DNA from: a virus | DNA: 64,000 nucleotides | Direction: 5' to 3' (one strand) | IMG/VR virus record: IMGVR_UViG_3300009082_000016 | Coordinates: 108,724-172,723 of that record | In this document: piece by piece, positions 1 through 64,000 of the stretch | How the letters are laid out: the number at the start of each line of letters is the position of its first letter | Position numbering within the stretch: the stretch's first letter is position 1 | The notes under the pieces: generated by a model | Databases searched by the model: none | What the model was told of the DNA's origin: nothing | Seen by the model: only the letters and a program-made list of their open reading frames with translations | Program-made: the position numbers and the translations under genes

Positions 1-159
1 GACGAGGTAGGTGCCGTGTACCTCCGGCTTCAGGTCTGACGTACGCAGGACGCAGAACCCGACCTCGATGATCTCGCTCTCCTGACCGGACGGTGGATCA
101 CCCTCCCAGCAGGTGGATTCCACGTCCACGACCAGCACCCGGTTCAGCTTGATCGGCAT
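1..159 (-). CDS. ERI-1/DnaQ-type 3'-5' exonuclease, N-terminal fragment
   Basis: The gene runs off the left edge of the window; 53 residues are visible. They hold the exonuclease I motif as VVDVEST (acidic residues D12 and E14), then CWE and SEIIEVGF. The order D-x-E-x-T-C-W...EIIE.G is typical of ERI-1/KapD-like members of the DnaQ superfamily, which trim DNA or RNA from the 3' end with two metal ions. The later Exo II and Exo III acidic motifs lie outside the window, so activity cannot be judged. It follows the next small gene at 11 nt, in the same transcription direction. Confidence 0.75.
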   Translation of the reverse strand, partial: MPIKLNRVLVVDVESTCWEGDPPSGQESEIIEVGFCVLRTSDLKPEVHGTYLV

Positions 160-169
160 CAGAACTCCA

Positions 170-403
170 TCACCTGCTCCAGCACGCGATCGACAGCTCG
201 TCCAGGGTGTTCGCCATCCGCCGCAGGTCCTTCGACGAGAGGACACAGCCGAGACCCTGGTCCAGGGCCAGGTGCCCGTCGGTCAACTCGCCGCGGACGT
301 CACCGATGAACGCCTTCGCCTTCTCCCGGCTGTCCGCCACGACGTAGTCCAGGAAGAGTTCGTCGTCGCTCGAATCCGCCGAGACCACGAGGTACTTCTT
401 CAC
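170..403 (-). CDS. Small hypothetical protein
   Basis: Encodes 77 residues beginning KKYLVVSADSSDDELFLDYVVADSREKAKAFIG. I chose the GTG at 403 because it overlaps the upstream stop as GTGA and has a GGAGG a few bases before it. The alternating hydrophobic beta strand followed by a helix suggests a small alpha/beta fold. No family is recognised. Confidence 0.7.
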   Translation of the reverse strand: MKKYLVVSADSSDDELFLDYVVADSREKAKAFIGDVRGELTDGHLALDQGLGCVLSSKDLRRMANTLDELSIACWSR

Positions 404-738
404 CGATCCTCCAGGAAACCCCAATAGAAGCGGGGCCAGTGCTGGAACGTCAGCGTCCCCCGCTTGCCATCCGAGCGCCGGCGCACAACGACGTAGGGGG
501 CCATGAACCCCTCGACCTCGAAATCGCGCTGCATCTCGGTGACGTCCCAGACCTGGTCGTGCTCCTTCTCGAGCGCCTCCCGCTGGGCCTGCTTCGCGTT
601 GATCTCGTCGACCGCCTTCATCCGGGCGTCCTCCGAGGTGTCCTGCCCCGTGCTGACGGGGTCCGGGTTGAAGTTGATGACCTCCACGTTGGGGCCGAAC
701 ACCTTCTTCAGCTGTTCTCCGAGCTTGCTGTTGTTCAT
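400..738 (-). CDS. Hypothetical protein
   Basis: Encodes 112 residues starting MNNSKLGEQ. An AGGGAGGAAGG ribosome site precedes the ATG at 738, which decides against the longer reading. The middle (about residues 35-70) is charged and helical; the C-terminal part, with YVVVRRRSDGKRGTL and a Trp/Phe-rich end, is beta-like. It overlaps both neighbours by 4 nt, so it is probably translationally coupled. No family is recognised. Confidence 0.75.
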   Translation of the reverse strand: MNNSKLGEQLKKVFGPNVEVINFNPDPVSTGQDTSEDARMKAVDEINAKQAQREALEKEHDQVWDVTEMQRDFEVEGFMAPYVVVRRRSDGKRGTLTFQHWPRFYWGFLEDR

Positions 739-1064
739 CCCTTCCTCCCTTGGGGGGTGCCGGTGTGGCGCCCCTTCAACGACGCGAAGTACTTGCCTGC
801 CTTGTTGACCGCCGTCTCCAAGTGCCGACATGCTCTCTCCCCCCAGCGAATCCGCTCCGCCAGGCGCTCCTTTCGCGGCACCTCCACGTCGGACCAGGGC
901 GGCAGCGTGTTCAGGGCCTTCTGCGCCCGGATGCCGTCCAGCACGCCGACCGCCTGATCGGCCATCTCCTGCAGGATCAGCCGTAGGAAAACGAGGTCGG
1001 TTTCGGGGGAAGTCGGAAGAGGCAGCTCCGCAATGTTGGGGGGGTCATCGTCGTCCCGCATCAC
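735..1064 (-). CDS. Hypothetical helical protein
   Basis: Encodes 109 residues. The N-terminus is acidic (MMRDDDDPPN), followed by long helices rich in Arg, Glu and Leu (about residues 20-95). No cysteine motif or membrane segment is visible. It overlaps both neighbouring genes by 4 nt. No family is recognised. Confidence 0.7.
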   Translation of the reverse strand: MMRDDDDPPNIAELPLPTSPETDLVFLRLILQEMADQAVGVLDGIRAQKALNTLPPWSDVEVPRKERLAERIRWGERACRHLETAVNKAGKYFASLKGRHTGTPQGRKG

Positions 1065-1267
1065 GTCTCCTCGTCCAGGGGCAGGATGGCGTAGTTGGCC
1101 ACGAAGGCCACTTCCCGTTTCGCTCGCTCGAGCTGCTGGATCACCTTGGACTGGGCCTTCATGAACATGATCCGATGGTTGCTCTCGACGACTTCCACCG
1201 TCTCCAGGTACCAGGTGTGGTCCATGCGACCAACGGCGATCTCCACCCGCCGCTTCCGGCCGCGCAT
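1061..1267 (-). CDS. Small hypothetical protein
   Basis: Encodes 68 residues starting MRGRKRRVEIAVG. The ATG at 1267 overlaps the upstream stop as ATGA. The fold looks like a beta hairpin (VEIAVGRMDHTWYLETVEVV) followed by a basic helix (KVIQQLERAKREV). The basic N-terminus could bind nucleic acid, but this is only a composition argument. Confidence 0.7.
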   Translation of the reverse strand: MRGRKRRVEIAVGRMDHTWYLETVEVVESNHRIMFMKAQSKVIQQLERAKREVAFVANYAILPLDEET

Positions 1268-1566
1268 CAACCCGCCTTCACCTTCCGGTGGGACTTCTTG
1301 ACACCACCCTTCGGCTTCACCGGAATCCTGGCCACGTGTCGGAAACGCTTGTAGCTCGTCTCGATACGCCACCGCGTCCTTGTCCCGACCTTCCCGTAGG
1401 GCTGGAGCGGGTCGGGAACGACGCACGACGCCTCGCCATGGTCGGCATCCTCTTCACCAGACCCACTCGCACCCCAGCAGAACGCCTTGAGCGGCACGCC
1501 GTTGTACCAGTGCTTCTTGCGCCCGCATACGGGGCAAGGACCGATCACGTCGTCGTACTTCTTCAT
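1267..1566 (-). CDS. Zinc-ribbon-like hypothetical protein
   Basis: Encodes 99 residues starting MKKYDDVIGPCPVCGRKKHWYNG; the ATG at 1566 overlaps the upstream stop. The N-terminal CPVC pair, with later cysteines at FCWG and SCVV, could bind zinc. The C-terminal 40 residues are strongly basic (VKPKGGVKKSHRKVK), suggesting nucleic-acid contact. It lies directly after another zinc-ribbon gene. Confidence 0.7.
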   Translation of the reverse strand: MKKYDDVIGPCPVCGRKKHWYNGVPLKAFCWGASGSGEEDADHGEASCVVPDPLQPYGKVGTRTRWRIETSYKRFRHVARIPVKPKGGVKKSHRKVKAG

Positions 1567-1784
1567 CCCGTCTCCTTCTTGCCCTTCTCCTGGAACGCAC
1601 CGACCGTGCCGGCGTGGTTGCATTCCTGGCAGATGATGCCGGACTTGTCGTCCCACTCGACCTCGTGGAACTCATCCGCCCCGTCGTCGTGGAAGTTGAA
1701 CCACGCCACGCCGCGGATACGGAAGTACTTCTCCTGCCCGCATTCGGGGCAGCGGATTCCTGCCAGGCAGTTGGTGTTCGGCAT
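1563..1784 (-). CDS. Small zinc-ribbon protein
   Basis: Encodes 73 residues with two CxxC knuckles, CPEC near residue 12 and CQEC near residue 53, separated by aromatic beta strands: a classic zinc ribbon. Such proteins usually bind nucleic acids or act as small adaptors. One of about a dozen Cys-rich small proteins in this arm. Confidence 0.75.
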   Translation of the reverse strand: MPNTNCLAGIRCPECGQEKYFRIRGVAWFNFHDDGADEFHEVEWDDKSGIICQECNHAGTVGAFQEKGKKETG

Positions 1785-1799
1785 CAGCCCTCCTCCACG

Positions 1800-1919
1800 C
1801 TAGAACCGCCATCCATTGCGGACGCAGTTTTCAAGATGCTTCACCTGCGCGTTGAGGATCTCCACGCGGGCAGACAGACACAACACGCCGACCCCCAGCA
1901 GGATGACGGCCAGCGTCAC
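1800..1919 (-). CDS. Very small membrane protein
   Basis: Encodes 39 residues starting with GTG at 1919, which overlaps the upstream stop as GTGA. Residues 2-18 (TLAVILLGVGVLCLSA) form one hydrophobic segment, followed by a short amphipathic helix and a basic end. The overlap with its neighbour is the main support for its reality. Function unknown. Confidence 0.5.
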   Translation of the reverse strand: MTLAVILLGVGVLCLSARVEILNAQVKHLENCVRNGWRF

Positions 1920-2524
1920 GGCTTGCCCTCCACCGGGAACAGCGCGTCAGTCGCATCCGGCCACGTCTGATCGCACACCTTGCGCGGCGTGTTCCATGCA
2001 CACTGGTCGCCCTCACCGTAGATGCTCGTTCCGTTCGAGGCACGTTCGCAGCAATAGAGAACGCGGGCTTCGTCGAGCTCACGCATCGTGGCCTTGCACT
2101 TCGTCTCCCACTCCATCGAGGCGTTCGACCTGAGAACGCAGAGTTGCCGCGATTGCGAAAGATCGGCTTCCGCCTTCTGACGCAGCGTTTCTTCGATGCA
2201 CAGTTTCTCGTGATCTTCTCTGAGCGATGCGGACAACTCGTCGCGCTCACGCTCGGCCTTCTCGGCGCGGGCAGTGGCGGCGTGGTACTCGTTGCGGAAC
2301 GTGTCCCTGTAGCTCCGCATCTCGTCCCTCTCGGCAAACGCACCGAGCGCCTCTTGCTCGATGCCGGCGAGCCGCGACACCTCGGCACGGAGGGCTTCGC
2401 AGGTGTCACACAGGTCCGCCACCGACACTGGCAACACCGCACCGCCAGCGCCTAGCGCGTTGCACGACACGTTGCCCATCATGTTGCGGGCTGCTCGCAC
2501 GAGTTCTTTCGTCAGCGTGGTCAC
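1916..2524 (-). CDS. Coiled-coil hypothetical protein
   Basis: Encodes 202 residues. I use the GTG at 2524 (TTLTKELVRAARNMMG...), which overlaps the upstream stop as GTGA. Residues about 35-135 are rich in Glu, Arg and Leu with heptad spacing, indicating a long coiled coil. The C-terminal third has paired cysteines (YCCE) and ends in a Trp/Pro-rich tail. No enzyme motif is seen. It may be a structural or scaffold-like early protein. Confidence 0.7.
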   Translation of the reverse strand: MTTLTKELVRAARNMMGNVSCNALGAGGAVLPVSVADLCDTCEALRAEVSRLAGIEQEALGAFAERDEMRSYRDTFRNEYHAATARAEKAERERDELSASLREDHEKLCIEETLRQKAEADLSQSRQLCVLRSNASMEWETKCKATMRELDEARVLYCCERASNGTSIYGEGDQCAWNTPRKVCDQTWPDATDALFPVEGKP

Positions 2525-2754
2525 CAGTCCATCTCCTCTTCCATCTCCACGACCTCCTCCACGATCTCTTCCTCGTCGTCCTCGATTCTGGTCCAACCGT
2601 ATGCGTACACAGGCCACCCGCTGAAGAACACCCAGGTCATGAACTCGCCATTCCACGCGCCGGCCACGCTCGTCACCATACCAAGCCACGTCAGCACCCA
2701 GAACGACACCGATCTTGCCAGCGCACTACCGAAGACCCAAGTCGGCAGCGTCAT
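2521..2754 (-). CDS. Small membrane protein with acidic tail
   Basis: Encodes 77 residues starting MTLPTWVFGSALARS. Two hydrophobic stretches (about 12-30 and 36-52, separated by WNGE) look like membrane segments. The last 20 residues are almost all Glu, Asp and Val. The ATG at 2754 overlaps the upstream stop. Function unknown. Confidence 0.65.
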   Translation of the reverse strand: MTLPTWVFGSALARSVSFWVLTWLGMVTSVAGAWNGEFMTWVFFSGWPVYAYGWTRIEDDEEEIVEEVVEMEEEMDW

Positions 2755-2960
2755 CGGGCCACCCGCAACTGCTTGCAGTCCGCCGCGCTCTCTGCCGCAT
2801 CTTTGTCCCCGAACATTGCATTGTAGTTCAGCCAGTCGCAGTAGTGATCCTTCCACGTTGCGATGTTCGGATCGACCAGAACGCAGACAGGGCATGTCGC
2901 CCAGCCAGCCTCCCCGCTCCATTCGTGACCGCACGCACGGCAGCGATACCGCGCAGCCAT
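2751..2960 (-). CDS. Small zinc-finger protein
   Basis: Encodes 69 residues starting MAARYRCRACGHEW. The pairs CRAC and CPVC (about residues 7-10 and 22-25) make a rubredoxin-like zinc knuckle with the usual GHEW turn. The C-terminal half is a helical tail. A GTG two codons upstream is an alternative start. Confidence 0.7.
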   Translation of the reverse strand: MAARYRCRACGHEWSGEAGWATCPVCVLVDPNIATWKDHYCDWLNYNAMFGDKDAAESAADCKQLRVAR

Positions 2961-3009
2961 TTTCACTTCGCCACCTTGGTTCGTTCCTTCGTCAGCGCGG
3001 TCATCGGCC

Positions 3010-3273
3010 CTACCCCTTCTCTCCCAGGTCCCGCCGGATGACAATCCGCTCCAGCCGATGGCAGGGCTTGCAGCGGACGTAGTACGCCCGCCCCACGAGC
3101 GTCTTCCGCTTGTACTCGCAGCTCAGGCACCACTTCGTGCCCGTGAGCAGGACGCAGTCGCCGGTGTCCTTGAACAGCGGGCACTTCGTCGAGCAGTGCC
3201 GGTCACCCAGCGTCCGGATCCGAACCCCGTCGATCAGCCGGTTCCGCGCTCTCGTCGAGGGAGATCTCCCCAT
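3010..3273 (-). CDS. Cys-rich hypothetical protein, uncertain start
   Basis: The reliable part begins near residue 20 and carries CSTKCP, DC, WCLSCEY and RCKPCH, at least seven cysteines that could hold one or two zinc ions, then a basic end. The ATG at 3273 has no good ribosome site and would overlap the upstream gene by 71 nt; a non-ATG start nearer 3215 is also possible. No family is recognised. Confidence 0.55.
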   Translation of the reverse strand: MGRSPSTRARNRLIDGVRIRTLGDRHCSTKCPLFKDTGDCVLLTGTKWCLSCEYKRKTLVGRAYYVRCKPCHRLERIVIRRDLGEKG

Positions 3274-3412
3274 ACTGGAGCGCGAGGAAATGGTAGTCGC
3301 ACGACCGGCAGAACGCCCCCCTCTCGGTGATGTACGTTTCATGTCCCGTCTCCCTTCGATGCTGAGCGGCATCTTCCTTCGCGTCCCGCAGGCTGCCGAA
3401 GTCAGTGCCCAT
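3203..3412 (-). CDS. Small hypothetical protein
   Basis: Encodes 69 residues. The ATG at 3412 overlaps the upstream stop as ATGA. The centre has RGAFCRSCDYHFLAL, a single CxxC pair. Both ends are charged. No function can be proposed. Confidence 0.65.
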   Translation of the reverse strand: MGTDFGSLRDAKEDAAQHRRETGHETYITERGAFCRSCDYHFLALQYGEISLDESAEPADRRGSDPDAG

Positions 3413-3618
3413 CAGACCTCGGACCCCACGCCGCCCTGGCGCTTCGACCCGGACTCAGGCACGACCACGGTCTGCAACTGCGGCTCCGGCGGCACGGGGA
3501 GCCTTCCCGTACCGCCACATCGCGGGCAGACCGTCATCGACAGGACATCGTCACCCGACTCGTCCTCCAGCTTCCCTGCCCCGTCACAGATGTCGCAAGT
3601 CACCCAGTACTGGCTCAC
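3412..3618 (-). CDS. DnaJ-type zinc-finger protein
   Basis: Encodes 68 residues from the GTG at 3618 (GTGA overlap). CDICDGAGK and CPRCGGTGR match the CxxCxGxG repeats of the DnaJ cysteine-rich domain, here as one zinc site, followed by a Pro/Val-rich tail. Many phages carry such mini-DnaJ fingers; their partners are unknown. Confidence 0.75.
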   Translation of the reverse strand: MSQYWVTCDICDGAGKLEDESGDDVLSMTVCPRCGGTGRLPVPPEPQLQTVVVPESGSKRQGGVGSEV

Positions 3619-4133
3619 GGTTCCCTCCTGCAGGCCCTCTCGGCCTTGGCATTCTGGATCGCACGCTCCCACCCCCGGCGCCGGCCGATGTGCGGCGGGT
3701 CCGCGTAGTACCCCAGCTTCTCCTCCTTCGCCGTGAGCAACGCCCACTCCGCGTAGCGCGGATCGCCCTTCCCGATCATCAGCTCCTTGCGGTGAAGGAT
3801 GCTGGGGTTCTCCTGGGCCTCGCGGTGGAACTTCTTCCTCCCCGTCGCCAGGTTGTAGATCGTCGAGTGCAACAGGGCCGGGTGGGAGTGGTCGACAAAC
3901 CGCGGGTACCACAGGAAGCTGACGATCGGCTGGTGCAGGTGGATCTTCAGCACGTTCCAAGGCGGGCTTGGCTCGGGCAGCGCCAGCTTCAACGCCCCCG
4001 TCACGTAGAACCGCAACTCGGTGGGCAGCCGCGGGATCGACAGCCGGTGGACGTAGAGCGCGTTGCCCGTGCTCTTCCCCACCTCGGACCGCCGGGATGC
4101 GGCCCGGAGGGCAGCCAGGTCGAGGTGTGCCAT
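3615..4133 (-). CDS. Relative of phosphorothioation-associated (Dnd) proteins
   Basis: Encodes 172 residues. The series YVHR, NVLKIH, SFLWYPRF, HPAL, NPSILHRKE, DPRYAEWALLT, EEKLG and IGRRRGW resembles, from memory, the C-terminal region of proteins annotated as DNA phosphorothioation-associated putative methyltransferases. The N-terminal methyltransferase part is absent, so this would be the accessory domain alone. No dndA-E or ssp genes are visible nearby. The role is unknown; modification sensing or interference with host Dnd defence are guesses. Confidence 0.55.
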   Translation of the reverse strand: MAHLDLAALRAASRRSEVGKSTGNALYVHRLSIPRLPTELRFYVTGALKLALPEPSPPWNVLKIHLHQPIVSFLWYPRFVDHSHPALLHSTIYNLATGRKKFHREAQENPSILHRKELMIGKGDPRYAEWALLTAKEEKLGYYADPPHIGRRRGWERAIQNAKAERACRREP

Positions 4134-4136
4134 CCG

Positions 4137-4535
4137 CTACTTCTCCGGAAGCTCGAGCCAGCGATGGCAGTGGTTCTCGACCCAGGTCTCAAACAGGTAC
4201 CGTTGTGGATCGTCCACCCCGGGCCAGCCCCACGAGGTGATCTCGGCCAGCCGCTTCTCGAGCGACTGGATCTCGTTCGAGTGCCGGGACATCTCGAGGT
4301 GGAAGAACCGGGTCAGCACCTGCCGCTGACCGTTCTCCTGCATTGAGTCCAACCGCTTCAGGTCGTCCACGATGCCCACGATGTCCCGCCGATGGGCGCG
4401 GATCTGGTGGCGGCACAGCCAGTACTCCAACGCCCGCGGGATCCAATCGGCCATCGTCTGGTCCAGCGGGACACGCCCGGCAGCCTCACGGACCAGCTCA
4501 GCGTAGCGAATCGTCTTCCGTGGCTTCGTGCTCAC
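4137..4535 (-). CDS. Hypothetical protein
   Basis: Encodes 132 residues, mostly helical, with a basic N-terminus, a His/Arg-rich middle (CRHQIRAHRRDIVG) and several tryptophans near the end. It starts 4 nt inside the stop of the upstream cysteine-cluster gene. No family is recognised. Confidence 0.7.
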   Translation of the reverse strand: MSTKPRKTIRYAELVREAAGRVPLDQTMADWIPRALEYWLCRHQIRAHRRDIVGIVDDLKRLDSMQENGQRQVLTRFFHLEMSRHSNEIQSLEKRLAEITSWGWPGVDDPQRYLFETWVENHCHRWLELPEK

Positions 4536-5359
4536 TTCACCTTCTCCGTTTCCTCCCCCGTCTCCTTTTCCGTCGCCTTCAACCGCTCGCGGGCCAGCTC
4601 GCGCATCCTGTTCGACAGCGCCCCCTGGTCCGGCGTCGACACCTCATAGGGCAGCCAGTCGCGCTCGATGCGCTTGCGGAACGACGACCACGTCTCCCGC
4701 GTGTACCAGTTGCGCCCCAGCGCCCAGATGCCACCCGGCAGCGTGGTCGTCGGCGTGCTGCCCAGATCGAGGCTGCCGGCGATGCCAAGCACCACATCGA
4801 TCGACGCGGCACGCATCTTCACCAGCGTGGTGTCGAGGCAGTGGATCTCCGGGTCGTGGGCTTCGCACTGCTCGGGCGTCGCCCGCACGTAGTACGCCCG
4901 GCACGACGTCGGGCGGGCCTCGTAGATCGAGCACTTCCCATCCTGGAGGAACAGGCAGGGCACCCGCCGCTCGTACCACTCGGTGTGCGACACCTTCGCC
5001 TGCTCGTCGTGCCGTTGCCGGCACTGCTCCAGGAAGTCGCGCTTGAGCAGGTTGTGGTAGTCCAGGTACGCCGTGGCGATCAGCGCGTCGAGCGGGGAGA
5101 CCACCACGGGGATGGTGCAGCAGCTGCCCGTGTGGCAGTCCTTGCAGGCCGGCTTGATGCCCTCCTTCTCGGCCGCTTCGAGAATCTTCGCGACCAGCTC
5201 ATCGACGCCCTCGAGCATCACGATCGCCATGGACATCATCTTCCGGAAGGTGAGCGGCCCGCTCTTCCGGACTTCCTGGACCCCCTTCCGGACGGTCTTG
5301 TCCATCCGCTCGAGCTCCTCCTTGGCAATCGCGTCGAGAGTTGCTTGCTCCAATCCCAT
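4532..5359 (-). CDS. YkgJ-family cysteine-cluster protein
   Basis: Encodes 275 residues from the ATG at 5359, preceded by AGGAGG. After an N-terminal helical stretch, CKDCHTGSCC (about residue 85) is the YkgJ/Fli(B)-type cluster expected to bind zinc or an iron-sulfur centre. It continues with PCLFLQDGKCSIYEARPTSCRAY, the second conserved half (C...C.IYE.RP..CR). The C-terminal 100 residues are helical and charged. The family is thought to bind metal; its reaction is not firmly known. Confidence 0.8.
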   Translation of the reverse strand: MGLEQATLDAIAKEELERMDKTVRKGVQEVRKSGPLTFRKMMSMAIVMLEGVDELVAKILEAAEKEGIKPACKDCHTGSCCTIPVVVSPLDALIATAYLDYHNLLKRDFLEQCRQRHDEQAKVSHTEWYERRVPCLFLQDGKCSIYEARPTSCRAYYVRATPEQCEAHDPEIHCLDTTLVKMRAASIDVVLGIAGSLDLGSTPTTTLPGGIWALGRNWYTRETWSSFRKRIERDWLPYEVSTPDQGALSNRMRELARERLKATEKETGEETEKVK

Positions 5360-5405
5360 CCCGAAAACCTCCTCTTGGTCTGCTCCACCCGCGGATACCA
5401 TGGCT

Positions 5406-5978
5406 CTACCACTTCTTCCGGGGATCGGCCTTGAGGCCCGTCATCCCGAAGATTCCGTGGGCCTGCACCGTTTGCGGACACCAGCGGGTACTGCCCGGTG
5501 CCCCAATCGAATCGATCTGCTGGGTGTGGAGCACCCAATGCTGTTCCAGACGCTCGGCGGACACCGTAGTTCTGCATCGCACACAGCAACACGGCCGCAT
5601 CAAGGTAACCGGCGTCAACAGCTGATGCAACCCGGCGTTGTAGAACTCCTGACTGGAGTGCCGAAGTTCCTTGTCGATCCCGTCCGACAGGCCCTTTCTT
5701 GCCGCCGCCAACGACGCCTCCCCGTCGTCTCTCCCCCCCGTGCGAGCTCCGGAAGTCAGCCCACTTCTTCTTGCCGCCCAGACGGACAGCAGCTGCAGTC
5801 TTCCTACCGCTCGACGCGCAACGACGGCATAGCGACCAGCCCTGCTAAACCTGGTCGCCTCGCGACAGCACCACTCCACGGCCGACACGGACCCGTAAAC
5901 CGTTTCCACCATCGTGTCCGCCGACAGCTGCTGGGTCACCTGCACCAGTCCGTCCTCCCTGGCTTCCTCCGGAGTCAT
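5406..5978 (-). CDS. Hypothetical protein
   Basis: Encodes 190 residues. The first 60 are helical; the middle is Gly/Arg/Ala-rich; after CCCVRC comes a His-containing helix (HWVLHTQQ). The cysteines and histidines could bind one metal ion. It is followed by a gene-free 46 nt before the YkgJ-type gene. No family is recognised. Confidence 0.65.
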   Translation of the reverse strand: MTPEEAREDGLVQVTQQLSADTMVETVYGSVSAVEWCCREATRFSRAGRYAVVARRAVGRLQLLSVWAARRSGLTSGARTGGRDDGEASLAAARKGLSDGIDKELRHSSQEFYNAGLHQLLTPVTLMRPCCCVRCRTTVSAERLEQHWVLHTQQIDSIGAPGSTRWCPQTVQAHGIFGMTGLKADPRKKW

Positions 5979-5982
5979 GCTC

Positions 5983-6345
5983 TCACCAGGGCTTCCCGGA
6001 GCGGCACACCTTCCTTCTATCCCACGGGCGCATGCCGGGCAAGAACTCGGCCCAGGCCACCCGCGGCGGCGCCACGTGCTTCATGTCGAATGGCGCCTTG
6101 CCGATGCGCCGGTCGACCTGCCGCAGGATGCGGGCGATCGTCTCGCGGCTGACGCCCACCATCCGCGCCACCCGACTCGCCGTCAAGCCGAACATGTAGA
6201 CGGTGCGGAACACGAACTGCTCCCGCGGCGGCATCGAACAGAGCGCGGCGCAGAGCCCCACCTGGAACTCGAGGGGCATGTTCTGGACCCACGGGGCGAG
6301 GGAACCACGCCGGCCGCGCTGCTTGGCGCCAAACATGTTCGTCAT
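5983..6345 (-). CDS. Sigma-region-4-like helix-turn-helix protein
   Basis: Encodes 120 residues from the ATG at 6345. Residues about 40-85 read PPREQFVFRTVYMFGLTASRVARMVGVSRETIARILRQV, the pattern of sigma-70 region 4: a helix, the L-T-...VA...GVSRETI HTH and a recognition helix. Region 2 is absent, so it is more likely a transcription regulator or sigma-like adaptor than a full sigma factor. Confidence 0.7.
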   Translation of the reverse strand: MTNMFGAKQRGRRGSLAPWVQNMPLEFQVGLCAALCSMPPREQFVFRTVYMFGLTASRVARMVGVSRETIARILRQVDRRIGKAPFDMKHVAPPRVAWAEFLPGMRPWDRRKVCRSGKPW

Positions 6346-6707
6346 CCTCCACCTGCCAGCTTCTTCCCCTCTTCGCAGTCGCAGAGGATGTCGTTGGAGA
6401 TGTGCCCCGTGTCGAGGCACTTCTCGCACTCCATGATCAGGAACTCCTTCCGGCCCCTCACGTCGGCGAGGTAGTCGGTGACCGCGTCCAGGAAGTTGGT
6501 CAGCCCCTCCATGCAGTCGTCATCGTCCTTGCTGAACTGGATCAGCTCCGGCCCCGGCGTCCCGTACTCCACGCCCCGGGCCATCTGGGCGCGGCGGAAC
6601 CGGCCCGATAGCTCCAGCAGGCAGAGCCGCTGCTTCTTCCAGAGCTCAGGGTCGAGCTTCTTGAGAATGTCCTCGATGGTCGCGAATCCAAGATCTCCAC
6701 AAGCCAT
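6342..6707 (-). CDS. Hypothetical protein with C-terminal zinc knuckle
   Basis: Encodes 121 residues. Helices fill residues 1-95; the tail MECEKCLDTGHISNDILCDCEEG carries CxxC and CxC pairs that may bind zinc. An AGGAG lies before the start. It is the first gene after the three tandem structured elements (18 nt from unit 1), so those elements form its 5' leader if transcription reads through. Confidence 0.7.
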   Translation of the reverse strand: MACGDLGFATIEDILKKLDPELWKKQRLCLLELSGRFRRAQMARGVEYGTPGPELIQFSKDDDDCMEGLTNFLDAVTDYLADVRGRKEFLIMECEKCLDTGHISNDILCDCEEGKKLAGGG

Positions 6708-6725
6708 GTGCTTCTCCTTTCCTAT

Positions 6726-6871
6726 GGTGGCTTCCAGCAGGGACCGGCCGAAGCCGATCCCTGCGACCTGGTGGCGTCAGTCAGAGGCTAGTCCGATTCC
6801 TGTCGCAGCTAGCCGTAACGATCCAGGGCATGCCGGAGTCCCACGTCAGCGGGCCCCTGCTGGAAACCACC
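6726..6871 (-). ncRNA. Structured element, unit 1 of a three-unit tandem array
   Basis: 146 nt. Outer arms 6726-6739 and 6858-6871 pair over 14 bp (minus strand GGTGGTTTCCAGCA with TGCTGGAAGCCACC, including one G-U). Inside are hairpin B (6840-6853, CCCGC-UGAC-GUGGG), a conserved ACTCCGGCA (6831-6839), a variable core (6762-6830) with a GGCTAG/CTAGCC stem, and hairpin A (6740-6761). Hairpin A on the minus strand is GGGAUCGGC-UUCG-GCCGGUCCC, a stable C(UUCG)G tetraloop, which favours a minus-strand RNA. No match to a known RNA class is recognised. Confidence 0.7.
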
Positions 6872-7018
6872 TTCTGGATCACAGGAGGGACCGGCCGAAG
6901 CCGATCCCGCATCCGAGACGCTAACCTTGCTAGCACGGCCACGCCTAAACGTGACTAGTGGAGCCCGTACCAGCCTTGCCGGAGTCCCACGTCAGCGGGC
7001 CCCTCCTGTGATCCAGAA
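6872..7018 (-). ncRNA. Structured element, unit 2 of a three-unit tandem array
   Basis: 147 nt, abutting unit 1 with no spacer. Outer arms 6872-6886 and 7004-7018 pair perfectly (15 bp, extendable by the adjacent GGG/CCC) and differ completely in sequence from the arms of units 1 and 3. Hairpin A (6887-6908), the ACTCCGGCA block (6977-6985) and hairpin B (6986-6999) are identical to unit 1. The core differs but again holds a CTAG-based stem (6930-6937 with 6950-6958, one bulged base). Confidence 0.7.
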
Positions 7019-7169
7019 CGTCCCCTCCCCGAGGGACCGGCCGAGGTCTAAACCACGGTCGGTCCCGCGGGCTTGCCGGAACTAGGCGGGCCACACCTGC
7101 CCTTGCCTTGTTGAGGCCTTCCCCGAGATGCCGGAGTCCCGCATCAGCGGGCCCCTCGGGGAGGGGACG
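7019..7169 (-). ncRNA. Structured element, unit 3 of a three-unit tandem array
   Basis: 151 nt, abutting unit 2 and ending 5 nt before the stop codon of the upstream gene. Outer arms 7019-7032 and 7156-7169 pair perfectly (14 bp, extendable). Hairpin B (7138-7151) is CCCGC-UGAU-GCGGG, where a G-C replaces the G-U of units 1 and 2, a compatible change. Hairpin A (7033-7066) is longer, keeping the GGGACCG/CGGTCCC base with an extended arm. The ACTCCGGCA block is at 7129-7137. First unit transcribed if the RNA is on the minus strand. Confidence 0.65.
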
Positions 7170-7174
7170 TCGAT

Positions 7175-7807
7175 CTACGCGGCCTCTTCCAGGATCCTGT
7201 TGAGCCGGTTCCGGATCCGCGTGAGCGCGGTGCGAAGCACGGGCAGCACCGTTCCCAGGAGCTCGGCCGCCCTGCGGTTGTTCTCGTACTTGTTGAGCAG
7301 GCCCTCGATGTCGTCGATGATCTCCCGGAGAAGGAGGGTGCCGGTGTTCCGCCTGCGGAGCCGTTCCACCGTGTGCTGGTAGGACTTCTTGCTCGTGGCC
7401 GAGGTCCGAACCGACACATTGCCGGTGACGACAATCTGGACCTTCTTGATCTTCACGACCCAGGCATAGCCCCGGGCCATGAGCCGCGCTTCCTGCTTCC
7501 ACTGCTTCTCGGCCGCCTCGCTCCGGTTGGCCGTGAAGCCGACGGAGAGGTTCTCCTTCACCCACGCGGGGACGGGCTCACCATCGAATCGGCCGTCGCG
7601 CCAGGCCGCCACGATGTGGTCGGTCTCGACGGATCCGTTCGCCTGGGTGTTCAACCAGTCGATCGCCCTTCCGTAGAGCATAGCCTGCGCGTCGGTGTAC
7701 ACCGGCGTCCGTGACTGGTAACCGACGAGCGTCGCCCCTTCCGGCAGCTGGCCCGGCTGAACGACGTCCTCCTCGTAGCTGATGATCTCCTTCTTCTCCT
7801 GGGCCAT
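7175..7807 (-). CDS. Hypothetical protein
   Basis: Encodes 210 residues from the ATG at 7807 (ATGA overlap). The N-terminal 40 residues are acidic/hydrophobic; the middle has several tryptophans (IDWLNTQ, AAWRDG, PAWVKENL). From about 125 a beta segment (AWVVKIKKVQIVVTGNVSV) is followed by a long basic helical tail. No family is recognised. Confidence 0.7.
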   Translation of the reverse strand: MAQEKKEIISYEEDVVQPGQLPEGATLVGYQSRTPVYTDAQAMLYGRAIDWLNTQANGSVETDHIVAAWRDGRFDGEPVPAWVKENLSVGFTANRSEAAEKQWKQEARLMARGYAWVVKIKKVQIVVTGNVSVRTSATSKKSYQHTVERLRRRNTGTLLLREIIDDIEGLLNKYENNRRAAELLGTVLPVLRTALTRIRNRLNRILEEAA

Positions 7808-8475
7808 CAGCCTTCCTTCACCAGGCGCTTCGCTCCGGCGATCGTGAAAACGCCGTTGGCCTCGTGGCATCCCCGTCCCGGGCGCCCCTGACCCAACCCG
7901 ATGAACTGGCCGGCATGCTGCACGATGCTCGCCAGGAGATCGAGGCTGACGACGTCCGGCTTGTGGATGACCGTCACCCTCGTGTACCACGGCGGATTGA
8001 AGTGTGGACGGTACACGGTGGCGGGGAAGTGGGTGCGCGTCTCCTCCTTCTTGTCCTTGTTCCCACGGAACACGATGTCCTTGCTGCACATCTCGATGTC
8101 CTCACAGATGATCGGGTACACCCCACTCGGCACGCGAAACAGCCGGATGTTCTCGGCCGGAAGGTGGAGGATCTCCGTCGCCGCCTGGACGAAGCATCCA
8201 TGGAACGCACCCGAAGGGATCCCGAACGGGTGCTTCTTGTCCCCCGTCAGATGCAGGCAGCCCTTCGCCTCATCCTTCGGGTCCAGCTTGGCCGGCTTGG
8301 GAGGGTAGGGCTCTCCCTTGCCGCGCTCGCTCATCGCACGCATGAAATCGGCCAGGGCTGCCCGCGGCTTCCCCGGAATGAAAGGGGCCTCTCCCACGAG
8401 ATCGAAGGCGGTATACCAGAGCTCGAGGGGCTTCAACTTGATCTCCACCTCTTCGGCCTGCATCTTCTTCGTCAT
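7807..8475 (-). CDS. Conserved-looking phage protein, possible RAMP-like fold
   Basis: Encodes 222 residues starting MTKKMQAEEVEIKLKPL. The layout HPFGIPSGAFHGCFVQAA, a beta-rich middle, YRPHFNPPWYTRVTVI and a final GQFIGLGQGRPGRG...NGVF resembles a group of phage proteins ending in a 'GIG.WRP...G.F' loop. That Gly-rich end recalls RAMP/Cas7-like folds, but this is a shape argument only. No catalytic motif is seen. Confidence 0.6.
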   Translation of the reverse strand: MTKKMQAEEVEIKLKPLELWYTAFDLVGEAPFIPGKPRAALADFMRAMSERGKGEPYPPKPAKLDPKDEAKGCLHLTGDKKHPFGIPSGAFHGCFVQAATEILHLPAENIRLFRVPSGVYPIICEDIEMCSKDIVFRGNKDKKEETRTHFPATVYRPHFNPPWYTRVTVIHKPDVVSLDLLASIVQHAGQFIGLGQGRPGRGCHEANGVFTIAGAKRLVKEG

Positions 8476-8483
8476 GTCCTCTC

Positions 8484-8768
8484 CTAGTCTTCGAGGTTGG
8501 CGATCCAGACGAGGCCATCCTCGAAGTGCTGCTCCCTCGCGATGCGGCAGATCTCCTGCCACACATCCTCGGGAATGCTGTCACGGTCCGACCCCTCTTC
8601 GTGGTCGAACGTAATGAACACGTCGCTGTACTCGCCTGGGACTTCGCCCTTCCGGTGCCACGTCGCGATCGGCTTGCCGGAGTTGAGCCAGTCCATGAAG
8701 TCCTTGCGCTGGTACCACTCGGAGGCGTCGATGCGGAGCACCCGCCCGACATACTTGAACACGGCCAT
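8484..8768 (-). CDS. Hypothetical protein
   Basis: Encodes 94 residues starting MAVFKYVGRVLRIDASEW. Mixed alpha/beta; acidic centre (FDHEEGSDRDS) and a helix with QEICRIAREQ. The ATG at 8768 overlaps the stop of the zinc-protein gene upstream. No family is recognised. Confidence 0.7.
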   Translation of the reverse strand: MAVFKYVGRVLRIDASEWYQRKDFMDWLNSGKPIATWHRKGEVPGEYSDVFITFDHEEGSDRDSIPEDVWQEICRIAREQHFEDGLVWIANLED

Positions 8769-8986
8769 CAGCGATCCTTCCCGTAGTACTCGAGGCACTC
8801 CTTGCACCGCAGGAACCCGGCATCGTCATCCTCCGGGTCGCCCTCGAGCACCGCGCCTCCCTGATCGATCTGGAAGGCACCGCAGACCGTGTCCTGGTCG
8901 TTGGACCCCTCGAACTCGCAGTCCTTGCCGCCGGCGCCGCAGTGCTTCCCCTCGAACCGGATGGTCCGCTTGGTCTCAATCTCCAT
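8768..8986 (-). CDS. Small Cys-rich protein
   Basis: Encodes 72 residues with cysteines at HCGAGGKDC, VCG and RCKEC, enough for one zinc site with CxxC at the end. Acidic overall. The 1-nt overlaps on both sides place it in a coupled run of early genes. Confidence 0.7.
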   Translation of the reverse strand: MEIETKRTIRFEGKHCGAGGKDCEFEGSNDQDTVCGAFQIDQGGAVLEGDPEDDDAGFLRCKECLEYYGKDR

Positions 8987-9354
8987 TAGCCCTCCTCATG
9001 CCACACCACCTTGATGCGGTATGTGGTCCCCTCAGGGGTCTCTGCCTCCAGGAAGGAAGGCCACCCATCGAGGGGCACGGACTCGAAAATGAGCCGGCCG
9101 TCCAAGCTGATCTCGAAGGAGCCCCAGTAGTTGTGCTGACCCGAGCAGAGTTTGACGGACACGAAGGCCCCATCGTCCAACCTGACCGCCGGAGCCTCCC
9201 GGGTATCATCGTAGTACGCCCGGGTGCTCCCGTCCCTGGGGGCCGGACCCTTCCGCACCCCCTTCAGGTTCTCCGGGAACACGATGTCGATCAGCTTCTT
9301 CCAGGAACTCGGCAGGACAATCTCACCCCGAACGGGCTGGGTCTTCTTGCCCAT
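8986..9354 (-). CDS. Hypothetical beta-rich protein
   Basis: Encodes 122 residues. After a basic N-terminus the protein is beta-rich (FVSVKLCSGQHNYWGSFEISLDGRLIFESV, TTYRIKVVWHEE), suggesting a small beta sandwich or barrel. No family is recognised. Confidence 0.7.
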   Translation of the reverse strand: MGKKTQPVRGEIVLPSSWKKLIDIVFPENLKGVRKGPAPRDGSTRAYYDDTREAPAVRLDDGAFVSVKLCSGQHNYWGSFEISLDGRLIFESVPLDGWPSFLEAETPEGTTYRIKVVWHEEG

Positions 9355-10013
9355 CAGCCCTCCTCCGCGTCGTCGTGGATGAAACCGGAGCCGGCCGCCA
9401 TCCCCAGCGTCACGTGGGCGCCGGAGTCGACCATCGCCCGCATCGCCTGGCCGAGCTCGAAGCTGCGGCGCACGTTGGCCTTCGCCTTCTCCCGGTCAGG
9501 GCCGGGGGAGTGGAACGCGAGCCGGATGTCGACCTCGCCGCTCGTACAGCGAGCACAACAGGCGGGCATCTTCAGCGTCGGCTCCGGGATGACGTCCAGC
9601 AGGAACCAGACGTCGTCCAGGCCCATCCCGTTGAACCCCGCCATGATCAGGGACGAGCCGATGCACTTGAGCTGCGACTCGCGGTCAGCCGGGGGGATCG
9701 GCGCGGGCTCGGTCCTGTCGACCTTCTTGCCCATCATCTCCTCGAAGTAGCTGTCGGCCATCGCGGCGCCCATCGCCACGTTGTCCACCAGCTTCTGCTT
9801 CCCCTCGGCGATCGCCGCGGCGGCCTCGCTCTCCAGCTCCACCTCGCGCTCCGCACCGGCACCGTAGAGCACCACGGTGATCCCGGCGTCCGCCAGGACG
9901 CCCTCCCACCGGAGTCCGTCCCTGATGCCTTTCCGCTGGAAGTCGAAGCCACACAGGGCGGCGTGCTCCAGGATCGACATCGCCCCCTGCGTCGGGTCCT
10001 TCTTCTCCACCAT
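9354..10013 (-). CDS. Hypothetical protein with a central Cys pair
   Basis: Encodes 219 residues. Long helices with an acidic Glu/Ala stretch (about 60-75) are followed by PACCARCTSGEVDIRLAF, a possible metal knuckle in a beta region, and a final helix ending in DDAEEG. Overlaps both neighbours by 1 nt. No family is recognised. Confidence 0.7.
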   Translation of the reverse strand: MVEKKDPTQGAMSILEHAALCGFDFQRKGIRDGLRWEGVLADAGITVVLYGAGAEREVELESEAAAAIAEGKQKLVDNVAMGAAMADSYFEEMMGKKVDRTEPAPIPPADRESQLKCIGSSLIMAGFNGMGLDDVWFLLDVIPEPTLKMPACCARCTSGEVDIRLAFHSPGPDREKAKANVRRSFELGQAMRAMVDSGAHVTLGMAAGSGFIHDDAEEG

Positions 10014-10216
10014 CAGCCCTCCTCGAACAGCGCCGCGACGTCATCGTGCGCGTTCCGGTCCAGGATCACCTGCTTCCGGGTCTGCTCTTCGACACGGAGC
10101 CGGTAGCCGTAGCCTCCTGCGGCCTCCGCCAGGCTGGCGAAGTCCCGGCAGAGCCCACGAGGCTCTTCCTTCGGCAGCCACAGGACGAACGTGTGCTTCC
10201 ACAGCTTCTTCGCCAT
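10013..10216 (-). CDS. Small hypothetical protein
   Basis: Encodes 67 residues starting MAKKLWKHTFVLWLPKEE; the ATG at 10216 overlaps the upstream stop. Alternating beta and helix suggests a compact alpha/beta fold. The C-terminal FEEG ending recurs in several neighbours as a by-product of the TGATGG junctions. Confidence 0.7.
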   Translation of the reverse strand: MAKKLWKHTFVLWLPKEEPRGLCRDFASLAEAAGGYGYRLRVEEQTRKQVILDRNAHDDVAALFEEG

Positions 10217-10815
10217 CAGCCTACCCCCCCTGGCACTACGAAAGTCGGATCGAACAGGGCCAGGTACAGGAACACAGCGTCCACGATCGGTGCCGCTGTC
10301 TTCGGTTCGCGGATGTACCACTCCCAGCCGCAGTAGCCGAGGACGCACAAGCACCCTTCGGCCAGGTCCTTCTTCTCCAGGTACTCGCTGAACGCGAAGT
10401 ACTTGCGGTCGATCTCGCCGGTGCGGTTGCTGATCACCCGCACGAGCAGGCCCTCCCAGTGGTCGTGGGTTCCATGCTCGGACAGCTCGATCACCGCAAC
10501 GCGGTTGTTGTCCATGGGGATGAAGCCCTGCGGCCCGATCCACATGACGCACCCGGGCCACGGGAACGCCTCCCGCGTGAACCGCTGGCGTGAGCCTTCG
10601 GGTTCCCTCACGGCCCCCTTCTTCTCCTTCACGACCCCCTTCTTCTCCTTCACGAGGTACGACAAGGCCCCGCACTCGGGGCACTCGCAGGCAGGCACTT
10701 CCCCGCCGGGCTCGGTGCGCTGCTCGAGATCGGGGATGACGGCGTTCGCGGGGACATTGAACACCTTGCCACAGTCGGCGCACTCCGCCCGCTCCGGCTT
10801 CTTCTCCTTGCCCAT
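10216..10815 (-). CDS. Zinc-ribbon protein with beta-rich C-terminus
   Basis: Encodes 199 residues. CADCGKVF and CECPECG (about residues 12-50) form an N-terminal zinc ribbon. It is linked by a short duplicated KEKKG-VV/AV basic stretch (DNA repeat around 10617-10654) to a beta-rich domain with many aromatics and three cysteines near GCLCVLGYCGWEW. Function unknown. Confidence 0.7.
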   Translation of the reverse strand: MGKEKKPERAECADCGKVFNVPANAVIPDLEQRTEPGGEVPACECPECGALSYLVKEKKGVVKEKKGAVREPEGSRQRFTREAFPWPGCVMWIGPQGFIPMDNNRVAVIELSEHGTHDHWEGLLVRVISNRTGEIDRKYFAFSEYLEKKDLAEGCLCVLGYCGWEWYIREPKTAAPIVDAVFLYLALFDPTFVVPGGVG

Positions 10816-11279
10816 CAGCGCACCCCGATCACGGTGAGCAGGCCGAGATCGTCCATGAGGGCAGCCAAGCCCCAGGCACTGTCATCGTCGGGCCCGTCCC
10901 CGCAGGTCCTCTCCCCCACGAACAGCAGCTGCTGGGACTTGTCGTCCGGGTCGTCCCGGCGAACCATGTCCCGGTAGTCGCCGTTGGCCCACATGTCGAC
11001 GAACCGGTCCACGAGCTTGGGCGGCATCTGCTTCACCTTCTCCCGAACTTCCTCCAGCTCATCTGCTTCGGACTTCGGCCCGATACCGAGAGTCACGTAG
11101 CACCGGGCGGCGGAGCTGCTCGTGGCCTTCCCCCACTGGACCAGGAACTCCTTGAACTTCTCCGTCGAACCTCCCAGGTGCATCCGGAGCTCGGTGTAGA
11201 GCTTCTTCGCCTGACGGATCTTCACCCTATGCAGCTTGGCCGGGCCCTTGAGCAGGAACCCGCACAGGTCAGCTCCCAT
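10815..11279 (-). CDS. Hypothetical protein
   Basis: Encodes 154 residues from the ATG at 11279. Basic, helical N-terminal half (KLHRVKIRQAKKLYTELRMHLGG), then charged helices with PPKLVDRFVDMW, and an acidic Gly/Asp loop near the end. No motif identifies it. Confidence 0.65.
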   Translation of the reverse strand: MGADLCGFLLKGPAKLHRVKIRQAKKLYTELRMHLGGSTEKFKEFLVQWGKATSSSAARCYVTLGIGPKSEADELEEVREKVKQMPPKLVDRFVDMWANGDYRDMVRRDDPDDKSQQLLFVGERTCGDGPDDDSAWGLAALMDDLGLLTVIGVR

Positions 11280-11280
11280 C

Positions 11281-11715
11281 TCAGTTCTCCTTCCTGCCGA
11301 ATGCGGCGGTTGCAATCAGGATACCGGTCCCGATCTCGCGGACCTGCATCTGCCAGTGGCCGCGGCCCCACTTCTCCTTGGCCCGGCCGCGGGCGCCTGC
11401 CCAGGCGTGGGCCAGGACCTGGTGGGCCAGGCCGAGACGCCCCTTGTACCGGACGTCCCTCTCATCGATGGCCCAGTACTCGATGATGGGCCCGCCGATC
11501 GCCTCCTTCAGCGAACAGAGGAAGGGCCCGTAGGTCTCCCCCGGCATCGACCAGAACGCCTCCGCCCCCACGGGCTCGAGGTCGATGCGCCGCTCCTGCT
11601 GCTCCTTCTGCGCGATTTCCGCCCGCTGCGGGCAGGGCACGCTCGGATCCTGCGGCGGGGCGCACTTGTACTGCCCGTTGTACGGGCAGCCGCTGCACTG
11701 CTCCCGCGCTGTCAT
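11281..11715 (-). CDS. Cys-cluster hypothetical protein
   Basis: Encodes 144 residues starting MTAREQCSGCPYNGQYKC, with another cysteine in VPCPQR: a four-cysteine N-terminal cluster that could bind zinc or an iron-sulfur centre. Downstream is an alpha/beta region with many tryptophans. The ATG overlaps the upstream stop as ATGA. Confidence 0.7.
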   Translation of the reverse strand: MTAREQCSGCPYNGQYKCAPPQDPSVPCPQRAEIAQKEQQERRIDLEPVGAEAFWSMPGETYGPFLCSLKEAIGGPIIEYWAIDERDVRYKGRLGLAHQVLAHAWAGARGRAKEKWGRGHWQMQVREIGTGILIATAAFGRKEN

Positions 11716-11951
11716 CAACCGCCGGCCTCGTCGATGCCGAAGCGGCATCCGCACTCGCAGGTGTAGAGGTCGATGTTCGTCTCGTAGTCGTACGAGCTGT
11801 AGCGGTACTCGCCACATTCGAGGAAGCCGGCCCTGAACGTCTTCCTCTTCGCCTTGGCGGCAGTATCCGAGTTGTCATCGGGGACCACCATCCGCCAGCT
11901 TCGCTGCGTGATGTTCACCCTGCAACGGGGGCAATAGACAGGCTTCTTCAT
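11715..11951 (-). CDS. Zinc-ribbon protein
   Basis: Encodes 78 residues starting MKKPVYCPRCRVN and ending with TCECGCRFG; the two cysteine groups bracket a basic helix and a Tyr-rich strand. A typical long-loop zinc ribbon. Role unknown. Confidence 0.7.
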   Translation of the reverse strand: MKKPVYCPRCRVNITQRSWRMVVPDDNSDTAAKAKRKTFRAGFLECGEYRYSSYDYETNIDLYTCECGCRFGIDEAGG

Positions 11952-12280
11952 GCCGTGCCCTCTCCTTCCTCGGAATCGACGTTCTCATCATCGCCGGATT
12001 GGAACGGACGGTAGGGGTACAACGGGCAGGCCGGGCTGGTGCAGAGCCGGATCTCGGACCGCACCCAGCACACGCACTCCAAGCAGAACGCCTTCATCGC
12101 CGCCGTGCGGCTCTCGCCGGACATCGCCCGGGCGTAGTTGTTCACGGCGGAAGGTGCCCGCTTCTCCAACTCCAGGATGCGGTCCTGAACCTTCGGGTGG
12201 TCCAGCATGTTCTCCCGCTTCCTGACGCTGCGTCCCTTCTCGGCCAGCGCCTTCCGTGCAGCCTCGAGTGACTTGCTCAT
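11948..12280 (-). CDS. Conserved phage Cys-motif protein
   Basis: Encodes 110 residues. A basic helical N-terminus is followed by AMSGESRTAAMKAFCLECVCWVRSEIRLCTSPACPLYPYRPFQ. The FCLECxC...CTSPACPLYPYRP pattern is common in small phage proteins and probably makes one zinc site. The tail is acidic. The function of this phage family is not known to me. Confidence 0.75.
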   Translation of the reverse strand: MSKSLEAARKALAEKGRSVRKRENMLDHPKVQDRILELEKRAPSAVNNYARAMSGESRTAAMKAFCLECVCWVRSEIRLCTSPACPLYPYRPFQSGDDENVDSEEGEGTA

Positions 12281-14304
12281 AGGTCGATCAGCCTTCCTTT
12301 CTTCGGCGGCGGCTCCTGCTCGTGCTCGGGCTCATCCTGCTCGAAACTCGGGCCATAGTCGATTGCAACGAAGTCCGCTTTCACCCCTTGCACCTCGAGC
12401 GAACCCGAGATCTTGCCGGGTGGCACATAGTTCGGGGGGAAGTACTCCGCCGGCACGGCCGTCTTCTTGAAGATCTCCTTGTTGATCGCCGACGTGATCG
12501 TGTCCTTGGGCGGCACCACGAACGTCGAGAACGCCTTCTCCTTCAAGACGTCGAAACCGTTCAGAACGCTCGCGTCGTACCAATCGGCCAAGCTCTGTGA
12601 GTACATCCACAACTTGTTATCCCCGCGGTTGAGGCGCACTTCGCGATCGTCGCCGGGGGCTGAAGGCACCCAGTCCAACGCGGGCTTCCACACCCACGGC
12701 TTGGCCCCCAGCACCCAGCTCCAGCCCGACGACGTGCCCCCCGCATCACCGGGGAACGGGTTGCTCGGGTTCACGCCGCCCCCCAGCCACCCCTTCGCAT
12801 ACGACTGCACCATCTGGAAGAAGGTGCCGCCGATGTCGAACTCCGCCAACCACTTCTCGAGCACGCCCTTCGGGATGGCAGCGTAGTTGCTGATACCTGG
12901 GCCGAGGTTGTTCACCACCAGTCGGCACCAGTTCAGGAACTTGACGGGGTGAATGTCCATCCGGTACACGTCCCGGAACATCGCCCAGTAGAAGAGCGTC
13001 AAGACCCGGCGGTCGACGAAGACGGAAGACAACTTCATCACCCCTTCCACGACGTAGGAAACGGCGACCTCGTACGGCCCGTCGATCTTCACCTTTGGCC
13101 GGCGATGGAACGCCACGTTGTCGTAGCCGTCGTAGTCTTGCGTGCAGTCGTACCACTCGGTATGCAAAGACGCACCGCTCTCCACCGCCTTTGCCACTTC
13201 GCCCTTCCACTTGAGCCAGCGATCGATCAGCTCCGGAACCGAGAACCCGGTGACCAGCAGGGACTCGGTGTCCACCGACTGCACCGAGTAGGTGATCAGG
13301 TCCATCAAGTCGACGGGCGTCGGGACGTCCGGCATCCCAAGCAGGTACTGGCAACGCTGCCAGAGCTCGTAGTGGCGCAGGCTGATGTTCCAGGTGTACT
13401 CGCGGATGTGCCCCAGCGAGTCCCGCCACCGGTACTCCAGGTTGTAGGTGCCCTCACCCAAGGGGGTGGGCTTGGCCAACAGGATGTGCGTCAGGAACAA
13501 ACTGCCCGCGACTTCATCCACGTCGTCGGAGTCGCTGGTCCTCCACTCGTCGTAGACACTACGCAGCCACGAGAACGACAGGTCCCGACTTCCCATGCCG
13601 CACGTCTGGCAATACTCGATCAGCGCGTAGACGAACTCGGGCTCGGGGGTGTTCGTGGCCCCGGACGACTTCACCCGGTTGTAGAAGGGCGCCACCTTCG
13701 GTGTCACCCACCCCACCGATGTGCCCGTCTTCTTGTGCTGGAACGCATTCCACAGCCCTAACAGCGAGTTCTTGGGCAGGTCACCCAGGCCGGTCATCCC
13801 ACGGGAGACCGACTCCTTGACGAACTCGTCCACCAGCTGCTCCAGGTTCTCCGGGATCGTGCCGCCGAGCGCCTTCATCATCGCCATCCGACCGGAGGTG
13901 ATCGACTGCCAGAAGGCCTTCTTCGGGTTGTCGTCGATCGCGCCCCAGTCGGCGTCCGTCTGGTCACCGAGATTGACGACCTCGTCCAGCTCCTCCATCG
14001 TCGGCAGGATCTTGCACTTCGAGTCGAGCCACAGGTGGAGATAGCTGATCTCAGTCCCAGACCCGGACATATCTGCCGTGTGGGTCAGCTGGTTCAGGAC
14101 CGAGAGCGTGAACATCGGCCACTTCGCCTCGTACAAGCGGCACTCGACACGGCCGTAGGCGATCTTGCCATCGGGGAAGTGGACATGCGCCTCCTTCCCC
14201 GAGTTGAAGTAGGAGGCGAAGCGTGTGTCGAGCTTCTCGACCGAACGGCCCTCCTCCTTCATCTTGAGCAGGAGGGCCTGAAACTTGGACAACTCCAGGC
14301 CCAT
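12277..14304 (-). CDS. Large hypothetical protein (675 residues)
   Basis: The largest gene of the left arm. Residues 1-90 contain beta strands; the rest is mixed, with many Trp and Tyr and a Pro-rich end (EPPPKKGRLIDL). I see no Walker, polymerase, nuclease or helicase motif and no repeats. It lies directly after the adenine methyltransferase gene, so a link to DNA metabolism is possible but unsupported. Its length and clean codon use show it is a real gene. Confidence 0.8.
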   Translation of the reverse strand: MGLELSKFQALLLKMKEEGRSVEKLDTRFASYFNSGKEAHVHFPDGKIAYGRVECRLYEAKWPMFTLSVLNQLTHTADMSGSGTEISYLHLWLDSKCKILPTMEELDEVVNLGDQTDADWGAIDDNPKKAFWQSITSGRMAMMKALGGTIPENLEQLVDEFVKESVSRGMTGLGDLPKNSLLGLWNAFQHKKTGTSVGWVTPKVAPFYNRVKSSGATNTPEPEFVYALIEYCQTCGMGSRDLSFSWLRSVYDEWRTSDSDDVDEVAGSLFLTHILLAKPTPLGEGTYNLEYRWRDSLGHIREYTWNISLRHYELWQRCQYLLGMPDVPTPVDLMDLITYSVQSVDTESLLVTGFSVPELIDRWLKWKGEVAKAVESGASLHTEWYDCTQDYDGYDNVAFHRRPKVKIDGPYEVAVSYVVEGVMKLSSVFVDRRVLTLFYWAMFRDVYRMDIHPVKFLNWCRLVVNNLGPGISNYAAIPKGVLEKWLAEFDIGGTFFQMVQSYAKGWLGGGVNPSNPFPGDAGGTSSGWSWVLGAKPWVWKPALDWVPSAPGDDREVRLNRGDNKLWMYSQSLADWYDASVLNGFDVLKEKAFSTFVVPPKDTITSAINKEIFKKTAVPAEYFPPNYVPPGKISGSLEVQGVKADFVAIDYGPSFEQDEPEHEQEPPPKKGRLIDL

Positions 14305-14316
14305 CGGCCCTCCTTT

Positions 14317-14931
14317 CTACATGCGCCTCCGGTCTTCCTGCATCGTGAGAGGCAGCACGGACACCCGTCCCTGGACGCGGGACCTGGTCTCCTCCGGCGG
14401 CCAGACCATCCAGGCGTAGGTCGTTGCGTCCGTGCCATGGAACTTGAAGCTGGGCCGGTTGGGCAGCACGTACAGGTCGGGCGGGTGCTCCCGTAGCAAC
14501 GCGTTCCGTTGCAGACCCTCGAGGAAACCGACACGCAACAGGAGGGCGATCCACTCCGCCCGCTTGAACAGCATCTCCAGGATGCGCTGGGCCTGCCGGT
14601 ACGGCGGGTTGGTGATGGCCACGTCGAACACCTGGAGAAACAACTGGCTCACCGCCAGGCTGCCGCATACGTCGGCGACGAGCAGGCGGTCGCAGGGCGC
14701 CTTAGCCAGATCGTCCCGGTGGCTGGGATCGATCTCCACCGCGGTCCAGTGGATGGGGTCCTTCCGGACTTCGTTGACCGCCCGGATGATCGCCCCCTTG
14801 CCGGCGCACGGCTCGAGCCATGCGCCCCCCGGCAGCTGCGGCACCGCCTCGAGCAGTCGGTGAACACACCATGCCGGCGTCTCGTAGAAGTCGTGCTCGT
14901 CCCGCTCCCTGCCCCTACCCGTCGCGGACAT
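14317..14931 (-). CDS. DNA N6-adenine (Dam-like) methyltransferase
   Basis: Encodes 204 residues. DFYETP near the N-terminus is typical of phage Dam-like enzymes; LEPCAGKG (about 40-46) is the AdoMet-binding motif I; AVEIDP is motif II; DVAITNPPY (about 105-113) is the catalytic motif IV of amino-methyltransferases. NPPY is shared by N6-adenine and N4-cytosine enzymes; N6-adenine is more likely from the overall layout. It may protect phage DNA from restriction. No cognate restriction gene is adjacent. Confidence 0.85.
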   Translation of the reverse strand: MSATGRGRERDEHDFYETPAWCVHRLLEAVPQLPGGAWLEPCAGKGAIIRAVNEVRKDPIHWTAVEIDPSHRDDLAKAPCDRLLVADVCGSLAVSQLFLQVFDVAITNPPYRQAQRILEMLFKRAEWIALLLRVGFLEGLQRNALLREHPPDLYVLPNRPSFKFHGTDATTYAWMVWPPEETRSRVQGRVSVLPLTMQEDRRRM

Positions 14932-14943
14932 CCGTCACCTCCA

Positions 14944-15342
14944 TCAGACCTTGCCCCGCATCGCCACCCCGAGGAACTCGAGGGCCCGACGCAGCTGGAA
15001 CCCGGACGCGTCCAGCCACGCCCGCTGGAACACGGTGAGTTGCTGGTTGCCCGCCACCTTGCCGGACAGGAACGCGCGGAAGTCCGTCTCCACGCCCGTG
15101 AGGGCCTCGTGGAAACCGGCCGCCTCGTCCAGCACCTCCTTCTGCCGGGCCAGCTCATCCTTCGTCGGCGGCTCGCCGGGGGGCAGGACCAGACGGGTGC
15201 CCAACAGGTCGTCGGTCACCACCTGGCGCATCGGGGAGTCGGACGGCAGCGGCGGGGGCGTCGGCTTGCGCTGTGCCTTCGCCCTCTTCGCCTTCTTCCC
15301 GCCCTGCATCTCCTTCTCGAGGTCATCGTATTCGTCAGCCAT
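14944..15342 (-). CDS. Hypothetical protein
   Basis: Encodes 132 residues. The first 35 are a low-complexity Lys/Ala/Pro region (KKAKRAKAQRKPTPPPLP), then a helical domain with TGVETDFRAFL and FQRAWLDASG. No family is recognised. Overlaps the upstream gene by 8 nt. Confidence 0.7.
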   Translation of the reverse strand: MADEYDDLEKEMQGGKKAKRAKAQRKPTPPPLPSDSPMRQVVTDDLLGTRLVLPPGEPPTKDELARQKEVLDEAAGFHEALTGVETDFRAFLSGKVAGNQQLTVFQRAWLDASGFQLRRALEFLGVAMRGKV

Positions 15343-15619
15343 GTCGTTTTCGCGCCTCCATCAGCGCCTTCACTGCCAGCTTGCGGACGGACTCGAGCTC
15401 CGACCGCTTCGGAGGCCGCTTGCCCGTCACGCAGGCGATGAGGTCGCGCAGCGCCAGCTCGCCATCCCTCCGGCTTGCCTGCACCAGCACGCGTACTTCG
15501 CCGCTCGGGTCGGCATAAAGGTTGGCCCCCGAGGCGAGCATCTCGAGCCCGCCCTCGGGGTGCCACCGCGTCTGCATGCCCGCCTTCTGGGCGGCACGCT
15601 CGATCTCAGAGAGGGTCAT
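15335..15619 (-). CDS. Hypothetical protein
   Basis: Encodes 94 residues starting MTLSEIERAAQKAGMQ. The layout is helix, beta strands (LYADPSGEVRVLVQAS), helix and a basic C-terminal helix. It overlaps the upstream gene by 14 nt. Confidence 0.65.
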   Translation of the reverse strand: MTLSEIERAAQKAGMQTRWHPEGGLEMLASGANLYADPSGEVRVLVQASRRDGELALRDLIACVTGKRPPKRSELESVRKLAVKALMEARKRHG

Positions 15620-15857
15620 CGGGTTCCTGCGAGCGGTCGAGATCGCCCATCTGCGAGGCAATCTCTTCCCACATCGAATACTGCGTGCTGTCGATCTCGT
15701 CGTCCCGGACAGCATCGAGTGTCAGGCCCTCGTGACTGCAACCGACGTGGACCTGGTCCTTCCCGCCCTCGCCGAGGCCTTCGACGATCACCTTCACGCT
15801 GTTGCGAGGAGAGGCGCCGAGCGGCTCCCCGTCGACGAGGACCTTCAACCGCACCAT
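15606..15857 (-). CDS. Small hypothetical protein
   Basis: Encodes 83 residues starting MVRLKVLVDGEPLG; the ATG at 15857 overlaps the upstream stop. N-terminal half is beta-rich; the C-terminal half is acidic and helical. No family is recognised. Confidence 0.65.
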   Translation of the reverse strand: MVRLKVLVDGEPLGASPRNSVKVIVEGLGEGGKDQVHVGCSHEGLTLDAVRDDEIDSTQYSMWEEIASQMGDLDRSQEPDDPL

Positions 15858-16777
15858 CAGAGCTTCCTCCCGGCGAACGACTCCCGGCCTGGCCACTTCT
15901 GAACCTTCGGGTAGAGCCGCGGGGCCTTCTTCGACAGCGGCTCCTGCCACACCAGGACCGGCAGCTGGGACCTGCCCAGCATGCCGACCCACAGCTCGCT
16001 CAGAACGTCCAGCGGCAGTACCGCCCGATCCGTCGACGCCCCGGTCTCGGGGTAGTTCGCCGCGGCGAGCGCCGTCTCGGGCGACGGCGCCACCACCACC
16101 TCGGCCATCATCCCCTTCGGTGACCGGGAGATCACCAGCCACTTCGGCGGCGCCTTCTCCGTCTGCGCCTTCTCCTCGGCCAAAGCGTCCGCGATGATCT
16201 TGTCGTACGCCTTCTTCTGGGCATCCGGCGTCGTCGCCGCCGCGACCATCAGCCCCTTGGCGTAGATGATCATGTTGGTCGACGACGTCAGCGGCCAGCA
16301 GTCGTGGACCCCGCGGTGCAGGAGCCGGTTCAGGACTTCCAACTTCCAGGCCGCGGACTCTTCACACAACGTGAGCAGCTTGTAGGTCGCCCCGATCCCG
16401 ACCGTGCAGGCCGGGTCCAGGTTCTCGAAGAACCCGATCGCGTCACGGAACCGCTGCCCGTTGTTCCCAATGCGCCCCAGGAAACGGTCGAAGACCTCGC
16501 TCTCCCAGGTGTACGGATTGAGCGTCGGACCCAGGACCGAAAACGCGACGCGGCCGACTGCCAGGGTCCACATGACGGACTCGTCCCCCCGGCCCAGCTT
16601 GATCTCGCGGTCCTCTTCGTTCAACAGGGTGCCGTAGACCGACGCCCGACGCCGCGGGTCCGCGTGCAGAAGCGAAGGGAAGTAGCCCGCGCTCGCAATG
16701 CCGTACGGCCGGCGCACGAGCTGCTGGATGAAGGCCTCCACGAACTTGGGGTCCTGGACGTCGTCGAAGGTGCTCAT
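15857..16777 (-). CDS. Hypothetical protein (306 residues)
   Basis: Starts MSTFDDVQDPKFVEAF. Residues 1-170 are helical with many aromatic and charged residues and two isolated cysteines; from about 190 there are Lys-rich helices; a beta-rich end has RAVLPLDVLSELWVG. No enzyme motif is visible. The ATG at 16777 overlaps the stop of the DUF6876 gene. Confidence 0.7.
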   Translation of the reverse strand: MSTFDDVQDPKFVEAFIQQLVRRPYGIASAGYFPSLLHADPRRRASVYGTLLNEEDREIKLGRGDESVMWTLAVGRVAFSVLGPTLNPYTWESEVFDRFLGRIGNNGQRFRDAIGFFENLDPACTVGIGATYKLLTLCEESAAWKLEVLNRLLHRGVHDCWPLTSSTNMIIYAKGLMVAAATTPDAQKKAYDKIIADALAEEKAQTEKAPPKWLVISRSPKGMMAEVVVAPSPETALAAANYPETGASTDRAVLPLDVLSELWVGMLGRSQLPVLVWQEPLSKKAPRLYPKVQKWPGRESFAGRKL

Positions 16778-17175
16778 CAGTGTTCCCCGGGGAGGAGGAC
16801 GACCCAGACGGGCTCCCCACCGACCTCGCCCGGCTCGACCCAGAGCTTGATCTCCGGCAGATCGAAGTCGACGAAGTCGAACTTCTGCGTGACCACGGGC
16901 TTCTTGTCGCTGTCGGGGATGCAGGTCAGCAGCGCCGACTTGTTGGCCTTCACCTTCAGCTCCCAGACCTGGAAGTCCCGACACATCTCGTCCGCGGCCG
17001 CGGCCTTCTCGACCTGGCTGGCGATGGCGTTGATCAGCCAGAAGGCGCCATTCTTCCCGCCCTTCTCGGCGACGTAGTGCGCCCCGTCCGTGAGCACGAC
17101 CTTGGGGAACAGCGGGCGCAGGCTGTAGTAGGCCTCCGTCCCGCAGAAGCCGTCGAGCGTCCTTTGGTCGATCAT
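16777..17175 (-). CDS. DUF6876 family protein
   Basis: Encodes 132 residues. GTEAYYSLRPLFPKVVLTDGAHYVAEKGG, AFWLINAIASQ, FQVWELKV and FDFVDFDLPEIKLWV match the order I remember for DUF6876 proteins (F.GTE.YY, TDGV.YLAE.GGA.WLIDAI, FQVWKL, TDFPL..IKL). These are small proteins common in phages and plasmids, with no known function. Start at 17175 fits the ATGA overlap. Confidence 0.75.
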   Translation of the reverse strand: MIDQRTLDGFCGTEAYYSLRPLFPKVVLTDGAHYVAEKGGKNGAFWLINAIASQVEKAAAADEMCRDFQVWELKVKANKSALLTCIPDSDKKPVVTQKFDFVDFDLPEIKLWVEPGEVGGEPVWVVLLPGEH

Positions 17176-17891
17176 TCTGGTCCTCCTGCCTCCGGAGCCA
17201 GGCTTCCCGGCTCCTGGATGAACTGCCAGAGCAGCTCGCTGCAGACGACGATATCCGCGTCGCTGCCCTGGGGAAAGACGTGGTAGCTCATGTTGCCCTG
17301 CCGGTCGGACCGCCACTCCATCCTGTCAAACAGCGGGTTGCCACCCCGATGCCGCAGGAAGTTGCGGTCGCCAGGGCCCAGGTGCATCCCCATGTTGTAG
17401 TCGAACCTGAGCCCGTTCGGCGTCCAGTCGGGCGTCGCCAGCCAACCTCGTCCAGGCACGTGGAACGACACCCGGATGTTGAAGTACGTGGCCGGCGCGG
17501 ACGAGTTGAAGTCGATGCACATCGCGTCGGGGATTTCGGCGTCGACCGGCGGGCAGCCCTGGCCCTTCAGCTCATCCAGCTTGTCCTCCGCTTGGCGCAG
17601 ATCCCGCGAGCATCCATCCAGGTTGGCCTCGATGACGACGGTGGACCGCCGGCACTCGATGACGTCGTTCAGCGCCCGGAGATGGGCCGCCTTCAACTCT
17701 TCGACGCGCGTCTCGGCGACCGAACGCGCCGGCCGGCACTCGACAAACTGATCCCGGTACCGCTCCTTCTCCTGCGCGATCCGGGTCATGTCGCTGGAGA
17801 CGAATCCCAACGCCACGCAGGTCAGCATCAGGCCGGAGCCGAAAAGCACGAGCGCCACGAACAGGATGTTGCGCTTCGTCTTGTCGATCAT
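17172..17891 (-). CDS. Membrane-anchored coiled-coil protein
   Basis: Encodes 239 residues. One transmembrane segment (about 9-31, ILFVALVLFGSGLMLTCVAL) is followed by a coiled coil (about 35-110) and a beta-rich, Trp/Arg-containing domain to the end. The short basic N-terminus (DKTKR) suggests the bulk lies outside the cytoplasm. The shape is similar to spanins or envelope-modifying phage proteins, but no lysis gene is next to it. Confidence 0.7.
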   Translation of the reverse strand: MIDKTKRNILFVALVLFGSGLMLTCVALGFVSSDMTRIAQEKERYRDQFVECRPARSVAETRVEELKAAHLRALNDVIECRRSTVVIEANLDGCSRDLRQAEDKLDELKGQGCPPVDAEIPDAMCIDFNSSAPATYFNIRVSFHVPGRGWLATPDWTPNGLRFDYNMGMHLGPGDRNFLRHRGGNPLFDRMEWRSDRQGNMSYHVFPQGSDADIVVCSELLWQFIQEPGSLAPEAGGPE

Positions 17892-18043
17892 GCGGGGTTG
17901 CGGAACACGCGCTTGCAGTCCGCACAGAGGAAGCGGTTGCGGGGCAGCGCCACCTCAACCCGCTTCCACTGCTTCTTCTGCGTTGCCTTCTGGATCGGCT
18001 TCCGCTCGGAGATGTTCTTGCTGCTACAGAACGGACATTTCAT
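17888..18043 (-). CDS. Small zinc-ribbon protein (51 residues)
   Basis: Starts MKCPFCSSKN; a second pair, FLCADCKRV, follows 30 residues later, separated by a Lys/Gln-rich helix. CPFC/CADC is a typical zinc ribbon. Stop overlaps the next start as ATGA, and GGAGGAG lies upstream of its start. Probably a nucleic-acid-binding adaptor. Confidence 0.75.
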   Translation of the reverse strand: MKCPFCSSKNISERKPIQKATQKKQWKRVEVALPRNRFLCADCKRVFRNPA

Positions 18044-18055
18044 CGTCTGCTCCTC

Positions 18056-18295
18056 CTACTCGGTCGCATAGGCGTGTACCAGCCGGCCGGCGCTGAACTG
18101 GAACACGACGAACATTCCCGGCCACGCCTCTTCGGGCTGCCAGGGCTTGCCTTCGCTGCCCACGGCAGCGCGATGCCGCTCGACATCATCGTTCTGGATG
18201 ACGATATGCTCGCCGAGGCAGCCATGTGGGTGCTCCGTCAGGAACGGGATGTCCGCCCGCCGGAGCATCTCCATTAGCAGCTCACGATCGGTCAT
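18056..18295 (-). CDS. Small hypothetical protein
   Basis: Encodes 79 residues starting MTDRELLMEMLRRADIPF. Helical N-terminus, a His/Cys turn (EHPHGCLGEH), then a beta-rich end (MFVVFQFSAGRLVHAY). Overlaps the upstream gene by 4 nt. No family is recognised. Confidence 0.65.
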   Translation of the reverse strand: MTDRELLMEMLRRADIPFLTEHPHGCLGEHIVIQNDDVERHRAAVGSEGKPWQPEEAWPGMFVVFQFSAGRLVHAYATE

Positions 18296-18744
18296 TCGTC
18301 CTCCAACTGGTACTCGCCGGGCGCCAGGCCAAGCATCCCGAAACGCTGCCAGAGCAGATCCAGGATGAGCTTGGCCGACAAGACGGCCATCTTCTTGGTG
18401 GCTTCGGACATCTCTCCCCAGGTGGGGATCGTCCTGTTCCCACACTCGCTGCAGGCAACCACGTTGGCGGAATGGACCAGAGCCGCGAACGTCTCGATGT
18501 GGGGCCAGTTGAACTCGACACTGTTGAACCGTCGCTCCCAGTAGGTCGCTGCCTCGTCCTCGATCTGCGGCTGGCTCCTGTCCTTCTCGGCCTGATCGAA
18601 GATGGCGGCCTCTTCCGACTTCACACGGAACTCGTACCGGTCGTCCGGCAACGGCGTCATCTCGAACCAGCAGCTGCGCCACAGGAGGTACTCGCACACG
18701 GCCCGGGCTCTCCGGGCCCCGACGATCACCTTGGTTCCTTCCAT
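18292..18744 (-). CDS. Hypothetical protein
   Basis: Encodes 150 residues starting MEGTKVIVGARRARAVCEYLLW. A CSEC pair near residue 103 may bind zinc with other residues. The rest is helical and charged. The ATG overlaps the upstream stop by 1 nt. Confidence 0.65.
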   Translation of the reverse strand: MEGTKVIVGARRARAVCEYLLWRSCWFEMTPLPDDRYEFRVKSEEAAIFDQAEKDRSQPQIEDEAATYWERRFNSVEFNWPHIETFAALVHSANVVACSECGNRTIPTWGEMSEATKKMAVLSAKLILDLLWQRFGMLGLAPGEYQLEDE

Positions 18745-19259
18745 CAGCTCTTCAACCACCTTCCCTTGGAATCCCGGGGCCACTTCTTCATCTCCTCCCG
18801 CAGGGAGGACCGCTCGGCCTCCGTCATCGGGTAAAGCTGGCTCGACGAGATCCACGGCACGAGCGACTTCGGCCGCTTCAGCTCCCCCGTCCGGGTGTTG
18901 AAGAACGGCGGGCCTGGGTAGAGCTCAAGGTTGTGGTGGTTGTGCAACTCCACCGGCACGAGTATCTCGAGGTCTTCCTCGAACACCGGCCGCTCCACCG
19001 ACCGCATCGCCGGCCGCACCAGCCAGATCGGGACCGCCTTGAGACCGCGGAACGAACGGCCTTCACCGTAGTAGGTACTCACGCCCTCCCAGCGGACGCT
19101 GGCGCCCGTCACCGCGGCCCGGTAGTACAGGCTCTCCAGAAGCGGGACGCGCTTGATGGTGCGCTGATCCTTGTTTCGGTTCCCATCAACAGGCTGGTAC
19201 TCGATCTCGATCCGGCCCCGGACCAGGACCACGTCACCGATTCGGAACTTCGGCTGCAT
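18744..19259 (-). CDS. Hypothetical protein
   Basis: Encodes 171 residues from the ATG at 19259, preceded by AAGGAGG; a start 6 codons earlier is less well supported. N-terminal beta strands (FRIGDVVLVRGRIEIEY) look like an SH3- or KOW-like barrel. C-terminal part is Trp/Lys-rich. Function unknown. Confidence 0.65.
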   Translation of the reverse strand: MQPKFRIGDVVLVRGRIEIEYQPVDGNRNKDQRTIKRVPLLESLYYRAAVTGASVRWEGVSTYYGEGRSFRGLKAVPIWLVRPAMRSVERPVFEEDLEILVPVELHNHHNLELYPGPPFFNTRTGELKRPKSLVPWISSSQLYPMTEAERSSLREEMKKWPRDSKGRWLKS

Positions 19260-19273
19260 CAGACCTCCTTCCC

Positions 19274-20290
19274 TCAAGACTCGCCGAGCAGCTGCTCGAG
19301 CTCACGCTCGGCGGCCTTCTGGGCCACCAGGAGCGCGTCGACCCGCTCACGATACCGACCCACGGATTTCCGCAGGTCGCTCAGATCCGGCTCTTCACCG
19401 CCGTCCACCCAGCGGGTGAACAGCTTCATCAGCTCCGAGCGCGTCAACACCGGGGCCTCCGGAACCGACGGCTCGATGGCGGGCATAGGAGGGGCCGATG
19501 GCCCGGCAAACGCCGGCGCCTCGATCCGCTCATCGGCACCTGGCGCTTCCGGCACGACCGGGACGGGCACCGCGGCGGGCTTCTTCACAGCCACCATCTT
19601 CTCGGCGATCTCAGCCAGATCATCGAGCTTCGACCAGGGCCACGCCTTGCCGCCGTTCGGGCCGGCCCCCAGGTCGATGGTCGGCGCCGGGAACGAGCCG
19701 TTCTTGATCCAGTTGGTCAGCGTTGTGCGATGCACGCCGATGAGCGAAGCCAGGGCCTGGATCTTCACGTACTCGCCAGCCTTCGAATCTTCCTCGTCGG
19801 CCTTCGGCTCTTCTGCCGCCTCGCAGGCAGGCGCAGGCGCCGGAACCTGCGGCTCGGCCTCGATCGGGTCCGGATCCCACTCCCGGATGGTCAGCCAGTT
19901 GAGCGCGAGGCACTCGCCCCGCAGCTGCTGGGCCTTGTGAACTTCGCGCTCTTCCTCCCGCGAGATCGACTTGTCCTTCACCCAGCCGCTCAGGATCGCG
20001 AGGCGTGTCGGGGCTCCCGATGGGTAGGGAACCTGGGTTGCGAACAGCCGATGGTCGTGCTCCTTGAAACACCACAGGCCCTTCCCGCCGTTGCCCATGG
20101 GCTTGAACGAGTCGTGCGACGCAGAACCCATCCCCTCTCTGGCGAACCGCTGCCACGACCGCTCGAAGCGTTTGAACAGCACCTCGGGCACCGACTCGAT
20201 GAACTCGCGCCCGGGTATCCGGCCGCTCCGCACGAACAGCCAGATCTCACCCCGGGGGCCGGACAGGAACTTCACTGCGCCGTTCGCCAT
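19274..20290 (-). CDS. RelE/Gp49-like domain fused to a helix-turn-helix
   Basis: Encodes 338 residues. Residues 1-130 resemble RelE/HigB-type Gp49 proteins: EFIESVPEVLFKRFERSW, SFKPMG...GLWCFKEHDHRLF, RLAILSGWVKDK and a final helix EVHKAQQL. After an acidic Pro-rich linker, residues 172-225 (YVKIQALASLIGVHRTTLTNWIKNG...WPWSKLDDLAE) form a MerR/AlpA-type helix-turn-helix. A long Pro/Ala linker and a C-terminal coiled coil follow. This could be a toxin-antitoxin-like fusion or a DNA-binding regulator; which one cannot be told. Confidence 0.6.
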   Translation of the reverse strand: MANGAVKFLSGPRGEIWLFVRSGRIPGREFIESVPEVLFKRFERSWQRFAREGMGSASHDSFKPMGNGGKGLWCFKEHDHRLFATQVPYPSGAPTRLAILSGWVKDKSISREEEREVHKAQQLRGECLALNWLTIREWDPDPIEAEPQVPAPAPACEAAEEPKADEEDSKAGEYVKIQALASLIGVHRTTLTNWIKNGSFPAPTIDLGAGPNGGKAWPWSKLDDLAEIAEKMVAVKKPAAVPVPVVPEAPGADERIEAPAFAGPSAPPMPAIEPSVPEAPVLTRSELMKLFTRWVDGGEEPDLSDLRKSVGRYRERVDALLVAQKAAERELEQLLGES

Positions 20291-20316
20291 GTCCTTCTCC
20301 TGGGCCGACTCCACCA

Positions 20317-20820
20317 CTAGCCGGGCTTCTCGGCGTCCTTCAACTCGTCCAGCAGCTCGTACGCCTGGGTGGACGTCGTCGGAATCACCTTGCGGAGCAG
20401 CCTCAGCAGTGCCTGCAGCGTGGGGATGTCCTTCGCGGTCACCCAGAACTTCAGGCTGCTGTCGTTCAGCTGATCGATGTCGGGCGACTGCTCCTCGACC
20501 CACAGGTCCTTCGTGCCCTCGGACATCTTCTTCCCGAAGACGCTGAAGGCGACCTTCACCTGGACGCGGTACGCCGGGTGGTCCTTGTCGACGATCAGGA
20601 CCGGGTCCTCGAAGTCCTCGCCGCACGAGCTGCACGTGAACCCGTTCGAGTCCTCGACGTCGTCGACCTCCTCGGGCTCGAACGACTCCTCGAAGTCCTC
20701 GTTGACCTCGTAGTCGGCGGAATCAGGGCCGCTGAACCGGACCTCGATGTTCCCGCCCAGCGTCGCCTTCGCCCGGGCCTTCTCGTGCCCGCAGTGCGGG
20801 CAACCGTACTTCTTGCTCAT
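20317..20820 (-). CDS. Zinc-ribbon protein
   Basis: Encodes 167 residues starting MSKKYGCPHCGHEKAR, with a second pair CSSCGEDF about 55 residues later. The two are separated by a very acidic loop, so this is a zinc ribbon with a long insertion. The C-terminal 90 residues are mixed alpha/beta with a final helical hairpin. Role unknown. Confidence 0.7.
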   Translation of the reverse strand: MSKKYGCPHCGHEKARAKATLGGNIEVRFSGPDSADYEVNEDFEESFEPEEVDDVEDSNGFTCSSCGEDFEDPVLIVDKDHPAYRVQVKVAFSVFGKKMSEGTKDLWVEEQSPDIDQLNDSSLKFWVTAKDIPTLQALLRLLRKVIPTTSTQAYELLDELKDAEKPG

Positions 20821-21044
20821 CGCTGCTCCTCCTTCTCCATCCGCCTCCAGATCCGGCTCACCCAGAGCAGGAAGCGGCGCTCGCTCAACCCGCAGCCACG
20901 CATCAGCGTGACCGCCCAGAAGATGCACGCGCCGGCCACGACCCGCACCGAGCGGGAGGCCTTCTCGCCGCGAAGGATGCGCGACACCGAGTTGCCCACG
21001 TACACGCGGGCGCTCGCGTCGGTGATCGGCTTATCCTTCATCAT
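20817..21044 (-). CDS. Small basic protein with one membrane-like segment
   Basis: Encodes 75 residues from ATG-ATG at 21044/21041, after GGAGG. Residues about 32-50 (SVRVVAGACIFWAVTLM) are hydrophobic; both flanks are rich in Arg. Its start lies 14 nt inside the upstream gene. Function unknown. Confidence 0.6.
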   Translation of the reverse strand: MMKDKPITDASARVYVGNSVSRILRGEKASRSVRVVAGACIFWAVTLMRGCGLSERRFLLWVSRIWRRMEKEEQR

Positions 21045-21540
21045 CGTCCTCCAACATGAACTGGGACAGGGGGTCGGTCTCCTCGCCGGAATCGAAGTCC
21101 AGCTCAGCGAACGGGTCGGGCGCGGCGCATGCCGCGCAGGCCCGGAGCTCCCGGTCCCCGAAGAACGCGACGATCGCCCTGGCTTCCTCCCCGTCCTCGA
21201 GGTGCGGGTGGTACGGGAACAGGACGCGACCGCTTGCCTGCGTGAGGTCGTCGGTGATGGCCCGCCTCTCGAACACCCCCTTGAGGAGAATCCTGCCGAA
21301 CTCGTGCAGGAAGCTCTCCGAGGGGATTCCCCTCTTCCCGCACAGGCAGCAGACCCTGCTCCAATCCTGTGGGACATCTCGTTGAAGGAACCAGACGTAC
21401 CACAGGGGTGACTTCCCCTCGTAGACCGGCATGACCACCTCCCACTGCGGCTTCGACGTTGGCTCGCAGGCACCACACCTGGAGTAGCTGGTGAACGAGC
21501 GGACGCGCGTGCATCCGCTCGAGTTTCTTGATGGCAGCAC
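21031..21540 (-). CDS. Cys-rich protein, likely frame-shifted partner of the next ORF
   Basis: Encodes 169 residues from a GTG at 21540 with AGGAGG 3 nt upstream. CGAC (about 23-26), CCLCGKRG and CAACAAPD give two or three CxxC pairs, and the acidic tail ends in DDDEG. The first ~20 residues (LPSRNSSGCTRVR) look less natural than the rest. The reading frame of 21104-21784 appears to supply a better N-terminal region, so the two may be one interrupted gene. Confidence 0.6.
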   Translation of the reverse strand: MLPSRNSSGCTRVRSFTSYSRCGACEPTSKPQWEVVMPVYEGKSPLWYVWFLQRDVPQDWSRVCCLCGKRGIPSESFLHEFGRILLKGVFERRAITDDLTQASGRVLFPYHPHLEDGEEARAIVAFFGDRELRACAACAAPDPFAELDFDSGEETDPLSQFMLEDDDEG

Positions 21541-21784
21541 GAACCTCCTCCAGGAATCGTGATCCGCGGCTGGTCAGCTTTCCGTCCTTCACGAACGGAA
21601 GCCCCAGCGGTGGAAGTCGAACCACGCTTTCCCCGAACTCAACTCCGATCAGGTACCGGAGGAAACCGAGTACCTGACCGATTCGAACTCCCCTCCCTAC
21701 CCACCTTCCCACGACGGGTACGAGTAGCGGGTCGAGCGCAGCTCGACCCAGCACCAGCGCCCTCTTCGCGTCCTTCCTGTTCAC
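21104..21784 (-). CDS. Hypothetical protein; N-terminal half credible, C-terminal half doubtful
   Basis: Starts at a GTG (21784) after AGGAGGG. Residues 1-90 (MNRKDAKRALVLGRAALDP...FLEEVRAAIKKLERMHARP) look like a real helical protein. From about residue 100 the frame reads the opposite-biased Arg/Gly-rich shadow of the gene at 21031-21540. Either this gene ends in a fortuitous extension, or a frameshift near 21480-21520 joins it to the Cys-rich frame. No clear slippery heptamer is visible. Confidence 0.45.
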   Translation of the reverse strand: MNRKDAKRALVLGRAALDPLLVPVVGRWVGRGVRIGQVLGFLRYLIGVEFGESVVRLPPLGLPFVKDGKLTSRGSRFLEEVRAAIKKLERMHARPLVHQLLQVWCLRANVEAAVGGGHAGLRGEVTPVVRLVPSTRCPTGLEQGLLPVREEGNPLGELPARVRQDSPQGGVREAGHHRRPHAGKRSRPVPVPPAPRGRGGSQGDRRVLRGPGAPGLRGMRRARPVR

Positions 21785-21856
21785 CTACACCCTCCTACAC
21801 GACGACTTCTCGCTTCTGTGGTGGCAGTTCTGGACCCTTCTATGCTCTGAGAACTC

Positions 21857-22101
21857 TGTTGTCCTATCGAAGGGTCTCTGTTGTCCTAGTCGGTGGGACC
21901 CTATTGTCCTAGTGGGGGTCCCTGTTGTCCTAGTGCCACGTTTTCGTGATCTTGGTAGGACAATAGGACCCCTCTGCGCCGAAATACAGAGGACTTACGC
22001 TTGGTTTACCCCACACAGACGATAGGACAATAGGGTCCCAGGGACTCTGTTGTCCTAGTGAGGGTCTCTATTGTCCTAGTCGGTGGGACCCTGTTGTCCT
22101 A
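21857..22101. repeat. Iteron array, candidate replication origin
   Basis: Nine copies of a 10-bp core T(G/A)TTGTCCTA: direct at 21857, 21879, 21902, 21923, 22048, 22069 and 22092, and inverted at 21956 and 22023. Direct copies are 21-23 bp apart, about two helical turns, the spacing usual for iterons bound by a Rep protein. The segment between copies 5 and 6 (21966-22022) is comparatively AT-rich. The 314-nt gap holds no gene. A two-winged-helix protein, a ParB-like protein and a DnaB-like helicase are encoded just upstream in transcription, which supports an origin. Confidence 0.75.
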
Positions 22102-22482
22102 CCGGTGGAACGTCTCGAGGGTGGCCCGGACGTGCGCCCGGGTCAGTTTTGCCAGCTCGACGAACTGGAGCCGGCAGAAGCCGCACAGGTGGCTGTACTC
22201 GAGGTGCTCGTCCTCGCCGGCGGCTTTGAGGCTGATGCGGAAGCCGCCGCGCACCCGCCGGGCAGCGGTCGGCTCGTGGCAGCGGTCGCAGCGTGGGGTG
22301 TTCGAACGCACCCGGAAGAGGACGACCATCGGCTTCCCGTCGGGGCCGGCGATGACGTCCCTGGCCAGCAGTCCCTTCTTCACCATCTGCTGCGTCTGGC
22401 TGAGGATGACGGACGCCCCATCGAACATGCGACGGAAGCCGTCGATCTCGGGGGACGGTTCCCCTGGCTTTTTTCCTGCCAT
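22099..22482 (-). CDS. Zinc-binding hypothetical protein
   Basis: Encodes 127 residues. CDRCHEP and CGFC (about residues 65-70 and 105-108) bracket a basic beta-rich stretch, forming a possible zinc domain. N-terminal part is helical. The gene ends inside the last iteron. Confidence 0.7.
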   Translation of the reverse strand: MAGKKPGEPSPEIDGFRRMFDGASVILSQTQQMVKKGLLARDVIAGPDGKPMVVLFRVRSNTPRCDRCHEPTAARRVRGGFRISLKAAGEDEHLEYSHLCGFCRLQFVELAKLTRAHVRATLETFHR

Positions 22483-22497
22483 GGCTCTCCTTTTTTC

Positions 22498-22653
22498 TCA
22501 GCGGGAGGCCCAGACGAGCCCCGCCGCAAGGGTGAGAACGACGCCCAGGAAAGCGGGCATCGCTCCGTACTCGATCAGCTTTTCCCCGACTGCAAAGGAC
22601 AGGAGGACTGCCACGCTGATTCCCAGCACGGCACGCCCCGGGTCGAGGCGCAT
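22498..22653 (-). CDS. Small two-pass membrane protein (51 residues)
   Basis: Reads MRLDPGRAVLGISVAVLL...EYGAMPAFLGVVLTLAAGLVWASR: two hydrophobic segments joined by a charged turn (GEKLIEYG). It starts directly after the upstream stop with no gap. Ribosome site is weak, so translation probably depends on coupling. A small holin or envelope protein is possible; there is no direct evidence. Confidence 0.55.
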   Translation of the reverse strand: MRLDPGRAVLGISVAVLLSFAVGEKLIEYGAMPAFLGVVLTLAAGLVWASR

Positions 22654-22923
22654 CTATCCCGAGATGTCCCCGCCCCCGATGACCCCGCCGCCGGAGACCT
22701 TCGCCAGAGCGGCAAGAGCCAGGGCGACGTGCCGGTGGGCTGCGATCGTTTCGTTCAGCGCGGTCTGCGAGAAGGCGCCAGGCCGATCGGGAGGACCGCC
22801 GCGGGGAAAAGAGACGGGCCTACTCGAGCTCTTCTTCAGAGCGAACAGGCGGCTCTGGGCCTGGCCCAGGTTCTTCAGCGCGTCCTTCAGGAGCGTGGCC
22901 GGACTTGCGGTTCTGGTAGGCAC
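22654..22923 (-). CDS. Small hypothetical protein
   Basis: Encodes 89 residues from a GTG at 22923, or a later start. Helical N-terminus (TLLKDALKNLGQAQSRLFALKK), Pro/Gly-rich centre, second helix, and a Gly-rich end. It overlaps the next gene upstream by 104 nt in another frame, so one of the two ends may be wrongly placed. Confidence 0.5.
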   Translation of the reverse strand: MPTRTASPATLLKDALKNLGQAQSRLFALKKSSSRPVSFPRGGPPDRPGAFSQTALNETIAAHRHVALALAALAKVSGGGVIGGGDISG

Positions 22924-23164
22924 AGTTTTCCGTCGCCTCCTCCCACGATGCCCGCTTCTGCGCGTGCATCATGCCCAGGATAGTACCACGCCTCTTGTAC
23001 CTGTAGCGAGAGTCCCCTTGCTCGATCTTGACCTTGAGATAGTAGTAGATTTCGTAGAACGAGGGGATCGGTGGATCGGGGCGGAAGTCCCGGTAGCGGC
23101 ACGCCCGCTCGCAGCCGTCGCAGCGAACGTGCCGCCAGTACCAGGTCTTGTCACGCCGGGACAC
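22820..23164 (-). CDS. Small Cys-containing hypothetical protein
   Basis: Encodes 114 residues from a GTG at 23164. CDGCERACRYRDF near residue 15 is a compact cysteine cluster. A basic, Tyr-rich middle (YEIYYYLKVKIEQ, RYRYKRRG) and a Glu/Pro-rich tail follow. The last 35 residues overlap the next gene and may be dispensable. Confidence 0.6.
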   Translation of the reverse strand: MSRRDKTWYWRHVRCDGCERACRYRDFRPDPPIPSFYEIYYYLKVKIEQGDSRYRYKRRGTILGMMHAQKRASWEEATENCAYQNRKSGHAPEGRAEEPGPGPEPPVRSEEELE

Positions 23165-23458
23165 CTACGGCTCCGGGAGGTACTCGTCCGGATCCAACTT
23201 CGCCTTCTCCCGCATGCCAAGCGCCTCGAACATCGCCGTGAGCGCCCGGACCGCGTCGAGCTCCGTCACGCCGTCGGGGACGCGGAAGTAGCGCCCGCTG
23301 TCCTCCTTCTCGAGCTGGATGCCGACGTGCCCGTTGCCCAGGTCGGTGATGCCCAGGACCTTCACCTTCTTGGAGGCGCCGCCGACGCGGCGGATCACCA
23401 GGGCCATGAACTTCGTCCAGGCGACGATCAACCCGGGCGTCGTGTCGGATTTCACCAT
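23165..23458 (-). CDS. Hypothetical protein
   Basis: Encodes 97 residues. A beta-rich core (KVKVLGITDLGNGHVGIQLEKEDSGRYFRV) lies between two helices. Start ATG at 23458 overlaps the upstream stop by 7 nt. No family is recognised. Confidence 0.7.
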   Translation of the reverse strand: MVKSDTTPGLIVAWTKFMALVIRRVGGASKKVKVLGITDLGNGHVGIQLEKEDSGRYFRVPDGVTELDAVRALTAMFEALGMREKAKLDPDEYLPEP

Positions 23459-23748
23459 GTGTGCCTGCTCCTCGCCCTCGGCTCCGTGCCGAGCTCCTTC
23501 TTCTCGATCCTGGTGGCCACATCGTTCCGACGCTCGAGCTCCAACTGCTCCTGCATGTCGATCGGAACGACGATCCGTTCGAACGCCCAGTCGGCACCGT
23601 CCTGGATCTGGTCACCCAGCTCGAGGGCGATCGCCCTGCTGTCACCGAAGGAGAACTTCTCCAGCTGGTCGCGGTCGACGGGGTACGCGGCCGCCTTGCG
23701 GCGGACCAGGGCGATCTCGCCCGCCCGCAGGAACCCGATGACCCTCAC
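23452..23748 (-). CDS. Hypothetical protein
   Basis: Encodes 98 residues starting MRVIGFLRAGEIALVRRK. Mixed alpha/beta with an Asp/Glu-rich centre and a basic C-terminal helix (ELERRNDVATRIEKKEL). Overlaps the upstream gene by 4 nt. Confidence 0.7.
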   Translation of the reverse strand: MRVIGFLRAGEIALVRRKAAAYPVDRDQLEKFSFGDSRAIALELGDQIQDGADWAFERIVVPIDMQEQLELERRNDVATRIEKKELGTEPRARSRHTW

Positions 23749-24266
23749 CCCTTCTCCTCCGGGGGCTTCACCTCGGCATCCTGCGCCGCCTTCTGGCTCT
23801 CGAGGTGCTTGCGGATCATCGCCTCCATCTCCTTCGAACGAATCTGGGCCACCGCGTGGGCGTTCTCCAGGATCCGCATCGCGACGCGGGCGCCCAGGCC
23901 GACCGGGTCGGCCTTGATGCCCCAGACCGAGCTGACCATCACCGTCTCGATGACCGCCAGCACCTTCTGCGGCTCCATGCCCGAGAAGAGACGGGCCAGG
24001 AAGATGGCGTTCGGCGACAGCGCCGTGTCGTGGTCGCCGCCCATCGGGAACGTGAGCAGGGCCATGTGGTGCTTGTCCCGCACCGCCTCCCCGGCCGGCG
24101 ACGTGGACAGGTAGAGGCAGCCGATCGGCGCAGCCCCGACCAGCTCCTGCAGTGCCTCCTGTTCGCCCCCGGGCAGGGTTTCGAGCTCCTTCTGCAGCCG
24201 GGCGATCTCGTCGGAGATGTGCTCGCAGACCTTGTTGTACTCGACCAGGAACTCCTTGGCGTTCAT
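23745..24266 (-). CDS. Helical hypothetical protein
   Basis: Encodes 173 residues. N-terminal helical region (ISDEIARLQKELETLPGG), a hydrophobic centre with several Gly, and a long C-terminal helix ending in PPEEKG. Overlaps by 4 nt the probable initiator gene upstream, with which it is likely co-translated; a replication-accessory role is only a position-based guess. Confidence 0.65.
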   Translation of the reverse strand: MNAKEFLVEYNKVCEHISDEIARLQKELETLPGGEQEALQELVGAAPIGCLYLSTSPAGEAVRDKHHMALLTFPMGGDHDTALSPNAIFLARLFSGMEPQKVLAVIETVMVSSVWGIKADPVGLGARVAMRILENAHAVAQIRSKEMEAMIRKHLESQKAAQDAEVKPPEEKG

Positions 24267-25693
24267 TCGTCGACTCCCTTCTTCAGCTGGATGCGGTAGT
24301 AGGTCAGCACCCAGCCTGGTGTGAACCCCACCCTCTCGGCGCGGGGGTTTTCACGCGCATCCTCTCCGGCCTCCTCGATGATCTCGACCAGCTTGCGCCG
24401 GACGGCATCCTCCTCTTCGGCAACATGCAGCGGCAGCCGCCCGACCTTGTGGAACTCCTCCCGCAGCTTGATGAGGCTCTTCCGCATCGCCACCGTGTAG
24501 ACGGCCTTCGCCGGCGCCCACAAGCGGTTGTACGTCGCCTCCCACGTCTTCCGGATGAAGGTGTCCCAGGTCCGCGCTTGATCGCGGCTCAGATGGTACA
24601 CCTCGTCCGGCGGTGTCCTCTTCGGCTCGGGCTTCCCCTGATAGGTGCCCACCGACACCACGGCCATCGATTTCGGCCGTGCGTCGGACAGATGCCGCAA
24701 CCGGACCTGGTAGAACGCCTTCTCGGGCGGCGTGAGATCGCGCTGTAGCGACTCCCGCAGCGCGGTCGAGCTCTCGAACGAGTCGAGCAGGTCGATCTGC
24801 TCGTCCGTGTAGTCCCGGAAGCGGGAGCGCAAGGTTGCTGCGGCGTCCGGGGGGAGAGCTTCCAGGACGTCGCGGACCCGGACGAGTTTCGCCACGCGTT
24901 CGTTGTAGCGGTAGATCAGGATGTTGGCCGCGTTCGTCACGGACAGGTCGTCCGACCGCTTCATCTCCAGAATCTGTGCCCGCAGCGCCTGCAGCGGCAG
25001 GTCATCAAAAGCACGGACGGCCTCCAGCGGGAGCTCCGACGCCGCGGCGACGGGTTCGACCTGCCCCTCCGGTTCGACCTGCCCCTCCGGTTCGGCCTTC
25101 TTCTTCGACTCTTCCATCCTCAGGTCCCTCGGCTTCGGGCGGGACAGGTACGTTTCGCCATACCCGTTGTCGCCCTTCTCTCGAAGGAGACGCAAATCCC
25201 GCAGGCGCGTCAACCACCTACGGATCTTCTTCCACTTCATGCCGGTCTGCTGGACCATCGAGTGCCGGAACAGGCGGTCGACGGCCACCTCCGGCGATCC
25301 GGGTCGCACGAACGTGAGGGCGGAGACCAGCACCAGGGCGGCCTGGCAGCTGCCCGTCCGGCGTGTAAGCTCGGCGAGCGTCGCCAAGTCGTACTCGGCG
25401 TAGAACTTCCCCGGCGCGTCGGGGCGGGCGTCCTTCGGGTCATCCACGACCCCGTCGTCAAGCATCCCCAACATCTGGAGCTGGCGGAGATTCCGGGTGA
25501 CCGTGCGGTAGTGCTGACCGGTCGCCCTGGCGACTTCCACGGGCAGGGGGAGCTCGGGCCTCCCGTTCCGAATGACCAGCAACGACCGGACGCCCAGGAA
25601 GGTGTAACGGCCTGCCCATTCCACACGCGCCGGCTGCCCGTGCCCAGCAAGCATCATGAGCAGCCTCACCGAGATGGTCGGGGCGTCCGGCAT
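24263..25693 (-). CDS. Probable replication initiator or helicase loader
   Basis: Encodes 476 residues. The N-terminal part has winged-helix-like segments: PVEVARATGQHYRTVTRNLRQLQMLGML (about 50-77) and MKWKKIRRWLTRLRDLRLLREKG...ETYLSRP (about 150-180). A low-complexity Glu/Pro/Val stretch follows (about 190-210), then a helical C-terminal region. Two winged-helix domains plus the iteron array 2.2 kb away and the helicase gene upstream suggest an iteron-binding initiator or a helicase loader. I do not recognise a named family. Confidence 0.5.
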   Translation of the reverse strand: MPDAPTISVRLLMMLAGHGQPARVEWAGRYTFLGVRSLLVIRNGRPELPLPVEVARATGQHYRTVTRNLRQLQMLGMLDDGVVDDPKDARPDAPGKFYAEYDLATLAELTRRTGSCQAALVLVSALTFVRPGSPEVAVDRLFRHSMVQQTGMKWKKIRRWLTRLRDLRLLREKGDNGYGETYLSRPKPRDLRMEESKKKAEPEGQVEPEGQVEPVAAASELPLEAVRAFDDLPLQALRAQILEMKRSDDLSVTNAANILIYRYNERVAKLVRVRDVLEALPPDAAATLRSRFRDYTDEQIDLLDSFESSTALRESLQRDLTPPEKAFYQVRLRHLSDARPKSMAVVSVGTYQGKPEPKRTPPDEVYHLSRDQARTWDTFIRKTWEATYNRLWAPAKAVYTVAMRKSLIKLREEFHKVGRLPLHVAEEEDAVRRKLVEIIEEAGEDARENPRAERVGFTPGWVLTYYRIQLKKGVDE

Positions 25694-25696
25694 GGC

Positions 25697-26545
25697 CTAC
25701 TCCGCGGAGGCACCCTTCTTCGGGCGCATGCCGCGGACGCGGGCCTTGGCCGCCTCGATCTCCTTCTGCAGATCCTTGGGCACGTCCTTCTTCTGGATCG
25801 CCACCGCGATCCCGTCCGACATGCCCTTGTGGTACTCGCTCTCATGCACCTTCGGAGCGAGCACATCGAGCATCAGGGCCAGCGGCTTGTAGCCGAGCAC
25901 CTTGAAGGCGCCGGCCTCCTTGCTGGCCTTCTTCTTGGCGCCCTTGTCGCCCTTCGCCGCCTCCAGCGTCTCGAGGTACCGCTTCAGGGCGGACTCGAGC
26001 CTGGCCTCCGTCCAGCCGTCGGAGATCCACTGCTCGGCCGTCGAGAAGGGGAACTTCCCCTCGTCGATGGCGCGGAGCATGGATTCCGGGGCCTTGTTGC
26101 GGACGGCCAGCACGCGACTGGCCCGGGACGCCGTGATGCCGCACCGCTTGGCGACCTCGCCGAGCTTGTGCCCGCGTCCGACCATCATGCGGAGGTAGTC
26201 CGCCTCGTCGAGCGGGCCGTGCTCGTGCCGCTGGTCGTTCGCGATGAAGCTCATCACGAGGGCGTCGGTCTCGTTGCCCTCGTACAACTTGACCTCGACC
26301 TCCGCGAACGCCTTCGGGTCGCTCTCGCGGATGGCCTGGATGGCCTCGAAGCGATGCCGGCCGTCGACGACGTCGTACGTCGTCGTGTCCTTCCCGCCCA
26401 CCCGGCTGCGGACGGGACGAACGAGCAGCGGGACCTGCAACCCTTCGGTCGCGATGGACTTCGACAGCCCGACGATGTCGCCCTGGGTGCGGCGGTAGCT
26501 GGGCAGTCGATCGACGTGCAACGACTCGAACGGAACCTTTGCCAT
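25697..26545 (-). CDS. ParB-like protein
   Basis: Encodes 282 residues. Opening FESLHVDRLPSYRRTQGDIVGLSKSIATEGLQVPLLVRPV, then YDVVDGRHRFEAIQAI (about 58-73), follow the ParB/Srx fold (box with DGxHR in place of the usual GERR). GHKLGEVAKRCGITASRASRVLAVRN is the helix-turn-helix. The long Lys-rich C-terminal region is not typical. It may bind DNA for partition or regulation, or act as a ParB-type CTPase switch or nuclease. No ParA is adjacent; a ThiF-like gene lies 8 kb away. Confidence 0.8.
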   Translation of the reverse strand: MAKVPFESLHVDRLPSYRRTQGDIVGLSKSIATEGLQVPLLVRPVRSRVGGKDTTTYDVVDGRHRFEAIQAIRESDPKAFAEVEVKLYEGNETDALVMSFIANDQRHEHGPLDEADYLRMMVGRGHKLGEVAKRCGITASRASRVLAVRNKAPESMLRAIDEGKFPFSTAEQWISDGWTEARLESALKRYLETLEAAKGDKGAKKKASKEAGAFKVLGYKPLALMLDVLAPKVHESEYHKGMSDGIAVAIQKKDVPKDLQKEIEAAKARVRGMRPKKGASAE

Positions 26546-27885
26546 CAGTCCTCCTCCTTCCGACTCGTTTTGTCTGCATATTCGGAGATGCCGCTCTTGT
26601 CGGTCATCCTCCGAGCCTTCTTGCCGCGGTTGGCGATTTTCAGAAGCTCGACCTCAACCGCGGCGGTGTTCTTGAGCAACATGAGCTCGCGGTAGTCCCC
26701 GAACGGCGGCGGATTGATCAGCAGCCCACCCAGCGGGAACTCCCGGGACTTCGCGACGTGGATCAGCAACTTCGTGCTGTCGTCATCGTCGATGTAGATG
26801 TGGGTGCGGTACAGGATGTCCGCCCTCTGGGAGACGACGTCGCTTCCGTACAGGTCGTCTCCGCCTCCACCACCGCTGCTCTGCTCGGACTTCTTCCGGC
26901 TGGCATGCAGCGTGGCGACCACGGGGATCTTGTGCTCCCGCGACATCTGCTGGAGCAGCTTGATGCCCTTGGTCAGCGACTTCCGGTCCTCCGGGTCGAT
27001 CTTCGGGTCCATCTCGAGGTAGGCGCTGTCGATGAACAACGCGTCCGGCTTCGCCAGATCGACCTTCCGCTGGACCTCCGACCCCTTGATGGAGTCGGGA
27101 CCGACCAGGTGCAGGTTGGCATACTCGCCGGCGCCGCCCATCGAGATCAGCTCCATGACCTGGAGCAGGGCGCTGCGCTGGTCGTCGTTCATGTTGTCCT
27201 GGCGCACCCGCTCGTAGGGCACGCCCGCGATGAGCGACGCCAGCCGCTGGCAGATGATGTTGAGCGGCAGCTCGCAGGACACGAGCATCAGGTTCAGGTC
27301 GGTCCGCTCCTTCATCAGGTGGGCGATGATCGACAGCAGCGCCCAGGTCTTCATCGTCCCCGGGCGCCCGTAGATGATGCTGACCTCCGAGCCCATCAGG
27401 CCCAGCGAGGCTGTGGTCAACGAGTCCCACGGGAACGGCAGACCCTTTGGGACGGCACGACCTTTCTCCAGCCGCTCGGCCAGCTCCCGCATCGGAAGCC
27501 TCACCGGCACGACCGACTTGTCCCCGTGCCCGATGAGCGCCTCCCGCATCTGCTCGTAGGCCTTGCGCCCCACGTTGTGCGGGTCCTTCCGAAGGTCGAG
27601 CGGGTCGGGCAACGCCTGCTCCAACTCCCGCGCCAGGGAGAGCTTGATGATCTCCTCGGCCAGCGTCTTCACCCCCAAACCCGTAGGGATGTCGATCCAC
27701 TCGGTGAACCCCGACCGCTCCATGAAGATGTCCTTGGTCGGGATGTCCCCGTTGTGCGACTCGGCGAAGCGGAGCAGGAACTCGTAACCGGCCCGCTCCC
27801 GCGGGTTGCCGAAGTGCTCCGGGTCGAGCCCCAACTTCTTCGCCGTTTCCAGATCCCGCTGCTCGACGATGGCAGTCAGGACCAT
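26545..27885 (-). CDS. DnaB-like replicative helicase
   Basis: Encodes 446 residues. N-terminal helical domain (1-125), then the RecA-like core: YGRPGTMKTWALL (Walker A, about 168-180), LVSCELP (motif 1a), DALFIDSAYL (Walker B, about 260), VVATLHASRK (motif 3 with sensor) and DVVSQRADILYR (about 330-341). The order matches DnaB-type hexameric helicases that unwind DNA ahead of the fork. It has its own structured leader upstream and overlaps the ParB-like gene by 1 nt. Confidence 0.85.
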   Translation of the reverse strand: MVLTAIVEQRDLETAKKLGLDPEHFGNPRERAGYEFLLRFAESHNGDIPTKDIFMERSGFTEWIDIPTGLGVKTLAEEIIKLSLARELEQALPDPLDLRKDPHNVGRKAYEQMREALIGHGDKSVVPVRLPMRELAERLEKGRAVPKGLPFPWDSLTTASLGLMGSEVSIIYGRPGTMKTWALLSIIAHLMKERTDLNLMLVSCELPLNIICQRLASLIAGVPYERVRQDNMNDDQRSALLQVMELISMGGAGEYANLHLVGPDSIKGSEVQRKVDLAKPDALFIDSAYLEMDPKIDPEDRKSLTKGIKLLQQMSREHKIPVVATLHASRKKSEQSSGGGGGDDLYGSDVVSQRADILYRTHIYIDDDDSTKLLIHVAKSREFPLGGLLINPPPFGDYRELMLLKNTAAVEVELLKIANRGKKARRMTDKSGISEYADKTSRKEED

Positions 27886-27919
27886 GCTTTCCTCGTGGAT
27901 GGTACACCTCCCTTCCCAG

Positions 27920-27970
27920 GCCTCGGACAGCGGTAAGAACGGGCCGGAAACCCGCTGGGAGGTCCGAGGC
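27920..27970 (-). promoter_or_regulatory. Structured 5' leader of the helicase operon
   Basis: In the 159-nt gap before the helicase gene, arms 27920-27928 and 27962-27970 (GCCTCGGAC/GTCCGAGGC) pair over 9 bp. Inside, AGCGG pairs with CCGCT and CGGG with CCCG, giving a stacked three-stem element. It ends about 35 nt before the start codon, and the ribosome site (GGGAGG) follows it. This may control helicase expression or act as an attenuator; no poly-U follows. I see no clear promoter in the rest of the gap. Confidence 0.5.
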
Positions 27971-28044
27971 GAGGGTGATCGTCGTGCTGATCAGGCACGC
28001 CGCCGGCCCGGCAGCCCTCTATCGGGGTTGTGGCCGTTCGTCAA

Positions 28045-28920
28045 CTAGACATCGATGACGCGACCGAGCTTCTCGGCCTGCGGCACAACGTCCTCGAGCA
28101 CCGCGAGCGCCATCGAGAGGTCGCCCTTGAAGTTCTTGAAGTCGTCCGCGGTCTTGCCCGCCAGGATCTTCCCGACCTCCGTCACCAGCGGCGCCAGCGG
28201 CGGGTCGTCCTGCTCGTGGAACTCCGCGCAGTAGAGCTGCAGGCCGGCGACGACGGACTGGTAGATGCGCTTGCCCTTCTGGAGCTCGGACAGGAGCGTC
28301 TTCGCGCCGTCGATGAACTCGTCCCGCTTCTCCTGCTGGCCGAGCTTGTCCGCCTTTTCCAGCGTCTCCTGCAGCTGCTTCACCTGCGCCGCCTTCACCT
28401 CGGCGGGGACGTTCGGGTCGTCGATGATGACGACGTGCAGGTCGGACAGGCGGATCTTGAACCGGTCGAGGATGGCTTCCCGCGTCTTGGGGAAGTCCTC
28501 GTCGTTGTACAGGTTCTGCAGGTCGTCCTTCGCCGCGGCCTTGATCTCGCCGATGTTGTCGGCGAACACCTCGGCGAGGGCCTCGCGCTTCTGCTCGTAG
28601 TCCTTCACGTACTTGAGCAGCTCGTTCGCGTCGTACCGCGGCTGGCGCTCGCCGGGCGTCTCGCTCGGGCTGGGCTTGGTCCGCTTCCAGTAGGTCGACT
28701 TGAACTCGGAGTCCAGGGCGTTGATGTCCGCCAGGAACTCCTTCCGGATGAACTGCTTCTGGAGCGACAACTTGTCCCGGGCGACCTTCTTGCCGCCGTT
28801 GTCGTCCTCCCCCTTGACCTCCTTCACGAGGTCGCCGGAGATCGTCTTCTGCGTGCCGATCATCGACACGCGGAGCCGGAACGCGCGGTAGCCGGCGAGG
28901 ATCTTCACCTCCTTGATCAC
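28045..28920 (-). CDS. Helical hypothetical protein (291 residues)
   Basis: Starts with a GTG at 28920 that overlaps the upstream stop (GTGA). Beta-like N-terminus (IKEVKILAGYRAFRLRVSMIG), then a highly charged, almost wholly helical body with many Lys, Asp and Glu. No membrane segment or cysteine motif. It lies last in the operon containing NrdG and the AAA cassette. The length and layout slightly recall DUF3150 proteins, which accompany AAA ATPases, but I cannot confirm this. Confidence 0.65.
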   Translation of the reverse strand: MIKEVKILAGYRAFRLRVSMIGTQKTISGDLVKEVKGEDDNGGKKVARDKLSLQKQFIRKEFLADINALDSEFKSTYWKRTKPSPSETPGERQPRYDANELLKYVKDYEQKREALAEVFADNIGEIKAAAKDDLQNLYNDEDFPKTREAILDRFKIRLSDLHVVIIDDPNVPAEVKAAQVKQLQETLEKADKLGQQEKRDEFIDGAKTLLSELQKGKRIYQSVVAGLQLYCAEFHEQDDPPLAPLVTEVGKILAGKTADDFKNFKGDLSMALAVLEDVVPQAEKLGRVIDV

Positions 28921-29504
28921 GGCGACTCCGCCGCGGCGCCCGACCGCTGGACCGATTGCTGGGCCCACCGCTCGACCGTCGTCTCGACAACCTGGTTCAC
29001 CACGCTCCGCCACGACTCGGCCTGGTAGTACTTGTGGATCGACCCCGCGTGCCAGAACACCCGGAGCTCGTGCCGGTCCAGCTGCGTGTCGCTGCAGACG
29101 ATCTGGTGCCGGATGCCGATCAGCCGACCCTGCAGGTCGTCGCGGATGAGCTCGAGCAGCATCAGGGCATGTACGCGGTCGGGGAGAAGGGGGTTCTCAT
29201 CGTCCTCCGTGCGGAACGTGGCTTCGATGACGGCCGCGAGCCACTTGACTCCGTGGTAGACGAAGCTCCGATCGAAGCAGACGCGACACGGTCTGAACTG
29301 CCGAGCGCCCTCGGCGTTGATGTAGTCCGACTCCGCCTCCGTGAGGGGCCAGAACTCCGGGTGACCGGTGTCGTCGTCGATGTAGCCGTGGTCCAGGGAC
29401 AGGATCGCAAAGTCGCGAGCGCAGAAGTTCCCGGCATCCTTCCCGTCCCTCGTCAGGATGACGGGCGTCCCCGAGGCCTGCGCGTTGCGCGAATCTTGGC
29501 TCAT
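28917..29504 (-). CDS. Hypothetical protein
   Basis: Encodes 195 residues from the ATG at 29504 (ATGA overlap), two codons after an alternative ATG. A central RPCRVCFDRSF pair, several His and Trp, and a C-terminal helix ending in Gln/Ser-rich residues. No family is recognised. Confidence 0.65.
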   Translation of the reverse strand: MSQDSRNAQASGTPVILTRDGKDAGNFCARDFAILSLDHGYIDDDTGHPEFWPLTEAESDYINAEGARQFRPCRVCFDRSFVYHGVKWLAAVIEATFRTEDDENPLLPDRVHALMLLELIRDDLQGRLIGIRHQIVCSDTQLDRHELRVFWHAGSIHKYYQAESWRSVVNQVVETTVERWAQQSVQRSGAAAESP

Positions 29505-29791
29505 TGGCACTTCTCCTCTCTCAGCCTGAGCGTGCAGCGGTCACGCCCGGGCTTGCAGCAGTACCGCTCTCGTACGTCGATCGAATACCGCCCCCGACAG
29601 CGGTCGGACTCGAACTGCGTCGTCGGGCGGCGGTAGAACACCTCCCAGGCGTCCTCCCCCGAATCGCAGGGGAACGACCCGACGGTCGCCGGGTCCAGCG
29701 GCCGGCGGAACCCGCCGTCGGGGACGTCGGGAACCGGGGCGCTACAGCCCAGGAACGCCGATGCCAGTACGAACCAGATCGTCGTTTTCAT
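29501..29791 (-). CDS. Small lipoprotein
   Basis: Encodes 96 residues. MKTTIWFVLASAFLGCS is a signal peptide II with lipobox F-L-G-C (C16). The mature part has six further cysteines (FPC, RC, YCC, RC, KC), possibly disulfide-bonded in the envelope. It overlaps the end of the NrdG-like gene by 50 nt. Superinfection exclusion is a known job of phage lipoproteins, but nothing here shows it. Confidence 0.7.
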   Translation of the reverse strand: MKTTIWFVLASAFLGCSAPVPDVPDGGFRRPLDPATVGSFPCDSGEDAWEVFYRRPTTQFESDRCRGRYSIDVRERYCCKPGRDRCTLRLREEKCQ

Positions 29792-30296
29792 CCAACAGGA
29801 ACTCGACCTCGGGGATATCCTCGAGGTCCTCCCGGGTGATGCGCCCCGTGGGGAAGCGCAGCTCCTGGTTCTTCGAGGACAGGAGCGGGGGGTCGCCCTC
29901 GGTCCGCGGGCAGGTCTTGTCGTACGGGCCGGCGACGATGAGGTCGAAGAGGCCCATGACGGGCCCCATCAAGAGGTGGAGTGCTGCCGCACTGTATCCC
30001 GTGAACAGCACCCAACGCAGATCCGGCCGCTGGTCGGTCACCGCCGCGACCAGCAACTCGACCCAGCCTTCCTGCTCCAACGGCTCGCCGCCGGAGAGGA
30101 CGACCGTGTCGATGTCCGGCGTGGCGAGAATCCTATCGACGAGATCCAACAGAAGGATTTCCGTCCCGCCGGCGGGGTCCCACGTCTCCGGGTTGCAGCA
30201 GCCCTCGCAGTGCCTGCTGCAGCCTTGGAACCAGACGACGAATGATCGGCCGGGCCCGTTGGCGAGCGAGCCCGAGAGCGTGGCATGGATTCGCAT
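29742..30296 (-). CDS. nrdG: NrdG-like radical SAM activase
   Basis: Encodes 184 residues. GPGRSFVVWFQGCSRHCEGCCNPETWD is the hallmark of anaerobic ribonucleotide reductase activating proteins: CxxxCxxC ligates a 4Fe-4S cluster (C26, C30, C33), and GGEP (about 69-72) binds AdoMet. NrdG makes the glycyl radical on the class III reductase NrdD. No nrdD is visible in this window, so the partner is elsewhere in the phage, is the host enzyme, or the activase serves another glycyl-radical or modification reaction. Confidence 0.8.
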   Translation of the reverse strand: MRIHATLSGSLANGPGRSFVVWFQGCSRHCEGCCNPETWDPAGGTEILLLDLVDRILATPDIDTVVLSGGEPLEQEGWVELLVAAVTDQRPDLRWVLFTGYSAAALHLLMGPVMGLFDLIVAGPYDKTCPRTEGDPPLLSSKNQELRFPTGRITREDLEDIPEVEFLLDENDDLVRTGIGVPGL

Positions 30297-30301
30297 CTGC
30301 C

Positions 30302-30493
30302 TCAGTGCTTCAGGCCGATCTTCTGCTGCTGGTGGGCGGTGTACTCGATCGTCTTGTGGGACGAGACGACCTTCCCGCCCAGCGCCGCCTGCAGGTCCTT
30401 CAGCTCGTGCGTGCAGCTGGGGCCCTTGATGCCCTCGACGGTGAACTCGGTCGTCCCCTCCTCGAAGTCGACCTCGATGATGACCTTCTTCAT
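30302..30493 (-). CDS. DUF2997 family protein
   Basis: Encodes 63 residues. MKKVIIEVDFEEGTTEFTVEGIKGPSCTHELKDLQAALGG matches the DUF2997 pattern: a beta hairpin, then G-x-S-C and a helix ending in a Leu-Gly turn. DUF2997 proteins commonly sit next to DUF1257/Ycf35 and AAA genes, as here. Biochemical role unknown. Confidence 0.75.
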   Translation of the reverse strand: MKKVIIEVDFEEGTTEFTVEGIKGPSCTHELKDLQAALGGKVVSSHKTIEYTAHQQQKIGLKH

Positions 30494-30503
30494 GCCCGTC
30501 CTC

Positions 30504-30947
30504 CTACTTCACCCAGATCATGCGCTTCTTCGTCGCGCTGACCGGGATCGTCTGCTGCAGCCGGTAGCCCTTCCGCAGCATCACCTTCTCCTGGACGTGC
30601 ATGCCGTAGTGGCCGGACAGCTTCTTCAGGAACCTGCCGTCGTACGACATCCCGACCTTGCTGGCGCTCGGGTCGATGTGCTGGTCGTACTCCGACACCC
30701 GCATCTCGTAGCTGCCGTCCGGCATCCGCTCGAACCCGATGTCGTTCGAACCGACACCGACGTGCTCCTTGCGGACGATGATGTTGGCCTTCTGCACGCG
30801 GCGGTCACCGCGGTAGCCGCGCAGGTTCTCGGCCTGCTCGTGGACCTCGATGTGCTTCCGGTCGAAACCCACGTCCACGAGCGCCTTGACCAGGCTCTCC
30901 TCCTCCGCCGAAACGAAGGAGGTCTGCATCTTGTGGTACTCGCTCAT
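30504..30947 (-). CDS. DUF1257/Ycf35-like protein
   Basis: Encodes 147 residues starting MSEYHKMQTSFVSAEEESLVKAL. The order RGYRGDRRVQKANIIV, DIGFERMPDGSYEM and FLKKLSGHYGMHVQEKVMLRKGY follows DUF1257 (plastid Ycf35): two alpha/beta repeats ending in a strand. Its ATG overlaps the stop of the AAA gene. In cyanobacteria, plastids and some bacteria it accompanies Ycf46-like AAA proteins; its mechanism is unknown. Confidence 0.75.
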   Translation of the reverse strand: MSEYHKMQTSFVSAEEESLVKALVDVGFDRKHIEVHEQAENLRGYRGDRRVQKANIIVRKEHVGVGSNDIGFERMPDGSYEMRVSEYDQHIDPSASKVGMSYDGRFLKKLSGHYGMHVQEKVMLRKGYRLQQTIPVSATKKRMIWVK

Positions 30948-32587
30948 GCCTCTGCCACTCCTCCGCCGCCGCCCAGGTCCATCAACCGACCGACCTGTTC
31001 GTACGACGTCGCCCCGTCCTGGGGGCCCTGGTACAGACCGGGATACGACGCCGAGCACCAGCAGCCCTTGGCCGCCGCACGCATCGCGTCGATCTCCATC
31101 ATGCGGGAAATGCCCGTGGGCACCATGCCCATCGCGGCCGCATCGACCAGCGTGAGACCGCGGTCCTGCGCCTTGCGGCAGCAGTTGCGGATGTCCGCCC
31201 CGCTCCAGCGGGTATCCTCCGGCAACGGCTGCGGGGCCAGCCCGTGCGCCTGCATCTGCTTCTGCCAGATGACGGCCTTCTCCTCGGCCGACGGCAGGTC
31301 GACGTAGTACTTGCCCTCGGAGCTGAACCGGCGGTCCATCTCCGCGGGAATGTTTGCCTCGCGGTTGCTGTCGCCGATGAACACCGGGTCGTCGCCGATC
31401 GCGGCGAGAATCTTCATCACCATGGCGGACCGCTCTTCGGACACGCCGACGAAGCGGTTCATCATGCCGCCGACGCGGACGACCAGGAACAGCACGCCCA
31501 GCTTGTTGCCCAGGGCGCGGATGATGTGCGTCTTGCCGGTGCCGGGCGGGCCCTGCAGCCGGTAGCCGCGCACCTTCTTGTTCTCCATGAGCTCGAGCAG
31601 GTCGGCGATGATGTGGTCCGTGATGCCGGTGTTGTCGCCGCCGCCGGCGCCCATCATCTGCTTGTCGATCTCGGGGAACTGGGCGATGTAACCGACCCGG
31701 CGCTTCGACTTCCCGAGCGAGTCGAACTCGGCGATCAGCTGGGTGATACCGCCCAGGTCGGAGATCAGTTCCTTGCCGTCGCGGTAGACCTCGATGCCCG
31801 CGGCCTCCTTGATCCACTGGATCTTGCGGACCCAGAGGCGGCCGATCTCGATGCCCGTCGGCGTGAGCGCCATGGCGACCACCTGGTCGATGATCTTCCC
31901 GGGCAGGGCGCGGCACGCGTTCACGGCGTGCCACATCTGGTCATCGGTCAGCTCCGGCGCCGCCGGCTTGCCGGCCTTCTTGAGCCCGTACTGCAGGTCG
32001 TTGAACCGGTCCTGGATGATGCCCTTGATCTCCTCCGGACCGGGCAGCGGCTCATCAATCACCGAGATCTCGTTGACCTCGGGAGGGAAGGCCGGGAACA
32101 CCGGCGAGAGCAGCACGACGCTGCACCCCTGCGCCTTCAGCTGGCTGCTGATCAGCTGCAGGGCCTGCACGGTGTCGTTCGCGGCGTTCGGCTGCTCGAC
32201 GCCCAGCTGCCGGTGCATGTTGAGCATGAACAGGACGCCGCGCTTCGGCAGCTTCAACGCCCCGAACAGGGCGGAAACAGGGTTCACGAACTGGACCGGG
32301 TCGGGGAAGATCTTCTTCACCGCCTGCGACCAGGCGCCGTTGTGCTTCGCGAGATCCGGCTCTGCGGAAACGAAAGCGGTCACGCCGCGCAGGGAGTCCC
32401 ACACGGCGATGGGGGTGTCGGCGCTGACGCCCGACTTCGCCGGGAGTCCGGCGCGGAACTCCAGGAGCTTCCGCACGACCTTGTCCTGGGTCGTGAACGG
32501 ACAGGGGCACGACACCGCGATGACCGGCGTCGAAACGGCGTGGGCCCGCACGACCTCGGCGCCCACGTCGAGAACCGTCGTGTTCAC
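30944..32587 (-). CDS. Ycf46-like AAA protein with reduced core
   Basis: Encodes 547 residues. An N-terminal 300-residue region with RecA-like strands precedes the AAA core. LQGPPGTGKTHII is a normal Walker A, and DRRF with DLPSAEEKAVIWQ matches the arginine-finger and lid regions. Between VGVSEERSAMVMKILAAIGDDPVFIGDSN and the DRRF part there is no separate D-E Walker B followed by sensor 1: VFIGDSN seems to combine both and lacks the catalytic Glu. It may bind ATP without fast hydrolysis. The C-terminal 80 residues are Gly/Met-rich. Confidence 0.75.
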   Translation of the reverse strand: MNTTVLDVGAEVVRAHAVSTPVIAVSCPCPFTTQDKVVRKLLEFRAGLPAKSGVSADTPIAVWDSLRGVTAFVSAEPDLAKHNGAWSQAVKKIFPDPVQFVNPVSALFGALKLPKRGVLFMLNMHRQLGVEQPNAANDTVQALQLISSQLKAQGCSVVLLSPVFPAFPPEVNEISVIDEPLPGPEEIKGIIQDRFNDLQYGLKKAGKPAAPELTDDQMWHAVNACRALPGKIIDQVVAMALTPTGIEIGRLWVRKIQWIKEAAGIEVYRDGKELISDLGGITQLIAEFDSLGKSKRRVGYIAQFPEIDKQMMGAGGGDNTGITDHIIADLLELMENKKVRGYRLQGPPGTGKTHIIRALGNKLGVLFLVVRVGGMMNRFVGVSEERSAMVMKILAAIGDDPVFIGDSNREANIPAEMDRRFSSEGKYYVDLPSAEEKAVIWQKQMQAHGLAPQPLPEDTRWSGADIRNCCRKAQDRGLTLVDAAAMGMVPTGISRMMEIDAMRAAAKGCWCSASYPGLYQGPQDGATSYEQVGRLMDLGGGGGVAEA

Positions 32588-33087
32588 TACTTCCTCCTCA
32601 GGAACTCGGCGATCTTCCCGTCGACGATCAGCTCGCGCTTCTCCAGGTCCGTGATGGCCCTGAAAACGGCGCTGGGCTTCAGTCCGGAATAGACCGCCAT
32701 CTGTGTGGCTCCCTTGGTCACCCGCCCCTCCTGGTCCGCGAAACCGAGGATGTAGAACAGGAACACCTGGAGCCGATCGGGAACCTGCATCTCGTACAGC
32801 GTGTTGAGTGCCGCCACCGAGATCCAGGATTTGCGGGACGAGTCATTCGGCTGGTACCCCAGCCAGTCCGACGTCACCATTCCCAGCCTGCGGAGCTGGG
32901 CCAACCGCTCGGCCACCGAGCCAAGTTTGCGCTTCGAGATGCGGGCGATGCGCTCCGCCTCGGCCGGATGGGTCGCATCCTTCGTCAGGGCCCGCAGGTA
33001 GACAAAGATGATGACGGCGTACGGGTCGAGCTCGATCAGCTGGTTGAGGGCGCGAGTGCTGACCCACGCCGCGTACTCGCCAGCCAC
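32587..33087 (-). CDS. Winged-helix DNA-binding protein
   Basis: Encodes 166 residues from a GTG at 33087 with AAGGAG upstream. Two similar segments, AERIARISKRKLGSVAERLAQLRRLGMV (about 43-70) and TQMAVYSGLKPSAVFRAITDLEKRELI (about 128-154), each look like a winged helix. Probably a small transcription regulator, placed directly upstream of the AAA-DUF1257-DUF2997 genes. It overlaps the preceding gene by 52 nt. Confidence 0.65.
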   Translation of the reverse strand: MAGEYAAWVSTRALNQLIELDPYAVIIFVYLRALTKDATHPAEAERIARISKRKLGSVAERLAQLRRLGMVTSDWLGYQPNDSSRKSWISVAALNTLYEMQVPDRLQVFLFYILGFADQEGRVTKGATQMAVYSGLKPSAVFRAITDLEKRELIVDGKIAEFLRRK

Positions 33088-33794
33088 TGCTCGAGCTCCT
33101 TGATGCGGTTGAGCGACCGTTGGATCGCCATTTCGACCCGGACCCGGTTGAACTCGACCGGCGTCATGTTCGACGTCGGCCGCAGCACCGGCTGGGTCGG
33201 TTCGGTCACCTTCGAGGCGACCAGACCGGAAATCGAGCCGATGCCGGCGCCGAACATCGGGTCAGCGCCGGAGAGCAGGGCCCCCGTCGGAGCGCCGGCC
33301 AGGATGGCCGACATCGGACGGACTCCTTCACCACTGCGGACGTCCCGCAGGACGCGGGCACCACCGCCCGTGGCGAGGCCGGTGAGGACGGCCTTGAACA
33401 TGGGGTTGAAGTCGGTCGGCAAGACCTTCTCCCCACGCGCCACCCGCTGGGAGTACTCCTTCTGGGCCATGGACGCCATGCCGGCGCCCAGCAGCGCACC
33501 GATGGCACTCGCCTTCCCGCGCTGGTCCCCCGGCGCCGTGATGGCAGAGGCCAGCGCCGAGAACGGCATGTACAAGAGGGGGTCGAGGATACCGCTGCGC
33601 TTCTGCATTCGAGCCTCTTCCACGAGCCTCGCGGGGTCGGCGTTCTTCCAGTTCCCGTATCTCCGGTCCCCAACCCTTTCAAACGCATCCTGATCCCGGA
33701 AGTCCCTACGCCGGCGCCTGTCCTTCGCACCTTTCACGGCCAGGTAGGTACCACCCACGATTCCAGTAGCCGCCAAGGCGGGAAGTAGGTTCAC
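33036..33794 (-). CDS. Gly/Ala-rich hypothetical protein with hydrophobic helices
   Basis: Encodes 252 residues from a GTG at 33794 (GTGA overlap). A hydrophobic N-terminus (LLPALAATGIVGGTYLAV) is followed by a basic region (KDRRRRRDF). Several Gly/Ala-rich helices (AIGALLGAGMASMA, GALLSGADPMFGAGIGSISGLVA) recall glycine-zipper membrane-active segments. The C-terminus is a charged helix. It may be a membrane-associated or virion protein; it resembles in style the proteins at the right end of the window. Confidence 0.6.
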   Translation of the reverse strand: MNLLPALAATGIVGGTYLAVKGAKDRRRRRDFRDQDAFERVGDRRYGNWKNADPARLVEEARMQKRSGILDPLLYMPFSALASAITAPGDQRGKASAIGALLGAGMASMAQKEYSQRVARGEKVLPTDFNPMFKAVLTGLATGGGARVLRDVRSGEGVRPMSAILAGAPTGALLSGADPMFGAGIGSISGLVASKVTEPTQPVLRPTSNMTPVEFNRVRVEMAIQRSLNRIKELEQWLASTRRGSALAPSTS

Positions 33795-34156
33795 AGGTCC
33801 TCCACCTTCTTCCAGCCGACCAGGCCGGCCGGGTCCTGCGTCACCCAGATGCCGGCGGGGTTGCGGGTGCGCTGGGCCACGAACTCCTCCACCGTCGTGC
33901 GGGTGATGGGGACCGTCTTCGTGATCTGCGCCGAGAGCGTCGGCGGCCAGTCCTGCGGGTTGTCGTCCGACCGCGGGTGGGGGCTGTTCGCGTCCCGCCA
34001 CCGCACCCACATGACGTACGTCACGATGCCGTTGGCCCGCTCGATGTCCGTGATGAGCTGCTCGATTTCCAGGTGCTTTCCCTGGAAAACCGATTCCGAC
34101 AGCCGCAGGTTCGCCGCGACGGCCTTCCACTGCTGATCGGTGAGCGAGATGGTCAC
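33791..34156 (-). CDS. Hypothetical protein
   Basis: Encodes 121 residues. Helical N-terminal half; YVMWVRWRDANSPHPRSDDNPQDWPP in the middle; beta-like C-terminus with a TRNPAGIWVT turn. Function unknown. Confidence 0.65.
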   Translation of the reverse strand: MTISLTDQQWKAVAANLRLSESVFQGKHLEIEQLITDIERANGIVTYVMWVRWRDANSPHPRSDDNPQDWPPTLSAQITKTVPITRTTVEEFVAQRTRNPAGIWVTQDPAGLVGWKKVEDL

Positions 34157-34165
34157 GGGGACATC

Positions 34166-34585
34166 CTACTCCTTCGGCTTTTCCTGGACAACCCTCTCGC
34201 GCAGCCGCTCCAGGTCCTTCTGGATGTTGCCCGCCACCTTCTTCACCCGCCGCTCGAACCCTTTCTCGTTCGCCACCGTTTTCCCGATCGTCAGATCGGA
34301 CGGGGCGTGGGACGGGGTGATGTTCATCCCGCCCTTCACCAGACGGGCCAAAGCCGTCCGTTCCACCGAGCGGGCGGACAGGTGATCGTAGGTCCCGGCC
34401 TTGCGCTTCCGCTTCGCCGTGCGACGGATCGCGTCGTACGCCCAGGTCGCCGCGTGCGGGAGGTCGTTCTCCATCAGGTCGCGGACGAGGTTGGCCGCCT
34501 CGGTCAACTCGGAGTCGGTGAGGTTGCGCTGGATGGCGAAGCTCTGAAGCTGCCTCGCCCGGGTCTGATCCTGCTCGTGGGCCAC
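34166..34585 (-). CDS. Basic helical hypothetical protein
   Basis: Encodes 139 residues, nearly all helical, with a strongly basic centre (RRTAKRKRKAG) and C-terminus (RRVKKVAGNIQKDLERLRERV). It is the last gene after the E1-like gene (1-nt gap), so it might be part of the ubiquitin-like cassette, but no motif links it. Confidence 0.65.
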   Translation of the reverse strand: MAHEQDQTRARQLQSFAIQRNLTDSELTEAANLVRDLMENDLPHAATWAYDAIRRTAKRKRKAGTYDHLSARSVERTALARLVKGGMNITPSHAPSDLTIGKTVANEKGFERRVKKVAGNIQKDLERLRERVVQEKPKE

Positions 34586-34586
34586 T

Positions 34587-35261
34587 CTACATCACCTCCA
34601 TCGTTCCCCAGTGGACGGTCGTCTCGAAGGGGATGGGCTCGTTGCGAAGGAACCGGAACAAGAGCGACCCGATGACGGCGCTGATGCCGGCGCCGGTGAA
34701 GAAGGTCGCCCGCGCCGTGCAAGGCTCGTTCACCGTGCCCTCGTTCGGCAGCGTCTGCTCGTACCGCTCCGCCTGCTCGGGCGTCACGGCGAAAATGCGG
34801 GACACGAGCGCCCCCATGCGCCCGTCGATGTACAGCTTCGGGGGAAGCACCTTCATGCCGGCCCAAATCTCCTGCCGGGCCTCCATGCTGTCAACCCCGG
34901 AGATGTAGACGGCGTCGATGTCCACCGGCGGGGCCCACCGCCTCTGGTTCACCTGGATGTTCGCTCCGATGAACTGGCGAATCATCTCCTTGAGGGCCTG
35001 CACCTTCGGACGACCGACGTCGTCCAGACGGTAGAGCTGGGTCGGGATGTTGTGGGGTTCAACGATGTCCGGGTCCCACACCTCCATCCTCGAAATCCCC
35101 ATCTTCGCCGCTGTAAGGGCACTGACTCCACCGATGCCCCCCGTTCCGATCAAGACCACGGAGGTCGCACTGACCGCAGACGGTGAAATGAGCCCGCTCT
35201 GCCGCAGAAAGTCCGGCTGCACAGTCTCCCGCGTCCCCCGCATCCCTCGCGAATCCCGCAT
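34587..35261 (-). CDS. ThiF/E1-like adenylating enzyme
   Basis: Encodes 224 residues from the ATG at 35261, preceded by AAGGAGG 7 nt upstream. VVLIGTGGIGG (residues 36-46) is the nucleotide-binding loop; VWDPDIVEPHNIPTQ matches the E1 D...N..RQ segment, although the usual Arg is replaced; DVGRPKV matches D.GKPKV; ISGVDSMEAR follows. C181 in NEPCTARATFF is the candidate thioester cysteine. There is no CxxC zinc pair. It should activate the C-terminal glycine of the small protein encoded at 37331-37552. Confidence 0.85.
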   Translation of the reverse strand: MRDSRGMRGTRETVQPDFLRQSGLISPSAVSATSVVLIGTGGIGGVSALTAAKMGISRMEVWDPDIVEPHNIPTQLYRLDDVGRPKVQALKEMIRQFIGANIQVNQRRWAPPVDIDAVYISGVDSMEARQEIWAGMKVLPPKLYIDGRMGALVSRIFAVTPEQAERYEQTLPNEGTVNEPCTARATFFTGAGISAVIGSLLFRFLRNEPIPFETTVHWGTMEVM

Positions 35262-35976
35262 CCTGTGCCTCCTTCTTGAAGTACTCCTGCATGTCGTACG
35301 TCTCACTCGGTCCGTGCATGCCGTACAGTTCAATCGGGCCGTGCATGCCGTACCCGCCGTACCCGCCGTAGGACCCGTAGAACTGCTCGACCACGTCCTC
35401 GGCCAACTCCTTCTTCAGCCGGTCGTAGTCGATCGGCTCCGGCTGGCCAAAGGTGAAGATGGGCAGTTCGTAGTCGAGCGGCACCGGTCGGCTGGTCACC
35501 AGCGAGCACTTCCACTCGCCCCGATGGTTGATCACCAGGGCGACGCCCCAGTCACGGAAGAGCGACCGTTTGGTCGCCTCGTCGGTGCCGGACCAGAACG
35601 CGCTCATCGAGTTGTGGCTGTGCCACCAGAGCCGCGGGTCGACTCCGTATTCGGCGTAGCAGTCCCGCAGGACCTGATGGGTCCGCGGCGACGTCTGATC
35701 GACGTCGGTGTTCGCACCAGTACAGCTCTGCGGCACCCGGTACAGCTTCTTCAACACCAGGTCCCCCTTCTCGACCACGACCGCGCCGAACCCCGAGCAC
35801 TCGCAGCTCAGGAGCCGGCAGCGGGCCTGGATGTCGTCCCACAAGGGGCGCGGGACCAGCAGTCTCGGCGCACTGTCCGGCGGATCGTCGGGATTTCGGA
35901 ACAGGGGGGTCCTCGAACAGACCGTGAGCTCCGTCTTGTCCTTCACGATCTCGATCGACTTCTTCTCATCCGGCAT
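35059..35976 (-). CDS. JAMM/JAB-type peptidase (deubiquitinase-like)
   Basis: Encodes 305 residues. Residues 40-170 form the JAB domain, with E59 and the complete zinc motif H119-S-H121-x7-S129-x2-D132. Residues 200-230 contain YGG and YGMHGP repeats. The last 67 residues overlap the E1-like gene by 203 nt in another frame and are poorly structured, so the true domain may end near residue 235. It would remove the two residues after Gly-Gly of the ubiquitin-like protein, or release it from targets. Confidence 0.85.
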   Translation of the reverse strand: MPDEKKSIEIVKDKTELTVCSRTPLFRNPDDPPDSAPRLLVPRPLWDDIQARCRLLSCECSGFGAVVVEKGDLVLKKLYRVPQSCTGANTDVDQTSPRTHQVLRDCYAEYGVDPRLWWHSHNSMSAFWSGTDEATKRSLFRDWGVALVINHRGEWKCSLVTSRPVPLDYELPIFTFGQPEPIDYDRLKKELAEDVVEQFYGSYGGYGGYGMHGPIELYGMHGPSETYDMQEYFKKEAQDAGFARDAGDAGDCAAGLSAAERAHFTVCGQCDLRGLDRNGGHRWSQCPYSGEDGDFEDGGVGPGHR

Positions 35977-37279
35977 CGCGGTCCTCCTTCTTGCTGCAGT
36001 AGACGGTCGCCGGGCAGTTCGCGCACTCCGGCGACAGGGACTCGATCACGCGCGGCGCGAGCCGGCTCTCGCACGCCGTGCGAGGGCACTCGGCGCAGAT
36101 CGACTCCGTCGCGTGCTCGGTCGCGCAGGTCTCCTCCGTCAAGGCGTGTTCGCAATCCGTATTTTCGCAGTCGACACAGTTCCAGAAGGTCTGGTCGTTC
36201 GTCTGCGAGCGCCAGCACCGGTTGCGTTCGCGATCACGATAGATGCAATCCGCGTTGCACTCCAGGCAGTCCGCCTGATCGTGATCGTCGTGGCACCGGG
36301 TGGCAGCATCCTCCCGGAACGGACAATCATCCTCGTCGCAGCAGACACAGTCACGGGCACTGGCCGTATCGTAGCAGCGGTCGTACCGGTTGTTCCCCTC
36401 GTCGTCGCTCTCCTCGTCCATCCGACGGTAGGACCCCTCCGGGTAGTAGGACTCGAGGAACTCGCGGATCAACGCGCAGCATTCGCCGATGCGGCCGGCT
36501 GCCAACGTGGCGTGTACCCGGGCACCGATGTTGCCCCAGCACGGGCGGCCGTCGCTCGAGATGTGCGGATGGTAGTACGACTCCGATCCCGGGAGGTACT
36601 TGCCGTTGCCGGCAGAGTGGATGGTGATGTCGAGGGTCTCGAAATCCATCTCGACATCGTACGGCCCCAGCACGTAGGTGCTGCGGGGGCTGTTGATGTT
36701 GTGCATCTCGATGGTGCCGGTCCGGATGACCATCTGGGATCCCGTGATCGGGCGTGGTGTGCCGAGCCGCAAAACCAGGCCCACCTCGAACTCGATATCG
36801 ATCTTCTCGTCGTTGAGGCTCTCGAACAACACCCGAGCCCCGAGCATGTTCCGGTACTTCTCGGCCAGGGCGGCCTCTGTTTGGCCGATTTCCGCTGCAA
36901 TCGACCTCGCCCGTTCCCCCGCGGCCTGGCAGAACGCCTTCCGGTACTCCTTCCAGTTCCGGGAGAGCTGGCCGGAGTCGCTCAACTCCTCCGGCGGATA
37001 CATGCTCCCGACGACTGCAAAGAACGTGTCGACCTTCGCCGGGTTGATCCGGCTGTGCAGCGTGATCTGGAGCGGGAACGAGGTGCTGATCCAGCCCAGC
37101 AGTCCCAGGTCGTCCGGGTCCTCGACTACCACGCCCCGATTCGGTCGGTAATCTCCGATCGAAACGGAGACCGTACCGGTCGCCGAAGGGTTCGCGACCT
37201 TGTTGGCGATCGAGGTCTTCCATTTCGACGCGTACCACAGGCACGCGTCGCGAACAGCACTTTGGAGATCCATGTGCAT
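35966..37279 (-). CDS. E2-like conjugating enzyme with Cys-rich C-terminal domain
   Basis: Encodes 437 residues. Residues 200-290 contain the E2/RWD signature: YYHPHISSDGRPCWGN, with C247 as candidate catalytic cysteine (compare HPNI...G.ICL), followed by the helix ALIREFLESYYPEGSY. Residues 300-437 hold 20 cysteines in CxxC and CxC groups plus several His: a multi-zinc or disulfide-rich module that could act like an E3. The start at 37279 (or 37273) has no ribosome site and follows a UUCG hairpin. It overlaps the JAB gene by 11 nt. Confidence 0.8.
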   Translation of the reverse strand: MHMDLQSAVRDACLWYASKWKTSIANKVANPSATGTVSVSIGDYRPNRGVVVEDPDDLGLLGWISTSFPLQITLHSRINPAKVDTFFAVVGSMYPPEELSDSGQLSRNWKEYRKAFCQAAGERARSIAAEIGQTEAALAEKYRNMLGARVLFESLNDEKIDIEFEVGLVLRLGTPRPITGSQMVIRTGTIEMHNINSPRSTYVLGPYDVEMDFETLDITIHSAGNGKYLPGSESYYHPHISSDGRPCWGNIGARVHATLAAGRIGECCALIREFLESYYPEGSYRRMDEESDDEGNNRYDRCYDTASARDCVCCDEDDCPFREDAATRCHDDHDQADCLECNADCIYRDRERNRCWRSQTNDQTFWNCVDCENTDCEHALTEETCATEHATESICAECPRTACESRLAPRVIESLSPECANCPATVYCSKKEDRDAG

Positions 37280-37296
37280 GCGCGAGAGAAGAGGGA

Positions 37297-37314
37297 GCCG
37301 GACCGAAGTCCGGC
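37297..37314 (-). promoter_or_regulatory. UUCG hairpin between the ubiquitin-like and E2-like genes
   Basis: On the minus strand this reads GCCGGAC-UUCG-GUCCGGC, a perfect 7-bp stem with a C(UUCG)G tetraloop, 16 nt after the stop of the ubiquitin-like gene and followed by TCCCTCTTCTC. It could be a partial terminator or mRNA 3' stabiliser that keeps the modifier more abundant than its enzymes. The lack of a uniform U-tract argues against a full terminator. Confidence 0.6.
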
Positions 37315-37330
37315 CCCCCCTCCGCTCGTC

Positions 37331-37552
37331 CTACGACCGGCCGCCCACGACGTTCGGGACGCCGGTGACCAGGATGACGCTTCCGTCATCCTTCAGGATC
37401 GTGTCGGGGTAAACGACGTGGTCGTTCCCGAACTTCAGCGACAGCTTGTTGAGGCTGACGCCGGCCTTGTCGGCCGCGTCCTGCATGGAGGAGTCGGCCG
37501 GCACCTCGACCTCGTGCTCACCCCCGCCGAACACCATGATCCTGACCTTCAT
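37331..37552 (-). CDS. Ubiquitin-like beta-grasp modifier
   Basis: Encodes 73 residues: KVRIMVFGGGEHEVEVPADSSMQDAADKAGV (beta hairpin and helix), LNKLSLKFGNDHVVYPDTILKDDGSVILVTG (strands), ending V-V-G-G-R-S. The beta-beta-alpha-beta-beta layout and Gly-Gly near the end fit ubiquitin/ThiS-type modifiers. The extra Arg-Ser must be removed before activation, a job for the JAMM peptidase in the same operon. AAAGGTAGG is its ribosome site. A sulfur-carrier role is an alternative, but E2 and JAB partners favour protein conjugation. Confidence 0.8.
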   Translation of the reverse strand: MKVRIMVFGGGEHEVEVPADSSMQDAADKAGVSLNKLSLKFGNDHVVYPDTILKDDGSVILVTGVPNVVGGRS

Positions 37553-37570
37553 GCGAACCTACCTTTCTTG

Positions 37571-37599
37571 GCGGGTGCTACCCGCCGTTCCCGGGAACA
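37571..37599 (-). promoter_or_regulatory. Hairpin and palindrome in the leader of the ubiquitin-like gene
   Basis: 37571-37587 folds as GGCGGGT-AGC-ACCCGCC (7 bp), ending 18 nt before the start codon. Next to it, 37588-37599 is the perfect palindrome GTTCCCGGGAAC, directly after the terminator T-run. Together they could form an mRNA-protecting 5' stem or an operator. No promoter match is visible between the terminator and the gene. Confidence 0.5.
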
Positions 37600-37640
37600 A
37601 AAAGGCTGCGGCCCTGCCGGCACCATGCCGGAGCGCCGCC
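37600..37640 (-). terminator. Intrinsic terminator after the DnaJ-type zinc protein gene
   Basis: Reading the minus strand, GCGGC and GCCGC (37636-37640 and 37609-37613) flank an inner CCGGCA-TGG-TGCCGG hairpin (37618-37632), followed by AGCC and TTTTT (37604-37600). Strong GC stem plus U-tract fit rho-independent termination. It lies 35-75 nt after the stop codon at 37675 and separates that gene from the ubiquitin-like cassette. Confidence 0.75.
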
Positions 37641-37674
37641 CGTAGTCGAACAAAGAAGGGACCGACAAACGGGA

Positions 37675-38433
37675 CTAGGACCAGAAGGCGAGGTTGAAGG
37701 CGGCACTCAGCGCCGCGGGGAGGTCAACTCCCCAGACCTCGAGCTTGTCCGGCACGTCGGCGCCGGCGAACTCTTCGATGGAAATCCCCGGCGTGGGCGC
37801 CAGGGAGAACGTGATGGGGGCGATCACCTCCCGGAGGACGTTGCCGCGCAAGGCACCGACGAACTCGACGAGTCCGTCGCCGTAGTCGCCGTGACGCTCG
37901 AACGAGACGCCCACGGCCATCTCACCCCGGAGCACCCGCCCGAGGCGCGGGTGCTCGATGGTGGGGAACATGCGCCCGTCCGGGTCGACCCAGACACGGG
38001 TCTCCCCGTTCCGCCCCTCGATGGGCGCGGAGCGGCGCAGCAAAAGGTGCGGGTAAACCCGCACCGGCGAGTCGTCTCCCCCGAAGAGGCGGATGAACTC
38101 CGCCGCCTCCTCCATCACCCCGTCGATCGGGGCGGTGATCACCGCGGACACGAGTCCGCGGATCCTTCCGGTGCCCCGGCAGACGGGGCAGGGGACCAGG
38201 GCCGCGGTACTGCCACGGTCCTGCCTGAGGTACTTGTGCCCCAGGCATTCCGTGCAGGTGGTCTCCCGGACCCGGCTGTCGCCGGGGTCCCGAGGCTCGA
38301 AAGCCTCGAGACGCACCCCCGAGACCACCAGGTCGGGGGGAATCGGCGACGTTGTCATTTCCAAGAACGCCGCCTCGCGATCGAGACGGGCGTCCAGTGC
38401 CTCCGGCAGTACGATCCGCAGTTCCTTCGCCAT
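37675..38433 (-). CDS. DnaJ-type zinc-finger protein
   Basis: Encodes 252 residues starting MAKELRIVLPEALDARLDRE, with GGAGG before the ATG. CTECLGHKYL and CPVCRGTGR (about 77-105) form a DnaJ-like zinc hairpin. The rest is beta-rich, with repeated Gly/Asp turns and a C-terminal strand-helix region. It is followed by a terminator. It is divergent from the plus-strand gene at 38584. Role unknown; a link to the ubiquitin-like genes is positional only. Confidence 0.7.
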   Translation of the reverse strand: MAKELRIVLPEALDARLDREAAFLEMTTSPIPPDLVVSGVRLEAFEPRDPGDSRVRETTCTECLGHKYLRQDRGSTAALVPCPVCRGTGRIRGLVSAVITAPIDGVMEEAAEFIRLFGGDDSPVRVYPHLLLRRSAPIEGRNGETRVWVDPDGRMFPTIEHPRLGRVLRGEMAVGVSFERHGDYGDGLVEFVGALRGNVLREVIAPITFSLAPTPGISIEEFAGADVPDKLEVWGVDLPAALSAAFNLAFWS

Positions 38434-38505
38434 GCTGACCTCCGCGCTATCGGGCCTTGCGTAGAACTTCCCCTTCTCCGGCCCAAAAAGAGGGGAAAGA
38501 ACCGG

Positions 38506-38520
38506 CCGAACGTCGTTCGG
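38506..38520. promoter_or_regulatory. Operator-like palindrome in the divergent gap
   Basis: CCGAACG-T-CGTTCGG is a perfect 15-bp palindrome (7-bp arms) in the 150-nt gap between the leftward gene starting at 38433 and the rightward gene at 38584. It could bind a dimeric regulator controlling both directions. A TATAAG-like -10 element for leftward transcription lies at 38533-38538, but its -35 match is weak. Confidence 0.5.
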
Positions 38521-38583
38521 GATTCCAGATGCCTTATAGCGGAAGGCGCCCCACTTTTTGCAGAGCATGCTAGGATGGGCTCG

Positions 38584-38988
38584 ATGAAGGAGCTTTTCGA
38601 GGATCTGCTGGGCGTGGAGGCGCAGGAAATCCTGGTCGACACGCTCCAGCGCCGAGCCGAAGTGATGGCCCCGGGCGAGGTCGACGCCGTTCACCGGTTT
38701 TCAGCCGGCGAACCCCTCACGGAGATGGACAAGCTGTCGCTCAACGAGCTCGTCACGGCCATGGCGGACGATTTCGGCACCCGCCGGCGCTCCCAGGAGC
38801 TCCAGCGCATGATGCGGGAGGCCACCCCCCCGCCCGTGGAAGACGAAGAGGACTGGCTTCCCGAGGACGAGGAGGAGGTCCTGGGGGGCCCGGACGGCTC
38901 GGTAGGCCCGTTGATGGGGGAAATGCTCGAAGATCTCAAGGAAAATGAACCGGAAATGCCCGGGGACGACGACTTCGAGGACTTCTAG
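38584..38988 (+). CDS. Acidic hypothetical protein, the only plus-strand gene
   Basis: Encodes 134 residues starting MKELFEDLLGVEAQEILVDTL; an ATG at 38575 is an alternative. The N-terminal 75 residues are helical; from about 80 there are acidic runs (EDEEDWLPEDEEE) and an end of DDDFEDF. Isolated orientation suggests separate timing. An acidic DNA-mimic or scaffold-like role is conceivable. Its stop overlaps the stop of the convergent gene at a CTAG. Confidence 0.75.
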   Translation: MKELFEDLLGVEAQEILVDTLQRRAEVMAPGEVDAVHRFSAGEPLTEMDKLSLNELVTAMADDFGTRRRSQELQRMMREATPPPVEDEEDWLPEDEEEVLGGPDGSVGPLMGEMLEDLKENEPEMPGDDDFEDF

Positions 38989-39233
38989 TAGCGCCTGCCG
39001 CGGGCTTCCATCATCTTCCAGATCGAGGTCGGGCTGGCGTAGGAGTATCGGGGGAACTTGGTGGCCCCGGCGAGCATCGCGGCGAGGCCGCCATAGCCCT
39101 GGACCATGGCGGGGTCGACGCCCGACTGGGCCATCAGGACGTCGGCGGCGGACGGGGCGCCCTGGGCGTACTTCCGAAAGGCGTCCTGGAAGGCGGCCTC
39201 GTGGACGAGAGCGATGGCGTTCCCCTGGGTCAC
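38985..39233 (-). CDS. Small hypothetical protein after the tail-tube gene
   Basis: Encodes 82 residues: helical N-terminal half (HEAAFQDAFRKYAQG), a Gly/Ala-rich centre (MVQGYGGLAAMLAGATKF) and a basic end. In myophages a small gene after the tube often encodes a tape-measure chaperone, but nothing in the sequence proves this. It shares its CTAG stop region with the convergent plus-strand gene. Confidence 0.65.
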   Translation of the reverse strand: MTQGNAIALVHEAAFQDAFRKYAQGAPSAADVLMAQSGVDPAMVQGYGGLAAMLAGATKFPRYSYASPTSIWKMMEARGRRY

Positions 39234-39243
39234 GGGACCTCCG

Positions 39244-39966
39244 CTACTCGGCCATCACCTCGGGCGGCGGGCGCAGGAACTCGTTGGTGCCCGTCATCAG
39301 CGGGATGACCTTCGTCTTGATCGGGACCAGCAGCTCGTACTGGATGCCGACCGACTCCTGGACGATGGTGCCCATGGCATCGGTGGCCCAGGTGTGGGTC
39401 GGGACCACGCAGTGCTCGAGGTAGAACGCCCCGAGCGTCTGCAGGTTGCTGTCCTTCAGGAAGAAGGCGAGCCCGACCGGCTGGTTGAACAGGTCGGACG
39501 CGAGGTTGAGGAAGAGGTTCTCGAAGCCCGGCGGGACGATGACGTCGTGCGGGTTCGCCATCACCGTCGCGCCGAGGTTCGGCCACATCCACTTCACCGT
39601 GGTCGGGCGCAGCACGTCCTGGTAGTAGGCGTAGACCATCCGCAGGAGCGACGCGCCGTGGTAGTGGATGCGCGAGAGGCCGACCTGGCCCACCGTCCGG
39701 CCCGGGATGAAGTAGCTGCGGTCGCTCCCAAGCTCGAAGATGCGGCTGAAGTTCTTGTTCTGGCCCAGGTTGAAGTTCTGGATGATGCCGATCGGGTAGA
39801 CGATGTCATCCAGCTGGACCGAGCCGCCGCCCAGCACGGAACTGCCGACGACGGAGAGCCGCGGCGGGCCGGCGGAGACGGAGAAGAAGTTGCCCGCAAC
39901 AAATTGCCCATCTCTCAGGCCGCGTTGAACATACGAAGTGTACGGGTTCTGATCCGAAAAGCTCAT
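39244..39966 (-). CDS. Probable tail tube protein
   Basis: Encodes 240 residues, beta-rich: QLDDIVYPIGIIQNFNLGQNKNFSRIFELGSDRSYFIPGR, GLSRIHYHGASLLRMVYAYYQ and GTIVQESVGIQYELLVPIK. The size, the 'IG...NF....N....ELGS' opening and the position after a sheath-like gene fit a contractile-tail tube protein. Its ATG overlaps the stop of the HNH gene. Confidence 0.65.
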   Translation of the reverse strand: MSFSDQNPYTSYVQRGLRDGQFVAGNFFSVSAGPPRLSVVGSSVLGGGSVQLDDIVYPIGIIQNFNLGQNKNFSRIFELGSDRSYFIPGRTVGQVGLSRIHYHGASLLRMVYAYYQDVLRPTTVKWMWPNLGATVMANPHDVIVPPGFENLFLNLASDLFNQPVGLAFFLKDSNLQTLGAFYLEHCVVPTHTWATDAMGTIVQESVGIQYELLVPIKTKVIPLMTGTNEFLRPPPEVMAE

Positions 39967-40625
39967 TGATTCCGCTCCTTTCCGGTCTCATCCTTCACGA
40001 TATGGACGAGATTCCGGAGCTCACGTTCCTTCTCGTGCGGGCAGTACCCGTAGAAACCTCTGGACAGGTTGCAGTTGTGGCACAGGACGCGGAAGCCGAC
40101 CGGGTAGCCGTGCTTCTTGATCCAGCTGTAGATGGTCCGGGCCCCACTGGCCTTGATCTCCTGGCGGTGCTGTGCCCCGTCATTGTTCTCGTGGTCCATC
40201 GACAGGAACTCGATCCTGGCTTCCCCGCAGCACGCGCACTTGGGCGGGTCACCGCCATAGTGCTTCAGGACTTCTACCCGAAGCTGGTGGGTCCACTTGC
40301 GGTGCAGTTCATTCCAGCAGGGCTTGCAGTAAGACTGCGTCGTCCTGTACCGCTTGTCCTGATGGAAGAACTCGATCGTGTTGGGGTAGACCTTACTGCA
40401 ACGCCGGCAGGTCTTCATCCCTTCGGGAGCATCGTCGATCATCTGGGCGCTGTAGTCAGATCCTCTCTTCGCCGCGTAGGCCGCCGTAGCCCGCTTCGTC
40501 CAGCAGGCCTTGCAGGTGTTTCGCCGGCCTTCACCCAGCTTCACAAACTCCTCCGCCCCCTTCGTCTCCCCGCACTTGCGGCAGGTACGAACGGTCGGAG
40601 GGTTCTTGGCCGGGCGTCCCGTCAC
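39963..40625 (-). CDS. HNH endonuclease with two N-terminal zinc modules
   Basis: Encodes 220 residues from a GTG at 40625 with AGGGGAG upstream. Two CxxC...F...CxxCW modules (CRKCGETKGAEEF...CKACW and CRRCSKVYPNTIEFF...CKPCW) precede CACCGEARIEFLSMDHENNDG, GYPVGFRVLCHNCN and YCPHEK, an HNH/treble-clef nuclease core. It lies between the sheath- and tube-like genes with tight junctions, so it behaves as a free-standing homing-type endonuclease rather than an intron gene. Confidence 0.8.
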   Translation of the reverse strand: MTGRPAKNPPTVRTCRKCGETKGAEEFVKLGEGRRNTCKACWTKRATAAYAAKRGSDYSAQMIDDAPEGMKTCRRCSKVYPNTIEFFHQDKRYRTTQSYCKPCWNELHRKWTHQLRVEVLKHYGGDPPKCACCGEARIEFLSMDHENNDGAQHRQEIKASGARTIYSWIKKHGYPVGFRVLCHNCNLSRGFYGYCPHEKERELRNLVHIVKDETGKERNQ

Positions 40626-40633
40626 GTTCTCCC

Positions 40634-43600
40634 CTACACGACGATGCGGACCCGCACGCGGTTGAGCGGCGGCTCCAGTTCGGCGTCCAGCTCGACGAGG
40701 ATCTCGTCCTCGTCGCCATCGCTCAGCCCCTCCGCCAGGTCTTCCGGCGTCGCCTTGAACGGCCCGATCGTGACCGTCGGGTCGTGGGCGCCCTTCCAGA
40801 CGTGGTTCTGGACCAGGAAGTCGAGCACGCCCTGGACGATCACGGTGAGCTGCTGGACCGACTGGGTGTTGACGGTCATCGTCCCGACCATCGGCTCCAG
40901 GGCGCTGCGGATCGCCTTCGCGCCGTAGTCGAGGGCGCAGGTCATGCTGAACTCGCGCGTCTTGACCGACGTCGGGTCCGAGGTCAGCTGCATCCGGGTG
41001 AGGACGGACCCGGTGACGTCGTCGTTCTTCCACCACCAGATGCCGTAGCCGGCCGCCTGGTCCATCTGCGCCTCGGTGAAGTAGCCGTTGGCGTTGAAGA
41101 CGCGGGTGAACCCGGTGACCGGGCTCTTCGACTGCGGCTTCGACGGCAGCATCTTGCACCGCTGGGCCATGGTGGCCGCGGCGAGGTAGTAGGTCGGCAG
41201 CCGCTGGGCGATGCCGCCGACGGTCGCCTCGCAGTCGCCGGGGGCGCCGACGAGGATGCGGCGGAACTTGAAGGTGGTCGCCCGCTTGCCGATGGCCTTG
41301 GCGATCGCCTCCTTGTCCGGGAGGCCGGCGGTGTCGAGCAGCAGGTCGCCGCGCACCGAGATCGAGAACGTCTTGTCGATGATCGCCCCCGTCCACAGCG
41401 TGGGGGCGGCGGGGTTCCCGGCCCAGAACGAGTCGGTCGTGGTGTAGGTCTTGGTGCAGATGACCGTCGTACCGGCGTACGACTTGACCATGTAGTGCTT
41501 GGTGTCGCCCTCGATGCTGAGGTAGACGCCGTCCGAGCCGTCGGCCGCGAAGGACGAAGCCGTGACGCCCGCCGCCAGGAACAGGTCGGCGAGGTCGGGC
41601 AGGTTCGTCTGGAACGCGACGTCGGTGCCCGCGCCCGGATCGGCCGCGTTGCCCTGCGTCCCCGAGCCGACCAGCGCCGGCTCGTCCCGCGTCGGGATCG
41701 GGAACGTGATCATGCCCGCCCGCTCGCCCTTCTGCTTCGTGTGGCTCATGTAGACCACGTGCTGGTCGAGCAGGATGCCGACATCGAGGTCCTGCGAGAG
41801 GACGGCGATCGGGTAGGTCACGTTGTAGGACTGCAGGACGGCGAAAGCCCGGGCGTACGCCGCCGGCGTCCCCTCCGGGTAGTCGTCGGTGACCTCGTCG
41901 ACGCCCAGCAGGGCGATCGGGACGATGTCCGAGTTGAGCAGGGAGAAGTACCCGGCGAGCCCCAGCGGGTTCTGGGCGTCCAGCGGGGAGAACTGGCTCT
42001 CCAGACCGGCGAAGTCGTTGCCCAGGATGAGCACCGGGCCGACGTCGCGGGTGGTCGCCTTGGCGGTGACATCGAGGCGGAGCGCCTCGTAGAACACCGG
42101 CAGCTGCGCCTTCGCGTACGTCACGTTCATCGTCGGGTACAGCGGCTGGCCGAAGTTGCCGCGCAGGGTGTCGTGCCGGAACTGGGTCAGGTACTCCGTC
42201 ACGTACAGCTCGGGGCTGGCGTAGTCGGTGACCTGCTTCGCATCGGTCTGCGCCGACACGTTCTTCGAGACGATCCACCAGGTGTGCTTCGTCGGGTTGG
42301 TGGTGATCGGGTCGTCGAAGTAGTCGATGCGGAACTCGTGGTCGAGCCGGATCTGCGCGTCCACCGAGCCGGCAACGCCACCGATGACGATCTGGCTGAT
42401 CACCGCGAACAGGGAGCCGTCGACCCACAGCTCATCGCCGACGCGGACCTGCTGGTAGTTGCCGCGCCAGGTCTTCGGGTAGGTGCCCGCGCCGAACAGC
42501 CAGACGGCGTGGGTGCCCCACACCCGGACGATGCTCTCGCGCCCGAAGCGGGACGACTGGATGCGGACGGCGCCCGGGGTGACCGGATCGTCGATCGCCG
42601 TGACCGGATCGGGGCCGTAGGCCGGGAAACGGTCGTTGATGGCGTCGAGCACGTCGGCCTCGACGACGCCCGTCGCGTTGGAGATCTGGATGCGCTGGGC
42701 CGCCCAGCCGTCGATCTGGACCCAGAAGTCCAGGGCCGCGTACGTCTGCGACCAGCGGCAGGGGTTGACCTCGAAGCCCCACACGCCGGTCTCGAGGCAG
42801 CGCCAGTAGGTGCCGCCGTTCGACGTGCCGGCCAGGATGTTGACGACCGCCTTCGGGAACTCGGCCTCGAGGTCCAGGTCGCCGACGCGGGTGAGCACGA
42901 AGGGCACGCCGGGGCCGCCGGCGGTGGTCACTTCGTAGACGCCGTTGGTCACGCTGCCCGCCTCGTCCTTCACGAGCAGGCGGTTGGTGTTGACAAGCGC
43001 CACGCCGTCGATGAGCGGCAGGCCGACGCCCACGCCGTTCTCCGTCAGGGTGAACGCGGGCCCGGCCGCGTAGGTGCAGGCCGGCAGGGCGCCCGTGGTC
43101 GCCGCGTGGCAGGCCGGCTTCGCGACACCGGCGCCGCCGACCCACGGCGGGATGGTCGTGTTGACGAGGACGGCCGAGGTCGGCGCGGCGTCGAAGTCGG
43201 GGAGGTAGTCGTCCTGGGCGACCGACAGCATGTCGGCGATGTCGCTCGGGTACGCCTTCTGGGTCCCGGCGGACGCCTTGAACAGCAGGAGCGGGGTGGT
43301 CCCGTCGCCGTCACCGTCGTCCAGCATGTCCAGGAACGACTGGCCGGCGCGGCTGATCGCCTCGGTCCGGTACAGCTCCTTCTTCACCGCGGTCTCGCTG
43401 GTGAGGAAGCCGCGGACGGTGTCCTCGAGGATGTCGAGGTCGGGGCGCAAGTTCCACGGGTCGGGCAGGAGGTTCTGGGTGACGAGCAGCCGGTCGTTGC
43501 TGTACTGGTCGTAGCCCAGGGAGAACCACGCCCGCGGCAGGTGCAGGCCGTCGGCCAGCACGGTCGTCGCGCTCGTCCAGGTCGCCTTCAGGCTTGCCGA

Positions 43601-44044
43601 CTCGCCCTTCGAGGTCGTGCGGATGCGGGGGAGCGAGAGCGTGGACGACACCGGCACTTCGTCGGCGATGAGCTCGAGCAGGAGGGTGGCGATCTGCTCG
43701 TTGAGGTACGTGATGAAGGAGCGGAGGGTCCAGGTGGCCGCGGTGAAGGTCACCGACTTGGACGGACCGTTGTTGACCTCAAGGGCCAGCACCTCGGGCG
43801 CGGCCGTGATGATCGAGGCCGTCGGACTGATGCCCGCGAGGTACAGATGGGGCTGGTAGAGCGCCGGCAGCTGGATGCGGGCGTCCTCATTGAGGCTCCC
43901 GTCCGTCAGCGTGACCTCCAGCACCTTCTTGCACGGGCCGACGACCACCGGCAGAAGTACCGGGGAGCTCACGGCCGCGGGGGTGCTCCGTACGGCCTGG
44001 ACGACGTCGACTCCGGGCTCACGAATCGGGGTGGGGTCGGTCAT
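40634..44044 (-). CDS. Tail sheath-like protein, unusually long (1136 residues)
   Basis: PGVDVVQAVRSTPAAVSSPVLLPVVVGPC at the N-terminus and a C-terminal region with DYGAKAIRSALEPMVGTMTVNTQSVQQLTVIVQGVLDFLVQN fit contractile sheath proteins, whose C-terminal domain joins neighbours in the helical lattice. Middle segments (residues ~250-900) contain Gly/Val-rich beta domains probably exposed on the tail. Known sheaths are usually about 400-700 residues, so large insertions are present. Preceded by AGGAG and followed at 8 nt by the HNH gene. Confidence 0.7.
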   Translation of the reverse strand: MTDPTPIREPGVDVVQAVRSTPAAVSSPVLLPVVVGPCKKVLEVTLTDGSLNEDARIQLPALYQPHLYLAGISPTASIITAAPEVLALEVNNGPSKSVTFTAATWTLRSFITYLNEQIATLLLELIADEVPVSSTLSLPRIRTTSKGESASLKATWTSATTVLADGLHLPRAWFSLGYDQYSNDRLLVTQNLLPDPWNLRPDLDILEDTVRGFLTSETAVKKELYRTEAISRAGQSFLDMLDDGDGDGTTPLLLFKASAGTQKAYPSDIADMLSVAQDDYLPDFDAAPTSAVLVNTTIPPWVGGAGVAKPACHAATTGALPACTYAAGPAFTLTENGVGVGLPLIDGVALVNTNRLLVKDEAGSVTNGVYEVTTAGGPGVPFVLTRVGDLDLEAEFPKAVVNILAGTSNGGTYWRCLETGVWGFEVNPCRWSQTYAALDFWVQIDGWAAQRIQISNATGVVEADVLDAINDRFPAYGPDPVTAIDDPVTPGAVRIQSSRFGRESIVRVWGTHAVWLFGAGTYPKTWRGNYQQVRVGDELWVDGSLFAVISQIVIGGVAGSVDAQIRLDHEFRIDYFDDPITTNPTKHTWWIVSKNVSAQTDAKQVTDYASPELYVTEYLTQFRHDTLRGNFGQPLYPTMNVTYAKAQLPVFYEALRLDVTAKATTRDVGPVLILGNDFAGLESQFSPLDAQNPLGLAGYFSLLNSDIVPIALLGVDEVTDDYPEGTPAAYARAFAVLQSYNVTYPIAVLSQDLDVGILLDQHVVYMSHTKQKGERAGMITFPIPTRDEPALVGSGTQGNAADPGAGTDVAFQTNLPDLADLFLAAGVTASSFAADGSDGVYLSIEGDTKHYMVKSYAGTTVICTKTYTTTDSFWAGNPAAPTLWTGAIIDKTFSISVRGDLLLDTAGLPDKEAIAKAIGKRATTFKFRRILVGAPGDCEATVGGIAQRLPTYYLAAATMAQRCKMLPSKPQSKSPVTGFTRVFNANGYFTEAQMDQAAGYGIWWWKNDDVTGSVLTRMQLTSDPTSVKTREFSMTCALDYGAKAIRSALEPMVGTMTVNTQSVQQLTVIVQGVLDFLVQNHVWKGAHDPTVTIGPFKATPEDLAEGLSDGDEDEILVELDAELEPPLNRVRVRIVV

Positions 44045-44052
44045 GGCTTCTC

Positions 44053-44835
44053 CTACTCCTCTTTCGGCTCAGCCGTTCGTGTCGATGATGGCATAACCGA
44101 CGAATCTTGGGAAGAGGGCCGCTCCCAGCGGCGGGCGTCCTTCCCGATGTCGGCAGGGTCCAAACTGCGTGGCGCAGCCGATCCCACGTTCAACGGGGGA
44201 GGCAACTGCGCCAGTTGACCTGTGATGCGGGTGCGGATGGCCTTCAGGATCGGATCGCCGAGCGGGAGCGTTCGGGTGCGCCGCATGCAGCGGTAGGGCA
44301 CGACCGCCGGCACGGCGATCAGGCCCTTGCTCTCCCCGTCGACCAGCGACCCGGCGGGGCCGGGCTGCTCGACCGTCAAACCTCCGCTCACCAGGAATCC
44401 GTAGTGCGCCAGGATCTCCTGCTGTGACCAGATCATCTCGGCGGTGAAGAAGGCCAGGTTCTCGGCCTCCGCCTCGTCCCTGGAGATGTGCTGGATGATG
44501 AACATCCCATTGAGCAGGTCTTCCCGGATGACGGAACCGTCTCGCCAGTTCCCGCCGGCGAGGGCGCCGATGCCGGTGGCGGCGAACTGCATGCCGCTAC
44601 GGGAGACGACAATCGCCGGGTACGTGCCGAACGACTCCGGCTTGACCGGCGCGAACGCGCCGACGAACACCCGCGACTTCTGCTTGTCCTCGTCCCAGTG
44701 GTACTGGTCGGTCTGCGCGTAGTAGACACCCTGCACGAACCCGGTCATCACCTGCCGGGCAAACAGCACCGGGTTGCTGGCCCAGGTGTCGGCCGACGAC
44801 CACTTCTCCACAACCGGGATCTTCGGAGCAGGCAT
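44053..44835 (-). CDS. Probable tail completion or neck protein
   Basis: Encodes 260 residues. Alpha/beta with TYPAIVVSRSGMQFAATGIGAL and a low-complexity Pro/Ser end. The position just before the sheath gene in transcription is where tail terminator or neck proteins lie in many myophages. No specific motif; the assignment rests on position and size. Confidence 0.5.
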   Translation of the reverse strand: MPAPKIPVVEKWSSADTWASNPVLFARQVMTGFVQGVYYAQTDQYHWDEDKQKSRVFVGAFAPVKPESFGTYPAIVVSRSGMQFAATGIGALAGGNWRDGSVIREDLLNGMFIIQHISRDEAEAENLAFFTAEMIWSQQEILAHYGFLVSGGLTVEQPGPAGSLVDGESKGLIAVPAVVPYRCMRRTRTLPLGDPILKAIRTRITGQLAQLPPPLNVGSAAPRSLDPADIGKDARRWERPSSQDSSVMPSSTRTAEPKEE

Positions 44836-45239
44836 CAGTCAAACGCCGCGTGAGGCGCCGTCCGGACCGCGGTGCGCCCCGTCACCCACGGCTCCTCCTC
44901 CCAATCCTTGAGCTGCCACCGCTTCGGCGGCATCTTCCGCGCCATGTCCTGGCGGGTGACCAGCTGCCCCGGCTCGAGCAGGCTGAGCTTGCGGAGCATC
45001 GCCGCACCCTTCGCGAGTGCGTTGGACCGTTCGCCGAGCGGTTCGGTACGCGCGGTGCCACGGCCGCTGTAGTTCCAGGGCTCTTCGTCGTAGTCCCGGT
45101 CGGTGTGGGCCCGGTTGGGCAGTTTCCGGGACATGATCTCGCGGGTCAGGAGCGTGCCGGGCTCGAGCAGGCTCTGCTTCGCCATCCACGCGCCCGCGAG
45201 CTTCGTGAAGACGTGGAGCATGACCGTCTCGGGATCCAT
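44835..45239 (-). CDS. Hypothetical virion-region protein with an internal duplication
   Basis: Encodes 134 residues. Two copies of a ~45-residue unit, KQSLLEPGTLLTREIMSRK...DEEPW...RTEP (about 21-68) and KLSLLEPGQLVTRQDMARK...EEEPW...RTAP (about 84-129), follow each other. Both contain SLLEPG.L.TR..M.RK.P and EEPW. Probably arose by tandem duplication; function unknown. Confidence 0.7.
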   Translation of the reverse strand: MDPETVMLHVFTKLAGAWMAKQSLLEPGTLLTREIMSRKLPNRAHTDRDYDEEPWNYSGRGTARTEPLGERSNALAKGAAMLRKLSLLEPGQLVTRQDMARKMPPKRWQLKDWEEEPWVTGRTAVRTAPHAAFD

Positions 45240-45247
45240 CTGGCACC

Positions 45248-46069
45248 TCACACGGTCGTACGATACCGGTAGTTGCGCTCGGCGGCAAGCGCCAGCCGGG
45301 ACAGGTCGGCGACGTTCACCGGAACGCGGAACTCGACGTCGCTCGGGGCGCACAGCGCCATCGTGATCTCCTGATGCAGCGTCGTTCCCAGGCGCTCGGT
45401 CATCTTCACGGAGGCCGCACGCCAGCGGGTGTGGTTCGCGACGACGATGAGGTCGCGGTTCTTCACGGTGGGGAAGGCGCCGGCGTAGGCCACGGTCGGT
45501 GCTTCCTGCCGGACAACCGCGCCGCCGACCTGTTCGGCGTACGGGATGGGCAGCACCTGGAGCCAGATCTCGATCGGGTGGTGGAAGCCGCGGGCGAACC
45601 CGGTGCCGTAGCACTGCTCGCAGCTCGACTGCGTCACCCGCTGCGTGATCGGGTCGTAGCAGTTCTTGCAGAGCGTGCCGTAGGTACGGATCGGGAACAG
45701 CCACGACCGGCGGCCGTTGAGCTCGTGGGTGACAACCTCCCAGTGCCGACGGACTTCGGTGGCGATGAGGTCGGGCTCATCTGCCATGGAGATCGGGCCC
45801 CAGTCCTTCACCTCTCCGGTCTTCGACGTCACGCGGAGGACGTACACGTAGTCGCGGTTCGTGTGGAGCGGCTCGATCTGGTTGTCGAGGTAGAGGAAGC
45901 GGTCGACGAACGGCCCCGTCACGGGGGTCCAGGGTCCGCCCTCGCTCTCACCGCGCAGGATCTGGAACGTGTAGTCCAGCGTCTCCTCGGGGGTCGGGAC
46001 GACCTCCCACGAGACGATGCTCGACCGGAGGTCAAGGGTGCGGACCTTGAACTCGCGGATTTCGAGCAT
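45248..46069 (-). CDS. Structural protein with Fn3-like N-terminus and zinc turn
   Basis: Encodes 273 residues. Residues 1-90 resemble a fibronectin type III domain (SIVSWEVVPTPEETLDYTFQILRGE...NRDYVYVLRVTSKTGE). CKNCYDP...CEQCYGTGF (about 134-155) is a DnaJ-like zinc turn. The C-terminal part is beta-rich with VANHTRWRAASVKM. It is probably a tail or baseplate component. Confidence 0.65.
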   Translation of the reverse strand: MLEIREFKVRTLDLRSSIVSWEVVPTPEETLDYTFQILRGESEGGPWTPVTGPFVDRFLYLDNQIEPLHTNRDYVYVLRVTSKTGEVKDWGPISMADEPDLIATEVRRHWEVVTHELNGRRSWLFPIRTYGTLCKNCYDPITQRVTQSSCEQCYGTGFARGFHHPIEIWLQVLPIPYAEQVGGAVVRQEAPTVAYAGAFPTVKNRDLIVVANHTRWRAASVKMTERLGTTLHQEITMALCAPSDVEFRVPVNVADLSRLALAAERNYRYRTTV

Positions 46070-46072
46070 GGA

Positions 46073-47542
46073 TCAGTATCCGGGGGTCGGCTGAGTGGCC
46101 CCGCCCCACGCCGCACGGGAAACCCCCATGCGGGAACGGAACCGGTTGACGGCCCCGGCCTGGGCGGCGTTCATGAGCTCGCCGCCGGTGATGCTGGCAT
46201 CGCCCATCGTGTTGCGCCGCGGCTTGACCCCGGGTGGCAGGTTCCGGGCCTGCTCCTGCTCGCGCCGCTGGAAGTAGCGGTGCGCCAGGAGTCCACCCAG
46301 GAGCAGGCCGCCACCGACCATGACGACCTTGCCCGGGCTGACTTTCATCGCGGCGAGACCGCCGCGGATGAGACCGCGCGGAACGTGCTTCGGGATGGTG
46401 ACGGCCGCCTTCTCGAACGAGGCCTTCTTGGACTTCCCGATCAGGAGGTCCGACAGCCCCTTCTCGGCGTCGTGCAGGAGGTCGCCGGCGGCCGTTCCCT
46501 CGAGGTCCTTCGCGATCCGATCGACCGCGGCGCCCGTCGGGGAGCGCGGGAGGGACGCGTGGACTTCCTGGGCGACGCTGATCGCCTGTCCGAGATCGGG
46601 CGTCGCGGCCGTCTTGTGCATCGCCAGCTTGAGGGCGAGCGCCCCGTCCGAACGGGAACGCCGGCGGCCCGCGGCAAGCGCCGCGGTGACCTGCATCCCC
46701 GGCTGACCGCCCTGCTGCTGAGCCGCCATCTGCTGCATCACGGCCAGCTCCTGCGGACTCGGACCACCTTGCTGACCGCCCTGCTGCTGAGCCGCCATCT
46801 GCTGCATCATGGCCAGCTCCTGCGGACTCGGACCACCTTGCTGACCGCCCTGCTGACCGCCCTGCTGACCGCCCTGCTGACCGCCCTGCTGCTCCGGCCC
46901 GCCCGGCTGCTGGCCCTGCATCTGCATCTGCTGCATCTGCTGCATCTGCTGCATCTGCATCGCCTGAGCCTGCATCGCCTGCTGCGTCGGGTCCATCTCG
47001 ATCGCCTGGAGCAGCTGCTGCTTGTACTGCTGCCAGGCCATCTCCTTCTGCTGCGCGGAGCGGGTCGCCGCGGCGGCCTCCATCTTCGCGCCGATCGCTT
47101 CCTGGCCGGCCTGCATGGCCTGCATGGTCGCCTGGCTGACCTGGGCGCCAAGTTGCTGCTGCATCTGCTGGGCCTGCTGCGTGACCTGCTGGGTCTGCGA
47201 AGCCGCCTGCCCAAGCTGCTGGACCTGCTGCTGCAGCTGCTGGATGACCTTCTGGGCTTCCTGGCCCGCCTGGGACGCCGACATCACCTCCCGCTGCAGG
47301 CCCTGGATTTCCGCCTGTTGCTGGGAGACGACCTGCCCCATGTCCCGCATGGCCGTGTCGCGCGGGTCGTCGACGATCTCGTCGGTGACCAGACGCTCGC
47401 GCACCGCCCTGCTGATTGCGTCGTCCGGGCGGACGAGCTGCGCCGTCTTCGCGGCGGGGAGCAGGAACTTCTTGTACCAGCCCGCCTTCTTGACCAGCGA
47501 AGGCTGCGGACCGAGTTTCCTCAGAAGCTCGTCGTGAGTCAT
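46073..47542 (-). CDS. Q/M-rich low-complexity virion-region protein
   Basis: Encodes 489 residues. Residues 75-200 form a Gln-rich coiled coil; 195-290 consist of MQQ/MQM and GGQQ repeats, including a duplicated QQGGPSPQEL(A/V)MQQMAAQQQ unit (DNA repeat near 46690-46870). A hydrophobic Gly-rich segment (about 415-430, VVMVGGGLLLGGLLA) precedes a basic tail. It may be a tape-measure-like or assembly protein, but it is short for that and lacks a lysozyme domain. Confidence 0.65.
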   Translation of the reverse strand: MTHDELLRKLGPQPSLVKKAGWYKKFLLPAAKTAQLVRPDDAISRAVRERLVTDEIVDDPRDTAMRDMGQVVSQQQAEIQGLQREVMSASQAGQEAQKVIQQLQQQVQQLGQAASQTQQVTQQAQQMQQQLGAQVSQATMQAMQAGQEAIGAKMEAAAATRSAQQKEMAWQQYKQQLLQAIEMDPTQQAMQAQAMQMQQMQQMQQMQMQGQQPGGPEQQGGQQGGQQGGQQGGQQGGPSPQELAMMQQMAAQQQGGQQGGPSPQELAVMQQMAAQQQGGQPGMQVTAALAAGRRRSRSDGALALKLAMHKTAATPDLGQAISVAQEVHASLPRSPTGAAVDRIAKDLEGTAAGDLLHDAEKGLSDLLIGKSKKASFEKAAVTIPKHVPRGLIRGGLAAMKVSPGKVVMVGGGLLLGGLLAHRYFQRREQEQARNLPPGVKPRRNTMGDASITGGELMNAAQAGAVNRFRSRMGVSRAAWGGATQPTPGY

Positions 47543-47584
47543 GGCGTCATCCTATCACAAGGACGAGGAAAGCCCCAAGCCCCC

Positions 47585-47896
47585 CTACCGGACCTTGGTG
47601 AACAGGCCCTGCTCGGCGTTGTAGTCCCACTTCTCCTTGGTATGGTCGATCCCCAGCCCGGCCGCCACGGTGTCCACCGTCTCCTGCAGCTGCTTCCGGG
47701 CCAGTTGCACGGCCTCGATCCGCCTCTGGATGATGTCCTTCGCCGGGGCCGGGCAGATCCGCACCTCCGGCTTCGGGGGCTGCTTCAGGAGCGGGTCGTC
47801 CCCCGGAGCGAGCGGAACGACCGGGCCCGGCTTCGGAACCGCGAGATTGGGAACAGCCTTCAGTACGCCCTTCTTGGTCTTCATCTTCTTCCCCAT
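47585..47896 (-). CDS. Small Lys/Pro-rich hypothetical protein
   Basis: Encodes 103 residues: basic N-terminus (MGKKMKTKKGVLK), Pro-rich linker, then a helical C-terminal half (AKDIIQRRIEAVQLARKQLQETVDTV). No family is recognised. Confidence 0.65.
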   Translation of the reverse strand: MGKKMKTKKGVLKAVPNLAVPKPGPVVPLAPGDDPLLKQPPKPEVRICPAPAKDIIQRRIEAVQLARKQLQETVDTVAAGLGIDHTKEKWDYNAEQGLFTKVR

Positions 47897-47905
47897 GACG
47901 ACCTC

Positions 47906-48229
47906 CTAGCTCCTGCTGACTCCGACCACGTCGCTGATCTCTCCGAATGGCGGATACCCGGCCGGATAGTACGCTCCGGCCGAGTCGATGCGATCGTACG
48001 ACACCCAGTAGTAGAACGTGGACGTCGACGAGTGGTAGCCCCGGTTGGTGATCTGCACCAGCGGTGTGCCCCCTCGTCTCGCCGTACGAAACGCCGGCAC
48101 TCCTGCTACAAGTTCCGCGTCGAGCGGCATCGCCCTCCGGGTAATGGACTTCGCTTTCTGTGCTACCCGCACGACCGGCCTGAAGAGGTCGAAAGCAGGG
48201 TCCAAGTAGATGACGAGACGGGAGGCCAT
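47906..48229 (-). CDS. Hypothetical tail-region protein
   Basis: Encodes 107 residues with basic N-terminal half and a beta-rich, Tyr-rich C-terminal half (TFYYWVSYDRIDSAGAYYPAGYPPF). It lies 3 nt after a probable appendage gene. Function unknown. Confidence 0.65.
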   Translation of the reverse strand: MASRLVIYLDPAFDLFRPVVRVAQKAKSITRRAMPLDAELVAGVPAFRTARRGGTPLVQITNRGYHSSTSTFYYWVSYDRIDSAGAYYPAGYPPFGEISDVVGVSRS

Positions 48230-48232
48230 GCT

Positions 48233-49414
48233 CTACTCGACGGTCCGGATGGCCCACAACTTGACGTCGCTCCCAGACTCCGACTGATCCCTCGTCGCCA
48301 GCCACGCCAGAGAATCAGGACCGGCCCCCACCAGCGTATCCTCCGGGGAGATGACCGTACCGTAGGTCATGTTGCACAGGCGCTCGAAGTAGCCGCGCAG
48401 CTGGTTGCCTCCGCTGATCGGCGACCCGTACATGCTGTAGGCACCAAAGAAAACAGCCGGGGTGACGATGAACTCGTCGTAGGAAGTAGGGTCAACGACA
48501 TCCCGAGCGATCTGCCCTCCGGTATAGATACAGGCGTACGCCTGCAAAGGCATGAGGATGCCGTAGAAGCTGGCAGACGAGTAGGCCTGAGCGGTTCCGG
48601 TAAACCTAGTGGTCGCCGGGTTGTAGAGGAACACGGCACCGTACCGGGGGCAGCCGCGGGCGTACCCACCGTACACGTTCGACCACGCCCACAGAAAGGT
48701 GGGCATCGGATCGCGCCCAACGCGAGCGTTCGCCGCGAACGTGGTCGACGTCGACGTGTCGTTGAGCACCGTCATGGCGGAGCCGTCGTCCACGGACTGC
48801 ACCGTGCAGCGCAGCAACAGCCCGCTGTCTCTGTCGATGATGAAGACCTTCTGCCCCGCGTCGAACCCACTGGTGCTCACGACCGTGATCTGCTTGGTGC
48901 TCGAAGCGGGGATGGTCTCCGAACCGGCGGTGACCGTGAGCCCGGTGATGTGCCCAAGGTAGCCCAGTCGGGTGATGGTGCCGAATGCCACGGTGGAGTA
49001 GTACCCGTCCTGCTTCGTGCAGATGACGACGCCGTTCTTGTCCCCGTAGATCCATCCGATGAACGTGCCGGTCGCGTCATGCTCGAAGAGCGTCGGGACA
49101 CCTGAAGACCATCCGATCTCGTTCCCGTCGTTCGCACCGGGGGTGCCGGATGACTTGTAGTAGGTCGCTGTCCGGAAGTAGACCTGCTGCTTGGGCGCCG
49201 TCTGCGCGACTTGCGTGATGCGGATGTAGATCAGCTCGTTCCCGGACTCTCCAGTGGACTTGTAGATCTTGTCCGTGATCCCGCTCGTAGCGACGACCTC
49301 GTTGTGCAGCGTCCAGCCCATGTCCGCCAACACCTTGTAGAGGCCGTTGGTCGCATTCTCCAGAAAATCGGTGATGCTGGTGTAGGTCACCCCGTTGCGG
49401 TACTCGAACGACAT
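48233..49414 (-). CDS. Tail appendage or virion surface protein
   Basis: Encodes 393 residues. N-terminal FEYRNGVTYTSITDFLENATNGLYKVLADMGW is helix-rich; the rest is beta-rich with many Gly, Ser, Thr and Tyr, and includes TKQITVVSTSGFDAGQKVFIIDRDSG. No catalytic motif. Composition and position suggest a surface-exposed virion protein. Confidence 0.6.
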   Translation of the reverse strand: MSFEYRNGVTYTSITDFLENATNGLYKVLADMGWTLHNEVVATSGITDKIYKSTGESGNELIYIRITQVAQTAPKQQVYFRTATYYKSSGTPGANDGNEIGWSSGVPTLFEHDATGTFIGWIYGDKNGVVICTKQDGYYSTVAFGTITRLGYLGHITGLTVTAGSETIPASSTKQITVVSTSGFDAGQKVFIIDRDSGLLLRCTVQSVDDGSAMTVLNDTSTSTTFAANARVGRDPMPTFLWAWSNVYGGYARGCPRYGAVFLYNPATTRFTGTAQAYSSASFYGILMPLQAYACIYTGGQIARDVVDPTSYDEFIVTPAVFFGAYSMYGSPISGGNQLRGYFERLCNMTYGTVISPEDTLVGAGPDSLAWLATRDQSESGSDVKLWAIRTVE

Positions 49415-49417
49415 GGA

Positions 49418-49945
49418 TCACCTCATCTCGAGCTGGGCCCCGTACAGGATCAGGCTGTTGGCGGCACTGCCCGACTTGATCCGGACTTCGTAAACCTTCG
49501 TCCCCGAGGGCAGCGTGAGAGCGGAGCTCTCGTACCGGGTCGGCGTACCACCGGTGATGTCGAGGACGGCAACGGACGACTCGTCGGTCAGGTTGTAGAG
49601 CTGGACGTAGCCCGTGATCGCGGAGCCGAGTTGCGCGGCCACGGCCACGAACTTGATCGTCTTCCCCGAGAAGGAAGCAGGGCTGAAGGGCACGGCGCCG
49701 ACGACGTAGTAGCTCGTCTCGGTCGTGTCCCACCGCCCGGCGATCCCGGTGTTCTCGCTGCCGGCGCCGCCCGCCCCGCCTGCCGCCCACTTCCGCTTCC
49801 CCGGCGAGGCTTCGTCCTTGGTCAGGACGGAGCCGTCTGCGACGCCCGTGGGGTCGGGGATGAGCAGTTCCTGCAGGGTATCGCTGAGATCGACCTCTTC
49901 GAGGCCGCCATCCTTGATCTGGTCGCCGCCGATTCCAAGACCCAT
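49418..49945 (-). CDS. Small tail fibre-like protein
   Basis: Encodes 175 residues. The N-terminus carries IKDGGLEEVDLSDTL...DPTGVADGSVLTKDE, typical of fibre attachment regions; a Gly-rich spacer (GGAGGAGS) leads to a ~100-residue beta sandwich ending in IKSGSAANSLILYGAQLEMR. It could be a tip or carbohydrate-binding module. Confidence 0.6.
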   Translation of the reverse strand: MGLGIGGDQIKDGGLEEVDLSDTLQELLIPDPTGVADGSVLTKDEASPGKRKWAAGGAGGAGSENTGIAGRWDTTETSYYVVGAVPFSPASFSGKTIKFVAVAAQLGSAITGYVQLYNLTDESSVAVLDITGGTPTRYESSALTLPSGTKVYEVRIKSGSAANSLILYGAQLEMR

Positions 49946-50015
49946 GAGCAGGAGCTTACCAGCAGCCCAGAAAGATGACTAGGGGGGAGGTACGGCTAGC
50001 AGAGGGACGGCTGGA

Positions 50016-52196
50016 CTAGAAGCGACCGATCACGGCCTCCAAGGTGGAGCCGGTGGTGGGCGTGAAGTCGAACTTCACCGTGTCGGCAGCGTCGTTCATG
50101 TAGTACGTGCCCTGTCCACCACCAGTGCTGGCCGTCCGGAGCAGGCGCTGACCGTTGTAGTAGATGGCCAAGGACCCGCTGAACAGGGAGTCGTAGCCGA
50201 TCTGGGCCGGAACCACGTCGAGGTCCCACGTCACGGTGGCCGCGGGCCAGCTGGTCACCGACACCTCCTCGAACTTCGTGATGTTGACGGACCACACCTC
50301 GGTGTCCGCCTTGTACGTGTACTGGGCGCCGTTGCCCCAGAACACGTTCACCAGCGTGAGAGCGCCGAAGGACGCGCTGACGGTGATCTGGTCCCCGTCG
50401 TCCGGCTGCTGGAAGCTCCAGTTGGTTCCGTCGTACCACCCGATCTCCTTCGCATGGCCGGAGAAGGTCCCGAGAGCCGTGGGGGCGATCATGGCCCGGA
50501 GACCGGTCGGGGGCTTGCCCGCTCCGGCCGTGCTGTACAGCTTCGTCCACGTTCCGCCCCCGATGGACCGGTACTGGTAGACGTCCCCGTCGGTGTAGCT
50601 GCCACCCCAGTTGTCGACGATGTAGCAGTAGCCGTTGAGGGGGTTCGACGGGACGCTGCCACCCTGATCGGCGTCCGTGGTCAGCAGAACGATGTGAACC
50701 GGCGGGTGCCACGGGAACGTCTCGTCGACGTTCACGCCGGCGGCGTTCACCTTGATGTAGTTGCCCGGCTTGACCTCCAGCGACGTACCGTCGATGGTGA
50801 GGCCGTCGGCGTACTTCACGTACACGCCGTTCGAGTCGATCTCGAGGCCGCCCTCGTTCTTCACGAGGACCTTGAGTCCGGCGTACGCCCCGGACACCTC
50901 GGCGATCTCCAAGCCACCATCGGTCTGCAGGAGGGGGGAGGCGGTCCACGTCGCGCCGGCGTAGACGTACTCGATCCCCGTACCGTACGAGGACGAGATG
51001 ATGACCCCATCGCCCGACGACGGCACGACCGCGATCCAGTAGCTCGGGTCGTTGGTGTTGCTCGTGGTGACGGTCATGATCTGCTTCTGGTACGGAGCGA
51101 ACTCGTCGGCGGCGTTCGGGTGGACCACGAAACGGGTCCCATAGGCCGCGTAGCCACCGCTGCCCGGCACCAGCACGGACCAAGTGGTCCCCGTCCAGAT
51201 GACGAAGTCCCCGGCGTTGACCGCCACACCGCCCCACGTACCGTTGGCCGTGGCGAGGTAGGTGACTCCCGTCACGGGGGTACCCGGCGCCGTGGCCACG
51301 GCGTCGTAGACACGCATCGCCGAGACGGGCTGCTTCGACCGGTTGTAGACGCCGGCCGCATTGACACCGATGCCGGAACCTTCGAGGGTGTCGACGGTCA
51401 CGCCGGTGTTCGCCACCACGATGCCGTCCCCGGCCAGCACCATGAGAGGGCCAGTCTCCAGGGCGTGGTCGTTGAACTTGAGGCCGGGGTACCCGTACGT
51501 TCCGGTCGCCAGCTTGATCCCGATGCCGCCCACCGTGACCTGAATGCCGTACGCGGTGTTGGGCTCCGCGGAGATCTCGGACCCCGTGATGTCGATGCCG
51601 TCCCCCGCCGTGTAGATGCCGACGCCGGCGAACTGGATCCACTTGGTCGTATCGTCGTAGACGTACGCCCTGTTCTCGTACCAGCCCCCGTCGCCGTTGA
51701 TGAGAACGGCATCGCCGTCTTTGACATCGGTGATGAAGACCCAAGCGTTGGTACTGGCGTTGTAGACGGCGAAGTCGTTGGCGTAGGAGGCGAAGCTCCC
51801 GGCGGGGAAGGCACTGACGAGCACCCGAGTGCCGTTCGGCGGCTCTCCACCGGAGTTCGACACGATGACCTGCCACGCAGTCCCCTGCCACTCGATGATG
51901 TCCCCGTCGTTGTAGCCGACACCCCAGTTGTCGACGACGTAGGCCTCCCCGGATCCTCCGGGCGTGGGCGGACTTCCCCCACCGTCGGTGTCATCCACCA
52001 TGTTGAAGACCTTGACGGGCTCCTTCCACGTCACGCCGTACGCCGCGATGTCATCGACGTACTTCTTGTGGACGATGTCCGTCTCGTTGGAGAGGGAATG
52101 GGCCGCCGTGTACCCGATGACCGCATCGAGCTCCGCGATCTTCGCGGAGGTTACGGCCGCGTCGGCGAGTTGGTGTGTTCGGATCTGTACGGACAT
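50016..52196 (-). CDS. Tail fibre with three internal beta repeats (726 residues)
   Basis: N-terminal ADAAVTSAKIAELDAV...VHKKYVDDIA is a common tail-fibre base motif. About residues 60-190, 295-430 and 505-650 form three related units, each with (Y/W)...DNWG or NGTWGG, DGD or AGD, I/V-W.GT.W, a Pro-Gly/Thr-R turn and a final A.YTY/YVY strand. The last 60 residues (LAIYYNGQRLL...TLEAVIGRF) resemble the C-terminal domain of the next two genes. Probably a receptor-binding fibre. Confidence 0.7.
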   Translation of the reverse strand: MSVQIRTHQLADAAVTSAKIAELDAVIGYTAAHSLSNETDIVHKKYVDDIAAYGVTWKEPVKVFNMVDDTDGGGSPPTPGGSGEAYVVDNWGVGYNDGDIIEWQGTAWQVIVSNSGGEPPNGTRVLVSAFPAGSFASYANDFAVYNASTNAWVFITDVKDGDAVLINGDGGWYENRAYVYDDTTKWIQFAGVGIYTAGDGIDITGSEISAEPNTAYGIQVTVGGIGIKLATGTYGYPGLKFNDHALETGPLMVLAGDGIVVANTGVTVDTLEGSGIGVNAAGVYNRSKQPVSAMRVYDAVATAPGTPVTGVTYLATANGTWGGVAVNAGDFVIWTGTTWSVLVPGSGGYAAYGTRFVVHPNAADEFAPYQKQIMTVTTSNTNDPSYWIAVVPSSGDGVIISSSYGTGIEYVYAGATWTASPLLQTDGGLEIAEVSGAYAGLKVLVKNEGGLEIDSNGVYVKYADGLTIDGTSLEVKPGNYIKVNAAGVNVDETFPWHPPVHIVLLTTDADQGGSVPSNPLNGYCYIVDNWGGSYTDGDVYQYRSIGGGTWTKLYSTAGAGKPPTGLRAMIAPTALGTFSGHAKEIGWYDGTNWSFQQPDDGDQITVSASFGALTLVNVFWGNGAQYTYKADTEVWSVNITKFEEVSVTSWPAATVTWDLDVVPAQIGYDSLFSGSLAIYYNGQRLLRTASTGGGQGTYYMNDAADTVKFDFTPTTGSTLEAVIGRF

Positions 52197-52258
52197 GGCG
52201 GAGAACCTCCTGGCCCCCTAGATGCCACAAGTCTACTACGAGATTTCAGAGTTGGGAA

Positions 52259-52618
52259 CTAGGCGGGGAGGTATCGGACGATGAGCTCCATCCCGGGGCC
52301 CAGAGGGAAGTCGTTGAAGGTGAACGTGTTCGCACCGGTCTCGGTGAAGTGGCCGGACGCCACGATTCCTTGGTACAGCCCGTTCACCCAGACCTCGAGC
52401 GTCCCCGTGGCATAGTTGGTAGGGGTGGTATAGCTGCCGGCCGGACCAGGGATCTGGACGGAAAGGTCGTACCGGGGAAGGGCGCCCGCCGCAATGCCGT
52501 CGACGTACCCCTTGGTGGGCAGCTCGTTGGGCTGGGCAGCCTCGACACCGGAGGCGTAGGAGAGGGGGTACCCGAACTCGTTCTGCAGCTGCTCGCGCCG
52601 CAACTTCGGGGTGTCCAT
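52259..52618 (-). CDS. Small fibre-associated protein
   Basis: Encodes 119 residues from the ATG at 52618 (GAGG upstream; an ATG two codons earlier is possible). PNELPTKGYVDGIAAG is a fibre N-terminal motif; TGTLEVWVNGLYQ...FTETGANTFTF...GMELIVRYLPA is a ~60-residue beta domain shared with neighbours. Likely a tail fibre accessory or adhesin tip. Confidence 0.65.
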   Translation of the reverse strand: MDTPKLRREQLQNEFGYPLSYASGVEAAQPNELPTKGYVDGIAAGALPRYDLSVQIPGPAGSYTTPTNYATGTLEVWVNGLYQGIVASGHFTETGANTFTFNDFPLGPGMELIVRYLPA

Positions 52619-52625
52619 CACCACC

Positions 52626-52868
52626 TCATTGCGGCACGTACCTCGCCAGAAGCTGATCCGGCGGCCGGAGAACGAACTGCAAGTTCCACTGAATGGTCTG
52701 CTCGCCGACCTCCGTGAAGTTGTCGATGGGGACCTGGGGGATGCCGTTGAGCTCGAGGCGTACCGTTCCGGGACGGAACTTCTCGCTGGTCGCGAAGCTG
52801 AACACCTGCCCGTTCACCTGGGGCGTGAGATCTTCAGAAACGGTGGCCCAGTCGACTCGGACGGCCAT
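52626..52868 (-). CDS. Single beta-domain tail protein
   Basis: Encodes 80 residues. Almost the whole protein is the same beta domain seen in the next gene downstream: VRLELNGIPQV...NFTEVGEQTIQWN...QLLARYVPQ. Probably a paralogue made by duplication. Confidence 0.65.
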   Translation of the reverse strand: MAVRVDWATVSEDLTPQVNGQVFSFATSEKFRPGTVRLELNGIPQVPIDNFTEVGEQTIQWNLQFVLRPPDQLLARYVPQ

Positions 52869-52916
52869 GACTACCTCTCGTCCGGCATCATGGCACGAAC
52901 GCGGAAAGGACGGAAG

Positions 52917-53075
52917 TCAGCCCATCAACCACCAGATGAACACCATGCACAGCCCGTAGATCCCACAGGACAGCAGGATGCTCATCAGGAAGGGCTTCCA
53001 GGAGCTGGCCTTGTCCTTGGCAGACAGGTCGTCCAAGCCCAAGCTCAGCAATCCTCGCTTGCTGTTCCCGTTCAC
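52917..53075 (-). CDS. Small single-pass membrane protein (52 residues)
   Basis: Starts with a GTG at 53075 that overlaps the upstream stop (GTGA). Charged N-terminal 25 residues and one membrane segment (FLMSILLSCGIYGLCMVFIW) near the end. It is paired with the membrane coiled-coil gene before it, so both could act together in lysis or entry; not proven. Confidence 0.6.
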   Translation of the reverse strand: MNGNSKRGLLSLGLDDLSAKDKASSWKPFLMSILLSCGIYGLCMVFIWWLMG

Positions 53076-53440
53076 GGCTGCCTCCTTCCTCCGGTGCCGC
53101 CCTTCTCGTCGATGAACATCTGCAGCAGGCGGTCCAGGTTGTGCTCGAGCTTCTCGAGCTGCCGGGTGTTGACGTCGATCCGCTCCTTGTACGCCCCGAC
53201 CTCGGTCATCGAGCAGGTGTATCCGGTCAGCACGGCGATGATCGCGGCCAGGAGTGCCCCGACGGCCCAGAGCTTGAGTCCGGTAGCGGTCTTGGCCATC
53301 GCCTCCCTGATCGCCTTCTCCGTCGCCTCCGTCAGGTCGTCGTGCTTGTCCCGGCACTCGCGCTTGGTGACAACTTGAGGTTCCACGGGCGTGCCCTCCA
53401 GATACTGCTCGAGCAGGTCATCAACGTCTTCCCGACTCAT
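53072..53440 (-). CDS. Membrane protein with coiled coil, possible holin or spanin
   Basis: Encodes 122 residues. N-terminal amphipathic helix (1-50), one hydrophobic segment (about 55-75, LWAVGALLAAIIAVLTGY), then a coiled coil (RIDVNTRQLEKLEHNLDRLLQMF) and Gly/Arg tail. The single TM followed by coiled coil resembles phage XhlA/hemolysin-like or spanin-type proteins. No endolysin is next to it. Confidence 0.55.
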   Translation of the reverse strand: MSREDVDDLLEQYLEGTPVEPQVVTKRECRDKHDDLTEATEKAIREAMAKTATGLKLWAVGALLAAIIAVLTGYTCSMTEVGAYKERIDVNTRQLEKLEHNLDRLLQMFIDEKGGTGGRRQP

Positions 53441-53466
53441 CAGCGCCAGAATCCTCTACCCCCACC

Positions 53467-53760
53467 TCACTCCTCCGGGGGCAGTACCACCGCGAGGTTC
53501 GCCGCGTCCCATTCCAGCGCGACACCGTACAGGGCGTCGAACGACGGTCGAACACCTGCCTTCATGATGTCCAGAGCGACATCACCGATCTCCTCCCGCT
53601 TGAGGGACGACAGGATGTCCTCGGCCCAGACCGGCAAGGTCACCTTCACCGGCTCCTTGCCGCCGATCCGGGCGGCGTACACCTGCGTCCGGATCCACGA
53701 GACCAGCGACGAGGCCGTCTTGAACTGAGCGGGGCTTGGAGGTACGGGTTCGGTCGGCAT
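53467..53760 (-). CDS. Hypothetical protein
   Basis: Encodes 97 residues starting MPTEPVPPSPAQFKTASS. Mostly helical with a Pro-rich start; no cysteine or membrane segment. It is the first gene after the long structured element at 53779-53874. Confidence 0.65.
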   Translation of the reverse strand: MPTEPVPPSPAQFKTASSLVSWIRTQVYAARIGGKEPVKVTLPVWAEDILSSLKREEIGDVALDIMKAGVRPSFDALYGVALEWDAANLAVVLPPEE

Positions 53761-53778
53761 GTCTCAACTCCTATCGCG

Positions 53779-53874
53779 TTTCGGCTGCCGAGGGGGCCCC
53801 CCAAGGGAACCGAGGAAGGCCCCCTTTATACGCACGGGGGGCACGTCTCAGGGGGGCCGCCTCGGCAGCCGAAA
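53779..53874 (-). promoter_or_regulatory. Long inverted repeat with inner hairpin
   Basis: Arms 53779-53802 and 53851-53874 pair over 23 bp with a single mismatch (TTTCGGCTGCCGAGG, then one unpaired base, then GGCCCCCC on one arm and its complement on the other). Inside, GCCCCC and GGGGGC pair around CGTGCGTATAAA. No U-tract follows on either strand, so it is not a standard terminator. It fills most of the 117-nt gap upstream of the gene starting at 53760 and may be a structured leader or protein-binding site. Confidence 0.6.
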
Positions 53875-53877
53875 AAC

Positions 53878-54657
53878 TCACGTCGTCACCCACACGGATC
53901 CCGCCACCCGGGCGGATCCGACCGTTCGGAGACGATCATCCCGGTTGGACCCAGCGGTGATCACGGTGTCCGAGAGGAAGGACCGGGCACCGGTCGTGGG
54001 ATCGTAGTAGCAGACCTTGTAGTAGTGCCTGGTGGTGTCGGTACAGGGAGAGAACTCCGTCTTGTGAACGGTGAACTGATTGGGCGGAAGCCGCTGGTAG
54101 GGGACGTAACGTCGCCCGCTGCGCTTCAGGGTCACGCCACGCAGACCTCCCGTTCGCAGCGTACGCCGCCAGAACTCCAACCCCAACCCATCCACCACCG
54201 GGAGGGCGACCTGCACCGCATCCGGCTCGTTGCCAGCCGTGTTCTGGAACCACCCCACCGAGTAGTCCGGCTCCGTCCCCGCACCTGCGATCAGCCGGAC
54301 GGGGGTGACCATCTGCGGGGAGTCCCGCAGGCGCCAGTACTTCCAGCGAAACCGCATCAGCCAGCCTGCCGGAGGAGAACCGGCGAGCTCCCAGCCAATG
54401 CAGAGGTCAGCCACCGATGCCGGCGGGGAGTACCGCCGAAGATGACCGTAGTCCGGCCCGTACGCTTGCGGGATCCAGCCGGCCCCTCCGCCGGTGTCGA
54501 TGTCGAGAGAAGTGTCCGCAGCCCGGTCGAGAAACCAGCTCCCCACCGGGATCACGTAGGCGTAGCGGCCGGCGACCGTGGTCACGATGATCTCGTGCGT
54601 CTCCACGGTGATGCCCTTCAGGAGATCACGCTCGAGCTCTGCATTCGACTTCGGCAT
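53878..54657 (-). CDS. Tail appendage protein with PKSNA N-terminal motif
   Basis: Encodes 259 residues. The N-terminus MPKSNAELERDLLKG is nearly shared with the next gene upstream and may be a common docking peptide. The remainder is beta-rich with many Trp, Tyr and Arg (LMRFRWKYWRLRDSP). It is probably a virion surface protein. Confidence 0.6.
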   Translation of the reverse strand: MPKSNAELERDLLKGITVETHEIIVTTVAGRYAYVIPVGSWFLDRAADTSLDIDTGGGAGWIPQAYGPDYGHLRRYSPPASVADLCIGWELAGSPPAGWLMRFRWKYWRLRDSPQMVTPVRLIAGAGTEPDYSVGWFQNTAGNEPDAVQVALPVVDGLGLEFWRRTLRTGGLRGVTLKRSGRRYVPYQRLPPNQFTVHKTEFSPCTDTTRHYYKVCYYDPTTGARSFLSDTVITAGSNRDDRLRTVGSARVAGSVWVTT

Positions 54658-54673
54658 GCCAACTCCTACGCTC

Positions 54674-55591
54674 CTACACGATGCTGGTCACGATCCCGTT
54701 CTTCACGGTGATCGTCTTGCCGTCCGTCGTCGTGAACGTCCCGGTGACACCCGTGTGCGTCGAGCCACCCTCCCGCGTCTTGAAGCCCGCCTCGGCGTGG
54801 ACGTAGCCCGTGCCCGCATCCTCGTTCCGGCCTGCCGAGATTCCACCCTTCACCGTCCAATCGGACAACGGCTCGCTGTACCCGATGCCGCCAGGGCCAC
54901 AACCGTCCTCTGCGACGACACTGAACTTCTTGGTGACCGTCCCGCCTCCGCTGCGCGGGATGGCCTTGATGCAGTAGGCCCTGTCGATGATCGAACCGGG
55001 GTCATCCGCCTGCGGTTGGAAAGCGAACACGCTCACCGCATCCTTGATCCGTCCGGCGCCACCGTTGTTGCACGACACCACGCCGAACAGCGCAGCGACC
55101 ATGTCGATGATCCCGGTGCCCGAGTGGTAGACACTGGCTTCGCATCCCATCAGGTCAGGGTGGTTGGCGTAGCCACAGCCCATGTTGGAGCTGTTCCCCG
55201 GCGGAACGTCGGCGGACATCTGCGTCGCCCATCCCCGCTCCGTCGTGGAAGTCGGAGGGTTGGCGATCAGGCGTACGAACGCCGCCCGGTTCCCGTTACC
55301 GGGGACCACGGCAGCCACGGTGCTGATCAGCCGCAAGACGTACTGCTTGGGGTAGTCGAAGATCGCAAACGGGGGCCACGGTCGCTTGGGGTGGTCGTTC
55401 GTCCCAACCAACAGCGACCCGGTAGTGCTGTCCACATGGGGCATCTCGGACGGCGTGGTCGCATCGTCCCGATGGTCGGCTCCCCCTACTCCAACGATCC
55501 CAGCCAACAGGCGGCGGATCGCAGACAGCACCCCCGTCTTCGCCCGATGCTCGACGAGGTCCGCTTCGATCTGCGCGTTCGACTTTGGCAC
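54674..55591 (-). CDS. Tail appendage protein with PKSNA N-terminal motif
   Basis: Encodes 305 residues. I prefer the GTG at 55591: it gives PKSNAQIEADLVEHR, aligned with the neighbour's N-terminus, and places GGAGG 8 nt upstream, whereas the ATG at 55597 is only 2 nt from it. Beyond a helix (GVLSAIRRLLAGIVGVG) the protein is a Gly/Ser/Thr-rich beta structure ending in TVKNGIVTSIV. It is probably a fibre or spike. Confidence 0.6.
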   Translation of the reverse strand: MPKSNAQIEADLVEHRAKTGVLSAIRRLLAGIVGVGGADHRDDATTPSEMPHVDSTTGSLLVGTNDHPKRPWPPFAIFDYPKQYVLRLISTVAAVVPGNGNRAAFVRLIANPPTSTTERGWATQMSADVPPGNSSNMGCGYANHPDLMGCEASVYHSGTGIIDMVAALFGVVSCNNGGAGRIKDAVSVFAFQPQADDPGSIIDRAYCIKAIPRSGGGTVTKKFSVVAEDGCGPGGIGYSEPLSDWTVKGGISAGRNEDAGTGYVHAEAGFKTREGGSTHTGVTGTFTTTDGKTITVKNGIVTSIV

Positions 55592-55622
55592 CGCCATTTC
55601 CTCCGCAGCACCCGCCGCAACT

Positions 55623-55787
55623 TCACCGCGGCAGGTGCAGATGCCCCGTCGCCCACAGCACGAAGATGATCAGGAGGATCAACCCCAGCGGGAAGAACCC
55701 GCGGGCGCCCCATCTCCCATACCCCCACCCCCCACCACCAATGGCCACTACCAACAGGATCAGGACCAGCACCCACAACAACGACAT
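55623..55787 (-). CDS. DUF3309-like small membrane protein (54 residues)
   Basis: Reads MSLLWVLVLILLVVAIG, then GGGGWGYGRWGARGFF, then LGLILLIIFVLWATG: two membrane segments joined by a Gly/Trp turn, like the DUF3309 family (GWGY...G motif between two hydrophobic halves). It lies in the gap between two tail genes. Function unknown; membrane localisation is clear. Confidence 0.65.
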   Translation of the reverse strand: MSLLWVLVLILLVVAIGGGGWGYGRWGARGFFPLGLILLIIFVLWATGHLHLPR

Positions 55788-55815
55788 GCAACTTTCCTCT
55801 CAGACCCCGATGGGT

Positions 55816-56019
55816 CTACTCCGTCGCACCGTGCGACACCTTCTCCCAGCCCGACCGCTGCTTCACCCAGACCACGACCGGGGTGACGGACAGGTCACGG
55901 TAGACCGAGCCGATCATCCCGGCGAGCGGGTTGGGGTCACCAGTCCCGGCAAGCACCAGCCGCGCCCGCTGCGTCTCGAACTGAGCCTGCATCGACCGCA
56001 CATCATCCAGCGTAGGCAT
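55816..56019 (-). CDS. Small hypothetical protein
   Basis: Encodes 67 residues: helical start (LDDVRSMQAQFETQRARL) and beta-rich end (VTPVVVWVKQRSGWEKV). It lies 9 nt after the beta-helix gene. No family is recognised. Confidence 0.6.
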   Translation of the reverse strand: MPTLDDVRSMQAQFETQRARLVLAGTGDPNPLAGMIGSVYRDLSVTPVVVWVKQRSGWEKVSHGATE

Positions 56020-56028
56020 GGTTGCCTC

Positions 56029-57099
56029 CTACGTCCCGAACCCGACGATCTCGGTGAAGCCCGCGGCGCCCGCACCGGCGCACGGGTTGGAGTATCGCCC
56101 CATCGCCAGCAGAATGGACGGACCCACGTTCGTGATCTCCAAGTTCCCGTTGATGCAGGTGTTGAGGAAGTAGCTGAACGCAGCCGCGTTGGTCGACTCG
56201 GTCTTGTACTCGGTGTTGATCGTGCTGCCGATGCTCAGCCCGTTGTTGCCGTCCGGCCCGATGGCGTAGACGCCCGCGAACGCCTGCACGTCCATCAATG
56301 CGAACCCATCCCCAGTCGAGCCGGCCGGCTCCGCCTCGGTGGTGTCGTAGAACGACACCATCGGAGTGAACGACAGCGACTTGAGCATGAGACAGCCGGC
56401 GACGTTGTGCAACACGATGCCATCACCGGCGATGCAGCTCAGGAAAGCCGGGTTCCCTGCACGACAGAGGAAGAACCCGTTGGGGGCGTTCGCCACAGCT
56501 CCCGCCGCCGTGTCGGTGACGCAGTTGATGAACGCCAGCACGTCCGTGAGGAACGTGGTGGCCGCAACCGGAGCACCGAGGGCGCTGAACGAGAACAGCG
56601 CGGAGTCGTGGTTGTACTTCGAGGTGGACGGGTCCCACACGCCATCGGTGCCCGAGAACCACGCCGGGACGTTCGTCCCGCGCCCGAAGCGCAGGTTGGT
56701 GAACGAGATCGTGCTCGGCTTCTGGGGCAGCGCCACGTCCTCGACCAGCTTCGTCGTGTCACCCTTGTCGGCATGCGCCGGATCCCGGAAGTTGGCGATG
56801 CTCGCCAGCGTGCAGTCGGACACGCACATGGACTTGATGACGATCCCGCCGAGCCCGCCGGCGAGCCCGTTGAAGTGGCAGTTGTCCCGCCGGCAGATCA
56901 CGTCCTCGTCGTAGTAGCCGGGGGCCAGCAGGAAGGCAACGGCCTCCCCCACCGGCAGCGATGCCTCGGCGAAAGTGATGGCATCCTGAACCGACGAGAA
57001 CTGGGCACCCTGCCCCGCCGGGGCGATCGACAGGACGTGGTCCCCGAAGTAGGTGCTGGGGCCACCGCCGCCCCCTCCACCAGCAGGTCGGTACCCCAT
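56029..57099 (-). CDS. Probable beta-helix tail spike
   Basis: Encodes 356 residues. A Gly-rich N-terminal turn (GYRPAGGGGGGGPSTYFG) precedes HVLSIAPAGQGAQFSSVQDAITFAEA, the usual entry to right-handed parallel beta-helices (pectate-lyase fold). Many Asn, Thr and Cys occur in repeated short strands (SFTNLRFG, CIAGDGIVLHNVAGC). Such spikes often bind or cut surface polysaccharide; catalytic residues cannot be placed. Confidence 0.65.
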   Translation of the reverse strand: MGYRPAGGGGGGGPSTYFGDHVLSIAPAGQGAQFSSVQDAITFAEASLPVGEAVAFLLAPGYYDEDVICRRDNCHFNGLAGGLGGIVIKSMCVSDCTLASIANFRDPAHADKGDTTKLVEDVALPQKPSTISFTNLRFGRGTNVPAWFSGTDGVWDPSTSKYNHDSALFSFSALGAPVAATTFLTDVLAFINCVTDTAAGAVANAPNGFFLCRAGNPAFLSCIAGDGIVLHNVAGCLMLKSLSFTPMVSFYDTTEAEPAGSTGDGFALMDVQAFAGVYAIGPDGNNGLSIGSTINTEYKTESTNAAAFSYFLNTCINGNLEITNVGPSILLAMGRYSNPCAGAGAAGFTEIVGFGT

Positions 57100-57101
57100 G
57101 G

Positions 57102-57845
57102 CTACACCTTCCGTCCGACGTACAGGTACGCCTTCTTGCCCGCCCCCAGCGGGGCGTGCTGGAGGAAGACCTTGGTGAAGTCGGTGTTCTCGAACGAGCC
57201 GTGGTCGGTCGTCGTCTGCGGGATGTCGTCGTTCGCGTTGTTGTTGAAGCGCAGGATGAAGTCGCCGTCGGTCTTGATGACCGCCAAGTCACGTCCGACC
57301 AGGCTGCCACCACCCTTGGTGATCTCGACGCCACCCGCACGGTTGACGTTCAAGTCGACCGCAACGCAGTCGTAGGCGTTGTCCCGGTCGGCCGGCACCG
57401 TCACGGCGATCGAGATGCTCTTGCCCGAGAACGGCACGACGTTCCCGTCACCGTCGACGATGCACATCAACGCGGGCGGAATCGGCCGGCGCAGGAACAG
57501 CTGGTAGGTGCCGCCCGCAAACCCGACCGGGATGACCGTGGCGGGCCCGATGATGGACATGACCCCGGTGACCGCCGGGACGGCGGCGACGACCGCCTGC
57601 AGCGACACGGGCGTGCTCACGCCGGGGTCGAAGTCGACCGTGGCGATTGCCCCCAGGAGCGAAGCGGCCTCGGGCCCGCCCGGCACCGGGTTCAGGACGA
57701 CGGCGATGTCATTGTCCTTGGGCTTGAGCTCCATGGACACCGGCGGCGGGCCCGGGTCGTACACCACCGTCCTGGAAACCAGGTACAGCGCGTGAACGCC
57801 GACCACCGGCACGGGCTTGTTGAGATCGGGGTGGATGACTTCCAT
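57102..57845 (-). CDS. Hypothetical beta-rich virion protein
   Basis: Encodes 247 residues, almost entirely beta and Val/Pro/Gly-rich, with several NG and DN turns (IKTDGDFILRFNNNANDD). It lies 2 nt upstream of the beta-helix gene. It is probably a spike base or fibre connector. Confidence 0.6.
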   Translation of the reverse strand: MEVIHPDLNKPVPVVGVHALYLVSRTVVYDPGPPPVSMELKPKDNDIAVVLNPVPGGPEAASLLGAIATVDFDPGVSTPVSLQAVVAAVPAVTGVMSIIGPATVIPVGFAGGTYQLFLRRPIPPALMCIVDGDGNVVPFSGKSISIAVTVPADRDNAYDCVAVDLNVNRAGGVEITKGGGSLVGRDLAVIKTDGDFILRFNNNANDDIPQTTTDHGSFENTDFTKVFLQHAPLGAGKKAYLYVGRKV

Positions 57846-57854
57846 GGTTTCTCC

Positions 57855-58388
57855 CTACCACCAGAACCGGCCGAGGCCGTGAACCAGGGCGTACTCGCTC
57901 GCGAGGCCGGATGGCCGGACGCCCATCATCTCGGACAGGTTGGCTGACACCTTCACACGCTGTTTCAGGTTCTCGTAGCGGCCCTCGTTCTGGCCGATCC
58001 ACTGCTCGATGGCGTTCGCCCGGTCGGACAGGCCGCCGGTCATGAGACCGCCGTCGTTGAACGACAGGTTGTTCCGGATGTGGACCAGAGCCACCGACCG
58101 GAGAATGGTGAGCACGGAGCCGATGACGATCAACGGAGCCCAGCCGGCGGCGATCATCTGGTCGAGCGACTTCACCAGCGGCGGCGGGGTCGAGTTGATA
58201 TCGTCCATCGTGAGCGAGATGGCAAACAGGATGTCCCGCTCCTTCGACTCGACGCCCTCGATGAGCCGGTTCAGCTCCTTGTAGTCGCGCAGGAACGCAC
58301 GCACGCGCTCCACCATGATCGCGTACGACTTGTTCTCCGGGCTCTCGAGGAGCTTCTCAGGAGACTCCGGAACGAGGTCGTCAGCCAC
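57855..58388 (-). CDS. Helical virion-region protein with hydrophobic segment
   Basis: Encodes 177 residues. Long charged N-terminal helices; a hydrophobic stretch at about 83-100 (APLIVIGSVLTILRSVAL); Gly-rich turn; and a C-terminal helix. It could be membrane-inserting or a helical assembly protein. No family is recognised. Confidence 0.6.
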   Translation of the reverse strand: MADDLVPESPEKLLESPENKSYAIMVERVRAFLRDYKELNRLIEGVESKERDILFAISLTMDDINSTPPPLVKSLDQMIAAGWAPLIVIGSVLTILRSVALVHIRNNLSFNDGGLMTGGLSDRANAIEQWIGQNEGRYENLKQRVKVSANLSEMMGVRPSGLASEYALVHGLGRFWW

Positions 58389-58392
58389 AGAA

Positions 58393-59028
58393 TCACTCCG
58401 GCTTCGGGAACTTGCCCTTCTTGCCCTTCTTGTTCCGGTCGAACCTCTCCGGCGCCGGCTCCGCAGGACTCATCGGCGGAATGCCCGGCTGCACCGGTAC
58501 GGCCGAGATGTCACGGAGCTCGATGACCGGCGGCTTCGGATCGTGCTTCTCGACCGGATTCTCCGTGATCGGCACCACCGGGGGAGGCGGAGGCAGTTCC
58601 GGCTCCGGCTCGGGCTTCGGCGTCTTGGCCAGCTCCATCAGATCGGCAATGGAGGGCGGCTCTTCCACGGGCGCCGGCGGCGAAGACGGACGGAACGGGG
58701 TCACGGGGGCCATCACGGCCAGTTCGGGCTTCGGTTTCAGCGGCTGAACCGGGGCCGAGACCGGGACCGGTTCGGGAAGCGGAGCCACGCTGGGCACCGG
58801 CACGGGCGGCGGGTCCCCGAGCGAAACCGGCGCCGACGTCTCAGCGTCGCGGACTTCGATCAGGCCCTGCTGCATGAGCTTCAGGATCTGGTCCTTGTTC
58901 TCGCGGAGCACTGCCTCGGAGATCGGGCAGCGCACGCCGGGGACGACGCGGAAACCGCCGATCTGAATGTTGGCTCCCCCGGTCCTCCGGAGCTGAGCCG
59001 CCGTGTTCAAGATGTAGTAGCTCGCCAC
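58393..59028 (-). CDS. Pro-rich hypothetical protein
   Basis: Encodes 211 residues from the GTG at 59028, preceded by CAGGAGG. A small N-terminal domain (1-60, SYYILNTAAQLRRTGG...ENKDQILKLMQQG) is followed by ~140 residues of Pro, Glu, Val and Lys low complexity, and a basic end (DRNKKGKKGKFPK). An extended linker-like protein, possibly internal to the virion or joining head and tail parts. Confidence 0.6.
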   Translation of the reverse strand: MASYYILNTAAQLRRTGGANIQIGGFRVVPGVRCPISEAVLRENKDQILKLMQQGLIEVRDAETSAPVSLGDPPPVPVPSVAPLPEPVPVSAPVQPLKPKPELAVMAPVTPFRPSSPPAPVEEPPSIADLMELAKTPKPEPEPELPPPPPVVPITENPVEKHDPKPPVIELRDISAVPVQPGIPPMSPAEPAPERFDRNKKGKKGKFPKPE

Positions 59029-59083
59029 GTTGTCCTCCTGTCGAGGCCAAGAATAACAGAGGGCCGCACAGTTGGGAAGGGAG

Positions 59084-59118
59084 CTTCCCCGCCCCGCCTG
59101 GACGACGGGGTGGGGAAG
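59084..59118 (-). promoter_or_regulatory. Strong hairpin after the endonuclease VII-like gene
   Basis: CTTCCCC and CCCCG pair with CGGGG and GGGGAAG with one mismatch (12 bp of stem, 9-nt loop) in the 121-nt gap between the Pro-rich gene and the endonuclease stop codon at 59150. No U-tract follows on the minus strand. It may be a partial terminator or an mRNA stability element that marks the end of the endonuclease unit. Confidence 0.5.
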
Positions 59119-59149
59119 TTCGGTGGGAGACAGGGGGGAGACCTCGAGT

Positions 59150-60001
59150 CTACCTGAAACGCTCCAGGTAGTCAGCAGCAGCACGGAGGACGGCGGGATC
59201 ATCTCCCAGCTGGCCGATGGCACGGTTGCATTTCCCGCAGAGGAGGCCGCGGACGATCCCGGACTTGTGATCGTGGTCGACGGCGAAACGAGGCTGCTTG
59301 CCCATCCGTTGCTGCTGCTTACCACCGCAGATCGCGCAGGCGCCCTGCTGCTTCTCCAGCAGGATCTCGTAGTGGTCGTCGACGCTGAAGGCCTCGAACG
59401 TGAGAGCATCAGGTCGCAGCTGCTCCAGGTACAAGGCCGCCCGACGCAGGCGGTCGGGGTCGTCTCCCAAGGCCCCGACAGCCCTGTTATGATCGACGCA
59501 GAGAAGGCCACGAGGCCTACCGGTCTTGTGGTCATGATCAACGGCAAGCAGAACTTCGACTTCAACGCCGCGAACGATCCGGGGAGGCTGCGGGTGCCGG
59601 CAGACGGCACAAACCCCGTCTTGCTCTTGGAGCAGGCGGGCGTACTCCTCGGCGGTGATGCCGTACGTCTTGAAACGCCGGGATCGATTGCACTCCCGAT
59701 TCTTCTCCCGCACGCAAGCCCGGCACCAGGCTACAAGACCCCCACTCGGACGTGGCGAAAACTCAGCGACCGGCTTGTCCTCCTCGCAGTGCGGGCACCG
59801 CTTTCGGCCGTCCACGATCGGGATCGTGTAGTGCCCGGGGCCCTTGCCCTCTTTCCGAAGATGGTAGTTCTCCAGAGCCCTCTTGGCCCAGCACGGTCTG
59901 CAGGATGCCCGGTACTGCTGTTTCCCTTCTCGTGTGCCGTTCGGGGAGAACTCAGAGAGGGGCTTCTCGATGTCGCAGATGCTGCAGATCCTCACGTCCA
60001 T
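59150..60001 (-). CDS. Duplicated recombination endonuclease VII-like protein
   Basis: Encodes 283 residues. N-terminal zinc modules come first: ICSICDIEKPLSEFSPN...CRPCW (5-38) and RCPHCEEDKPVAEFSPR...CRAC (68-96). Two endonuclease VII-type HNH units follow: CAVC...AVDHDHKTGRPRGLLCVDHNRAVGALGDDP (131-182) and CAIC...AVDHDHKSGIVRGLLCGKCNRAIGQLGDDP (222-269). The fold cuts branched DNA in T4; here it is doubled, perhaps acting as a built-in dimer. It has its own TTGACA promoter and apparently no ribosome site. Confidence 0.8.
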   Translation of the reverse strand: MDVRICSICDIEKPLSEFSPNGTREGKQQYRASCRPCWAKRALENYHLRKEGKGPGHYTIPIVDGRKRCPHCEEDKPVAEFSPRPSGGLVAWCRACVREKNRECNRSRRFKTYGITAEEYARLLQEQDGVCAVCRHPQPPRIVRGVEVEVLLAVDHDHKTGRPRGLLCVDHNRAVGALGDDPDRLRRAALYLEQLRPDALTFEAFSVDDHYEILLEKQQGACAICGGKQQQRMGKQPRFAVDHDHKSGIVRGLLCGKCNRAIGQLGDDPAVLRAAADYLERFR

Positions 60002-60007
60002 AACGTG

Positions 60008-60035
60008 AGGATAGGGCTTTCCCGCAGATTGTCAA
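60008..60035 (-). promoter_or_regulatory. Sigma-70-type promoter for the endonuclease gene
   Basis: On the minus strand a perfect TTGACA (60035-60030) is separated by 16 nt from TATCCT (60013-60008). The expected start of transcription falls at or within a base or two of the ATG at 60001, so the mRNA would be nearly leaderless, consistent with the lack of a ribosome site. The surrounding segment is AT-rich compared with its neighbours. Confidence 0.65.
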
Positions 60036-60065
60036 CGGGTTCTAAGGTTGGTTAGGAAGAACAGC

Positions 60066-60087
60066 ACAAGTAGTTGGAACTACTTGT
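60066..60087 (-). terminator. Perfect hairpin after the major capsid gene
   Basis: ACAAGTAGTT-GG-AACTACTTGT, a perfect 10-bp inverted repeat 1 nt after the stop codon of the capsid gene. It is AT-rich in a GC-rich genome. On the minus strand it is followed by GCTGTTCTTCC, a weak U-rich tract. It may terminate or attenuate capsid transcription just before the endonuclease promoter, or bind a protein. Confidence 0.5.
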
Positions 60088-60088
60088 A

Positions 60089-61213
60089 CTAGTACTGCGT
60101 GATGATGGGATACACGAGCCCGTCGTCCACGCGGTTGTTGATCGCGCCCATGTCCTTCTCCTCCTTCGGGGTGACGGAGGAGAGGAGGCCCTGGGCGTTC
60201 GTGACGGGCTGCGCGTCGCAGGGGTACAGCTCGAGCTTCCGGATGCCCTCGACCTGGCCGATCCCCATGCCGACCATCGCCCACGCCATCCACACGACCA
60301 TGTTCTCGATCGTGTCGATGTAGAAGGACGTCTGGCCGAGCGTGTAGTTCACGCCCAGGAACTCGGGGGCGACGAAGCCGTACACGTTGCCCGGCCGGAG
60401 GACTTCCGGCTTCAGGCTGCGGACGATGTCGTAGCCGCCGAGCGTCGGGTGCTTGAAGCCCTCGATGGCCGTCTCGGTCGCGATCGCGCCGACCTCGTTG
60501 TACGGCCACGAGAACACGCCCAGGAAGTCGCCGTCGTGGATCAGCATCCGGCTCCCGGACAGGTGCTTGTCCGGGAAGGTCTTGAACAGGTTGACCACGT
60601 CCATCTTCTGGATGGGCAGCGGCACGAAGCTGTCGGGCGCCGCGGCCAGGGAGGCCAGCTCGCCCTTGAAGATCGACCGCTGCACGACGGTGCCGGCCTG
60701 GACCGTGTCCGAGCTCAGCTCCGTCGCCACGCCGCCGTTCGCCTCCAGCTGGAGGGCCTGGACCGCCGCCTCGAAGTGGACGGCCGCCGTCCGGTCCTTG
60801 ATGGCGTCCATGTCCTTCACGGAGTTGTCCTCGATCACCTTGGTGATCGGGTAGTCGTACACCAGCAGCTCCTCCTTCGGCTTCTCGTACCGGAGGGTGG
60901 AGATGCGGCCGAACGACACCGCGAACCGCTTGCCGGAGATCAGCTGCGACTCCGGCCGGCCGCGGATGGAGATCGTCATCGCCCGGCTGCCCGGCTCGAT
61001 GTGGACGATCTTCACCAGGGTGTCGTGCTCCGTGGAGATCTGGCAGTCGGCGCGGGTCACCCCCTCGGGCGGGATGATCTTGTCGAACCAGCTCGCCTCG
61101 CGGATGCGGTCCCGGAGGTAGCCGCCGATCAGCTCGGCGGTCTTGGTCTTCGTGGTGGGGTCGTCCAGCTTGGCCAGGAGCGACTCGTTGTAGATCACAT
61201 CACGTTGCGACAT
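60089..61213 (-). CDS. Major capsid protein
   Basis: Encodes 374 residues. N-terminal helix, then WFDKIIPPEGVTRADCQIS, HDTLVKIVHIEPGSRAMTISIRG, GKRFAVSFGRISTLRYEKPKEELLVYDYPITKVIEDNSVKD: this series matches, from memory, capsid proteins of several large tailed phages with the HK97 fold. The centre includes FPDKHLSGSRMLIHDGDFLGVF, and the gene follows small head-type proteins. The absence of a fused protease is normal. Confidence 0.8.
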   Translation of the reverse strand: MSQRDVIYNESLLAKLDDPTTKTKTAELIGGYLRDRIREASWFDKIIPPEGVTRADCQISTEHDTLVKIVHIEPGSRAMTISIRGRPESQLISGKRFAVSFGRISTLRYEKPKEELLVYDYPITKVIEDNSVKDMDAIKDRTAAVHFEAAVQALQLEANGGVATELSSDTVQAGTVVQRSIFKGELASLAAAPDSFVPLPIQKMDVVNLFKTFPDKHLSGSRMLIHDGDFLGVFSWPYNEVGAIATETAIEGFKHPTLGGYDIVRSLKPEVLRPGNVYGFVAPEFLGVNYTLGQTSFYIDTIENMVVWMAWAMVGMGIGQVEGIRKLELYPCDAQPVTNAQGLLSSVTPKEEKDMGAINNRVDDGLVYPIITQY

Positions 61214-61231
61214 GGTGTTCTCCTTCCTCCA

Positions 61232-61708
61232 TCAGTAGGCGCTGAGGATCCTCAGCGCGTTGCCGGTGGAGCCCGGGAGCTCGAGGACGTACGCGCAGAT
61301 CGCGTCCGTGCCCGCCGCCGCCGTGAGGACCGACCGGTTGGCCCCGTCGAACGCCTGCAGGTCGGCCGCCAGCCCCTGCCCGAGCGCGTTGATGACGCCG
61401 GGGGTGTTGTCGTAGACCCACGTCTGGGCGTGCCAGCGGCCGCCCATGAGGAAGGTCACCAGCTTCGAGTACTGGACGTTGTAGTCCCCCCGGAGCTGGA
61501 AGACCGGGAACGCCATCGGGTTGTTCGGGCCCGCGGGGTTCCGGGTCATCTTGCCCTGGTTGATGTAGGGCGACAGGAACTCGCCCTGGTACAGGATGTT
61601 CGCCGCGCCCGGCTTCAGGATCGCCTCGTCATTGACGGGGTAGTCCTTCCGCGGGAGCGTCGCGATGTCCGGGAAGAACACCCGGAACAGTTCCTTCGGC
61701 AGACTCAT
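61232..61708 (-). CDS. Probable capsid decoration or head protein
   Basis: Encodes 158 residues, beta-rich with Pro/Asn/Gly turns (NPAGPNNPMAFPVFQLRGDYNVQYS) and a C-terminal Ala/Gly-rich part. It lies 18 nt upstream of the capsid gene, a usual position for decoration proteins. No family is recognised. Confidence 0.6.
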   Translation of the reverse strand: MSLPKELFRVFFPDIATLPRKDYPVNDEAILKPGAANILYQGEFLSPYINQGKMTRNPAGPNNPMAFPVFQLRGDYNVQYSKLVTFLMGGRWHAQTWVYDNTPGVINALGQGLAADLQAFDGANRSVLTAAAGTDAICAYVLELPGSTGNALRILSAY

Positions 61709-61751
61709 CGGTCACCTCCTTGCCCTCCGGCACTCAACCGGAGGGGTTGCT

Positions 61752-62141
61752 TCATCCGCCCATGACCCAGCCGTCGAGCTCGGCCTTGGCCACGGCACTC
61801 GGCTTCGCCTCGCCCTTGTTGGCGCCGTCGATCAGCTCGCCCATCTTCGCGATGGACAGGTCGGGAACCATCCGGACAGCCCGCTCGAGGACCTCCAGCC
61901 CGTTCCCGTTCGACGCCATCTTCCGCAGGGCCGCGTCGCGAGCCTCCTCGCTGCCCCACGGGTTCGCCGCGCCGCTCTGGTCCATGGACTCCTTGATCCC
62001 GTCGATCCGAGCCTGGACCTCGAGGGAGGCCAGCTTCTCGCGGAGCTTCGAGTTCTCGGCCACCAGGAGGCGGATCGCCACCGCGCCCTGCTTGGCCATG
62101 AACGCCAACTGCCCCGCCTGCTGCTGGGAGATCTTGATCAT
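61752..62141 (-). CDS. Helical head-region protein
   Basis: Encodes 129 residues starting MIKISQQQAGQLAFMAKQGA. Entirely helical: coiled-coil-like segment (ENSKLREKLASLEVQARIDGIKES) and a C-terminal domain ending ELDGWVMGG. It could be a scaffold or internal head protein. Confidence 0.6.
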   Translation of the reverse strand: MIKISQQQAGQLAFMAKQGAVAIRLLVAENSKLREKLASLEVQARIDGIKESMDQSGAANPWGSEEARDAALRKMASNGNGLEVLERAVRMVPDLSIAKMGELIDGANKGEAKPSAVAKAELDGWVMGG

Positions 62142-62145
62142 CTCG

Positions 62146-62913
62146 TCAGCCTCCCCTGGCGATGTTCGCCAGCACCGCACTGCGAAGGATGTTCGCATGC
62201 GCCGCCTTGACCGTGGGCTCCTCGTCCCCGCTTTCCTGCTCCGCGACGTCCGGGACGGTCGCCTGATCCGCCGCCACCGCCGCCGCCCCGAGGATCGCCG
62301 CCTCGTCGGGGCGGTTCTCCTTCTCGGAGTCGTCGTTGGTGAAGGACAGGATCTGCTCCGTGCTCTGCGGCACGGCCGCTCCGGGCGTCTCCGGGGGCAT
62401 CGAAGGGGACTCACCCGCGCTCGAGAGTTCCGTCGGGAGATTCCCGACCATGGACGGGTCTTCGGCCGCGGTCCGGCGCATGGACGCGGACTTGACCCGC
62501 CCCAGAACACGCGACATCGCGGCGCTGGCCCTCGAACGGGCGTGCTTGCGAAGCGATGCCGTCACCGAAATGCCGCCCTCGTTGGAGACCGGCAGGTCCC
62601 CGGCGAGGTTGTCGATCTCGCGCTCGCCGACCGGGACGTCCCCGGTCTGCCCCGGCATCCCGAACTGGGTCTGCCCCAGCTCGGCCACCGTCAGCGCCGC
62701 CTCCTCCGTCCCGGGCTGCACCCACTGCTGGGGGGACAGCTCGGGCGGCAGGTTGTCCGAGGCCAACGCCTGCGCGACGTGCTCCAGGCCGTCCGCCAGC
62801 TTGAGCATCTCGTCGGGATCGACCGTGGCCGGCTGGTCCGCGGCCTCCTTCTCGAGGCGGTCATCGCCGGCGAAGGCATCCCGGAGCATGCTCTTCAAGA
62901 GAGATCCGCTCAT
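62146..62913 (-). CDS. Low-complexity head-region protein
   Basis: Encodes 255 residues: charged helical N-terminus (SLLKSMLRDAFAGDDRLEKEA), Gly/Pro/Ser-rich middle, a short basic helix (SLRKHARSRASAAMSRVLGRVK) and an Ala/Glu-rich C-terminus. Likely scaffold-like or internal. No family is recognised. Confidence 0.6.
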   Translation of the reverse strand: MSGSLLKSMLRDAFAGDDRLEKEAADQPATVDPDEMLKLADGLEHVAQALASDNLPPELSPQQWVQPGTEEAALTVAELGQTQFGMPGQTGDVPVGEREIDNLAGDLPVSNEGGISVTASLRKHARSRASAAMSRVLGRVKSASMRRTAAEDPSMVGNLPTELSSAGESPSMPPETPGAAVPQSTEQILSFTNDDSEKENRPDEAAILGAAAVAADQATVPDVAEQESGDEEPTVKAAHANILRSAVLANIARGG

Positions 62914-62916
62914 GGG

Positions 62917-63690
62917 TCACTTCGCCTCCTTGGCTCCGCGGGCCAGGAACTGCGGGTCCCAGCTCACGGGCCAGCCACGGCTCTCGAGCAGCTCGAGCGC
63001 CGCGGCGTACTTCGCTTCGTCGCGGTTCTGGGCCAGGGCCACCTTCGAGATCGGAGTGCCGGTCTCGGGATCGAAGCCGCTGGACGCCAGGATGTCCCTG
63101 GCCGTCTTCACGACCTCGGTCTCGAACGAGAGCGAGCTCTGCTTGTCGCGCAGGACGCTGGCAAGACCAAGCCCGCCAGCCGCACCGCCGGCGGCCGTGG
63201 CGCCACGACGGGTCCACTTCGCCCCGCTCGTGGGTCCCTTGAGCCAGTCCCAGGCCTTGCCGAGGCTGCCCTTGCCGACGACGGCGTCAACCGCCTCCAT
63301 CGACGGAGCGCCCGCCTGCTTCAGGAAGGAGGAGATCTTCTCCTCGACCAGGGGGGCCGCCTCCGCGGCGATCTCCTCGGCCGAGGCCTCCTCCGGGGCT
63401 TCCGCCGCCACCTCGTCGACCGCTTCGGAAACCGCCTGCTCCAGGATCTCCTGGGCCTGCGCGGCTTCCTCTTCGGCCTTCTTCTCGGCGGCCTCTTCCC
63501 CTTCCTCCTGCTCGCCCTCTTCCTTCTCCTCGCTCTCGGACTCCTCGTGCTCGGCGCTCTCGCCCTCTTCGGACTCCTGCGCGAGCTTCTCGTAGGTGAC
63601 CGCGGCCACCTCTTCCGGAGAGAGATCGAGATCGGCAGCTTCGGCTTCCGCCGCCACCTTCTCGATCACCTCGGAGATGAGGTCCCTCAT
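62917..63690 (-). CDS. Acidic coiled-coil head-region protein
   Basis: Encodes 257 residues. Residues 35-130 are almost entirely Glu, Ala, Ser and Lys; around 145-175 there is a Gly/Ala-rich stretch (ATAAGGAAGGLGLAS); the last 70 residues look folded (FETEVVKTARDILASSGFDPETGTPISKVAL). The acidic helical body resembles capsid scaffolds or DNA-mimic proteins. Confidence 0.6.
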   Translation of the reverse strand: MRDLISEVIEKVAAEAEAADLDLSPEEVAAVTYEKLAQESEEGESAEHEESESEEKEEGEQEEGEEAAEKKAEEEAAQAQEILEQAVSEAVDEVAAEAPEEASAEEIAAEAAPLVEEKISSFLKQAGAPSMEAVDAVVGKGSLGKAWDWLKGPTSGAKWTRRGATAAGGAAGGLGLASVLRDKQSSLSFETEVVKTARDILASSGFDPETGTPISKVALAQNRDEAKYAAALELLESRGWPVSWDPQFLARGAKEAK

Positions 63691-63704
63691 GGTTCACCTC
63701 CGCG

Positions 63705-64000
63705 CTACTTGCGCTCCCGCATCTTCTTCGCGAGCGCCATCGCGCCCAGGGTCGTGCCGGCTCCCGCCGCCGCGACGCCGCCGCGCTTGCCCCACTTCGC
63801 CACCCCCGGATTCCGCTTCACGAACTCGCGCCCGGCCTGCCGGGCCGCGCCGACGGCGCCCCGCAGGTGATCGGCCATGAGGTGCGTGTTCGGGCCGGCC
63901 TCCTTCTCGAGGAGCATCTCGGCGAGGATGTCGGAGGCCTCCTTGCGCTTCTTGAGCGCGTGGGCCGCCGCGAGGGCGCCGCCGGCGCCGAGCGCCGCCA
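63705..64000 (-). CDS. Gly/Ala-rich protein, 5' end outside the window
   Basis: The frame is open to the right edge; about 98 residues are visible. They read GALAAAHALKKRKEASDILAEMLLEKEAGPN, then GREFVKRNPGVAKWGKRGGVAAAGAGTTLGAMALAKKMRERK: helices with Gly-rich hydrophobic centres flanked by basic residues. The style is like the hypothetical protein at 33036-33794. An ATG at 63917 is an internal Met, not necessarily the start. Confidence 0.6.
   Translation of the reverse strand, partial: AALGAGGALAAAHALKKRKEASDILAEMLLEKEAGPNTHLMADHLRGAVGAARQAGREFVKRNPGVAKWGKRGGVAAAGAGTTLGAMALAKKMRERK

Follow-up and report, generated by a model that had tools for sequence, protein, structure and literature searches.

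In bacteria, the most familiar role of ubiquitin-like protein conjugation is defence against phages, and a complete pathway carried by a phage, with the cultured crAss001 among the carriers, reverses that picture. The locus described here raises the question of why a virus of bacteria should need protein tagging and, as the cassette would be a genetically and biochemically accessible system, what such a virus tags. Within the window (the whole stretch of 64,000 nt that was analysed, from the contig of a tailed phage whose record also encodes a terminase), genes for a modifier, an E2-like enzyme, a JAMM peptidase and an E1-like enzyme succeed one another between positions 34587 and 37552 (Table 1). 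All four genes that an earlier note had placed here are present, all on the minus strand, and each could be assigned to its family, confirming that the phage encodes the full core set of a ubiquitin-like pathway. Because the same gene order is found again in dozens of unrelated contigs, chance open reading frames were rejected as the source of the cassette. The observed gene order, the four family assignments and the conservation of the catalytic residues argue that these genes probably give the phage a self-contained pathway for reversible ubiquitin-like protein conjugation (a probability of roughly 80%).

Table 1. Features of the conjugation cassette, in window coordinates
Feature	Start	End	Strand	Basis
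E1-like adenylating enzyme of the ThiF family, 224 aa; Cys181 (codon 34719-34721) predicted to form the thioester	34587	35261	-	
JAMM (Prok-JAB) peptidase, 305 aa	35059	35976	-	family and profile matches
Shine-Dalgarno AAGGAGG ahead of the E1 start	35268	35274	-	
JAMM motif H-S-H-x7-S-x2-D	35581	35622	-	
E2-like conjugating enzyme of 437 aa, with a coiled coil at the N-terminus, then a UBC-like domain and a Cys-rich tail	35966	37279	-	
Cys-rich C-terminal E2 tail, 19 Cys in 133 aa; putative metal-binding/E3-like module	35969	36367	-	
Active-site motif of the E2, HPHISSDGRPC; Cys247 (codon 36539-36541) predicted as the catalytic residue	36539	36571	-	
Spacer between E2 and modifier: 16-bp hairpin, UUCG loop, abutting the E2 start codon	37280	37330	-	
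Ubiquitin-like beta-grasp modifier of 73 aa, ending in ...NVVGGRS	37331	37552	-	sequence profiles

The modifier was expected to be a 73-residue beta-grasp protein, and its length was confirmed and its family borne out by Pfam and profile matches. The protein itself has a SAMP2-like match in Pfam (E 0.0011), members of its family match ThiS (7 of 15, best 4.8e-9) and SAMP2 (2.5e-9), and the family profile compared with the PDB recovers SAMP2 (9e-7), SUMO-2 (1.6e-5) and polyubiquitin (3.8e-5). By sequence profile it contains a single beta-grasp domain, and its sequence is that of a predicted precursor with a C-terminal glycine; two contigs contain tandem modifier repeats (two and three copies), like polyubiquitin precursors. 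At JAMM-bearing loci nearly all modifiers have at least one residue past the glycine, an exception being L097, which has a JAMM though its modifier already ends in GG. In two phages, PhiXhv-15 (a complete genome) and the contig L082, the modifier, a protein at the E2 position and the E1 are present but Prok-JAB has no match; both modifiers terminate in Gly-Gly as encoded, which supports the JAMM as the maturase. Such phages would supply natural pairs of modifiers, one dependent on JAMM and one not.

The complete HxHx7Sx2D motif noticed earlier in the peptidase is present, and its residues (E59, H119-S-H121-x7-S129-x2-D132) are invariant in 14/14 sequences. Prok-JAB is matched by 13 of the 14 family members, and the family profile matches Rpn11 (8.8e-10) as well as archaeal JAMM1. 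The JAMM frame extends 203 nt past the E1 start, and given this overlap some 67 residues at its C-terminal end may be run-on. The open reading frame of the E1 opens at 35333; the ATG at 35261 is its likely start, as supported by the AAGGAGG that precedes it. For this gene the initial ThiF/E1-like assignment stood, with the length corrected to 224 aa from 248. The enzyme is a single ThiF domain (1.3e-18), its family profile matches UBA5, ThiF, UBA1 and UBA3, and the GxGG and DxD motifs, N71, Q75, K86, D124, R129 and C181 are kept in about 94-100% of 97 relatives (C181 in 92/97).

The UBC-like E2 carries HPHISSDGRPCWG, followed by the Cys-rich tail. In its motif (H237-P-H-I-x3-G-x2-C247) the H-to-C spacing of 10 residues equals that of the eukaryotic HPNI-x3-G-x2-C, and the sequence conforms to the HP-x-[IV]-x3-G-x2-C active site of UBC-fold E2 enzymes. 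Both C247 and G249 are invariant in 14/14 aligned relatives; the invariance of HPH...C in two other alignments is partly circular, since their members were selected by that motif, and the fair figures are those of the 14-sequence alignment together with the count over 73 viral loci given below. When compared with the PDB, the profile of the E2-domain family matches UBE2L3 (E=0.0012), and of its 26 matches with E no higher than 10, 22 carry the name of an E2, UBE2W among them. Over whole genomes, the best match of Pfam UQ_con, sub-threshold, falls on the E2 gene in two relatives (frames of 428 and 315 aa, as in L093 and L100). The motif, its canonical spacing and the UBE2L3 match uphold the proposed E2-like enzyme with an HPHI..DGRPC active site. 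A single-sequence Pfam search with the phage E2 gave no match, PADLOC was likewise blank, tblastn of P0002 against phages found none, and a DNA-pattern scan for the motif returned only out-of-frame or chance matches. The AF2 model that includes the coiled coil (pLDDT 62) had no significant Foldseek match, and the model of the domain alone (pLDDT 73, moderate) has a beta-meander followed by two helices. Foldseek found nothing significant for the domain model (best E 0.5; chains of a bacterial E1-E2-Ubl complex at non-significant ranks 1, 2 and 4). Taken together, the profile match, the motif and this moderate model suggest a UBC fold. The Cys pattern of the tail is common to relatives L006, L093 and L095; a Pfam search with the tail gave no match, and besides this putative module no E3 was identified and no RING was detected.

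From these assignments we infer a reaction sequence, including the trimming site and conjugation itself. The JAMM would cut the precursor of the modifier between GG and RS, directly behind the conserved C-terminal glycine, and the ThiF-type E1 would adenylate the trimmed C-terminus and hold the modifier as a thioester on Cys181. The modifier would then be passed to Cys247 of the UBC-like E2 and onto amino groups of target proteins, with the E2's own Cys-rich tail perhaps aiding the transfer, and the JAMM could also take the modifier off its targets. Elsewhere, HPH instead of HPN is a typical feature of UBE2W, an enzyme that modifies the N-termini of proteins (PMC9527308, PMC4630614), and by this analogy conjugation to N-termini instead of lysine is a tentative suggestion; the cassette would supply a UBC enzyme of prokaryotic origin whose active site resembles that of UBE2W. 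The intergenic hairpin (-42.6 kcal/mol, z -5.7, with 0/200 shuffles equally stable) is a possible partial attenuator or processing site that would hold modifier expression above that of the enzymes.

A related E1 is encoded in 248 viral contigs. Among the 73 viral loci retrieved with enough upstream sequence, the JAMM lies next to the E1 in 69, and 52 of those 69 have an E2-like motif beside the JAMM (an upstream protein with H-[SPA]-[HY]...C-x-G); in the other 17 the protein at the E2 position has no recognisable H-x-H...C-x-G, and conjugation may have been lost or altered in some of these phages. Alignment-based scans of the viral contigs succeeded where single-sequence scans with P0004, P0003 and P0002 found nothing. 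The cultured phages crAss001 and FpV4 carry related cassettes whose genes are annotated as "thiamine biosynthesis", "metalloprotease" or "hypothetical", and recognition of the cassette would correct the "thiamine biosynthesis protein" misannotation in crAss-like phages. In crAss001 the modifier, JAMM, E1 and E2 correspond to gp79, gp77, gp76 and gp78, and the predicted JAMM cut would fall behind KSG. The E2 motif is of the HPH type in the source phage and of the HSH type in crAss-like and Flavobacterium phages; profile comparison indicates kinship of the crAss-type and HPH-type E2 (E 3e-6), the corresponding modifier profiles compare at 0.0016 only, and neither the crAss-type E2 profile nor the crAss-type modifier profile has a match in the PDB. 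Bacterial chromosomes also carry the same type of cassette, and it has been found beside a mobile-element gene. The cassette is phage-encoded, as first remarked, but far from unique. No description of it was found in the open papers searched, and it appears to be a variant of known ubiquitin-like gene sets that is widespread in phages and was previously unrecognised there.

The cassettes of crAss-like and Flavobacterium phages sit within a block of replication and recombination genes. For this reason the favoured reading, a tentative one, is that the cassette acts in the phage's own replication stage on DNA-metabolism proteins of phage or host, and not as an add-on for defence or counter-defence. 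In the window, the "early region" of the earlier note found no support: matches of the upstream neighbour (40634-44044) to virion/tail families are weak (phrog_24595, 3.9e-4; phrog_2839, 1e-3), and a DnaB-like helicase lies ~7 kb downstream. A role in superinfection exclusion or inter-phage defence, with the modifier put on competitors' virion proteins as Bil does for bacteria, is unlikely: although in Bil the modifier is joined to the tail protein of a phage (Hor et al. 2024, as relayed in PMC12135933) and the copies in bacterial chromosomes and beside a mobile-element gene could be defensive, the replication block of crAss-like and Flavobacterium phages is not an accessory locus, and by E2 motif and E1 architecture the cassette is no Bil homologue. 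Modification of the phage's own virion (a structural maturation, with timing analogous to that of genes I/K in the tail assembly of lambdoid phages) would fit the virion-like upstream neighbour, but the context in other phages is non-structural and no lambda I/K-like protein occurs within the cassette, which makes this reading improbable as well; identity with lambda I/K tail assembly was rejected, the gene content being different. It is very unlikely that the modifier, ThiF and JAMM instead make a Gly-Gly thiocarboxylate that hands sulfur to a small molecule or tRNA, as happens in thiamine or siderophore routes, the "E2" being something else. Such a sulfur-carrier pathway would agree with the ThiS matches among relatives of the modifier and with the ThiF family of the E1, and in other systems JAMM is known to trim sulfur carriers. 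Related gene clusters are described in PMC1779556. Against this reading, the third enzyme here is UBC-like with an invariant Cys, a scan of neighbouring genes in the window identified none for sulfur metabolism, and none is annotated around the crAss001, FpV4, cr128_1 and PhiXhv-15 cassettes. Action against a host Bil system or other ubiquitin-like immunity, as the earlier note had raised, is likewise very unlikely: the JAMM could in principle strip host conjugates, and decoy modifier, E1 and E2 could sequester host components, yet a deconjugase alone would do, the complete E1-E2-modifier set with its catalytic residues exceeds that need, and two phages have modifier, E2-position protein and E1 without a JAMM. 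Speculatively, the cassette could represent a distinct and widespread family of virus-encoded ubiquitin-like conjugation acting in replication, in which the UBE2W-like site may tag N-termini and the Cys-rich tail would be a built-in ligase.

Compared with known systems, the cassette is related in kind to the PRTRC and Bil gene sets to which it had been linked, but it is neither, departing from both in its E2 motif, in the architecture of its E1 and in its modifier. The PRTRC sets, which we take to be operon type 6d, gave no match to the PRTRC_C modifier model (TIGR03738) in the record, no match to Prok-E2_D (PF14460) in the record or nine relatives, and sub-threshold scores in the record for PRTRC_A (13.6 vs 101.8 bits) and PRTRC_ThiF (37.9 vs 144.75 bits). 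Type 6d likewise combines a single small Ubl with JAB, E1-like and E2-like proteins on mobile elements (Iyer et al. 2006, PMC1779556), but its E2 has a His after the Cys and none before, and its JAB has an extra N-terminal domain. Bil (BilABCD, a bacterial ISG15-like, anti-phage system) shares the four separate clustered genes and a modifier matured by JAMM, whereas BilA has two Ubl domains against one in the phage modifier, BilD has inactive and active adenylation domains and an ~80-aa Cys domain against a single 224-aa domain, and BilB has a CEHH motif with the catalytic His after the Cys (PMC11354881). The phage E2 motif, HPHISSDGRPCWGN, lacks the CEHH arrangement and has a conserved HPH upstream of the Cys. 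Bil is moreover bacterial and, in the secondary account cited above, conjugates to phage tails, whereas the present cassette is phage-encoded. The archaeal SAMP2/JAMM1/UbaA system shares a SAMP2-like modifier, a JAMM1 that the JAMM profile matches and a single-domain E1, but SAMP conjugation needs no E2 (PMC11354881), and the phage cassette usually has an adjacent UBC-like one. With the Ub-E1-E2-RING system of Caldiarchaeum and eukaryotic ubiquitin it shares the canonical HPx-I-x3-G-x2-C motif, an Rpn11-like JAMM and, in some phage-type relatives, tandem modifier precursors; it differs in having an E2-fused Cys-rich tail instead of a detected RING, and a minimal E1 that has neither a UFD nor a Cys domain. 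Type II CBASS (Cap2/Cap3) shares the bacterial E1-E2-JAB chemistry (PMC10097602), but identity with it was rejected because Cap2 is an E1-E2 fusion; CBASS also has no separate modifier gene, whereas the phage cassette keeps all of its components separate.

All four genes that the earlier note had read as a ubiquitin-like cassette (modifier, E2-like protein, JAMM peptidase and E1) are present in the window, and all lie on the minus strand. The window forms the final 64 kb of a record of 172,723 bases. A terminase large subunit gene is present in the record as well, and the source is therefore a tailed phage, which is only distantly related to sequenced phages. Apart from the ThiF match of the E1 (1.3e-18), single-sequence searches were weak, so protein families were assembled from relatives. 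The modifier family matches the ThiS and SAMP2 models and, as a profile against the PDB, SAMP2 (9e-7), SUMO-2 and polyubiquitin; the JAMM family matches Rpn11 (8.8e-10), with all catalytic residues invariant; and the E1 family matches UBA5, ThiF, MoeB, UBA1 and UBA3. The ATP-site residues of the E1 are kept in at least about 91 of 97 relatives, as is C181, which on our reading would be the positional counterpart of the thioester residue in ThiF/E1. The most probable start of the E1 (224 aa) is 35261, preceded by AAGGAGG, and its 203-nt overlap with the JAMM frame is either genuine or reflects a frameshift in this record. The locus is uniform in base composition. The very stable, GC-rich hairpin between the modifier and E2 genes (UUCG loop, -42.6 kcal/mol, z -5.7) could hold the modifier level above that of the enzymes. 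One neighbouring gene upstream has a segment resembling the CxxCxGxG zinc finger of DnaJ (Pfam 0.0059).

Positions of the cassette and associated features in the window and in related loci
Source	Feature	Positions	Strand
Window	Modifier	37331-37552	minus
Window	E2-like	35966-37279	minus
Window	JAMM	35059-35976	minus
Window	E1	34587-35261	minus
Window	JAMM/E1 overlap	35059-35261	
Window	Hairpin	37280-37330	
Window	Upstream neighbour	37675-38694	
L002 (crAss001, MH675552.1)	gp79-gp76	2283-6693	
L002	Post-E1 gene	6693-7505	
L003	Post-E1 gene	6546-7634	
L004	Post-E1 gene	8169-8873	
L005 (PhiXhv-15)	Variant without JAMM	2688-6567	
L082	Variant without JAMM	3041-8458	
L007	Tandem modifiers	7885-8295	
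L054	Tandem modifiers	2264-2896	
L095	VapE/primase-polymerase	9163-11331	

The UBC fold of the E2-like protein is well supported but not proven, a grading that reflects the profile, UQ_con, motif and model evidence together with a non-significant Foldseek result. A Pfam search of the protein gave no match. The E2 domain profile ranks UBE2L3 first (0.0012), named E2 enzymes make up 22 of its 26 hits up to E=10, and the alignment with E2s spans the active-site cysteine; in two relatives, the best UQ_con match, although sub-threshold, falls on the E2 gene. The H-P-H-I-x3-G-x2-C spacing is canonical for E2, and the domain model (pLDDT 73) contains a helix, a beta-meander, a long active-site loop and two helices, as expected. 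Foldseek with this model returned no significant match; three of its top four hits are chains of a bacterial E1-E2-Ubl complex (E 0.5-0.7, non-significant). The tail of the E2, with 19 cysteines in 133 residues and a pattern that recurs in L006, L093 and L095, matched neither RING nor any other family, and may be a metal-binding ligase module. UBE2W, one characterised E2 family with HPH for HPN, modifies protein N-termini (PMC9527308, PMC4630614); given the same replacement in the phage E2, we hypothesize by analogy that it might tag protein N-termini as well.

Most likely, the modifier would be cut back to its glycine by the JAMM, activated by the E1 and transferred by the E2, with conjugation reversible by the JAMM. 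The trimming step is supported by a large-phage variant without JAMM (Xanthomonas phage PhiXhv-15, a complete genome, and contig L082; a Prok-JAB search matched neither record), whose modifiers already end in Gly-Gly. Nearly all modifiers of JAMM-bearing loci carry extra residues beyond the glycine (L097 is an exception and L022 ambiguous). The E2-position protein of the variant has 892 or 1315 aa, with an HPH...C motif in PhiXhv-15 and none recognisable in L082. Head-to-tail modifiers (two copies in L007, three in L054) resemble polyubiquitin precursors.

Relatives of the window E1 occur in 248 viral contigs, 80 of which were fetched; neighbourhoods were counted in the 73 that extend 3.3 kb or more beyond E1 on its upstream side. 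JAMM adjoins E1 in 69 of these, and in 52 of the 69 an H-[SPA]-[HY]...C-x-G protein lies directly upstream of JAMM. The cassettes split into an HPH type (the window, L006, L007, L009, L010, L011, L054, L061, L071, L076 and L083, among others) and an HSH type, a single well-supported clade (51 rows in the E1 tree) including crAss001 gp79-gp76 (Ubl, E2-like, JAMM and E1, inside the replication block) and Flavobacterium phage FpV4 gp53-gp50. Existing annotations of these genes are 'thiamine biosynthesis protein' (probably a misannotation for crAss001 gp76), 'metalloprotease' and 'hypothetical'. The two E2 types match each other in a profile comparison (E 3e-6), and L080, in an HSH-type context, has a motif of canonical spacing (HPHSSREGVMC). 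The HSH-type modifier has an invariant glycine (25/25; KSG-A) followed by a helical extension, except in L052 and L053, which end in KSGR (compare KGGR of the HPH type). Eight HSH loci (L016, L017, L019, L020, L021, L046, L074 and L078) have an E2-position protein without H-x-H...C-x-G, possibly an inactive E2 or one of other chemistry. The gene directly 3' of E1 is conserved in HSH-type phages (its crAss001 copy carries YYGGNGYILDKD) and is possibly a fifth component or a target.

Bacterial assemblies (Deltaproteobacteria, Paceibacterota, Ignavibacteria, Nitrospinae, Myxococcales and Planctomycetes, among others) also contain the cassette, and some copies are clearly chromosomal. One lies on a 1.7-Mb contig (L099), another adjoins an HD hydrolase (L097), and a third (L095) adjoins a TonB receptor, a PAP2 gene and a VapE/primase-polymerase gene, the last suggesting a mobile element. 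In the E1 tree, HPH-type sequences of bacterial and phage origin intermingle; the family therefore moves between phages and cells.

Genes for primase, uracil-DNA glycosylase, exonuclease and helicase surround the cassette in crAss001, cr128_1 and FpV4, which favours action in the phage's own replication stage. The 'early region' location previously proposed for the window is unproven: a DnaB-like helicase lies ~7 kb downstream, a protein ~3 kb upstream has weak virion matches, and the other neighbours are mostly without assignment. Counter-defence against host Bil or other ubiquitin-like immunity is an improbable role, as a deconjugase by itself would suffice against Bil.

The open-access literature yielded no description of a phage-encoded modifier, E2, JAMM and E1 set and no paper naming the cassette genes in crAss-like phages; subscription journals and preprints lay mostly outside this search, and an earlier description there is possible. 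Cassettes of broadly this kind are already known from bacteria (PMC1779556), including Bil and Bub (PMC11354881, PMC13373217). Two PRTRC models gave only sub-threshold scores against the window record, and the window cassette differs from both Bil and PRTRC in most of their features that were tested.
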